The notes under the pieces: model-generated
Database searches by the model: none
What the model was told of the DNA's origin: nothing
The model's input: only the letters and a program-made list of their open reading frames with translations
Program-made: the position numbers and the translations under genes
Shown here: one piece after another, positions 1 to 35,178 of the stretch
How positions within the stretch are numbered: the first letter of the stretch is position 1
Layout of the letters: every line of letters starts with the position of its first letter
From: Ignavibacteriota bacterium
Lineage (GTDB): Bacteria; Bacteroidota; Ignavibacteria; Kapaibacteriales; UBA2268
Direction of reading: 5' to 3'
Assembly (NCBI GenBank): GCA_016219595.1
Contig: JACRLY010000080.1
Span: 1-35,178 of the forward strand
Length of the DNA: 35,178 bases

Positions 1-590
1 TACATCCCGGAAAACAAGAATCCTGCAAGAATAATATTTATTATTGCATAAAAGTTAATACTGGGATTTGCAAGATGACCCAATCCGAATAAAATACTGT
101 TCATCAGGATTGCAATAGTAATCCCATATCTATCAAGTACAGCCTGAAATATAATTCCCCGGAATATTAATTCTTCAATTATTGCTTCAATAAATATAAT
201 GATGGAAATATAAATAAATACATCGGTTTTTGGGAACATATATTCATCAGAATAAGCTGAAAATATAGTTGCAAATATGATTATTATAAATACAAAAAAC
301 AGATTCAAACCTGCTCCGACACCAATATCTTTCAATGCCCATTTATCTGGTTTTATTCCGAATGCATACCATTTGCCATTTTTACGTAGTACTTCAATAA
401 TAACTGACAGACCGAGTAAGATGAATAAAACAACGGCTTCAGTCAAAATAGATATTAAAAATTCAGTATCCCCGCTTTTTTTTAAATTCTTTGTATAGAT
501 TAGAAGTGGTAATATCAAAGCATTCGAGAATGCAAAGAAAACCAATACTCGTATCCACCAGCGGGCGGTCAAACGGTGAATCGTATCCAT
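1..590 (-). CDS. CPBP family intramembrane metalloprotease, 3'-truncated by the window edge
   Basis: Reverse-strand open frame from ATG (588-590) to the window edge, absent from the ORF track because it runs off. Translation begins MDTIHRLTARWWIRVLVFFAFSNAL and contains IEAIIEELIFRGIIFQAVLDRYG followed by NSILFGLGHLANP, i.e. the EExxxR and FxxxH motifs of the CPBP (Abi) family. Confidence 0.85.
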   Translation of the reverse strand, partial: MDTIHRLTARWWIRVLVFFAFSNALILPLLIYTKNLKKSGDTEFLISILTEAVVLFILLGLSVIIEVLRKNGKWYAFGIKPDKWALKDIGVGAGLNLFFVFIIIIFATIFSAYSDEYMFPKTDVFIYISIIIFIEAIIEELIFRGIIFQAVLDRYGITIAILMNSILFGLGHLANPSINFYAIINIILAGFLFSGM

Positions 591-594
591 TTAT

Positions 595-798
595 TTAATT
601 ACTTTGAATTTGTTTGGAAATCTCTAAAATGTGTTTTTCTATAAATTCCTTCATTAAGTTTCGCACTTGTTCATGTTCATCGCCTTTAATCATGAAATTC
701 AATTGAGGACAATAGGACGCATAATTATTATCCCCTCTTTTACGGATAAGGATTTCATAATCGTCCGGATTGATACTATTTGATATGTTTGCCATCAT
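595..798 (-). CDS. small protein with HicB-like N-terminal fold signature, hypothetical
   Basis: 67 aa; 'YASYCPQLNFMIKGDEHEQVRNLMKEFIEKHI' resembles the Y-A-x-CPxL...G...A..N..E pattern of HicB-like domains. Stop lies 5 bp upstream of the CPBP start. Confidence 0.5.
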   Translation of the reverse strand: MMANISNSINPDDYEILIRKRGDNNYASYCPQLNFMIKGDEHEQVRNLMKEFIEKHILEISKQIQSN

Positions 799-941
799 AA
801 TTTATATAATTAACAATTAATAATTCACAATTAACGATAAACTTTATTTTTAATTATAATAATAAAATGACAGCAATATTATTATTAATCAATTAAAGTG
901 TAATCTGAACCTATCAATTTGAATATGTTCATATAATACAA

Positions 942-949
942 TAAATTTG
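942..949 (+). promoter_or_regulatory. possible Bacteroidota-type -7 element (TAAATTTG) with TTTG at 918-921
   Basis: TTTG, 20 nt spacer, then TAAATTTG fits the TTTG/TAnnTTTG consensus upstream of the heparinase-like gene. Short motif in AT-rich DNA, so weak evidence. Confidence 0.3.
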
Positions 950-964
950 CAGGACTTTTTAATA

Positions 965-3157
965 ATGATTTTGGAAGAATTGAGTCAGTTAAAAAAATTT
1001 ATAAGATTGTTTTTTATTAGACCCGGGATAGCTGTTTCCAAGGTTCTTGATATTTATTCCAATAAATTCAAACATAAAAAGTTGAAAGATAGGTATTTAA
1101 CTAATAGTTCATTCCAGCAAAATCCATTCAAATCCGGGCAAAAATTATACAACTTAAATCTCTTTCCTGACCTTATCAACAATATTAGTGAAATAGAGCA
1201 AAATAAGAAAAATGATAATTTTGAAAAGTTAGTTTTAAACTTAATAAACCATAATTTTAACCTTTTAGGTTCAGATTGGAAAAATGTCAATAAAATTGTG
1301 AAAAATAAAATCAAAAATCTTTCTAATGAATTGGAACAAAATAGAATAATAGATTTAATTGATAAAGATTATAGACAAATTGACTGGCAAATTGATTTTA
1401 AATCAGGTTACAGATGGGATGTATCAACATTTTATAAAGATATTAAGTTCGGGACAAAAGCCGGAGCAGATATAAAAATTCCTTGGGAACTTGGAAGGAT
1501 GCAGCAAATTCAATTACTTATCATTTATTATGAATTAATAAATAAAGATGGAATTGATAAAAGTGTTATTAGCAGTGAATTAAAAAATCAAATTTTGGAT
1601 TTTATAGCTTCAAATGCACCCGGATTTGGAGTTCAGTGGGCTTCTACTATGGATGTTGCAATCAGGGCAGTAAACCTGGTATTAGCTTCATCATTTCTAA
1701 AAAAAGCAAATATTGAATTTGATAATGATTTTGAAAGTTATTTAATAAGTAGTATATATGAGCACGGGAAACACATTATTGATAACTTAGAATGGTCAGC
1801 CGGAATGAGGGGGAATCATTACCTGGCAAATATAACCGGAATAATATTAATTGCATCTCATTTGCCCATTACTCAAGAAATTAATTCATGGCTTGAATTT
1901 GGAATCAATGAACTTATGAATGAGATTTTATATCAATTTAATGAGGATGGTAGCAATTTTGAGGCATCGACAAATTATCATTTATTTTCGGCAGAAATGG
2001 TTTTCTCATCAATTTTTGTATTGCTTAATTTACCAAAGGAAAAATTAACTGCTTTAAACTGTGGGGTAAAAACTTACTACAATTATGCTTTAAAGAAAAA
2101 TAAAGTTTTTAATGGTTTATGGTTATTTGACGCTGAAAATAAAATTAATTTCAAATCCAGGATAATTGATAGACTGAAAAAAATATATGAATTCTCATCA
2201 GCAATAATTAATGAAGAAGGTGTAATACCGCAGATAGGGGACAATGATAGCGGACAATTACTAATTCCGAATTACGATTTAACATTCGAAAGTCATAAAC
2301 CTTTTGGAGCAAATCATTTAAGTCAACTTGATTTAATGAAGAAAGTATTGGAATTAATTGATAAATTAAGAGATAATTCAGATTTATTACAATTTTCAGT
2401 ACCAAAAGAATTTAAGGATTTTGGTCTGTATATCTTAGAGAAAGAAAATGTCAGATTATATATTAAGTGCGGAAGTATCGGACAAATGGGAAAAGGAGGA
2501 CATAGCCACAATGACCAGTTATCATTTGAATTATTTATCGGAAAAGAAAATGTCATAGTCGACCCGGGCACTTATTGTTATACATCTGAGCCTCAATTAA
2601 GGAATGAGTACAGGTCGACGAAAATGCACAATACATTATGGTTCGAAGGACTTGAACAAAATGAATGGTGGAATGAATCGGCAGATGATTTGTTCTGGCT
2701 GAAAAAAGATAAAGCAAAAGCAAAAAAAATTGAGTTTTCTGAAAACCAATTTGCAGGTGAACATTTTGGATATAGAAAACCGCATAAAAGAGAATTTACA
2801 ATTTTAAAGTCGAATGATATAGGTAGAGAGACATTAGCAGAAAATATTCCGATTATTAGTGATAGTCAAATAGCAGAATGTATCAAAGTAAAGGGTGTGG
2901 ATACTTGTGAATTGAATAAAACAAAAAATATTTCTTTTCATCTTGCACCTGGAGTGTTAATAATAAATGAAACTGAAACAAGTTTTATAATTGGAGTAAA
3001 TAATAAAAAAATTGAAATAATTTCTTCAGCCGGCAAATTCAGAAAAGAAAAATATTTTTATTCTCCTGAATATGGCTTAAGAATAGAAGCCGAAAAACTG
3101 GTGTTGATAAGCAGTGAAAACAGAATTGAATGGCAGATTGAAATAAAATCAGAATAA
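965..3157 (+). CDS. heparinase II/III family protein (polysaccharide lyase-like)
   Basis: ORF track starts at TTG 947; first ATG in frame is 965. Motifs typical of the family: 'GNHYLANITGIILI', 'GQMGKGGHSHNDQLSFELFIGKENVIVDPGTYCYTSEPQLRNEYRSTKMHNTLWFEG'. Confidence 0.85.
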   Translation: MILEELSQLKKFIRLFFIRPGIAVSKVLDIYSNKFKHKKLKDRYLTNSSFQQNPFKSGQKLYNLNLFPDLINNISEIEQNKKNDNFEKLVLNLINHNFNLLGSDWKNVNKIVKNKIKNLSNELEQNRIIDLIDKDYRQIDWQIDFKSGYRWDVSTFYKDIKFGTKAGADIKIPWELGRMQQIQLLIIYYELINKDGIDKSVISSELKNQILDFIASNAPGFGVQWASTMDVAIRAVNLVLASSFLKKANIEFDNDFESYLISSIYEHGKHIIDNLEWSAGMRGNHYLANITGIILIASHLPITQEINSWLEFGINELMNEILYQFNEDGSNFEASTNYHLFSAEMVFSSIFVLLNLPKEKLTALNCGVKTYYNYALKKNKVFNGLWLFDAENKINFKSRIIDRLKKIYEFSSAIINEEGVIPQIGDNDSGQLLIPNYDLTFESHKPFGANHLSQLDLMKKVLELIDKLRDNSDLLQFSVPKEFKDFGLYILEKENVRLYIKCGSIGQMGKGGHSHNDQLSFELFIGKENVIVDPGTYCYTSEPQLRNEYRSTKMHNTLWFEGLEQNEWWNESADDLFWLKKDKAKAKKIEFSENQFAGEHFGYRKPHKREFTILKSNDIGRETLAENIPIISDSQIAECIKVKGVDTCELNKTKNISFHLAPGVLIINETETSFIIGVNNKKIEIISSAGKFRKEKYFYSPEYGLRIEAEKLVLISSENRIEWQIEIKSE

Positions 3158-3199
3158 TCAGGTTTATACATATATTTTAAAAACTAAATTCAAACAAAT

Positions 3200-4333
3200 A
3201 TGGGTTGTATTATTAAGAATCAAAGAAAATCTATTTTCAGATTATTTTTAAGTGTATTAACTTTAAGTTTTATTTTTTCTTTTTATTATTCTTCATATAT
3301 TATTGTTGACAGGTATATTTCAGAAATAAGCTCAAATGTTATAATTACAGCTATTGTCAGACAGGATGTTCCGGATGATTCGGTAAAGTTAACATTAAAG
3401 AATATAAAATCTTTTTATTGGGTGAATAAGGCATTTCTTATTAAACCGGAAAAAGGATTGATAAGAACCGACAGTACAATTGGTGGAATTTCTCAAGACT
3501 TACTACCGGAAAACCCTCTGCCATCCTTAATCAATGTTTCAATTAAACAAAACTATCTTAATAGATTCAACCTTGCTAAATATAATCTGCTAATTAAAAG
3601 AATAGATGCTGTTGACAGTACTATATTACGCAAGAATTTTGCCGATACAGTGTTTTTAATAAAAAATCAATATTCTGTTTTATCTTTGATTATAGGGATA
3701 ATATTAGGACTAATCGTAATCTTTATCACATTTTTATCTTTGAATCCGGAATTTATTAGTCTCAAATTATCTATAACGTACAAAACCGGAATAAAAAATT
3801 ACAATCAATTATCAAAAGCAATACTTGGATTGATGTCTGTGGTGGTTTCAATAAGTATTGCCATCTCTTCAGGAATTTTATACCTTCTTTGGTATTTGAC
3901 TGTGGAAGAACTTAGCTGGTTTTCCGATACACATTGGCAGGTATTAGTATTGAATTTCTGTTTTGTGATACTGTTGTTCGGTATAATTTATTTGATATTA
4001 TACCTGGTAAATGAACCTAAAAGAATCATTAATGAAAATGTTCCGATAAATAATGAAAGTATTGAGGAGATTATAATCACTGATGATACAGTTGCAGAAC
4101 CAACAAATATTGAAATTGCAGAATTAACTGAAAATAAAGAAATCCAAAAAAATGGTGACATAATTGAAGATGAAGTTGAAGCTACAATTCCTGAAAAAGA
4201 CGAAATCGCTGAAAATGTTGAAATAGAAAACACCAGTGATATTCAGATTGAGGAAATAACAGCAAATAAAGAGAATGAAAATACTGTTACAGAAAACATT
4301 AAAGTAGAAAACTGGGAAGATGACATTACTTGA
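3200..4333 (+). CDS. FtsX-like permease-domain membrane protein with acidic C-terminal extension
   Basis: N-terminal TM, extracytoplasmic domain ('NVIITAIVRQDVPDDSVKLTLKNIKSFYWVNKAFLIKPEKG'), then three hydrophobic segments, matching FtsX topology; then about 105 residues rich in E/N/I/T. Confidence 0.6.
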   Translation: MGCIIKNQRKSIFRLFLSVLTLSFIFSFYYSSYIIVDRYISEISSNVIITAIVRQDVPDDSVKLTLKNIKSFYWVNKAFLIKPEKGLIRTDSTIGGISQDLLPENPLPSLINVSIKQNYLNRFNLAKYNLLIKRIDAVDSTILRKNFADTVFLIKNQYSVLSLIIGIILGLIVIFITFLSLNPEFISLKLSITYKTGIKNYNQLSKAILGLMSVVVSISIAISSGILYLLWYLTVEELSWFSDTHWQVLVLNFCFVILLFGIIYLILYLVNEPKRIINENVPINNESIEEIIITDDTVAEPTNIEIAELTENKEIQKNGDIIEDEVEATIPEKDEIAENVEIENTSDIQIEEITANKENENTVTENIKVENWEDDIT

Positions 4334-5402
4334 CAAATACATTTTAAAGCAGATAACTATTACATTGCTGTTCTCATTAATAGCATTGTGTATAATATTT
4401 GTTATTGTGAATCTATTAGAAAGTCTTGACGAGTTTCTTGACCAGGATGCAACATTTTTTACTATATTTAAATATTATATATATTTTCTGCCTGAAATCC
4501 TGAAGCTTCTGACACCGGTTGCAATGTTGATTTCCACCTTGTTTTCAATCGGAAGACTTTCATCGAATAATGAAGTTATAGCTATGAAATCGGGAGGAAT
4601 AAGCCTTTACAGGATAATGATGCCTGTGGCATTTTTCAGTGTGATATTAAGTTTTGCACAATTATATTTCAACGGATGGGTAGTTCCGGCTGCTAATGAA
4701 AAGAAAATTGATATAGAAAGGAAATACTTAAATAAAGCAGCAGGCGGAGGGCAGATTTTCAATCTTTATTTCAGGGATAATCCTGAACGAAATATTGTTA
4801 TGCAGTACTATGATGCAGACATGAAAACAGGAAATAAGATTGCAGTCGAAGAGTATACAAGCCAGTCTGAACCAAGATTAACAAAGAGAATAGAAGCAGA
4901 CAAAATCAGATGGGATTCTTCCAAATCGGTCTGGAAAATCATAAATGGTATTGAAAGGAATTATTCCGGCGGGGCTGTTGATACAAAGCGTTTCGATACT
5001 ATAAATTATTCAATAAATCTGACTCATAATCAAATTATCGAGCTGAAACGTTCTACAGATGAAATGAATTATGATGAACTTTGGAATTATATAACGATTC
5101 TCAAAAGGGGTGGCAAAGATGTAAGGAAGCAGGTTATTGAATATTATGGAAATTATGCATTTCCTTTTGCAAATTTGATTGTAATATTATTCGGAGTTCC
5201 ATTTGCTTCAATCCGAAAAAAGGGTGGTCTTGCTATCCAGATGGGTGCGGCAATGGTTATTTCATTCCTCTATCTTGTTTTTACTAAAGTCGGGCAGACT
5301 ATAGGTTATTCTTCCGATATAAATCCGGTTTTTGCAGGTTGGATGGCAAATATTATATTTTTTATATTTGCATTAGTCAATCTATTTAGAACAAGGACTT
5401 AA
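4320..5402 (+). CDS. LptF/LptG family (YjgP/YjgQ) permease
   Basis: 'MTLLDKYILKQITITLLFSLIALCIIFVIVNLLESLDEFL...LLTPVAMLISTLFSIGRLSSNNEVIAMKSGGISLYRIMMP', a conserved LptF/G N-terminus; C-terminal TMs. Overlaps the previous CDS by 14 bp. Confidence 0.9.
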   Translation: MTLLDKYILKQITITLLFSLIALCIIFVIVNLLESLDEFLDQDATFFTIFKYYIYFLPEILKLLTPVAMLISTLFSIGRLSSNNEVIAMKSGGISLYRIMMPVAFFSVILSFAQLYFNGWVVPAANEKKIDIERKYLNKAAGGGQIFNLYFRDNPERNIVMQYYDADMKTGNKIAVEEYTSQSEPRLTKRIEADKIRWDSSKSVWKIINGIERNYSGGAVDTKRFDTINYSINLTHNQIIELKRSTDEMNYDELWNYITILKRGGKDVRKQVIEYYGNYAFPFANLIVILFGVPFASIRKKGGLAIQMGAAMVISFLYLVFTKVGQTIGYSSDINPVFAGWMANIIFFIFALVNLFRTRT

Positions 5403-5441
5403 TAATGTCGGGAACATGTAAACTAAAATAATTGAGTTGTT

Positions 5442-5497
5442 CATTTCTGAAGTATATAAAACTGTATTTTTAATGTATATGTTCATTTTCAGAAATG
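5442..5497. terminator. inverted repeat CATTTCTGAA ... TTCAGAAATG followed by a T-rich tract; candidate terminator
   Basis: Perfect 10-bp arms at 5442-5451 and 5488-5497, then TTTTTATTTAT. The long (36 nt) loop makes this weak. Confidence 0.35.
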
Positions 5498-5598
5498 TTT
5501 TTATTTATAAGCGATTAATGATATTTTTGAATAAGAAAGGTATAACAAAGTAATTCAGAAATAAGAGATAAATTAATTAGTAAAATTTAACGATAATT

Positions 5599-6390
5599 AT
5601 GAAAAATATTGATACTCTTTCATCACTCGATGGCAGGGCAACCCTTGCTGAGGTTTATAATGAACTGAGATTCGAAAAACAGTTGTCCAATTTCTCTACA
5701 TTGTTGATTTGTTGGAGAATTTGTGTCAGGGAGAGGGAATTGTTCCGTTATGTAAAAAAAGATGTAACTGTTCTTCATCCTCTTGGAATCTTTTCAGGTA
5801 CAGGCCTGTGGATGGAAGAGATACTAAACAGGTACTACTTTACAACAATTAATTCCTTTGTATATTTTGGTGCTGCAATATTACTTGTGCTTATCGGATT
5901 AAGAAGATTTACCAATTATGTAAATCCCGATATCGTACTTGGAGGTGTAGCATTCGAAGCATTAATGCTGATTTTTATGTTTGTTGTAATGTTATTTACG
6001 CCGAGTGAGGAACTTGAGACATTAAAAGCAAGGACAAATGAAAATCAGAATACAATCGAAGACCTTATTGTTGAGGTAGGAGAAATAAGCAGGGATTTTG
6101 CAGCAGTGGTCGTTCAACTTGAAAAACTCTCTGATTCTTTCCAGGAAGTTTTGAAACAACAAAGCAATCTTACATTTTTAATCGGTAAACTTTCCGATAA
6201 TTATTCAGATGCTTCTGCACCCAATCCACAAATGCTCGAAATAATGAAAGAAACTAATTTTGCTTTGTCGGAATTTAAAAATACTGTTAACAACCTGAAT
6301 AATGCTGCAGAATTACTCAAAAGAGAAGAAATTGAAATTGCAGTCAGGAAAGAAGTAGAGAGGGTTTTAGTAAATAAGTTAACTCAATAA
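5599..6390 (+). CDS. two-TM protein with long cytoplasmic coiled coil; GldL/PorL-like (T9SS motor) candidate
   Basis: TM1 'FVYFGAAILLVLIGL', TM2 'VLGGVAFEALMLIFMFVVMLF' with a buried Glu (codon 120), ending in 'TPSEE', then a long coiled coil. Layout resembles GldL; immediately followed by a single-TM beta-rich protein (GldM-like). Confidence 0.5.
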   Translation: MKNIDTLSSLDGRATLAEVYNELRFEKQLSNFSTLLICWRICVRERELFRYVKKDVTVLHPLGIFSGTGLWMEEILNRYYFTTINSFVYFGAAILLVLIGLRRFTNYVNPDIVLGGVAFEALMLIFMFVVMLFTPSEELETLKARTNENQNTIEDLIVEVGEISRDFAAVVVQLEKLSDSFQEVLKQQSNLTFLIGKLSDNYSDASAPNPQMLEIMKETNFALSEFKNTVNNLNNAAELLKREEIEIAVRKEVERVLVNKLTQ

Positions 6391-6446
6391 ATTCTCAATT
6401 GGGAAGTTAGAATTCTGAATATAAATTTAGATATCTGATTAATAAA

Positions 6447-7943
6447 ATGAAATTAAGATATAGAAAAACGATAGAAATATATTTTGTTTTATATTTAGCA
6501 GCCTTGATTTTTCTATTGCCTTCACCTGAAGATGATAAAAAAAATTCTGATGAAAATAATTCAAAGGTATTTCAAATACCTTTTTCAATACAACCCGAGA
6601 AAACAACATTGAATTGCAGGCTGATACTTGATTCATCAGGTGTAAGGATAATGTCGATTGATTCTATGAACACGGTGATTTATTTCGGAGATGTCGAAAA
6701 TGTGGATTTTGAATTTACAATCGAAGACCCATTACTCAGGCAAAAACTTTTTTTGAAAAACGAGGAGGACACATCAAATCCATATTTCAGATTCGTTGCT
6801 AATAAGAAATCCCAGTCTGCTGTATTTTTCTGGAGTCCACCTATATTCGAAAGGGCAAATAAGACTTATAATGTGACGGTTACAGCGGTTGCCAGCCTGA
6901 AAGATGAAAAAAATGTTTCTGAAATAACTCAATCTTTCGAGACAAATAGAATAATAAAAGCTCAGACAAAATTCACCCTGAATATGATATATATGAATGC
7001 CGATTTAGTTGCAAATGGTACAGGGCTTCAACAGAATCCTAATGAAGCAGGTAACAGATTTAATGGTCAAAATCAAATATTTACAGGATTTCAACCTTCC
7101 GGTGAAATTGATATAAAATCTGAACAGGGTTTCATCAGGTCATTTGCCTATAATAAATGGACAAATATTATTAATATATACGGCGGTACTTTTGGGAATG
7201 ATGTAATAAAATATAATTTGCAGTCAAAACCTGATTATGATGATAATGGGGGAACTGCTTCGATTTTGAAAGTGGAACAAAATAGAATTATAATTGGAGG
7301 TATTACCCCTTCTTATGGTAAATTAAAAGTTCTGTTTACTGCTATTTCAAAATATGATAAAAAGGAAAGAAGTGTGGATTTTGTTGTAGTAACTGAAAAA
7401 TTTCAAACTCCGGTTTTCGACAAAACAATGTATCCCGAGAAGACTTATACTATAGACCCTAAAATCCCATTAATGTTAGGCAAAGATATTAAAGCAATGA
7501 TTAAGGATGCGCAATCTGTAAGAGTCCAAAGCGAACAGGGTAATATTTTCCAGTTTACACCCGATTTAAGCGATACAGATAAAATTTTCACTCTCGAATG
7601 TTACATTGATAATAATTTATTAGGGCAGAAATATCAAATCAAAGTATTGAATTATCCAAATCCTGAAATTAAGGATGTTCAGTATATAAGAAATGGTGAA
7701 GTAAATATCATTACATATTCTTATGGTAAATATAACTCAAAAGATAATGTATCGGATATTTTAGTAGAAGGTAATGCTATTGTTCGTGAATTAAGGGGTA
7801 AGACACCTGAGTCTCCTGATAATATAACGCACGTACAGATATTCAGGTGTACACCGAGAAATCAGTCTCAACCATTTTCATTCAGAATTTATGCAATTGA
7901 TTCCCGAGGAAAGAAATCCTCGCCAAAGAATTATGAAGAATAA
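6447..7943 (+). CDS. single N-terminal TM plus large periplasmic beta-rich domains; GldM/PorM-like candidate
   Basis: Short cytoplasmic N-terminus 'MKLRYRKTIEIYFVLYLAALIFLLP', then about 460 residues of predominantly beta-type periplasmic sequence; position directly 3' of the GldL-like gene. Confidence 0.45.
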   Translation: MKLRYRKTIEIYFVLYLAALIFLLPSPEDDKKNSDENNSKVFQIPFSIQPEKTTLNCRLILDSSGVRIMSIDSMNTVIYFGDVENVDFEFTIEDPLLRQKLFLKNEEDTSNPYFRFVANKKSQSAVFFWSPPIFERANKTYNVTVTAVASLKDEKNVSEITQSFETNRIIKAQTKFTLNMIYMNADLVANGTGLQQNPNEAGNRFNGQNQIFTGFQPSGEIDIKSEQGFIRSFAYNKWTNIINIYGGTFGNDVIKYNLQSKPDYDDNGGTASILKVEQNRIIIGGITPSYGKLKVLFTAISKYDKKERSVDFVVVTEKFQTPVFDKTMYPEKTYTIDPKIPLMLGKDIKAMIKDAQSVRVQSEQGNIFQFTPDLSDTDKIFTLECYIDNNLLGQKYQIKVLNYPNPEIKDVQYIRNGEVNIITYSYGKYNSKDNVSDILVEGNAIVRELRGKTPESPDNITHVQIFRCTPRNQSQPFSFRIYAIDSRGKKSSPKNYEE

Positions 7944-8042
7944 ATGAGAATTTGAAATTTGCAATTTTGACGGTTAACTGTAACAATTCAATTATATAAA
8001 CGTAATATGAGAATATTTCTATGTATTTCATAGAGGACTTAG

Positions 8043-9419
8043 ATGAAATTAATAATAAATGTAATAATTAAAATGCAAAGTTTGAAATTAATTTTTGTAT
8101 CATACCTTTTATTTGTCATTTTGACAAATTATTCTTTTTCACAACTTAAATCGGAGCAAAAGGTTTTCACTTTGGAACAATGTTTAGAAATTGCATTAAA
8201 CAATAATTATGAAGTTCAGGCTGCAAATGCACAGGTGGTTGCAGCAAATGCTGATATAACAAATGCATTCGGTAAATTTCTTCCATCAATTAATTTTGAT
8301 GCGGGTTATAACAGGCAATTAAATATGAAAGGAATAACCTGGGTCGATAGTTATGGTAATGTTCACGGTTCTAATCCGAATTCATACAACATGAGTGCTA
8401 TTGCCAGTTATGCAATCTTTAACGGATTTTCGAGAACAGCAAATTATAGCAGGGCTCAGGATGCGTACGATGCAAGTTATGCCAACTCCAGGTATATTTC
8501 TCAAAAAATTAAACTTAATGTATACAGGCAATTTATTGATATCGTAAAAAAAGCACAAATTCTCAAAACCAGGCAGGAAAATCTTGAACTTGGCAAAAAA
8601 GAACTTGAAAGAATACAGGCTCAATATGATGCCGGTGTAATTCCAATTGCTAACGTGTATTCTCAGGAAGCTGAACTTGGCAACAGAGAGTATGAATTAA
8701 CAATATCCGAAAATGACCTTAATGTTTCTAAAGTGAAGCTACTCAATATAATGGGAATTAGAACTGATAATGAAGCCGATTTTCTTGAATCAAGTATTAA
8801 AACGAATACTAATGATAATGACATTACTAATTTTCGAACAAGTATAGGGAGTATAAATTCATCTATCAACCAGGCATTCAAATTAAGACAGGATTATATT
8901 TCACTGCAATCTGAATTATCTGCAAATAAATCTAATTTAACTATATCGAAAAGCGGTTACTATCCAAGTATCTCTGCATCGGGCGGATGGTCATGGTCAA
9001 ATACAACACTTGATAATTTTAGTGAATTAGGAAGGTCATATATAGGATTAAATTTTTCTGTTCCGATTTTCGATAATTTTAACACGAGCTATCGTTCTGA
9101 AACTGCATTTTATCAATTAAAACAAAAAGAGATTGAAAAATATCAATTGGAGCAGTCGATAAGAACAGACGTCCAGACTTGCTATATGAATCTTGATGCG
9201 GCTGAAAAACAATTGGAAATAACTAAACGTGCATTGCGAGCTGCCGAACAAAATTTCGAAAGCTTTAAAGAGAGATTCAGAATCGGTTCTTCGAATATAA
9301 CCGATTACCTGACTGCAAATAACCAGTTAATCACATCTCAGATTAACAGGATTAATTCGATTTATAATTATCTTCAGGCACAGAAAGAAATAATGTTTGC
9401 TATTGGAAAACTTGAATAA
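8043..9419 (+). CDS. TolC family outer membrane efflux protein
   Basis: Signal peptide; 'FTLEQCLEIALNNNYEVQAANAQVVAANADITNAFGKFLPSINFDAGYNRQ' and a second 'LKLRQDY...SKSGYYPSISASGGWSWSNTT' repeat typical of TolC. Confidence 0.92.
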   Translation: MKLIINVIIKMQSLKLIFVSYLLFVILTNYSFSQLKSEQKVFTLEQCLEIALNNNYEVQAANAQVVAANADITNAFGKFLPSINFDAGYNRQLNMKGITWVDSYGNVHGSNPNSYNMSAIASYAIFNGFSRTANYSRAQDAYDASYANSRYISQKIKLNVYRQFIDIVKKAQILKTRQENLELGKKELERIQAQYDAGVIPIANVYSQEAELGNREYELTISENDLNVSKVKLLNIMGIRTDNEADFLESSIKTNTNDNDITNFRTSIGSINSSINQAFKLRQDYISLQSELSANKSNLTISKSGYYPSISASGGWSWSNTTLDNFSELGRSYIGLNFSVPIFDNFNTSYRSETAFYQLKQKEIEKYQLEQSIRTDVQTCYMNLDAAEKQLEITKRALRAAEQNFESFKERFRIGSSNITDYLTANNQLITSQINRINSIYNYLQAQKEIMFAIGKLE

Positions 9420-9490
9420 AAATATAAATATGAAAATTTATTATAATCAATTTGTAGATCACTATTCATTAATAAAAGCGCGGGGACTTT

Positions 9491-10204
9491 ATGAAATGTG
9501 AAAAATGCGGGAATGAGTATTTATCTCAATCCTATTTCGCTACACCGACAATTTGTAATGATTGTTTTAATAAGTTGTCTGAAGAAGAAAAACAGCAATT
9601 GATGAGCCAGGCTTATAATTATTATCCAATTGACCAATATGCATACAGGATAGGATTCGGAAGAAGATTGGGAGCATACCTGATTGATTGGGCATTTGTT
9701 AATCTTTTATTTGTGATTGCATTTTTTGCAACTGGATTATATGATGAATTCAAAGGTTATTTTTATGATTTAAGCGATTTGATGAAATTTTTCCAGGACC
9801 CTGGTTTAATGCAGGAATTTACTAATTCTATTCTGCCGATTACATTTATTCTGACATTTATGTATTATTCGCTAGAAATTGTATTGGCGGCAACTCCCGG
9901 TAAAATAATCCTTGGAATTCAGATTGCAAACCAGGATAGAACACAAGCTACTATTATTACATTATTTACCAGGTTTGTGTTAAAACATTCCAATTCGATT
10001 TTCAGTTTACTTGCATTCGTTATTGCTGTCAAAGCATTTGATTTTGTAGGTTCCTTGCTTGGTTTAGCATTTATTGTCGGTTGCTTTTTTGTATTAGCAT
10101 CAAAACGCCAGGGCTTCCATGATATGATTGCTAAAACGGCCGTTTTCAGAAAAAAAGAAGTTCTAGATAGGAATAATGTTGCCATAAATGATAATTCATT
10201 GTAA
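9491..10204 (+). CDS. RDD family membrane protein with N-terminal zinc ribbon
   Basis: N-terminal CxxC...CxxC ('MKCEKCGNEY...TICNDCFNKL') followed by 'GFGRRLGAYLIDWAFVNLLFVIAF' (RDD motif) and 'PGKIILGIQI...ASKRQGFHDMIAKT'. Confidence 0.85.
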   Translation: MKCEKCGNEYLSQSYFATPTICNDCFNKLSEEEKQQLMSQAYNYYPIDQYAYRIGFGRRLGAYLIDWAFVNLLFVIAFFATGLYDEFKGYFYDLSDLMKFFQDPGLMQEFTNSILPITFILTFMYYSLEIVLAATPGKIILGIQIANQDRTQATIITLFTRFVLKHSNSIFSLLAFVIAVKAFDFVGSLLGLAFIVGCFFVLASKRQGFHDMIAKTAVFRKKEVLDRNNVAINDNSL

Positions 10205-10301
10205 AATTTAGAATTTTGAATTCTGAATTGGAAATAGGAGTTAGGAAATAGAAAATTTATTGGAAATTGGAAATTATTAATTGATTTAAACAGGTTTAGT
10301 A

Positions 10302-11597
10302 ATGGGTAAGAAAAAATCTAAAAAGAAATTATTTATTGTTCTCGGCATAATATTAATCTGTATAATTGTCATTTTTGCTTTTTTCTCCTCACAGGGGACA
10401 AAGGCAATTTCAGTACAGGTATCGAAAGTCCAAAAACGCACTATAACTCAAACTGTATCGGCTATTGGAAAAATTCAGCCTGAAACGGAGGTCAAAATAT
10501 CATCGGAAACAAGCGGTGAAATAATATTTCTATCCGTGAAAGAAGGTGATACAGTAAAAGCAGGTCAAATGTTAATTAGAATCAAGCCTGATATTATAGA
10601 AAGTCAATTGCAACAAGTGTTAGCCGCTGCAGAAGCAACCAAACAGGATATCGATGCACGCAAATCTGAACTTGCCCGGACTAAAGCCGAATTGCAGAGA
10701 ATGAAAGAACTTTATGACAAAAAATTTGCTTCACAGGAAGAGTACGACAAACTCGTTTCTGCTTACAGCCAGGCTGATGCTGCATATAAAGCCTCGATGT
10801 CACGCTATGACCAGGCAATGGCAAGTTACAGGCAAGTCAAAAGCAGCGCTGAAAGAACAATAATATATTCTCCTATCAACGGTGTAATTACAAAACTTGC
10901 AGTCGAACAAGGTGAAAAAGTTGTTGGTGTTGCTCAAATGACCGGTACAGAACTGATGACTGTATCTGATTTAAATGTTATGAATGCAGAAGTTGAAGTC
11001 GATGAAAATGATATAACCATGATTCATATAGGTGACACTACCCGGATTGAAATTGACGCTTTACCCGAAATGGTATATAAAGGTGTAGTAGTAGAAATAG
11101 GTCATTCTGCATTATTAAATCAACTCGGCACTCAGGACCAGGTTACTAATTTCAAAGTAAAAATCAGGTTATTGGATAAAGAAGCCAGGCTCAGACCCGG
11201 CATGAGCTGCAATGTTGAAATTGAAACTGAGACAAGGCATAATATACTATCTGTGCCTTTGCAGGCAGTTACTGTTAGGGACACAGTATTGGGTATGAGA
11301 GCAATGGAAAACAAACAGGACGATATGAAAGTCAATAAAGAGGAAGAAAAAGAAAACAGGGATAAAAAGAAGAAACCGCAAACCGTTGTTTTTGTTAAAA
11401 AAGGCGATATTAGCAAAATGATGCCTGTCAAGACGGGTATTAGCGATGATGGATATATAGAAATAATTGAAGGTTTAAAAGAAAACCAGGAGATTATTAG
11501 CGGTAATTTTCTTGCTGTCAGTAAACAGCTTTCTGACGGCACCAAAATTCGTGTTGATACTTTACTAAAGAAAAAGAAAAAAGCGAGTAGTAAATAA
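10302..11597 (+). CDS. efflux periplasmic adaptor subunit (MacA/HlyD family)
   Basis: N-terminal TM; 'GKIQPETEVKISSETSGEIIFLSVKEGDTVKAGQMLIRI', coiled-coil hairpin, 'RTIIYSPINGVITKLAVEQGEKVVG', 'LRPGMSCNVEIET'. Confidence 0.93.
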   Translation: MGKKKSKKKLFIVLGIILICIIVIFAFFSSQGTKAISVQVSKVQKRTITQTVSAIGKIQPETEVKISSETSGEIIFLSVKEGDTVKAGQMLIRIKPDIIESQLQQVLAAAEATKQDIDARKSELARTKAELQRMKELYDKKFASQEEYDKLVSAYSQADAAYKASMSRYDQAMASYRQVKSSAERTIIYSPINGVITKLAVEQGEKVVGVAQMTGTELMTVSDLNVMNAEVEVDENDITMIHIGDTTRIEIDALPEMVYKGVVVEIGHSALLNQLGTQDQVTNFKVKIRLLDKEARLRPGMSCNVEIETETRHNILSVPLQAVTVRDTVLGMRAMENKQDDMKVNKEEEKENRDKKKKPQTVVFVKKGDISKMMPVKTGISDDGYIEIIEGLKENQEIISGNFLAVSKQLSDGTKIRVDTLLKKKKKASSK

Positions 11598-11674
11598 GTT
11601 ACAATAGTTAGTAGTAGAATAATTTCTGAAAATATTTCAGAATAAACAGATACAATAGATAATGATTTGGAATA

Positions 11675-12397
11675 ATGATGATTAATACCGAAGAAAAAAA
11701 TAACGGGAACACGATAATAGAAATAGAGCATATTGCAAAGATATACCAGATGGGTACTGAATTTGTCCATGCAATTAGAGATATTACACTTAAAATTTAC
11801 AAGAATGATTACCTGGCTATAATGGGTCCTTCAGGTTCCGGGAAATCAACCCTAATGAATATTATCGGATGTCTCGATACTCCAACTAAAGGAAAATATC
11901 TTTTTAAGGATATGGATGTCAGCGAGATGACAGACAATGACCTTGCTTCTATTCGTAATAAAGAAATCGGTTTTGTTTTTCAGACTTTTAATTTATTAGC
12001 CCGTTCGTCATCGCTGAAAAATGTCGAATTACCTTTAATTTATGCAGGAATAAGTAAATCCGTAAGAGATGAAATGGCAATGAAAGCACTTGAAAATGTT
12101 GGATTGAGCGACAGGGTAAATCATAAACCAAATGAACTTTCAGGCGGTCAGCGTCAAAGAGTGGCAGTTGCTCGTGCATTGGTAACCGAACCGTCCATTA
12201 TTTTAGCAGATGAACCTACTGGAAATCTTGATACAAAAACCGGCCTTGAGATTATGAATCTATTTAATGAATTATGGAAGGCAGGTAATACTATCATTCT
12301 TGTTACTCATGAAGAAGAAGTTGCCAACTTTGCTAAAAGGATTATTAAATTACGTGATGGTTTGATAGAAAATGATTCTATAAATCATCAGCAATAA
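11675..12397 (+). CDS. ABC transporter ATP-binding protein (MacB/LolD type)
   Basis: Walker A 'GPSGSGKST', signature '[15 protein letters not shown]', Walker B '[11 protein letters not shown]'. Confidence 0.95.
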
Positions 12398-12425
12398 AGT
12401 TTGTCTTAAGAGTCTAATACCGTAT

Positions 12426-13682
12426 ATGAAGTTTAGTGAAATAACTGAGAATATTAAAATTGCCTTTGAAGCAATGAGAGTTAATAAACTCAGGTCTCTT
12501 CTTGCTTCTTTGGGTGTTGTTATCGGTATTTCATTTGTTATTTTGATGGGATGGGTGTTGTCAGGACTTGACCAGGCACTGGAAGACACTTTCAATATTA
12601 TCGGTACAGATATGCTTTATATCGATAAATGGGATTGGGCAGGTGGAAGAAACTGGAAAAAAATTCGGCAGCGTAAGGATATAACTTATGACCAGGCTAC
12701 GGAATTTTGTGAGAAAATAAAAAATGCAGAGTTGGCTATTCCTAATGCCAGGGAATTTGGTTATAAAATCAAATATAAAAATGAAGAGTTCCAGGGGATG
12801 AGTTTTATTGGTACAAGGTGGGAACATTCTATGACTCCCGCTGGTTCAACCTATATCGGAAGGCATTTCACTCAATTCGAAGATGATATTGGTTCTAATG
12901 TTATTGTTCTTGGTTATAAAGTACACCAGGCACTATTAAATGAGGGAGACCCGTTAGGACAATATGTGAAAATTGAAGGAAGGAAATTTCTTGTAATCGG
13001 AGTGATTAAAAAGCAGGGAACAATGCTTTTTGATTTTGTCGATAATCAGTGCTTTATGCCGATTAAAGCATTTCAATCAGTTTTCGGCAGATCCGGAAGG
13101 TCTGTCTCTGTTGCAATAAAAGCAGGAAGTATAAATAGCCTTGATGAAGTACGTGCCGAATCAGAAGGATTGATGAGGCAAATCAGGAATATAAAACCAG
13201 GTGAAGAAAATGATTTCTCAATAAATGAAACAAAAGCTTTCGAAAGCACGGTTGAAGTTCTCAGGCTATCGGTTTGGAGTGTTGGCATAGGTATGACTGT
13301 ACTTTCATTCCTTGTTGGAATAATTGGGATTATGAATATTATGTTTGTTTCAGTTACTGAAAGAACCAAAGAAATCGGGATTAGAAAAGCGGTTGGAGCA
13401 AAGAAAAGAACTATATGGATGCAATTTATTATTGAAGCGGCAATATTGAGTTTTATCGGCGCTGTAATTGCTTTTATAGGTTGTTCCGTGTTTGTTTATT
13501 TAATTGCAACATTACTTCCTAAATTTGTTCCTGAAACAGCATTCTTGTCTCCAATTCTCCCTTACGAATTGCTTTTAATTGCTTCATTCGTTTCAATCTT
13601 TGTTGGCATGTTAGCAGGTTTGGTCCCGGCTGTCAGGGCTGCCAATCTTGACCCGGTTGAAGCTTTAAGGAGAGAGAATTAA
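12426..13682 (+). CDS. ABC transporter permease (MacB/FtsX type), copy 1
   Basis: 'AFEAMRVNKLRSLLASLGVVIGISFVILM', MacB_PCD-like periplasmic domain, 'VTERTKEIGIRKAVGAKKRTIWMQFIIEA', 'PAVRAANLDPVEALRRE'. Confidence 0.95.
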   Translation: MKFSEITENIKIAFEAMRVNKLRSLLASLGVVIGISFVILMGWVLSGLDQALEDTFNIIGTDMLYIDKWDWAGGRNWKKIRQRKDITYDQATEFCEKIKNAELAIPNAREFGYKIKYKNEEFQGMSFIGTRWEHSMTPAGSTYIGRHFTQFEDDIGSNVIVLGYKVHQALLNEGDPLGQYVKIEGRKFLVIGVIKKQGTMLFDFVDNQCFMPIKAFQSVFGRSGRSVSVAIKAGSINSLDEVRAESEGLMRQIRNIKPGEENDFSINETKAFESTVEVLRLSVWSVGIGMTVLSFLVGIIGIMNIMFVSVTERTKEIGIRKAVGAKKRTIWMQFIIEAAILSFIGAVIAFIGCSVFVYLIATLLPKFVPETAFLSPILPYELLLIASFVSIFVGMLAGLVPAVRAANLDPVEALRREN

Positions 13683-13812
13683 TTAATAGAAATAGAAGTT
13701 AGCAAATAAATAAAAGAAATTTTTGATTTGAATTAAGTTATTATGAAATTAATTCGGAATCTATAAAATAAAAACAAAAAAATATGTGTGAAAATAATTG
13801 TGAATTATTGAA

Positions 13813-15042
13813 ATGAACATAGGCGAAAGCATATACCAGGCATTTGATTCGGTCAGGACAAACAAATTAAGAACATTCCTGACTCTTCTTAGTATATCAA
13901 TAGGAGTATTTGCAATTATTGGTGCAGGTTCACTTGTCGATTCAATCAATGGTTCTGTATTCAGCGAAATGGAAGCTCTTGGCAGGAATTCATTTTTCAT
14001 TTATAGAATGCCTGCTCTCGAAATGGGGCATAACTGGAGAAAATACAGGAAGAGAAAACCTATTACTTATTCTGTCCTGAAAGAATTAAAAAAGAAAATG
14101 ACGCTTTCTGAATTTGTTACTGCTCATGGTTTTTCTATGGCAAATACAATCGAATACGGTGAAAATTCTACCGACCCGGATGTGAATTTAATGGGAGCTG
14201 ACGAGAATTTTTTCACTGCTCAAAATGTGGCTATTTACAGGGGAAGACCTTTCACTCAAGAAGATATTGATTATAATAGAAATTTTGCTGTTATTGGTAA
14301 TGATATTGTAGTAAAATTATTTCCGAATATCGACCCCTTAGGAAAAAGAATTAAAATAAAAAATCATTCTTATACTGTGATTGGTGTTCTTGAAGCAAAG
14401 GGTGCCGTAATGGGGGAGAGCCAGGATAACAGGGTTATAATACCTTTGACCGAATTTCTGAAATATTATGCATCAATGTGGGAATATGACTTATTTATTA
14501 CTATCAAAGCAATTGATTACGAAACTTTAAATGATGCCATTGATGAAGCAATTGGTATTATGAGGTCGATCAGGAATCTTAAACCATGGCAGGAAAATGA
14601 TTTTGAAGTTGAAACGAATGAATCCTTAACTGAACAATTTGCAAGTTTCACAGGATTCCTTTCATATTTTGGAGCATTCTCCGGAATAATTGCCTTAATT
14701 GCTGCCGGTGTAGGAATAATGAATATTATGCTTGTTTCGGTTAAAGAAAGAACCAGGGAAATAGGCATAAGAAAAGCTGTTGGAGCTAAACGTCGCTGGA
14801 TTCTTACTCAATTTATTATAGAAGCAATTACACTCTGTCAAATAGGAGGATTCATAGGTATAATCATGGGTTTAATTGCTAGTGCCTTTTTCGGCTCTCT
14901 CATGAATATAAAACTTGTTCTTCCATATTCATGGGTTATTTTCAGTATTATTATCTGTACACTGCTCGGACTGATATTCGGTTCCTATCCTGCCTGGAAA
15001 GCAGCCAAACTTGACCCGATTGACGCATTAAGGTATGAATAA
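13813..15042 (+). CDS. ABC transporter permease (MacB/FtsX type), copy 2
   Basis: Same architecture and motifs as copy 1: 'SVRTNKLRTFLTLLSISIGVFAIIGAGS', 'VKERTREIGIRKAVGAKRRWILTQFIIEA', 'PAWKAAKLDPIDALRYE'. Confidence 0.95.
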   Translation: MNIGESIYQAFDSVRTNKLRTFLTLLSISIGVFAIIGAGSLVDSINGSVFSEMEALGRNSFFIYRMPALEMGHNWRKYRKRKPITYSVLKELKKKMTLSEFVTAHGFSMANTIEYGENSTDPDVNLMGADENFFTAQNVAIYRGRPFTQEDIDYNRNFAVIGNDIVVKLFPNIDPLGKRIKIKNHSYTVIGVLEAKGAVMGESQDNRVIIPLTEFLKYYASMWEYDLFITIKAIDYETLNDAIDEAIGIMRSIRNLKPWQENDFEVETNESLTEQFASFTGFLSYFGAFSGIIALIAAGVGIMNIMLVSVKERTREIGIRKAVGAKRRWILTQFIIEAITLCQIGGFIGIIMGLIASAFFGSLMNIKLVLPYSWVIFSIIICTLLGLIFGSYPAWKAAKLDPIDALRYE

Positions 15043-15278
15043 TACTATTAATTGAAAATATTTATTCAATCTTTTAAATTCAAATTAGTTTATTATTTTT
15101 ACTCAATGATAAATTATCCAATTCAGTAAAAATATCAATTTATATTTACCCTGATGAAAAATTAATTTAATTTAGATTAAATTATGTTTTTATTTAAACA
15201 AATTATTTGTTAATTTTTGAAAGGTTAATTAAAACATGATTTGTTAAAATATTAATTAAAATTCAGGAGATTATAGTT

Positions 15279-18254
15279 ATGAAAAATTTTTCCTCCTTTT
15301 ATATTTATTTATCTGTTTTCATTCTCGCTTCATTTATACATCAAATCGCATCAGCACAGTATTTACTCTCAGTTAATAAATTACCGTCTTGGCTAACTCA
15401 AGAAAATACTATTGAAAAAAAATTGGAATCTCCGATTGAAATGGCACCAAGAAATGCTAATCCAATGTCAGGTGAATATTATCAGAAAGCAATAGAACAC
15501 TTAAAAAATATGCCGGATGAAAATATAAATTCTAAAAATAAAAATGCTCAAATACAATCAATAACTCAATGGCAATCTATTACTGCTACAAGAGTACCTC
15601 TGAAAGATAACCCCAACATTGCCGCACATGGTAGAATCAGAACTCTATATTGGTTCCTTAATTCTTCCAATCCTTCGGGCAGTATTTGGGAATCTTATAT
15701 AGGTGCCAGTAGTGGCGGAATTTGGAAAAAATCATGGAACAGACCTGACAGCTGGTGGTATTCTTATGGAGATAAATTACCTAATCCTTCTGTTGGAGCC
15801 TTATGTGTTTATCACGATTACATTCGCGGTGATGTAATATATGCTGGTACGGGTGACTGGGAAAGATTCAATGGTGCCGGACTTTTTATGTCTACCGACC
15901 AGGGATCTTCGTGGAATAAAATTCCACTTATGGACGGTACAAATGAAGTCATTCCCACTGCAATAACTTCAATCATTAGAAAAGAAAATTACGGTTCTCC
16001 TGATACTATGTATGTTGCCACCGATATGGGTTTCTTCAGGTCTGCTTACGGTGGCACAACCGGATTTACGAGGATACCCATTGTTGCGGAACCCAATTGG
16101 GGTATTTTTGCTATGGTTAAAAATCCTGTCAGTCAGAATATATTATATGCATCTTTACCTTACAGGGGTATTTACAAAACTACAAATTGGGGTAGCACAT
16201 GGTTTCCAGTTAATAATGGATTACCCGATATGAGTAAAACCGGCAGGACTATGTCTTTGGCTATCAGCCAAAGTAATCCCCAGGTTTTATATGTTGCTGT
16301 TACTGATACAAACAGCGATATTCAAGGCGTATTTATCACTACTAACGGTGGTGACATTTGGACAAGAACAAATGCTCCGAATGATATTTCAATTGCCGGG
16401 CAGGCTTTCCATGCAAATGCAATTGCTGTTCATCCTTCGGATTGGAGAATTGCTTATGTAGGTTCTGTAAATTGTTATATAACCAGGAATGCGGGACAAA
16501 ACTGGGACAGGATAGATCCCGGTCATTCAGATATAACGGGATTTTATTTTCTCCCGAACAATCCAAATACGGTTATCATAACAAGCGATGGCGGAGTATT
16601 CATTCGTGATGACAGCAGAAATACAATCCAAAACACTTCTGAAAATTTTTCAGGTGGTGTGCCGCTACAGGAGTATGGGATGGACTATGCTGTAAGTGAG
16701 CCAAACATGATGATTGCCGGAACTCAGGACAATGGAACGATGGTTTCAACAACAGCTTCAGTATCTTCCACAAAAAATTGGACTGAATTTTACGGTTGTG
16801 ACGGAGCTAATTATGTTTACATAGACCCTGTAAATTCAAACTACGCATATTTTAATTCCTGGTGCGGTGAAACTAATCCAAGATTCAGAACACCCAACAA
16901 AGGTATCAATGTTGATGATATTAACAGCGGATTGGCAATGGTTTATTATTCACCTATTGGGATGAATAAATTCAACACAAATTATATTTTTACATATACT
17001 AATCAAGCTGTTTACTTTTCATCCAATCGTGGTAACGATTGGAGAAGAATCAATAACCTTTCGATGGATTTTACTGCAGGACAATTTCCGAAGGAAGCAC
17101 CAGCCGGATTAGCCGTAAGTAATGGTGCCGGAACTAATCCTGTATTATATGTTTGTTTTTGGAAACCTAAACCTTCCGACGTTATTCCTTCGGAGCCGAA
17201 TCCTGAAAGAAAAATTTTCGTTTCTGAGGGTGTACCTGGTTCCATGATTAACAGAATATCTTATCTTCCTGATTTATCTACTGTCAGGGCTGTAATTGCT
17301 GATAACTGGAATCCAAATATAGCATACGCTTTTCCTGAAGCACCTGTTTTCAAATTATTTAAAACATCAGACAGGGGATTGACCTGGAACAATATTTCAG
17401 GTAGCCGGCCCGATTCCTCACTACCGCCGGCGAATGTGAATTATGCTGTTTCTGTTCCCGGTGATGCAAATACAATTTTTGCAGGAACTGATGTCGGAAT
17501 GTTTAAAACCTCGAATAATGGTTCAACTTGGCAGAAATACCAATACGGCTTACCTATTGTACCAATAAATAATATTGTTTATATACCAACAGCCGGTAAT
17601 GATTTACTTAAAATTGGAACTTTCGGCAGAGGATTTTGGGAAAGGATTATTGATGGTGATGACCCTAATTGGACTCCTGCACCTACTGTAATTCGGAGAG
17701 AAAATCGATGTCCAGATTCTTTGATTTATTGCCGTTTATATTGGTCTATTATTCATTTGAGGGCACTCGACAATCCTGTCTGGAGAATTCCTCCCGGCTG
17801 TTTCATGGTTGCTAACGGACAAGGTACAATTGAAAGGTCATTTGATGCCGGTCAGACCTGGGAAATGTTCCAGTTGCCAACAAAGGAAAATATTACTTCA
17901 ATTGCGCCTCTTAGCGAATCTGGTGCTTTTGCTGTAGGAGAAGAAGGCGGTATGTTCATTACAAAAGACTATGGGCAGACCTGGAATCAAGTACAAACGC
18001 AATATAATGTGCCTCTACTTTCAGTTGCATTTTCATCTTTCAACGATGGTTACATTGTCGGTCAGGACGGATTATTATTAAGAAGCAACGATGGAGGAAA
18101 TTCATGGTCGGAATTTATGAATGACCCGGTAAAAACTTTTAGTCAAATATATTTTGTTAATTCCGGCTTAGGTTTTATTGCTGGAATGGATAATAAATCA
18201 AAGCCTGCTACTCCATTTATGCTTAGAACAAATGATGGTGGTAAATCATGGTAA
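15279..18254 (+). CDS. secreted BNR/VPS10-like and Ycf48-repeat beta-propeller protein, upstream fragment ending at an in-frame TAA
   Basis: Signal peptide 'MKNFSSFYIYLSVFILASFIHQIASAQ'; repeated 'TSDRGLTWNNIS', 'SNNGSTWQKYQYGLP', 'NDGGNSWSEF' motifs. Ends mid-repeat at 'NDGGKSW*'; homologous repeats continue in the same frame. Confidence 0.85.
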   Translation: MKNFSSFYIYLSVFILASFIHQIASAQYLLSVNKLPSWLTQENTIEKKLESPIEMAPRNANPMSGEYYQKAIEHLKNMPDENINSKNKNAQIQSITQWQSITATRVPLKDNPNIAAHGRIRTLYWFLNSSNPSGSIWESYIGASSGGIWKKSWNRPDSWWYSYGDKLPNPSVGALCVYHDYIRGDVIYAGTGDWERFNGAGLFMSTDQGSSWNKIPLMDGTNEVIPTAITSIIRKENYGSPDTMYVATDMGFFRSAYGGTTGFTRIPIVAEPNWGIFAMVKNPVSQNILYASLPYRGIYKTTNWGSTWFPVNNGLPDMSKTGRTMSLAISQSNPQVLYVAVTDTNSDIQGVFITTNGGDIWTRTNAPNDISIAGQAFHANAIAVHPSDWRIAYVGSVNCYITRNAGQNWDRIDPGHSDITGFYFLPNNPNTVIITSDGGVFIRDDSRNTIQNTSENFSGGVPLQEYGMDYAVSEPNMMIAGTQDNGTMVSTTASVSSTKNWTEFYGCDGANYVYIDPVNSNYAYFNSWCGETNPRFRTPNKGINVDDINSGLAMVYYSPIGMNKFNTNYIFTYTNQAVYFSSNRGNDWRRINNLSMDFTAGQFPKEAPAGLAVSNGAGTNPVLYVCFWKPKPSDVIPSEPNPERKIFVSEGVPGSMINRISYLPDLSTVRAVIADNWNPNIAYAFPEAPVFKLFKTSDRGLTWNNISGSRPDSSLPPANVNYAVSVPGDANTIFAGTDVGMFKTSNNGSTWQKYQYGLPIVPINNIVYIPTAGNDLLKIGTFGRGFWERIIDGDDPNWTPAPTVIRRENRCPDSLIYCRLYWSIIHLRALDNPVWRIPPGCFMVANGQGTIERSFDAGQTWEMFQLPTKENITSIAPLSESGAFAVGEEGGMFITKDYGQTWNQVQTQYNVPLLSVAFSSFNDGYIVGQDGLLLRSNDGGNSWSEFMNDPVKTFSQIYFVNSGLGFIAGMDNKSKPATPFMLRTNDGGKSW

Positions 18255-18323
18255 AATGTAATTGACATTCCTACCGATTTAATAATTAATAAAGTATTTT
18301 TTACATCCGAAACCAATGGCTTT

Positions 18324-18962
18324 ATGCTTGGTAACGGAGGATTTCTAAGGCAAACATTCGATGGTGGAGCCAATTGGGAGAACTACGGTTACAATGAAGC
18401 AAAATCAGATTTATTTGATATTGGATTCAAAACTCAGGAAGAGGGATTTATCACAGGAGCAAACGGACTGATAATGAGAACTACTGACGGCGGTAAAAAT
18501 TGGTACAAGGAAGAAACTCAGACAAGCGACAATTTTTATAATATCGTAGCCGATACAAACAATGTGATAGCTATAACTGATACGGTATTATATAAGAGAA
18601 ATTACCTGAATAACAGGGAAACTTATGGTCAGGCTCTCATTCATTGGGTGAATCCTGATTATGATACATTAAAAATTACTGATGTTCATGATATCGATGG
18701 AGTAATCAATGCTCTCGAAGTATATCCTAATCCTGTTAATTCTGTTTTAAATCTTAAATTTTCAAATTCCGGTGCAATTGATGCTGAAATCAGGATTGTG
18801 AATTTAATTGGAAATGAATTAAAACTTTATAAAGAAAAATGTCAAACTCAGGGAACTTACCTTTTCAGTTACAATTTGAGTGATTTAGATAATGGAATTT
18901 ACTTTATTCATCTCAAAACAAAATATGGAACTTTTGTGAAAAGAGTTGTTCTCATAAAATAA
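18324..18962 (+). CDS. downstream fragment of the same propeller protein carrying a type A T9SS C-terminal sorting domain
   Basis: Same frame as 15279 (difference 3045 = 3x1015). 'FDGGANWENYGYN...TTDGGKNWYKEE' continue the repeats; 'LEVYPNPVNSVLNLKFSNSG...LSDLDNGIYFIHLKTKYGTFVKRVVLIK' is a classic Por_Secre_tail-type CTD. Open frame actually resumes at 18255. Confidence 0.85.
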   Translation: MLGNGGFLRQTFDGGANWENYGYNEAKSDLFDIGFKTQEEGFITGANGLIMRTTDGGKNWYKEETQTSDNFYNIVADTNNVIAITDTVLYKRNYLNNRETYGQALIHWVNPDYDTLKITDVHDIDGVINALEVYPNPVNSVLNLKFSNSGAIDAEIRIVNLIGNELKLYKEKCQTQGTYLFSYNLSDLDNGIYFIHLKTKYGTFVKRVVLIK

Positions 18963-18982
18963 ATTTACTGTTGTAATTTGTG

Positions 18983-19020
18983 AAATATCAGCCGTTGTAT
19001 TGTTACTACGGTTGATATTT
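18983..19020. terminator. strong bidirectional hairpin between convergent genes
   Basis: AAATATCAGCCG (18983-18994) pairs with CGGTTGATATTT (19009-19020), one G-T wobble; inner GTA/TAC extends the stem around a TTGT loop. Flanked by T/A runs. Confidence 0.7.
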
Positions 19021-19028
19021 TCTTAATA

Positions 19029-19952
19029 TCATTTTTGCATTGATTTAACTGTTTCTTCAATACCATTTTGATATGATGTCGGTTGAAAGTTGAATTCTTT
19101 TTCAAATTTACTACTGTCAAACAAATAATCGAATTCACTCTGATATAACATTTCCACGCTTTCGCTAATTATTCCATTAAATAATCCAATCATTTTCATC
19201 ATCCATTTTTTTACATTTGTGTATTTGGGTTTAATATGAAATGATGATGCAACAATTTCAATAAACTCTTTACCCGTCATCACATTTCTATCTGTTGGCA
19301 AATGCCAAACCTGGTTATATACACTTTCTGTGTTACCAAGTATTGCCGTTGCCTTTCCCGCATCAGGAGTATAAGTAAAAGAATGGAAAACTTTATCATT
19401 CATCAACCATTGTGCTTTTTTACCATTCCTGTATCTTTCAAAAACCATGGCATTCACAAAACTTAAAGGAGTGTTAGGACCATAAAAATCAGCTGACCTT
19501 GCTATTATTGCCTTTAAACTTCCTTTGTTAAATTCATTAATAATCATTTCTGATATTTTTGCCCTGACCTCTCCTTTTTTGCTAGATGGATTAACTGGAG
19601 TTTGTTCAGTCATCCATCCATCAACTTTTCCATATAAATATACATTATCAAAAAATACAAGTTTTGTATTGTGGTTGATACAAGCATCTATCACATTTTT
19701 CATAATAATTGGCCATTGAACCTGCCATATTTTTATATCATATTTTAAACCAACTGTTAAATATGCTACCGATGTACCTTCAACAGCTTTTAAAGTTTGT
19801 TCGATATTTGTGAGGTCGGCAGAGAATATCTCATCTCCCTCATTTACTTTTACAGGATTACGGCTTACTAATCTGATTTTATCCGTATATGCTGTTAAAT
19901 TTTTTGCCAAACCTCTGGCAATTACTCCATTTGCTCCTAATATTACCTGCAT
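19029..19952 (-). CDS. NAD-dependent epimerase/dehydratase (extended SDR) family protein
   Basis: 'MQVILGANGVIARGLAKNL' (divergent GxxGxxG), 'LVFFDNVYLYGKVDGWMTEQTPVNPSSKKGEVRAKISEMI', 'IIARSADFYGPNTPLSF'. Confidence 0.88.
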   Translation of the reverse strand: MQVILGANGVIARGLAKNLTAYTDKIRLVSRNPVKVNEGDEIFSADLTNIEQTLKAVEGTSVAYLTVGLKYDIKIWQVQWPIIMKNVIDACINHNTKLVFFDNVYLYGKVDGWMTEQTPVNPSSKKGEVRAKISEMIINEFNKGSLKAIIARSADFYGPNTPLSFVNAMVFERYRNGKKAQWLMNDKVFHSFTYTPDAGKATAILGNTESVYNQVWHLPTDRNVMTGKEFIEIVASSFHIKPKYTNVKKWMMKMIGLFNGIISESVEMLYQSEFDYLFDSSKFEKEFNFQPTSYQNGIEETVKSMQK

Positions 19953-19993
19953 ATTTATTTTTATTGGTATTATTAATTCATTTAATGGACTTA

Positions 19994-21988
19994 CTATTTC
20001 TCAGCTCCAAACCAATCATCAATCTTACTTTCTATATTTTTCTTATTCACACATGTTAATGCATAAAAACATGATTCGCCTACCGGTGCATTTTTATCTA
20101 AAAATGATTCGGTTTCTGATTTCAATGTAGTCACTAACACTGCATCTTTTTTCTCAGTCAGACGGTACAATCTGTATTCTTTTATATTTTCCTGCATTGT
20201 TTTATTCCATTTTAACATTACCCCTTCTTTTATTCGTGCAACATTCAAACTTGAAATTGATACTGGTCTGAAAACAGGTATCTCGATAATTGCCGGGGCA
20301 CTCAAATTACTTTTACTTGTACCTATTGAATACGATTCTACAGCATATAAATATGTTAAACCTTCTTCAGCGGTAGAATCCTCAAAATAATTCATAGAAT
20401 TATCTTCTGCTTTTCCATTTACGACAACAAATGATGTAGAATCACTTCCATCAGCTTTTAATATTTTTCTGTATAATTTATAACCGATAATATTTTTGTC
20501 AATTTCAGCCACATCTGACCATGTCAATAAGATACTTCCGAAATTATATTTTGCTCTGAGATTCAATGGTGTTTCTAATGAAATACTAATTTCCGGTGAA
20601 ACGAAAACCTTTTCTGAAAAAGGACTAATATCATAGCTTGTATTAGCCGATTTAACCGCATAAACCAAAGAAATGCTTTTGACATTTTTCAATGAATCTG
20701 TGAACTGTACATTCAGACTGTCGGTTAGAATTATATCGGTTATCTGGAGAAGAGTATCATTCTGAGTCATATCAGAACGGTAAACATAATAACCGCGTGT
20801 ATCAGCAGTCGGCTTTCTCCATTTGAGTGTTACAACTCCGTTTTTAGATACAGCTTGTAATTCCAAAGGTGGCTCTGCTTTTTTGACTGCACCAAGCATA
20901 CCGGTAATTCTTGCACTTGGAAGGCTTTGTCCATAAGCATTATTTATTATCAGGTAATAAAAATAAGTTGTAATTGGATTTACCTGGTTGTCAATAAACA
21001 TTGTATCACCTGGATTAGCACTGCCAATGCGATTGTATCCTTTGTCGTATTTATCACTTTTGTAAATATCAATACTCCTAAGAAACTCCGGTACATCGCT
21101 TTTCCAGCGAATTCTTATTGAGTTCAAACTATCAATACTTTCAGTGTGTAATGCTTTAATATAAGATTCTGCCTTGTTTATCAAATTTACAATTCTTATT
21201 GTATCTGATGCATTCCCGGGATTTCCATATAAATCATAAGGAATTGCATAATACTGATATATTTCTTTTTTATGTACTAAAGTATCAATAATTCCTATAT
21301 AAACACTGTCATGCCTGTTTGAAAACCCGACAAAAGGACCAATTTCTGCAAATTCGGTTTGCATATAATTACATCTGAATACCTTCACTCTCATCAATCC
21401 AATATGTTCAGGTGCATAGAATCTAAGATAAATCCTGTTTTCTTCAGGATTACTGTATATAGATTTCAATTTTAAATTCGGAATTACAGTATTATAATTT
21501 ATAGGTTTTAATGTACTGATTTTATCTGATTCATTTGTTTTTGATATGATTACTTTATACTTGTAAGTATTACCTTTTTTGACATCTGTATCATAATATG
21601 CCGTTCCCAATGCCTCACGATACATTGGAAAACCACCGTAAAGGGGAACGGAGTCAACATCATTTGTCTTTATGATAAAATCCCAAATATTCTGTTTGAA
21701 TTTTTCTTCAGGCAATTCATAAACATTGTTATGTGCATTAATATTAACCAGATTTTGAAAAAAATCATCATAATTAGATTTGAACACAAGTAATTTGATT
21801 AACTTCCAATCTTCCCTGGCTTCATCAGTACGGAATATCTGATAAACAAAATCTCTTGGTATTTTATTTCCGCACATTATATATATTCCTTCAGGACCCG
21901 GAGCAAGGTAAGGATATTCAGGTTGTTGTGCAAAACATACACCAATGTTCATTATTATTGCAAACAATAGTAAATAATACTTCTTCAT
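19994..21988 (-). CDS. secreted fibronectin type III domain-rich protein
   Basis: Signal peptide 'MKKYYLLLFAIIMNIGVCFAQ'; repeated FN3-like segments 'PPLELQAVSKNGVVTLKWRKPTADTRGYYVYRSD', 'TPLNLRAKYNFGSILLTWSDVAEIDKNIIGYKLYRK', 'SSLNVARIKEGVMLKWNKTMQENIKEYRLYRL'. No T9SS CTD seen. Confidence 0.8.
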   Translation of the reverse strand: MKKYYLLLFAIIMNIGVCFAQQPEYPYLAPGPEGIYIMCGNKIPRDFVYQIFRTDEAREDWKLIKLLVFKSNYDDFFQNLVNINAHNNVYELPEEKFKQNIWDFIIKTNDVDSVPLYGGFPMYREALGTAYYDTDVKKGNTYKYKVIISKTNESDKISTLKPINYNTVIPNLKLKSIYSNPEENRIYLRFYAPEHIGLMRVKVFRCNYMQTEFAEIGPFVGFSNRHDSVYIGIIDTLVHKKEIYQYYAIPYDLYGNPGNASDTIRIVNLINKAESYIKALHTESIDSLNSIRIRWKSDVPEFLRSIDIYKSDKYDKGYNRIGSANPGDTMFIDNQVNPITTYFYYLIINNAYGQSLPSARITGMLGAVKKAEPPLELQAVSKNGVVTLKWRKPTADTRGYYVYRSDMTQNDTLLQITDIILTDSLNVQFTDSLKNVKSISLVYAVKSANTSYDISPFSEKVFVSPEISISLETPLNLRAKYNFGSILLTWSDVAEIDKNIIGYKLYRKILKADGSDSTSFVVVNGKAEDNSMNYFEDSTAEEGLTYLYAVESYSIGTSKSNLSAPAIIEIPVFRPVSISSLNVARIKEGVMLKWNKTMQENIKEYRLYRLTEKKDAVLVTTLKSETESFLDKNAPVGESCFYALTCVNKKNIESKIDDWFGAEK

Positions 21989-22056
21989 TTTTTACCTATC
22001 TATTATTTTTCTAGTTAATTTCTTAAATAACTTTTATCCACTAAATCCATTTGACC

Positions 22057-22088
22057 AGGTGGGAGATTTTAACCCAAATCTTCCACCT
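22057..22088. other. hairpin (AGGTGGGAGATTT / AAATCTTCCACCT) between the giant-protein and FN3-protein genes
   Basis: 13-bp arms with one wobble and a 6-nt loop (TAACCC); about 40 nt 3' of the 22127 stop on the minus strand; no U tract. Confidence 0.6.
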
Positions 22089-22126
22089 TTACAAAGTGAG
22101 GATTTATTTTTATCCAATTTTTTCAA

Positions 22127-25100
22127 TTACTCCACAACACTACTGCAGTTATTACTGCAGCTTCCGGTGCCTATATTGACATCAACACCTCCGGTACCAA
22201 CAGTAACGTCGGCTTTCAAACTGATAAATGGTTCAGTATCACTTCCTAATTCAAATATTGTTCCGTCACACCCTATCAAATAGGGTATCTTCTGTTCGAG
22301 TTTACCATAAATGTTAATACTTGCACATATACCAAAATTAATATCATCCGGATATGTGAATTCCAATTGTCCCTTTATGATTGCTTCTGCTTTTGCATAT
22401 AATGAAGTACAGGTTATTGCACTCAATTCTAATTCGGCAACTGCATACAACATTACTGATACACCTGCACTTATCGGTGATGCGAAATTAGCCCAGGCAG
22501 CAGCTTCCACACCTACTTCTAAGCTTACCGATGCACTCGCAATTACAAGGTTCACCGATTCATTGAATGTTAGTTGTGGTATGCTCTTCCTTCCCGTCAC
22601 AAAAAATCCGGCAAATGTTGTTGCATTCTCAAAAGCGCAGGGCAGTCCTTTCCCGATTGAATGACTTGTTACCATATCAAGTGTAGACTGTGGAATTCCA
22701 CCCATCTTGCCTCCTGCGTCATAAATCCCAATTAACAATCCCACGCTGAACACTCCAACAGGTGTTACCTCTGCCTCCGCCGCCGCAGCAAAATAAAATC
22801 CGTGCGGGTCTATGCAAATCTCAGCACATCCACTTATTTTAATCGGACCAATCTCCTTATCCTCGAAATTCAGAGTTCCGATAAACCTCGCATTCGGCAA
22901 ATCAAATGTCATTGTGAAATCACCGAATTCAGTGTTTGTTCCGGATGTAGTTATTTTCTGATTTTTTACATCCGCATCTGTTTTTATTTCTCCATAGACA
23001 GCAAGATTTAATGGCTTTGTCCCAAATCCCTTATCTGAGAAGCTACCTGCAGGATAAAGCTTCAATCTCAAAATATCCCAGTCATTGTTTTTCACCACCA
23101 TTCTCGAGCTGTCTACCCTGAATTTACCTCCTTGGGCACCACCCAGGTCAATGAACTGGTCTCCGACTCCCGGGTCCCTATCGATTCTAATTGTGATTAT
23201 ATTATTCACCTTTTTCTTATTCAGGATGATAAATATTGAATCCAATTTTCCGGGTTCTCTCACATGTCCGTAAAGTTTAAGGTCACGATTACTGATTAGC
23301 TGTTGATTATAATTAGCCCTCGATTCGAATTTAACATAACCCGGTGCATCGAATGTAATATCTGTTGGAAGCATCTCAACTTTTAAATTACCACTAGGTT
23401 TTGTAAACTTTAGCTTGTAAGTCAAATCATTAGCCACTCTTGGTATCTCAAAATCCATCAATCCGTCTATCTTAAACATATCGGCATAAGAGTATATTGC
23501 TAACGGTTTGAATGTAACTATATCATAAAATGGCATTTTTTCACAATCCGGTGAGAAACTGACTATCTGTTCACCGTCACTCAATAAACTGACTGCCTGT
23601 AATTTCAAATCTGACGCAAATCCCGGTAATCCCGGTACCTTAGCCGCTGGATTTCCTATGAATATCAACTTATAATGAGGCTTAAGGTCTAATCCGCATT
23701 TAGGGTCAAGTCCGAACTGGGCTGATTGAGGATTAGTCAGATTCATTTTACAAATGCCGCCCAAAGTTAATTGCGTTACATTCGGTTTTGCAATCGTTGA
23801 TGGTATATTTACTTCAATTAACGTGGTCGCCGGATTCTGCGGGTCTAATCTTATATTTGACCATGCGTGGGGGACAAGATAAATTATTCCCTGTGAATTA
23901 AGAGTGCTGTTCTCTATTTTCGAGTCGGCATCAAACTCCAAAAACTTGAATTTTAGTTTTTGCTGATTTGCATCTGTCAGATAATAAATTTTTCCTTGTT
24001 TGTACCAATTATATATTATCGAAAAATGTGCTGGATTTGTACAATCTTCAAATGATGTTATCATTTTATCATAAGTGCTATCTTTTGCTAAAGCCATATA
24101 AAACTGGTCATCCTGGAATCGGAAATAACTCCCCGGGAAATTAAATGAATTATCAACTATCCTTGCTTTAGAACTCAAATGTCCTCCAGTTAGTGAGTCC
24201 TTTACAACTTTCAGATAATTATTCCCTTGTCCACCTGCTGCCAATAAAACATTGTAGTTGAAAGTTTTGTTTCCCCATTCCAAATTTATTGTATTCGGTG
24301 GTGGGGACTTACCTTTTAATCTCACTTTCATTGATGGCAATGTTAGTGGAAATGTAGAACTCCCCGGCTGTGCTTCAAAATATGGCCTTCCCTTATCATC
24401 AAACTTATCTTTGCCCGGTCGCACAACCAGGTTCCCCAAACCTGCATATTGAGAACTGTCCAGCAGTTCAAAAGCATTTGCTGATTTACTGAAATCTATC
24501 AATCCGTTCAGTTCAAATTCACCGTTAAGTTTCTCAACTAATTTATGCACTTTAATATGAAATCCATGCAATCTCTGAAGATTCGCAACTTTAAATTCCT
24601 TCAATTCAAAATTACACTCATATACAAAACTCTGCCCCTTGTTAAATTCCACCTTCTTCTCTTCACCCGTTAAATTCGGATAGTCTATGTTCCCGTCAAT
24701 CACTGTCCCCGGTATTTGACCGGGTAAATTTATATTCCCTGAACTGTCCTTTGGCGGATTCTCATCAGGCGGCACGCACCTCATATTTATCCATGGCTTT
24801 TGAACATCATTCCCTTTTTGAGGATTTATCCCTTTAAGTGTGTAATTTCCATTAGCATCTGATTTAGTTTTCCTGATATTTGTATTGAATCCGTTAAGCA
24901 CATACACCATCGCATAAGGTACTGCCTTCCCCTCAACTGTAACTTTACCCTTCACTGTCATGCCTGGATTCAACAGGAAATGATAGGATTTGTAAACTTT
25001 TGATTCCTCATTCTGTATTTCAGTATTTACTGGTATTAAATCAGATGTATCAGGCGGCTCAATTTTTAACCAGAAATTTTTCATCGAGGCATTCTTAAAT

Positions 25101-25558
25101 ACAAAACTTGCCTGACCATTGCTGTTAGTTGTGTCTTCATAATCAAGTATTTTCACTATACAATTCGGAACCGGCTGTTTTGTATATGTGTTTGTCACAT
25201 CTATTATTATCCTGTGCTTTCTCTCCTTCACCACAATCTTACCCAAATAATAATTAGTCGTGTCATTCGGTAAATTCTGCAAAGCTGGGATCACAATTGT
25301 ATCATTAAAATACTTCAAATCCACAGGGTAAATATATAACGTGTCAGCATATCCTGTCGGCACTTTCACACTGAACTTTTGTCCTAACTCGGTAAAATAA
25401 ACATTTTGCATCTGCATGACCAAATTCTCATCGCTTTCCTCCTGCATCTCATTCAAATTCAGTTCCAAACTCATATTCATATTCGATTTCACCTGGGACT
25501 TCTTCTTCGTTTTCTTTGCATTGCTCATTTGTATATACTGCTGTTCCACCAAAGGCAC
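22127..25558 (-). CDS. downstream fragment of giant surface protein with carboxypeptidase regulatory-like domains and Cys-containing beta-rich C-terminal region
   Basis: ORF track start is GTG at 25558, directly after the in-frame TAA 25559-25561; first ATG 25528. 'GMTVKGKVTVEGKAVPYAMVYVLNGFNTNIRKTKSDANGNYTLKGI' is CarboxypepD_reg-like. No signal peptide. Confidence 0.75.
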   Translation of the reverse strand: MPLVEQQYIQMSNAKKTKKKSQVKSNMNMSLELNLNEMQEESDENLVMQMQNVYFTELGQKFSVKVPTGYADTLYIYPVDLKYFNDTIVIPALQNLPNDTTNYYLGKIVVKERKHRIIIDVTNTYTKQPVPNCIVKILDYEDTTNSNGQASFVFKNASMKNFWLKIEPPDTSDLIPVNTEIQNEESKVYKSYHFLLNPGMTVKGKVTVEGKAVPYAMVYVLNGFNTNIRKTKSDANGNYTLKGINPQKGNDVQKPWINMRCVPPDENPPKDSSGNINLPGQIPGTVIDGNIDYPNLTGEEKKVEFNKGQSFVYECNFELKEFKVANLQRLHGFHIKVHKLVEKLNGEFELNGLIDFSKSANAFELLDSSQYAGLGNLVVRPGKDKFDDKGRPYFEAQPGSSTFPLTLPSMKVRLKGKSPPPNTINLEWGNKTFNYNVLLAAGGQGNNYLKVVKDSLTGGHLSSKARIVDNSFNFPGSYFRFQDDQFYMALAKDSTYDKMITSFEDCTNPAHFSIIYNWYKQGKIYYLTDANQQKLKFKFLEFDADSKIENSTLNSQGIIYLVPHAWSNIRLDPQNPATTLIEVNIPSTIAKPNVTQLTLGGICKMNLTNPQSAQFGLDPKCGLDLKPHYKLIFIGNPAAKVPGLPGFASDLKLQAVSLLSDGEQIVSFSPDCEKMPFYDIVTFKPLAIYSYADMFKIDGLMDFEIPRVANDLTYKLKFTKPSGNLKVEMLPTDITFDAPGYVKFESRANYNQQLISNRDLKLYGHVREPGKLDSIFIILNKKKVNNIITIRIDRDPGVGDQFIDLGGAQGGKFRVDSSRMVVKNNDWDILRLKLYPAGSFSDKGFGTKPLNLAVYGEIKTDADVKNQKITTSGTNTEFGDFTMTFDLPNARFIGTLNFEDKEIGPIKISGCAEICIDPHGFYFAAAAEAEVTPVGVFSVGLLIGIYDAGGKMGGIPQSTLDMVTSHSIGKGLPCAFENATTFAGFFVTGRKSIPQLTFNESVNLVIASASVSLEVGVEAAAWANFASPISAGVSVMLYAVAELELSAITCTSLYAKAEAIIKGQLEFTYPDDINFGICASINIYGKLEQKIPYLIGCDGTIFELGSDTEPFISLKADVTVGTGGVDVNIGTGSCSNNCSSVVE

Positions 25559-28500
25559 TTAATTCAGATTTTTAATATCAAATTCTTTCAGGTACGCCGC
25601 CTGTTCTGTCTTAGTCATCTTCCCGTTCTTTGTCCTCACATAACATTCAACAGCTTTTCCTTCTTCATTTATAACATACCCGTAAACAGTACCCTTCGGC
25701 ATCATCAGCACCTGCGGAAAATGCATCTGCTGTCCCATCTTCAGCGATATTCCGCTCGGCACTGGCGGTATGCACTCCTTACTCGCTGACTGAGTTACTG
25801 TATCAACCGAACCCGTAAGCTTCGTCGCTCCATACAAATAATATCCCGGGCTATTAAATTTCAACCTGTACCTGTAATGATTTATATTATCATACTTCGC
25901 CGGCAAATTCTTAAACACAAAATAACCATTCTGATAAGCTTCACCCACAATCCTTACACATCCTCCTGTACCTGTATAAAGTCCCATGTCACTGTCATCA
26001 GATTTCTTCCCTGAATAAAGCATTACAATTCCAAAATTCACGCTACGCATCGCATTCGACGCATCCAGAACACGTCCGGATATTATTGGTTTCTTCGGCT
26101 CGAGGTAAACATTTATCGATAAGCTCACCGGCTTATAATCCTCTACAAACAAATAATCATACTCATTCCTGTAGTACACTTCTGCTAATTTTGCATTCAT
26201 CTGGCTTTCATAATTCTGCCACGCAACTTCTGCTTTGGCTGCATTTGAAAGGCTTCCAGCATGAGTATTCTCCCATGCCTCATCTATCTCCTTATTGTTC
26301 GAATACGCTGTATCCTTCTTCCAGTCATCATAACCACGGGGGAAATAAATAGTTCTTTTTTGGTAAGAATTTTCGCCAACAGTATCGCTTGTGCTTATTT
26401 CAATTTTATAGTCATCCCAATTCACATTCTTATTGTGCAAAAACAATCCCGTGAATCCTGCTCCCGTTTGCTTATCAACGTATTCTTCACCATGTAAATA
26501 ATTATCCCATCTCGTAATCTTCACAGTGCTACCGTATATCACTCCACCCGGTTCGCTCTGCTCCAGATTTTTAGGATTCTTTCTCGGCACTACATTCAGT
26601 TTATATGTCCTCTTGTATGCTATCAATGTTCCCACATCGACAGAGTCCAAAGGTTGTATAAGAATATCATTTGATGGATTATAAATATATTGCTTCGTGT
26701 AATCAATTACCACAACTCTCGTTGTCCTGTGAAGCTTACCGCTGTATCCGGCAACATTGCAAAACTCCCCGTTTCCTGTTCCGAAATTACCCGAACTCTG
26801 CCAACTGCCAAGTGAATCTATGTGAGCAAAATTCTTGAAAACAAATTTCCCTTCACCGTTTGTCGTCGTTGTTGCCAATAATGTATTCCCATCTCCGAAC
26901 GGTTTCGACAAATCTGCTTCCAGCTGTGCTGCCTGCTGTCCCGTATTAGTTACACTCACTGCATTATTATGTTCTTCAAGCACATGATATGGGTCGATTA
27001 TAGTCTTGTTACCATTATTATCTTCTACGTAATAGGTAACCATCAAACCGATTTGCCTGTAATTCATCGGCTTTATATTCGATTTCGGGTCACTGGGGTC
27101 TCGCGAAACCAATTGTCCTGAAACTGATGCTGTCGGCGGATTATTTGAAATAATTGTTGCTTTCTTATCTACCTTAAAATTATAAATTTGATTTATATAA
27201 TTATAGACAAGCACATATAAATTCGGTACAAATTTTTGTGAAGTCAGCCAATATTCACTCCAATTCTTCTTTACCTGACCATTAATAATTTCTTCCTGCC
27301 ACATATCAACAAGGTAATTATCCCCATTCATCCAATTGACAATCAGTTTATCAATAGTTACAATTGTATGTGCTTTACCATCGCTTCCAATCACCGTTTC
27401 AACTTTTCCCTGTGACACCTGTTTCATCTGGTATAATTCCTTCTTTGGGTCACCAGGCTCGATTTCACCCTCATAATAGGGTATCTCTGCCTTGCTTCCC
27501 ATACGGTATACACTTACTTTCACGTTCTGTGGATTCAGGTCTTTAAAATTTCCCTTATTATACCCTTTACTCACCTCAAACTTCAACTTGTAACTCCAAA
27601 CATAAGTCACAATTTTCCCTAAATTGATAGAATCTGCATTCAACTCTATTTTCTTATTAATTTCCAGATAATAAAAATTATTTATTAAAAGTACGTAATA
27701 TTCAAACAATCTTCCTTTCACCAAAGTCGCAGTATTTATATTACCGAATTTCTTATTCACCTGGTATTGCATGATTTTATTTAAATCCCCGCCATTCTTT
27801 GCTCCTACAATAGGTACACTGAAACTTCCATCCTCGTTCAATGTAACAGGTACATCTGCTTTACCCATCCCTTTATAATATAAATTCTGGTCAATGCTGT
27901 CAGCTATTATCTCATTTGTAACTGTATCCCTAATCATAAGGAATCTCTTTAGTTTAACTCCGGGAGAATTGACCGGGTATTCATCCGTATAATGCTGGAA
28001 CCTGTACATCAGTTGCCCGTTTATATTATATACATTCTCAGGTAAATCAAGGTAAGCATAATCAGCATTAATTGTGTCTAAAGCATATTTCTGTGCTGTC
28101 GAATCGGGCAAATTTAAATTAGTATTTTTCAACACATCGAACTGTTTAAAATCAACACTCATCGAATTAATGAAATGAACTTTATATTTTATAAATGCAG
28201 TGTCGCTCTGTTTTGCAGTATTATTTTTCCAAAGCACATAAAAATTCTTTTTATTATTAACTTCTATTTTCGGAGTTTCTCCAATCGAACCGGCTTCTTT
28301 ACACGTTGGAATTATAATATCAATACCTTTTTCAATATTTGATGCAGTAGTATCCGGTGTATGAGGAGTTTCAACAGTTTTATATATGAATTTCCATGCC
28401 TCGCTCACTCCCGCATTTTTAAACATTACATTATTCGCCGGGTCTCGTGCAACAACTCTCCATGCGTATGTCTCCCCGTTTAAAAAGGTCGGGTCATTAG

Positions 28501-29266
28501 GAAAGGCCACATAATTTGTAGTTGGTAAATCCTTTTCAAAATAAAATTGTGATGTGCTGTACATAACTGCATTCGGATTATCTGCCGGATTAACCATCTT
28601 TGCAATTTGCAGTTTATATAATGTTCCCAATGGTGCAGTAGGGGAGCCAATCCATGTAAAAATCACTGGATTAGCAACGCTTATACTCTTCAATGTATCC
28701 TCATTTGCCGGCTGTATCAATATCGGCGGTTCAGGATATTGTATTGAAATATTCTGACAAGCATCTTCCGATACCGGTTCACCTGTGTTATAATCATACG
28801 CTCGGTAACATACATCATATATCCCTTCCGGCAGCGAGCCAGACCTCATCAGCTTCTCTCTTTCGATACCTACTATATCGAGGTCCCTTACATCAAATAA
28901 ATTTCTTAACTGTACACCTGAAATTGTTGTCGGAATATTCGGTTGCAATATAATCGGTGTTAATGGTTTATGCCCGGGTTTTGTCGAAATTATGATACCA
29001 TTGTCAACTCCCTTAATCATTCCTCCAAGCTTTATTTCCCGGTTTACCTGGTCAGTATTAACAAGTATCAGAAATGTATTATTTTTCCCCTCGAAATAAT
29101 CCGAAAAATATGGAGAATAAGGGGGTACAATATTTAATGTAATTGTTACTACATTGTTTTGGGCTTGTGTGTTTATATTGAATAATAAGAATAGTAACAC
29201 AAATCCTAAATGCATCATTAAGTCCGAAGGATGAGAATAAAATGATTTAATATATCCCTTTGTCAT
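25559..29266 (-). CDS. upstream fragment of giant secreted protein with FN3/Ig-like and carboxypeptidase regulatory-like domains
   Basis: Hydrophobic N-terminal segment 'LMMHLGFVLLFLLFNINTQAQNN' (signal peptide); 'PPILIQPANEDTLKS...FTWIGSPTAPLGTLYKLQIAKM' FN3-like; ends '...GTVYGYVINEEGKAVECYVRTKNGKMTKTEQAAYLKEFDIKNLN*'. Confidence 0.8.
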   Translation of the reverse strand: MTKGYIKSFYSHPSDLMMHLGFVLLFLLFNINTQAQNNVVTITLNIVPPYSPYFSDYFEGKNNTFLILVNTDQVNREIKLGGMIKGVDNGIIISTKPGHKPLTPIILQPNIPTTISGVQLRNLFDVRDLDIVGIEREKLMRSGSLPEGIYDVCYRAYDYNTGEPVSEDACQNISIQYPEPPILIQPANEDTLKSISVANPVIFTWIGSPTAPLGTLYKLQIAKMVNPADNPNAVMYSTSQFYFEKDLPTTNYVAFPNDPTFLNGETYAWRVVARDPANNVMFKNAGVSEAWKFIYKTVETPHTPDTTASNIEKGIDIIIPTCKEAGSIGETPKIEVNNKKNFYVLWKNNTAKQSDTAFIKYKVHFINSMSVDFKQFDVLKNTNLNLPDSTAQKYALDTINADYAYLDLPENVYNINGQLMYRFQHYTDEYPVNSPGVKLKRFLMIRDTVTNEIIADSIDQNLYYKGMGKADVPVTLNEDGSFSVPIVGAKNGGDLNKIMQYQVNKKFGNINTATLVKGRLFEYYVLLINNFYYLEINKKIELNADSINLGKIVTYVWSYKLKFEVSKGYNKGNFKDLNPQNVKVSVYRMGSKAEIPYYEGEIEPGDPKKELYQMKQVSQGKVETVIGSDGKAHTIVTIDKLIVNWMNGDNYLVDMWQEEIINGQVKKNWSEYWLTSQKFVPNLYVLVYNYINQIYNFKVDKKATIISNNPPTASVSGQLVSRDPSDPKSNIKPMNYRQIGLMVTYYVEDNNGNKTIIDPYHVLEEHNNAVSVTNTGQQAAQLEADLSKPFGDGNTLLATTTTNGEGKFVFKNFAHIDSLGSWQSSGNFGTGNGEFCNVAGYSGKLHRTTRVVVIDYTKQYIYNPSNDILIQPLDSVDVGTLIAYKRTYKLNVVPRKNPKNLEQSEPGGVIYGSTVKITRWDNYLHGEEYVDKQTGAGFTGLFLHNKNVNWDDYKIEISTSDTVGENSYQKRTIYFPRGYDDWKKDTAYSNNKEIDEAWENTHAGSLSNAAKAEVAWQNYESQMNAKLAEVYYRNEYDYLFVEDYKPVSLSINVYLEPKKPIISGRVLDASNAMRSVNFGIVMLYSGKKSDDSDMGLYTGTGGCVRIVGEAYQNGYFVFKNLPAKYDNINHYRYRLKFNSPGYYLYGATKLTGSVDTVTQSASKECIPPVPSGISLKMGQQMHFPQVLMMPKGTVYGYVINEEGKAVECYVRTKNGKMTKTEQAAYLKEFDIKNLN

Positions 29267-29306
29267 AAACCACCTTTATATTAATTTATTTTTTTCATGT
29301 TATCAT

Positions 29307-30893
29307 TTAAAAATTATATATGTAGCCAACACTGCTCCTGTATTCGGTAAAACTCGGATTAGTTCCGCTCAAACGCGAATCAATCAAATTCACGTCAAAC
29401 CTTACATTGTGTGAATTTGCTAATTGATATGAGCTCTGTATTGTAGCTGTAGTCGTTGCTCCCGAACTAACACCGTTAACATTTTGAATCTGGTAGCCAA
29501 CCGAACCACCAATATTGATTGAACTTAAAGTCCAATTCAATTGAACAATCGGACCAATAAACAAACTCTTCGAATTTGCCATCGTTGACTGAACTGCATT
29601 AATATTTAATCCATAACTAATTCCCGATTTAATCAATACAGTCTGATAGGTGAGTGTTCCCGTTAAATTCTGAGTCTCTGTAGTTCCTGCAGTTTTTTTA
29701 TTAAGGTCATTTAAGGTTTGGTATCCTCCCATCAATAAAATATTATGAACTGCCGATTCCCCTGACATTGTAATTCTAAAAACAGAATTGAAATTATGAT
29801 TTACCCTCGATACTTTCATAGAATCTACAAATGGAATTGTATCTATCCTGGGAAATATTTTTCTTGTTTGGGCTATCCCGTAGCTCGAATACCTCAAATC
29901 TATACCATAGCTCTGCTTCTGATGAGACAAATCGATTGAGCCGATTATTCTGTTCGATGTGTATGTTTTTGTTTTCATTAGATTATCATTTTGAATCCCA
30001 ATGCTTCCGCTTACTCTCAATAAATTATCAAAAACAGTGAAATATGGTGACAATGTTATATTTTCAACATCCGATTCCATGTAATAAATACCCATTGATT
30101 TATAATCAGGGTCAATCCTCTTGTATGCAAGCCTCAAGCTGAATCCTTTTCCCCTGTATGTTAATCCGGTTTGAAATGCAGTAGTTAATTGTGTAGATGT
30201 CCTCACATTATAAATACTCTGAAATTGCTTCAAAATTCCACTGCTCGTCGAATCGTTTATTGCAGACGCCCTCGTGTCAAGTGTATATACACTACCTGCC
30301 GCATCAATATCCATACTCAAAAACGAAAACGGTGAGAATCTGCTCGTTAATCCCAATACCATATTCTCTGCAGGCTTATATAACACACCAGTGGTGTCAA
30401 CACTTCTCAAATAATTTGTATCAATCGAATTAAAATCATCCTTTGCTCTTAGCAATATCAAATCGCAATAATCAGTCTGAGTTCCAAGACCGAATTTAAC
30501 TGCATATCCCATTCTCTCAAATGTTGGGGCAATCATTCGGGTTGACGATGAATCTCCTACTGTCGCTTTCAGGAATCTCCCATACATAGCACCAAACCTG
30601 AAAATGCTAGGATTAAGCTCGATTCCTCCTCCTAGAAAAGTGTGTCCCGACAATGTAAAAGGCGAATAACTCAGATTTCTCCAGCCGGCATGAGCTGTAA
30701 TCCATTTATATTTGGGACTAACTCCATATTGATTAAATGGCTGGATAAAACTCCTGTTTTGCTCACTGATTGTCGCCGAAAACGGAAATGATATGCCGAA
30801 CAAATTAATTGTAAATGAGCCGACCAGGGAATAGTCAAATGGCTTGTATCGGGCATCCATACCTCCTGATATTCCATAATGGCTCAAATTCAA
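29307..30893 (-). CDS. outer-membrane beta-barrel-like protein, apparently 5'-truncated (no signal peptide)
   Basis: Amphipathic beta strands throughout and aromatic C-terminal ending '...SSVGYIYNF*' typical of OM barrels. ORF track start is TTG; coding-like sequence continues upstream in frame ('IADDKIITASGSIG') to a TAG. Confidence 0.7.
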   Translation of the reverse strand: MNLSHYGISGGMDARYKPFDYSLVGSFTINLFGISFPFSATISEQNRSFIQPFNQYGVSPKYKWITAHAGWRNLSYSPFTLSGHTFLGGGIELNPSIFRFGAMYGRFLKATVGDSSSTRMIAPTFERMGYAVKFGLGTQTDYCDLILLRAKDDFNSIDTNYLRSVDTTGVLYKPAENMVLGLTSRFSPFSFLSMDIDAAGSVYTLDTRASAINDSTSSGILKQFQSIYNVRTSTQLTTAFQTGLTYRGKGFSLRLAYKRIDPDYKSMGIYYMESDVENITLSPYFTVFDNLLRVSGSIGIQNDNLMKTKTYTSNRIIGSIDLSHQKQSYGIDLRYSSYGIAQTRKIFPRIDTIPFVDSMKVSRVNHNFNSVFRITMSGESAVHNILLMGGYQTLNDLNKKTAGTTETQNLTGTLTYQTVLIKSGISYGLNINAVQSTMANSKSLFIGPIVQLNWTLSSINIGGSVGYQIQNVNGVSSGATTTATIQSSYQLANSHNVRFDVNLIDSRLSGTNPSFTEYRSSVGYIYNF

Positions 30894-31087
30894 TCCGATT
30901 GAACCGCTCGCAGTAATTATTTTATCATCTGCGATTCTCTAGTATTTTATTTATTTTTCTATTCTTATTATACTCAATCAATACCCCTATTATATAATAT
31001 AAGGAATTTTTTGAATTATCTGAAAGGAAATCTATAAACAATTACAATTTTTATTTAATAGTAATGAAAATAAAACAGGAGGGATTT

Positions 31088-31750
31088 TCATTTGTAATTT
31101 TCATATTCAATATATTTTGCCGTTTTCAATGCGGTTTCTCTTCCGTGTATTTTTTCAACTATGTACAGAGCCCCGTCTATTCCCGCCGATACACCTGCCG
31201 TAGTAATTATTTTACCGTTGTCTGTAAACCGTTTTCCGTCACAAACTATTATCTTCGGATATAATTTTTGTAATCTTTTTCTTGCTCCGTACCAGGTTGT
31301 TGTCTCCAATCCATCCAGCATACCCAAATCTGCAAGTATGAATGCACCCGTGCAAACTGACAAAACATACTCAGAGTTGACTGTCTTTGCTAATATCCAT
31401 TTACCAGTCTCAGGAAACTCTTTTGATAAATTTAAATTACCGCCCGGAATAACCAATATATCAGGCTGAGGACAATTAATAATTGTATAATCGGCTTTTA
31501 TTTCTGTATTTGTATGACTTTTAATTGAGGAATTATTAGGTGAAACGGTATATACTTCAAATGCAGATGTCGAATCATTCACCATCGCATCGTTGAATAT
31601 TTCCAGTGGACCACAAAAATCTAAAAGATATACTCCGTCATAAATTAAAATAGCAACTTTTTTTTTGACTCCCTCTGTTGAGTAAGAATTGTAGCTAAAA
31701 ACAAAAATCAATAATAGAAATAATAACGATAATTTAAATTTAGTTCTCAT
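31088..31750 (-). CDS. DJ-1/PfpI (class I glutamine amidotransferase-like) family protein with predicted signal peptide
   Basis: Track ORF starts 31789; ATG at 31750 gives 'MRTKFKLSLLFLLLIFVFSYNSYS'. 'KVAILIYDGVYLLDFCGPLEIFNDA', 'ILVIPGG', nucleophile elbow 'SVCTGAFILADLGMLDG'. Confidence 0.88.
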   Translation of the reverse strand: MRTKFKLSLLFLLLIFVFSYNSYSTEGVKKKVAILIYDGVYLLDFCGPLEIFNDAMVNDSTSAFEVYTVSPNNSSIKSHTNTEIKADYTIINCPQPDILVIPGGNLNLSKEFPETGKWILAKTVNSEYVLSVCTGAFILADLGMLDGLETTTWYGARKRLQKLYPKIIVCDGKRFTDNGKIITTAGVSAGIDGALYIVEKIHGRETALKTAKYIEYENYK

Positions 31751-31812
31751 AATAATCCTCTCAAAAAAAAAAGATATGATTTTACTCATATCTTCACGAA
31801 TAATTTATTTCG

Positions 31813-31886
31813 TACCGGAGGAGGGAGTTGAACCCCCGACACATGGATTATGATTCCATTGCTCTAACCAACTGAGCTACTCCGGC
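31813..31886 (-). tRNA. tRNA with CAT anticodon (elongator Met, or Ile2 if lysidine-modified)
   Basis: 74 nt cloverleaf on minus strand: GCCGGAG TA GCTC AGTTGGTTA GAGC A ATGGA ATCATAA TCCAT GTGTC GGGGG TTCAACT CCCTC CTCCGGT A; anticodon CAT. Lacks the initiator GGG/CCC anticodon stem. Confidence 0.95.
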
Positions 31887-31917
31887 AAAATTTTCGAGTT
31901 ACAAAATTAAGAAATGT

Positions 31918-32511
31918 TTACGAACTTTCTAATATCTTTCTTAATTCGTCACGCAACAAAGCTGCTTTTTCATAATTCTCGTCTTTCACTGCTTTCTCAA
32001 GCTGTGTCTGGAGTAATTCCGCCTTTGTTTTTGGTCTGTGTTTATCCACCTGGGATTGATTCCGTAGGTATGCATCTTCTTCGCCGCCATCGATTCCGGG
32101 TTCTTCTCCCTGTGGAATCAAGCCGGTCTCATCGAGTATATCACCCTTCACGAAAATTGGTGCATTGAATCTTACAGCAAGTGCAATTGCATCGCTCGGT
32201 CTTGCATCTATTTCAAATTCGCCTTCGTCAAAAATGAGCTTTGCATAAAATGTTCCTTCACGCAATTCATTCACATATACTTCCGTCAAATTCGAATCAA
32301 ATGAATCAATTAAATTTTTCAGTAAGTCGTGTGTCATTGGTCTCGGTGGCACCACCCCTTCCATCTCGAGTGCTATCGCTTGTGCTTCGAATGCTCCTAT
32401 GATAATTGGCAGACGCCTGTTGCCGTCTACCTCTTTCAATATCAAAGCGTATGCACTGTTACTCGCAGGGCTTGCAGATAATCCGAGAACAACTAATTGT
32501 ACTTTATCCAT
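31918..32511 (-). CDS. bifunctional nuclease family protein (DUF151) with C-terminal UVR domain
   Basis: 'LPIIIGAFEAQAIALEMEGVVPPRPMTHDLLKNLID...FEIDARPSDAIALAVRFNAPIFV' is DUF151; C-terminal 'LEKAVKDENYEKAALLRDELRKI' is a UvrB/UvrC-like motif. Confidence 0.93.
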   Translation of the reverse strand: MDKVQLVVLGLSASPASNSAYALILKEVDGNRRLPIIIGAFEAQAIALEMEGVVPPRPMTHDLLKNLIDSFDSNLTEVYVNELREGTFYAKLIFDEGEFEIDARPSDAIALAVRFNAPIFVKGDILDETGLIPQGEEPGIDGGEEDAYLRNQSQVDKHRPKTKAELLQTQLEKAVKDENYEKAALLRDELRKILESS

Positions 32512-32592
32512 TTATATCTTTATATTTTTCGTCAAATTTTTTATCTAAGACTGAATATTTTTTTAAATATTGCACTCTCCGATTTTCACTTT

Positions 32593-33570
32593 TTATTTTC
32601 CTGTCAATGCTTTTACCTTCTCCGTAAGCTTTGGAACTACGTTGAACAAATCACCGACTATACCGTAATCGCACACCTTGAATATTGGCGCATCCTTATC
32701 TTTATTAATTGCAACAATTACTTTCGATGTAGACATTCCTGCAAGATGTTGCACTGCTCCCGATATTCCACATGCTACATAAAGTGTCGGCGAAACCGTT
32801 TTTCCTGTCTGTCCTACCTGCTCGCTGTGTGGTCTCCAACCAGCATCTACTACTGCTCTGGATGCCCCGACCGCTCCTCCGAAAGCCGATGCAAGATTCT
32901 CTATTAAGTTATAATTCTCTGTTCCTTTAATTCCTCTGCCTCCCGATACGATTGTGTCTGCTTCCAAAACATCCATCTTTCCTTCGTTTTTCATCATTGC
33001 TGTTACGAATGCTTTCCTGTCGTCTTCGCTCAAGCTCGGGGCATAATCCTTTGTTGTAATTGTTATCGAACCCTCCACCTTTGTCGCTGTGAATACATTT
33101 GGTCTCAATGAAAACACTTTCTTCTCAGAATTTACCATCGCCGTTATCTGCGATTTACCTGCATATACGGGTTTATTTGCTATTATGTTTCCGTCCTTGA
33201 CTTCCAATGCAACACAATCTCCTATATAACCAGCTTCTAACTTTGCCGCTACCCTGGGTGCGAGTTCCAAACCTTTTGCATTTGCTGAGAAAAGTATTAT
33301 ATCCGCATTTTCCGATTGTATTACCTGGTGCAAAATTTTTGCGGCCGCCGTCGAAGAATAAGTTTCCATCAACTCGTGCTTGGCATTAATTACATCTGCC
33401 ATCCCGTAATCACCTACAGCTTTCACCTGTTCCTTAGTCCCGTTAATTATCATTCCGGCATAAGGTATCCCTGTCGCCGATGCGAGTGTACGAGCCGCTG
33501 AAATTGCCTCCAACGATGTTCTCTTTAATGTTGTTCCCTGACCTTCTAAAAATACCAGTATTTTATTCAT
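32593..33570 (-). CDS. etfA: electron transfer flavoprotein subunit alpha
   Basis: 'MNKILVFLEGQG...' start at 33570 (track ORF starts 33639); C-terminal FAD domain 'GGRGIKGTENYNLIENLASAFGGAVGASRAVVDAGWRPHSEQVGQTGKTVSPTLYVACGISGAVQHLAGMSTSKVIVAINKDKDAPIFKVCDYGIVGDLF'. Confidence 0.97.
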   Translation of the reverse strand: MNKILVFLEGQGTTLKRTSLEAISAARTLASATGIPYAGMIINGTKEQVKAVGDYGMADVINAKHELMETYSSTAAAKILHQVIQSENADIILFSANAKGLELAPRVAAKLEAGYIGDCVALEVKDGNIIANKPVYAGKSQITAMVNSEKKVFSLRPNVFTATKVEGSITITTKDYAPSLSEDDRKAFVTAMMKNEGKMDVLEADTIVSGGRGIKGTENYNLIENLASAFGGAVGASRAVVDAGWRPHSEQVGQTGKTVSPTLYVACGISGAVQHLAGMSTSKVIVAINKDKDAPIFKVCDYGIVGDLFNVVPKLTEKVKALTGK

Positions 33571-33583
33571 TCTCATTTTCTCC

Positions 33584-34330
33584 TTATATAATTTTCGCTT
33601 CTTCATGTAACAACCTGACCAATTCCTCGACATCCCCATCGCCGTCGCCTAACAATTTCCCGATTCTCTGCTTCGAAGGAATTGCCATGCTCATCACTGT
33701 TACTTTCTCTTCCGTTTGAATAGCTTCCCTTGCTTCGATTGGCTTAGATTTCGCTTTCATAATGTCAGGAAGTTTCGGATATCTCGGCTCATTCAATCCC
33801 TTCTGACAGCTAATTATACAGGGGAGTGATACTTCAACGATTTCCTTTCCGCCTTCCACATCCCTTTCTGCTGTTGCTTTTCCATCTACAATCGTTAGTT
33901 TCGATACCACTGATACAGAGGGTAATCCGAGAAACTCTGAAACCATCGATGGCATTTGCAGCGAATCATAATCAACCGACTGACGTCCCATGAAAATCAG
34001 GTCCGGATTCATTTCCTTTGCATATTCTGCCAGGTTTTTTGCCACGAAAAATGAATCTTTTTTCTCATCCGCTTTGATGTGTACTGCTTTGTCCACACAC
34101 ATTGCAAGGGCAGTTCTCAATATATCCGTCGAAGATTCATTGCCTACCGTTACCGCGGTAACAGTACCACCGTTTTTCTCCTTCAAACGCAATGCTTCTT
34201 CTATCCCGTATTCATCATAAGGGCTGATGACATATTTTATGCCTTGTGTGTCAATTGTTTTACCGTCGGGTCCCACAAGTATTCTCGTAGCCGTGTCAGG
34301 AACCCGTGATATACAAACAAGAATGTTCAT
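33584..34330 (-). CDS. etfB: electron transfer flavoprotein subunit beta
   Basis: 'MNILVCISRVPDT...YVISPYDEYGIEEALRLKEKNGGTVTAVTVG...DLIFMGRQSVDYDSLQMPSMVSEFLGLPSVSVVSKL'. Confidence 0.96.
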   Translation of the reverse strand: MNILVCISRVPDTATRILVGPDGKTIDTQGIKYVISPYDEYGIEEALRLKEKNGGTVTAVTVGNESSTDILRTALAMCVDKAVHIKADEKKDSFFVAKNLAEYAKEMNPDLIFMGRQSVDYDSLQMPSMVSEFLGLPSVSVVSKLTIVDGKATAERDVEGGKEIVEVSLPCIISCQKGLNEPRYPKLPDIMKAKSKPIEAREAIQTEEKVTVMSMAIPSKQRIGKLLGDGDGDVEELVRLLHEEAKII

Positions 34331-34453
34331 TAATACTCCATTTCGAATAGTTCAATATAAATTTTTGCAAATATAACTAAATTTCCTAATTGATAATTGA
34401 GAATTGAAAATTGATAATGAAATTAGGACATTGGAAAATGGGAGAAAAAAGTC

Positions 34454-34573
34454 TGTCACCCTGCCTTAATCCATGTTCTCAAATTTTTAATTGTCACCCT
34501 GAGCGTAGTCGTAGTATAGTCGAAGGGTCTTCTTAAATCATAAATCCTTAATCCTTGTTCTCAAATATTTTAA
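34454..34573. repeat. intergenic direct repeats: TGTCACCCTG (x2) and CCTTAATCC[A/T]TGTTCTCAAAT[T/A]TTTA (x2)
   Basis: TGTCACCCTG at 34454-34463 and 34492-34501; CCTTAATCCATGTTCTCAAATTTTTA at 34464-34489 versus CCTTAATCCTTGTTCTCAAATATTTTA at 34547-34573. Confidence 0.7.
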
Positions 34574-34593
34574 AAGAAATTTTCTATTTTCTA

Positions 34594-35178
34594 TCATCTA
34601 TTATCTATCTTCCGACTTCCGGCTTCATTTTTCCGACTCCCGACTAACTCCTCTTTAAGATATTTACCCGTATAACTTATTGGAGAATTGATGATTTCTT
34701 CGGGTGAACCCACTGCAATGATTTCGCCTCCTGCGTCGCCGCCTTCCGGACCCAAATCAATCAGCCAATCCGCATACTTGATTACATCTAAATTATGCTC
34801 TATTATGACGATTGTATTTCCCTTGTCTGCAAGCTTAGTCAGCAATCGCAGAAGTATGCGAACATCCTCGAAATGCAATCCTGTCGTGGGTTCATCCAGC
34901 AGGTAAAGAGTTTTTCCCGTGCTTGTCTTCGACAGTTCCGCAGCGAGTTTAACCCTTTGTGCCTCGCCTCCCGACAGGGTTGGAGCCTGCTGTCCCAAAG
35001 TGATGTAAGTCAATCCGACATCCACAAGAGTCTGTAGCTTATTCTTGATTTTCGATATTTCGCTGAAAAACACAAGTGCCTCCTCGACAGTCATTGCCAA
35101 AACATCCGCAATGGATTTTCCCTTGTATTTTACTTCCAAAGTTTCGCTGTTGTACCTTCTTCCGTTGCAGGTGTCGCA
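34594..35178 (-). CDS. uvrA: excinuclease ABC subunit UvrA, C-terminal part (5' end beyond window)
   Basis: Frame stays open to the window end: '[38 protein letters not shown]...[34 protein letters not shown]...[21 protein letters not shown]...[28 protein letters not shown]'. Confidence 0.98.

Follow-up and report, generated by a model that had tools for sequence, protein, structure and literature searches.

A divergent GldL/GldM-like gene pair as the probable T9SS motor of a Bacteroidota order

Main finding

Two adjoining genes of an Ignavibacteriota bacterium, found in a stretch of 35,178 nucleotides (contig JACRLY010000080.1, positions 1 to 35,178; here termed the window), probably encode the inner-membrane T9SS motor of this Bacteroidota order. 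Judged from their sequences, the products, here termed GL and GM, are likely to be divergent homologues of GldL and GldM that would form a proton-driven ring of GL around a GM dimer. The pair is best read as having a conserved extra N-terminal domain in GL, whereas GM would have a replaced first periplasmic domain and a TM helix that begins with an invariant acidic residue; it is a variant of the known motor, not a new kind of motor. The proposal of a divergent GldLM pair, made in the first-pass annotation, is largely supported by profile-profile matches, the failure to find canonical gldL and gldM in the order, the universal presence of SprA and contiguity with PorU in one genome (G059).

GL is a membrane hairpin protein with a conserved N-terminal extension

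The features of GL are as follows.

5599..6390, + strand: GL, GldL-like membrane protein of 263 aa (ORF, conservation, profile-profile comparison)
5599..5820, + strand: extra conserved N-terminal segment, approximately residues 1-74, presumably cytoplasmic (conserved from residue 1)
5848..5910, + strand: TM1, approximately residues 84-104, with Y89, G91, A92 and R102 (hydropathy)
5926..6003, + strand: TM2, approximately residues 110-135 (hydropathy)
5956..5958, + strand: GAA codon of Glu120, inside TM2 and aligned to GldL Glu49 (sequence and profile alignment)
6004..6384, + strand: helical/coiled-coil C-terminal tail, residues 136-262 (coiled-coil matches, predicted helix)

Hydropathy indicates two neighbouring TM segments, at approximately residues 80-105 and 108-139, arranged as a membrane hairpin; with the GAA codon and the coiled-coil matches of the helical tail, this bears out the original description of two adjacent TM segments, a glutamate within the second and a long coiled coil. 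Within the tail, residues 171-240 are predicted as a helix at block pLDDT values of 72-86 in a single-sequence AlphaFold model, whose overall quality was too low for fold comparison. Full-length GL is present in 54 of 55 genomes from the same family as the source, at identities down to 38%, a count that includes a few copies split or cut at contig ends; the exception (G014) was matched through paralogues only. Glu120 is invariant in all aligned rows with a residue at that position, and G12, R13, G63, G67, W71 and E74 are invariant in the N-terminal segment. Because relatives of 38-40% identity align from residue 1, this extension is considered genuine, although it comprises about 70-80 residues before TM1 instead of the approximately 90 first reported. 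A misplaced start codon was ruled out, residues 1-74 being conserved.

Direct HMM scans found no Pfam or NCBIfam family match for GL, and neither TIGR03513 (cut-off 68.3 bits) nor PF22827, the models of GldL/PorL, matched GL or anything else in its own genome. When its profile was searched against PDB sequences, coiled coils alone were found, including GldL (7sax) within the GL tail.

Profile comparison relates GL to GldL

A profile of 83 GL-type hairpins was compared with that of 51 GldL proteins from the phylum using hhalign, giving an alignment of the two hairpins over 53 columns without gaps, with a probability of 75.5, an E value of 2.4e-5 and a score of 27.4, in which Glu120 falls on Glu49. 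The hhalign probabilities are moderate, those for GL alone against GldL being 65-75% across comparisons; the significance of this match and of that found for GM leans on shuffle controls. The observed score was reached by none of 1000 shuffles in which TM columns and loop columns were kept apart, their maximum of 26.2 lying near the observed value, and the reversed profile scored 10.6.

The alignment sets Y89, R102 and E120 of GL opposite Y13, K27 and E49, residues of Flavobacterium johnsoniae GldL whose mutation impairs the motor (PMC9127263, PMC8986121). Y89, G91 and A92 are each present in 57/58 rows of the GL alignment and R102, an arginine in place of lysine, in 45/58, while E49 is found in 51/51 GldL sequences. 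GL has a spacing of 18 between the basic residue (K27 or R102) and the glutamate, as do the GldL proteins that lack a short loop insertion seen in Flavobacterium.

GL therefore shares with GldL/PorL (TIGR03513, PF22827) a TM hairpin carrying a Y...GA...[KR]...E pattern with the glutamate in TM2, as well as a long helical cytoplasmic tail and an adjoining gldM-like gene. By contrast, it falls below detection by the family HMMs, possesses the extra conserved residues before TM1, has no glutamate at the ungapped equivalent of GldL Glu59, a residue used in gliding, and is encoded outside a gldKLMN cluster. The lack of gldK or gldN beside the pair, remarked upon at first pass, is evident from the neighbouring genes and agrees with the distribution of GldN described below.

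GM resembles GldM in its D2-D3 region

The features of GM are as follows.

6447..7943, + strand: GM, GldM-like single-TM periplasmic protein of 498 aa (ORF, conservation, profile-profile comparison)
6462..6527, + strand: TM helix, residues 6-27, with the motif RK-x-x-E-I-Y-F-x-L-Y-L-x-A-L (alignment, hydropathy)
6474..6476, + strand: codon of Glu10, at the start of the TM helix (glutamate in 55 of 56 sequences, aspartate in the other)
7137..7664, + strand: approximately residues 231-406, aligned to GldM D2-D3 (profile-profile alignment)

The single TM helix and beta-rich body accord with the earlier description of the protein following GL. GM is found in 60/61 genomes across the order, the sole exception being an 88%-complete genome; position 10 is acidic in every one of the 56 aligned sequences, and the basic residues 6-7 are conserved. 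The first periplasmic part, approximately residues 30-230, has a beta-rich look in the alignment; a single-sequence AlphaFold model, with a pLDDT of 34, was too poor for use. As for GL, no Pfam or NCBIfam family was matched in direct HMM scans, TIGR03517 matched neither GM nor anything else in its own genome, and the GM profile had no match among PDB sequences.

Profiles of 56 GM and 52 GldM sequences were aligned by hhalign with a probability of 54.7 and a score of 44.0, residues 231-406 of GM lying on approximately 240-400 of GldM. An earlier comparison using small alignments had returned a probability of 3.4, larger sequence pools being needed. None of 200 shuffles scored as high: local shuffles averaged 17.5 (sd 3.8) and peaked at 27.4, global shuffles peaked at 26.7, and the reversed profile gave 20.4. 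The match lies about 7 sd over the null and outside any TM segment. The aligned span of GM approximates residues 233-405 of GldM, the published extent of D2 (233-320) and D3 (321-405) (PMC5790014). The TM parts match weakly (E 0.018), D1 and D4 of GldM were not recognised in GM by profile alignment, and the last 90 residues of GM have no recognised partner. Taken together, comparison with the known families was negative by direct HMM scans for both proteins and positive by profile-profile alignment with shuffles, for GL with GldL and for GM with D2-D3 of GldM.

GM and GldM/PorM (TIGR03517) hence have in common a single N-terminal TM helix and the D2-D3-aligned region at matching positions. They differ in that residues 30-230 of GM are seemingly beta-rich, whereas D1 of GldM (32-232) is helical, and in that canonical GldM has an invariant Arg9, with no clear equivalent in GM, close to the position at which GM has its invariant Glu10. 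Divergent GldM forms of 380-399 aa, apparently without a helical D1, are found in other Bacteroidota lineages (L169:5259-6401 and L170:5007-6206, from genomes G183 and G357); these are too short for a canonical D1, a domain also not recognised in GM, but unlike GM they are picked up by the canonical GldM profile itself. The L170 gene adjoins that of a divergent GldL and an ORF that may be GldN-like.

Genomic context and distribution

The neighbouring genes with domain matches that bear on the pair are as follows.

4320..5402, + strand: LptG/LptF permease, upstream of GL, as also in G059 (domain match)
15279..18962, + strand: BNR-repeat T9SS cargo with Por_Secre_tail, with one in-frame stop near 18252 (domain match)

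LptF/G upstream, with an efflux set and T9SS cargo downstream, had been named as the setting of the pair, and all were confirmed; the Por_Secre_tail protein represents T9SS cargo in the pair's own genome. The cargo gene is divided between two same-frame ORFs, and may be a pseudogene or reflect an assembly error. Upstream of LptG, an FtsX-like permease (3200-4333, + strand; TIGR00439, E 5.8e-8) has an acidic C-terminal tail of approximately 100 residues, and four large ORFs of 664, 1143, 1235 and 528 aa occupy 19994-30893 on the - strand, the sole Pfam match among them being CarboxypepD_reg in the 1143-aa ORF.

By coordinates, GL and GM adjoin in approximately 43 of the 49 genomes in which both could be placed, and lie on different contigs in six (G016, G017, G021, G050, G060 and G068). 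In G059, LptG, GL, GM, a 437-aa GL paralogue and a PorU-type sortase (Peptidase_C25) follow one another contiguously on one strand, and the pair is therefore tied to the T9SS; this linkage to PorU is seen in one genome, and elsewhere is via a paralogue or absent.

SprA_N was detected in 41/41 genomes of the order, including the source, and SprA co-occurs with GL/GM throughout. Canonical GldM was found in 0/41, as was GldN, for which the same model recovered 4/4 canonical positive controls. Canonical GldL was found in none of the sampled genomes of the order; within a draw of 299 genomes from the phylum it was present in 71 and GL-type matches in 36, with both above cut-off in 0/299. A search for canonical gldKLMN elsewhere, suggested in the first-pass annotation, accordingly recovered no gldL, gldM or GldN in the order. 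Neither the lack of recognised canonical motor genes nor the occurrence of GL can be separated from phylogeny, and since phylogeny alone would also produce this distribution, it constitutes support, not proof.

Paralogues of GL and related genes in other orders

Genomes of the family usually encode two further hairpin proteins, approximately 330 and 450 aa long, in which the Y-GA-R-E pattern recurs. In the source genome, the larger is a 445-aa protein (G000:C110, L062:6886-8223, + strand) with two extra N-terminal TM segments by hydropathy, whose gene immediately precedes those of a 1926-aa PorU-type sortase and an outer-membrane protein weakly similar to the PorV family; in G064, PorU is likewise beside the approximately 450-aa paralogue and not GL. 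The smaller, of 336 aa, appears by alignment to share these extra segments and lies beside an rfbC-like gene (G000:C57, L061:5155-6165, - strand). At the loci examined, no GM-like neighbour was found for these paralogues, except that the 437-aa copy in G059 comes after GM.

GL-like proteins also occur in other orders of the class, where most are short (118-216 aa) and some are longer. Downstream of their genes come GM-like ORFs that have a single TM segment and a YFvLY motif, and after these further exported ORFs without a known family. Three such exported ORFs, of approximately 370, 505 and 465 aa, follow the pair in L160, L161 and L162, those of L161 having no Pfam family; they are candidate T9SS or envelope parts.

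It is conceivable, if rather doubtful, that GL with GM and the two paralogues, which would have the MotA order of TM1-TM2-cytoplasmic-TM3-TM4, form a three-part set of GldL-like rings, in which the paralogues might serve one T9SS motor as alternative stators and represent an intermediate linking GldL to MotA/ExbB, with Glu10 of GM supplying a second carboxylate.

Alternative explanations

The main rival interpretation is that GL-GM is a GldLM-related proton motor serving another envelope process, such as LPS export beside LptG or Tol-like maintenance, with the T9SS running on a different complex, perhaps that of the paralogue beside PorU. LptG directly upstream in both the window and G059 would fit such a role, as would the position of the 445-aa paralogue, instead of GL, beside PorU in the source genome and G064, and the lack of an adjoining T9SS gene at most GL-GM loci. 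However, recognisable similarity to GldM is confined to the GM partners of GL, with no separate GM-like neighbour beside the paralogues at the loci examined, while the gene run shared with PorU in G059 and the co-occurrence with SprA across the order also argue against this interpretation, which is considered unlikely.

Two further explanations would deny the relationship to GldLM itself. Weak profile signals from short TM segments, with GL alone giving the moderate probabilities noted above, might reflect a chance resemblance between hydrophobic helices of an unrelated membrane protein; yet the score exceeds all TM-aware shuffles, the functional residues coincide and the neighbouring GM independently matches GldM outside its TM segment, making coincidence scarcely credible. 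MotB and ExbD carry an acidic residue in their TM helix, and the invariant acidic residue of GM, together with the MotA-like four-TM order of the GL paralogues, could instead suggest a MotA/ExbB/TolQ-type stator with a MotB/ExbD/TolR-type partner, similar to GldLM only by convergence. These 5:2 motors do share with GL-GM a multi-TM ring protein, a single-TM partner and an ionisable TM residue, but there is no sequence or profile similarity: GL has no PF01618 match, three ordinary MotA_ExbB proteins are encoded separately in the same genome, and GM aligns with D2-D3 of GldM and matches no OmpA or ExbD domain. The hhalign score of GL against the ExbB/TolQ family (11.3, probability 0.1) is background, on which basis a MotA/ExbB origin of GL was rejected, and convergence is regarded as very improbable.

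Proposed mechanism and implications

In the proposed T9SS motor, hairpins of GL may surround the TM helices of a dimeric GM as a ring, presumably a pentamer if the analogy with GldLM applies. Protons would pass via Glu120, and Glu10, at the end of the GM helix that faces the cytoplasm, probably takes part as well. Movement of GM produced in this way would be transmitted through its D2-D3-like periplasmic domains towards the SprA/PorU outer-membrane apparatus. The conserved N-terminal segment of GL may serve to anchor the ring, as has been proposed of the tail of GldL. That such a ring assembles, uses protons, rotates and has a part in secretion is what we infer from the likeness to GldLM.

A literature search, with most subscription journals and all preprints outside its scope, found no description of a GldLM replacement in this group. 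If correct, the assignment would name the missing T9SS motor of a whole Bacteroidota order in which the SprA channel and the PorU sortase occur without recognisable GldLMN. It would also imply that such a motor must keep the TM2 glutamate, the GA, tyrosine and basic residues of TM1 and D2-D3, whereas the helical D1, Arg9 of GldM and the GldN partner are swappable parts. The conserved extra segment of GL is a testable candidate for anchoring the stator ring, and the MotA-like GL paralogues bear on the question of whether GldLM and MotAB share ancestry.

Follow-up and report, generated by a model that had tools for sequence, protein, structure and literature searches.

The window, as we call the whole stretch of 35,178 nucleotides analyzed here (Ignavibacteriota bacterium, contig JACRLY010000080.1), carries on its forward strand a reading frame that is uninterrupted from 15279 to 18962 but for a single TAA at 18252–18254, with 991 codons before this stop and 235 after it. 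The features of this split gene, and the stop of a second split gene in the same window, are as follows.

15279..18251, + strand: upstream part of the split gene, 991 aa; N-terminal propeller (Sortilin-Vps10/BNR-like) and first Ycf48-type blades
18252..18254, + strand: in-frame TAA within a Ycf48-type blade (NDGGKSW-stop-NVID)
18255..18962, + strand: continuation in the same frame, 235 codons; more Ycf48-type blades and a T9SS sorting domain, then TAA
18720..18950, + strand: T9SS type A C-terminal sorting domain (Por_Secre_tail, TIGR04183)
25559..25561, − strand: in-frame TAA splitting a 2379-codon frame (29266–22127) with a TANFOR-like N-terminus

One gene on both sides of the stop

A preliminary description of this DNA had stated that the frame opening at 15279 halts at the TAA and stays open beyond it. 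Frame analysis bears this out, with a small correction: the 236 further codons of that description are 235, the larger figure including the terminal stop (TAA, 18960–18962). An open run of this length would be expected by chance with a probability of about 4e-8 at the window's base composition. Its codon score matches that of coding sequence, and it contains no further lesion.

Matches to domain models occur on either side of the stop. In Pfam and NCBIfam searches, Sortilin-Vps10/BNR matches lie upstream, and Ycf48/PSII_BNR matches flank the TAA, with E values of 4.7e-21 upstream and 1.4e-19 downstream. The sorting domain scores above the curated cut-off of both models that describe it, with 52.4 bits for Por_Secre_tail (cut-off 27; E 6.8e-14) and 42.1 bits for TIGR04183 (cut-off 23; E 6.2e-11). 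The Pfam and NCBIfam matches thus uphold the earlier claim that Ycf48-type repeats and a full type A C-terminal domain follow the TAA. The same holds for the claim that a product ending at the stop loses its T9SS signal, since the sorting domain is encoded behind the TAA and so lies apart from the N-terminus. Judged by eye, the N-terminal segment, MKNFSSFYIYLSVFILASFIHQIASAQ, resembles a signal peptide; between it and the sorting domain stands the TAA.

The DGG.(S/N/T)W repeats of the blades keep their register on either side of the TAA, which cuts a blade in two, in its middle rather than at a domain border. The register also holds across the stop when the C-terminal region is aligned with 18 homologous segments from other genomes. 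Almost all of these segments extend to the TAA column and none of the 18 has a stop there; the residues found in that column vary (T, D, G, Q, E, L, F, R, S and N). When the TAA is read as a residue (residue 146) in an AlphaFold2 run on the 18-segment alignment, the model shows a propeller with a confidence of about 90 on either side of that residue, and the sorting domain as a weaker beta-sandwich (mean pLDDT 76.5, pTM 0.66). The joined region is accordingly predicted by this model to fold as one propeller. Both sides of the TAA are one gene.

In domain order and in its sorting domain, the encoded protein is like the T9SS type A cargo proteins with BNR/Ycf48 propellers (PF15902/PF14870 together with PF18962/TIGR04183). 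Unlike those, the gene described here is interrupted by a TAA and is specific to one species among four congeneric genomes.

Genomic setting of the propeller gene

The gene is flanked by an ABC transporter permease (13813–15042), which is 90–92% identical in the congeners, and by a NAD-dependent epimerase-like gene (19029–19952), which is 87% identical in the congener G002. The propeller gene stands beside these conserved neighbors in none of the congeners, and synteny breaks exactly at its position. No orthologue is found in the three congeners examined, where the best matches are paralogues of about 30–32% identity. Scans of genome contigs with the propeller return distant relatives in other phyla and nothing nearer, and a tblastn search of plasmids with the propeller yields distant YCF48 proteins and nothing else.

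Because it has no congener orthologue and sits at a synteny break, the propeller gene is, as far as these sequence comparisons reach, an accessory one, present in this species alone of the genomes compared. Its loss would be tolerated. With no orthologue in the congeners, the ancestral codon at the TAA is therefore not readable from orthologous genes.

Other broken genes in the same assembly

Nonsense codons elsewhere in the genome were sought in 40 stretches of 20 kb, which together with the window make up 835 kb of the assembly, 275 kb of it comparable with the congeners; for the congener side, stretches of G002 and G003 were used. The counts of in-frame stops were curated by hand, and antisense ORFs and stretches upstream of true starts were set aside. 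Five internal in-frame stops, all of them TAA, are retained in the 275 kb of comparable sequence, and the TAA of the propeller gene is the sixth. Outside the window, the genes interrupted in this way are the following (contig and position).

C4:103923: in-frame TAA in nuoL; Ser in three congeners
C4:85158: in-frame TAA in a T9SS propeller gene; Ser in G002
C58:8409: in-frame TAA in the gene of a small exported protein (184 residues); Glu in the congener comparison
C45:25188: in-frame TAA in a short accessory gene; Glu in the congener comparison

The second split gene of the window (29266–22127), on which the preliminary description is silent, has stop-free orthologues in three congeners at 74–78% identity. 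Its product is large and probably exported. The model TIGR02542 for TANFOR, a domain class described previously (PMC7073777), matches the N-terminus with an E value of 1.2e-12, yet the match stays under the curated cut-off. Some other candidates for split genes, L101:16525 and L113:4508 among them, were rejected as ordinary neighboring genes in the same frame.

The reverse comparison, by our reading, gives about 2 nonsense-disrupted genes for G002 (304 kb compared) and 2 for G003 (248 kb), each a small accessory gene; G002 also contains about 4 frameshift-like joins. These figures suggest a two- to threefold excess of nonsense codons in the present assembly over its congeners, an excess that is not statistically firm and, because the counts are small, not proven. 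The present assembly stands apart in having breaks in long, conserved genes. All six of its in-frame stops are TAA, against 41–50% expected from random single-base changes (chance about 0.01), and we have no explanation for this make-up beyond small numbers and the selection of what was looked at. Several of the stops would require a change from G:C to T:A; a mutator or oxidative damage was considered as their source and rejected, the substitution spectrum on this genome's own branch being like that of the congeners.

Several genes are broken by deletions. In serS (C15, near 1290; L103:345–1672), 37 nt are deleted out of frame relative to two congeners, and a search for the serS family through the whole assembly returns this split copy alone, all other matches being weak and belonging to other proteins. 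serS is required by every living cell. Because the gene is essential and the sole copy found is broken, the consensus is doubtful here, and it would be wrong unless an intact copy was overlooked or belongs to the 9% of the genome that the assembly lacks. Consensus errors are thus very probably present in this draft. Whether a consensus deserves trust is quickly seen from genes that are essential and single-copy in the assembly concerned, such as serS here. Set against two congeners, a neuB-like gene (sialic/pseudaminic acid synthase; C2, about 14,112) has lost 70 nt out of frame. Between nuoM and nuoN, the loss of 160 nt has joined the two genes into one (C4, near 100,568). This fusion and the TAA in nuoL fall in one operon (C4, about 100,000–105,000), in which either this complex I has truly been lost or the assembly is wrong. 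A second nuoL-like gene is present on C14. A further sorting domain (C124:28241) has likely been frameshifted off its gene: its 74-codon frame comes directly behind an open frame of 492 codons that is read in a different phase. Runs of N occur in several of the sampled stretches and may mark scaffold gaps or withheld bases.

Origin of the stop codon

The TAA at 18252–18254 is very probably an isolated one-codon disruption, through consensus error or recent nonsense mutation, with no regulatory role; the break is private to this assembly, in which other isolated breaks occur. It resembles the nonsense pseudogenes and consensus errors of draft and metagenome assemblies in that a single premature stop interrupts an otherwise intact frame, is private to the assembly and is accompanied by other breaks. 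It is unlike the usual cases in that no congener orthologue gives the ancestral codon. Roughly half of the probability would fall to an error of consensus or assembly and most of what remains to a nonsense mutation that is genuine and recent; why this one base reads as it does, and what becomes of the product, we infer.

If consensus or assembly error alone is responsible, a reading to which we give about an even chance, the organism itself has a sense codon at 18252–18254 and an intact propeller gene. The frameshifted sole copy of serS, the longer deletions in the neuB-like gene and between nuoM and nuoN, the runs of N and the in-frame TAA in a core gene such as nuoL all point this way, as does the otherwise clean state of the 235 codons that follow the TAA. 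However, the surest errors, those in serS and the neuB-like gene, are deletions rather than base substitutions, and the congener assemblies also contain a few nonsense codons.

That the nonsense mutation is real and recent, and that the population sampled carries the propeller gene as a young pseudogene, we rate slightly below an even chance. The gene is accessory, without an orthologue in three congeners and placed at a synteny break, nonsense codons are found in small accessory genes of the congeners as well, and the own-branch substitution spectrum is ordinary, all of which argues for a real mutation; the breaks in serS and nuoL nevertheless mean that the assembly is not to be taken at face value. 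Were the mutation real, the pseudogene would be young because the frame behind the TAA is otherwise undamaged. Its product would have 991 residues, end within a blade of the second propeller and lack the sorting domain, and would presumably reach the periplasm and fail to pass the T9SS.

The preliminary description had offered three options, of which recent nonsense mutation and consensus error stand, while the third, a programmed or regulated readthrough of the TAA that controls T9SS export, is unsupported and in our judgment highly improbable. The intact frame behind the TAA does carry an export signal, as such a switch would require. However, TAA is the commonest terminator of this genome (97 of 166 long ORFs), and none of the 37 tRNAs found in the assembly, all of them typed, has the anticodon TTA that reads UAA. 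The RNA following the stop folds no better than shuffled sequences (z = −1.1), and the region behind it is free of Rfam elements, the sole Rfam match of the window being a tRNA at 31813–31886. Highly expressed genes of bacteria favor UAA as their stop codon (PMC5289835), so that a leaky stop would hardly be expected to use it. The mid-blade position of the stop also argues against a switch, as do the isolated breaks in unrelated genes (nuoL, serS, nuoM–nuoN and the TANFOR-like gene), all of them intact in the congeners. Among seven short-frame sorting-domain loci inspected, a comparable in-frame stop lies upstream at the propeller gene alone.

Known readthrough extensions in viruses and eukaryotes (PMC4132726, PMC4973966) likewise have an open coding frame behind the stop. 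They differ from the present case in using a leaky TGA or TAG context, whereas the stop here is TAA, is conserved in 0 of 18 homologous segments, and is accompanied by neither a suppressor tRNA among those found nor a stimulatory structure. Reassignment of the TAA codon was rejected: the residues differ among the five comparable sites, and TAA is a normal terminator. Low-level readthrough of a few TAA codons in several genes of the lineage, by which a minor fraction of the propeller molecules would retain the sorting domain, is likewise very improbable, hinted at only by the fact that all six in-frame stops are TAA. Split frames in draft genomes can mimic recoding and call for caution.

Two separate proteins, the second translated alone from the ATG at 18324 as a 212-aa product, are scarcely credible: an ATG-initiated ORF (18324–18962) is present, but it begins inside a blade and inspection by eye shows no signal peptide, without which a sorting domain would be unable to reach the T9SS, and coding signal and repeat register both span the TAA.

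The T9SS cargo set of this genome is very large, with at least 150 Por_Secre_tail matches in the 3.4 Mb assembly, and many of the cargo proteins are Ycf48/BNR propellers. Were the TAA real, its effect would be the loss of one ordinary cargo out of a set with at least 150 type A sorting domains.

Follow-up and report, generated by a model that had tools for sequence, protein, structure and literature searches.

A giant exported-protein gene interrupted by one in-frame stop in an Ignavibacteriota assembly: a likely assembly or consensus error

In the window (the whole 35,178-nt stretch of DNA analysed here), one in-frame TAA (25559-25561, minus strand) interrupts the gene of a giant, apparently exported protein, and this split is private to the genome under study (G000). 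Because the gene is uninterrupted in its relatives, and because housekeeping genes of the same assembly carry similar damage, an assembly or consensus error in a one-gene giant protein is the most likely explanation; we favor it with moderate confidence, with a base error as the putative cause of the stop. The split itself looks neither functional nor unusual.

The upstream part (25559-29266, minus strand, 1235 codons) starts with ATG and is terminated by the TAA. Its N-terminus is signal-peptide-like and strongly hydrophobic (Kyte-Doolittle mean of 2.19 over the best 15 residues); a TANFOR-like domain lies at residues 38-168, and there is a long conserved middle region. The first codon past the stop is a GTG at 25558, from which the same frame stays open for 1143 codons down to 22127. 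Only two stops in the whole window, this one and a TAA at 18252, are flanked on either side by over 120 open codons of the same register; hence, a frame of 1143 codons right behind the TAA is not a matter of chance. The initial annotation had given the strand, the register, the coordinates, and the lengths of both parts correctly, and its remark that the downstream part (22127-25558) lacks a signal peptide was borne out, as no hydrophobic N-terminus was found within the first 60 residues (best 15-residue mean of 0.18). As assembled, the giant gene has ~2380 codons, versus 2430-2520 in complete relatives. Two private in-frame deletions lie within it, one of 48 codons (site 28033/28034) and one of 66 codons (site 23794/23795). 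Every relative that covers these stretches has them: both are held by G001, G002, G003, G005, and G020, and the longer one also by G015.

The stop sits in a linker of ~70 codons (25385-25603, boundaries judged by eye from the alignment) that is rich in lysine, asparagine, and methionine, and also in glutamate. A K/N-rich linker had been described at the junction before; the stretch is there, and it turned out to be an insertion specific to this genus, absent from G005, G015, and G020, where the flanking conserved segments adjoin as one continuous stretch. The stop had also been placed inside a carboxypeptidase-regulatory-like domain, a placement that was not confirmed: Pfam at E ≤ 1 gave no CarboxypepD_reg match over the split region, either for two pieces from the window or for five pieces from G001, G002, G005, G015, and G020. 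A CarboxypepD_reg match (E = 6.9e-08) does occur deeper in the downstream part, spanning its residues 201-247. For the orthologous protein encoded on contig L002 of G003, AlphaFold2 models of the junction region (three alignment rows; mean pLDDT of 44) and of the C-terminal region (mean pLDDT of 26) were unusable, and the full protein had no sequence match in the PDB at E ≤ 1.

We searched 54 genomes of the family, G000 included, for the region around the junction. Eight of them, again with G000, gave a match, and only in G000 does that match contain a stop; the frame is open across the TAA site in 7/7 other genomes, with ORFs of up to ~2500 codons. Four of these have the complete gene as a single ORF (2494 aa in G002, 2520 aa in G003, 2506 aa in G005, and 2427 aa in G020), and the copies in G001 and G015 run into contig ends, yet are open across the site. 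The seventh, G071, is a distant relative (~30% identity); it is likewise open at the site, with the TANFOR-like start and the region beyond the site in one ORF, and changes frame ~180 residues further on. Its copy (L159, minus strand, 7111-12476) is spread over two ORFs that differ in frame (1222 and 565 aa), and the second ORF also seems to end out of frame. In the three same-genus relatives G001, G002, and G003, the column of the stop is occupied by a sense codon that is one substitution away from a stop. The frame is thus uninterrupted in relatives, so that the proposal of an original single polypeptide stands and is well supported, and a search of the 54 genomes for homologues divided into two genes at this boundary found none.

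The surroundings of the gene are shared as well. By our reading of the sequences, the upstream neighbor is a beta-barrel-like protein (29307-30893, minus strand) and the downstream neighbor is an intact, secreted, FN3-like protein of 664 aa (19994-21988, minus strand), the latter being in the same place in G003 (L002) and G001 (L003). In Ignavibacteria bacterium RIFOXYC2_FULL_35_21 (G003), the orthologue (L002:1978-9540, 2520 aa) stands in the same order of barrel-like protein, giant protein, and secreted protein (663 aa), and is 77% identical in its best segment, which aligns to the C-terminal part of the window's giant protein. It differs in that the giant is one ORF that includes the 48- and 66-codon stretches, and in that the barrel-like neighbor keeps its signal peptide. 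In G000, a private deletion of ~84 nt at 30948/30949 has removed the start codon and the signal peptide of the barrel-like gene (region 29307-31090).

Both halves of the giant gene are under strong purifying selection. Polarised dN/dS was 0.084-0.098 on the G000 branch versus 0.072-0.090 on the sister branch, with G003 as the outgroup; because G000 has about twice as many silent changes as G002 in this gene block, the assumed tree may be wrong there, and we used the ratios and left branch lengths aside. A gene broken long ago would drift towards 1, whereas these values are low, which argues that the interruption is either very young or absent from the organism.

To place the stop in context, we compared 502 ORFs of the sister genome G002 (0.75 Mb) with 1.14 Mb of the 3.45 Mb of G000, and counted as a lesion any mid-gene stop, internal loss of 12 or more residues, or frame break. 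Pairs had to reach at least 60% identity and 60% coverage, and strongly broken genes are therefore missed. Damage in G000 was seen in 7 of 121 orthologue-like genes, versus 0/121 in G002 in the reverse comparison (Fisher p = 0.014; p = 0.029 without the giant gene). Besides the giant gene with its TAA and deletions, the lesioned genes are gcvPB (TAA at 426 of 484), a TPR protein (TAG at 313 of 564 plus a 93-nt deletion), glgA (278-nt deletion, out of frame), a malic enzyme (133-nt deletion, out of frame), dapD (141-nt deletion), and an unnamed protein (99-nt deletion). The lesions in gcvPB, TPR protein, glgA, malic enzyme, and dapD lie at L091:1860, L124, L191, L195, and L126 of G000 and are absent from G002. 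Within G000 there is no second copy of dapD and no near-identical second copy of glgA (only a 37%-identical paralogue) or of the malic enzyme (for which the only other match is weak). Deletion breakpoints share just 0-2 bases with the deleted ends, and the deletions are therefore unlike slippage between direct repeats.

Several cases were left out of these counts. A stop 6 residues from the C-terminus (L130), a TGA 5 residues from it (L095), and stops within the first 10 residues (L105) were treated as ordinary gene-end variation and do not figure in the 7/121. The reverse count likewise excludes stops in three genes at query residues 7-23 and a stop at residue 364 of 370, and it also excludes a frame change in the L133 pair (62/47% identity). 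In the G001 control, a stop at residue 9 of 261 was treated in the same way. The start lesion of the barrel-like neighbor is not among the 121 pairs. Smaller controls gave no internal deletion, frame break, or mid-gene stop in G003 (16 pairs) or G001 (23 pairs), and an earlier comparison of 100 pairs (queries from G001, G002, and G003), now superseded by that of 121, gave the same picture. A reference-free codon-usage scan for in-frame stops yielded one candidate in 816 kb and missed the known junction; it was too insensitive, and its candidate is not counted. About 1 in 17 comparable genes of this assembly thus has a stop or a clean internal deletion unseen in the sister, and for this reason apparent split genes and small proteins from G000 should not be read as biology. 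The interruption of the giant gene, being one of many similar lesions, is ordinary.

An assembly or consensus error accounts jointly for the TAA, for dN/dS values that stay low, and for the lesions in housekeeping genes. We suggest that the locus would be one gene (~2380 codons as assembled) in a block of barrel-like protein, giant protein, and secreted 664-aa protein, and that the TAA would be a private base error in the metagenome consensus, alongside missing segments and false-looking stops in housekeeping genes. If so, the organism itself would produce the protein as a single chain and presumably export it whole by its N-terminal signal. In a 2024 study (PMC11017572), spurious internal stops are attributed to low coverage or low read quality, and stops and frameshifts are analysed with truncations set aside. 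As with the spurious pseudogenes described there, the internal stops of G000 interrupt genes that relatives have intact and that are under selection; unlike them, G000 also has clean intragenic deletions of 93-278 nt.

Three observations count against an assembly error, and two of them speak for a real and very recent nonsense mutation, with the gene, perhaps the gene block, starting to decay in the strain or population. First, 5/7 of the sampled coding deletions preserve the frame (p = 0.045), a tendency more in keeping with true deletions in genes that are translated. Second, the stop, the two deletions, and the lost start of the neighbor all cluster at the giant gene, inside ~7 kb, a pattern that local decay fits too. 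Third, there is no single-base frameshift among the 121 pairs. A recent mutation would also agree with the raised dN/dS of the secreted 664-aa neighbor (0.155-0.164 on the G000 branch versus 0.078-0.085 for the sister copy); the upstream part would then be exported in truncated form, and the downstream part would be untranslated or cytosolic. However, both halves of the giant gene have the dN/dS of a working gene, so the lesion would need to be very young, and decay of a surface protein hardly explains why dapD and central metabolism are similarly hit elsewhere. A recent mutation is the main rival, less probable than an assembly error.

A working two-gene arrangement, in which the downstream part is translated separately from GTG 25558 or ATG 25528 to give a product that works jointly with the upstream one, is very unlikely. 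The GTG directly behind the stop makes termination-reinitiation conceivable, both parts are under purifying selection, and the distant G071 copy is likewise in two ORFs. However, its break lies ~180 residues further on and arises by a frame change, and the boundary of G000 is found in no relative. The cut also splits a unit that runs without a break in G005, G015, and G020, the downstream part has no signal peptide, and, by eye, no clear ribosome-binding sequence precedes either candidate start.

Recoding, in which readthrough or reassignment of the TAA would yield the full protein without any change to the sequence, seems extremely improbable. The frame is kept and selected on either side of the TAA, and in-frame TAAs also occur in a second exported protein (TAA 18252) and in gcvPB; against this, TAA is the terminator of 132 among 198 long ORFs sampled from 816 kb, and no TTA anticodon was found among tRNAs at 37 places (genome 91% complete; one malformed candidate unreadable). 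Relatives have no stop at the site, the residues that they have opposite the giant-gene TAA and the gcvPB TAA differ and do not suggest a single meaning, a TAG is among the interruptions, and there are deletions too. We give equally little credence to the idea that the lineage might tolerate some in-frame TAAs in giant exported proteins through readthrough at a useful rate, which would yield a short exported form and a small full-length share of both the giant protein and the protein with TAA 18252.

The giant protein is a largely uncharacterised TANFOR-like surface protein that occurs in part of the family (8/54 genomes, G000 included), and complete copies exist for study. The match of residues 38-168 to TIGR02542 scores 48 bits, under the curated cut-off of 67 bits. 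In PMC7073777, TANFOR is presented as a domain of large Bacteroidetes proteins proposed to be T9SS-linked polymorphic toxins. The giant protein resembles the TANFOR proteins of that account in having a TANFOR-like N-terminus on a very large exported protein, and in coming from a genome in which T9SS sorting domains abound (G000 has at least 150 matches to the C-terminal sorting domain). It differs from them in its C-terminus, which is conserved among relatives and not polymorphic: over the final 555 residues, identity to the four nearest relatives (G001, G002, G003, and G015) is 71-88%. With this conservation, a TANFOR score below the cut-off, and no recognised toxin domain (none in Pfam or NCBIfam at E ≤ 0.1), the protein, as far as its sequence tells, would not qualify as a TANFOR polymorphic toxin. 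Gene order and sequence character suggest that it is likely an exported surface or matrix protein acting with its barrel-like and secreted neighbors. One of the T9SS sorting-domain matches in G000 (C85:17391-17606) holds a TGA inside.

The second stop of this type in the window separates two ORFs on the plus strand (15279-18254 and 18324-18962) that share one frame, with a TAA at 18252-18254 between them. Both sides consist of BNR/Ycf48-type propeller sequence, and the second ORF ends in a T9SS sorting domain; 15279-18962 therefore looks like one exported protein cut by a single stop. No orthologue of this propeller protein was detected in the other 53 family genomes at E ≤ 1e-40. Elsewhere in the window (790-870, 10195-10290, and 34380-34670), we noted short, A+T-rich, dispersed intergenic repeats that have many copies in sister genomes, as well as one CACCCTGAGCGTAGTCG-type repeat.
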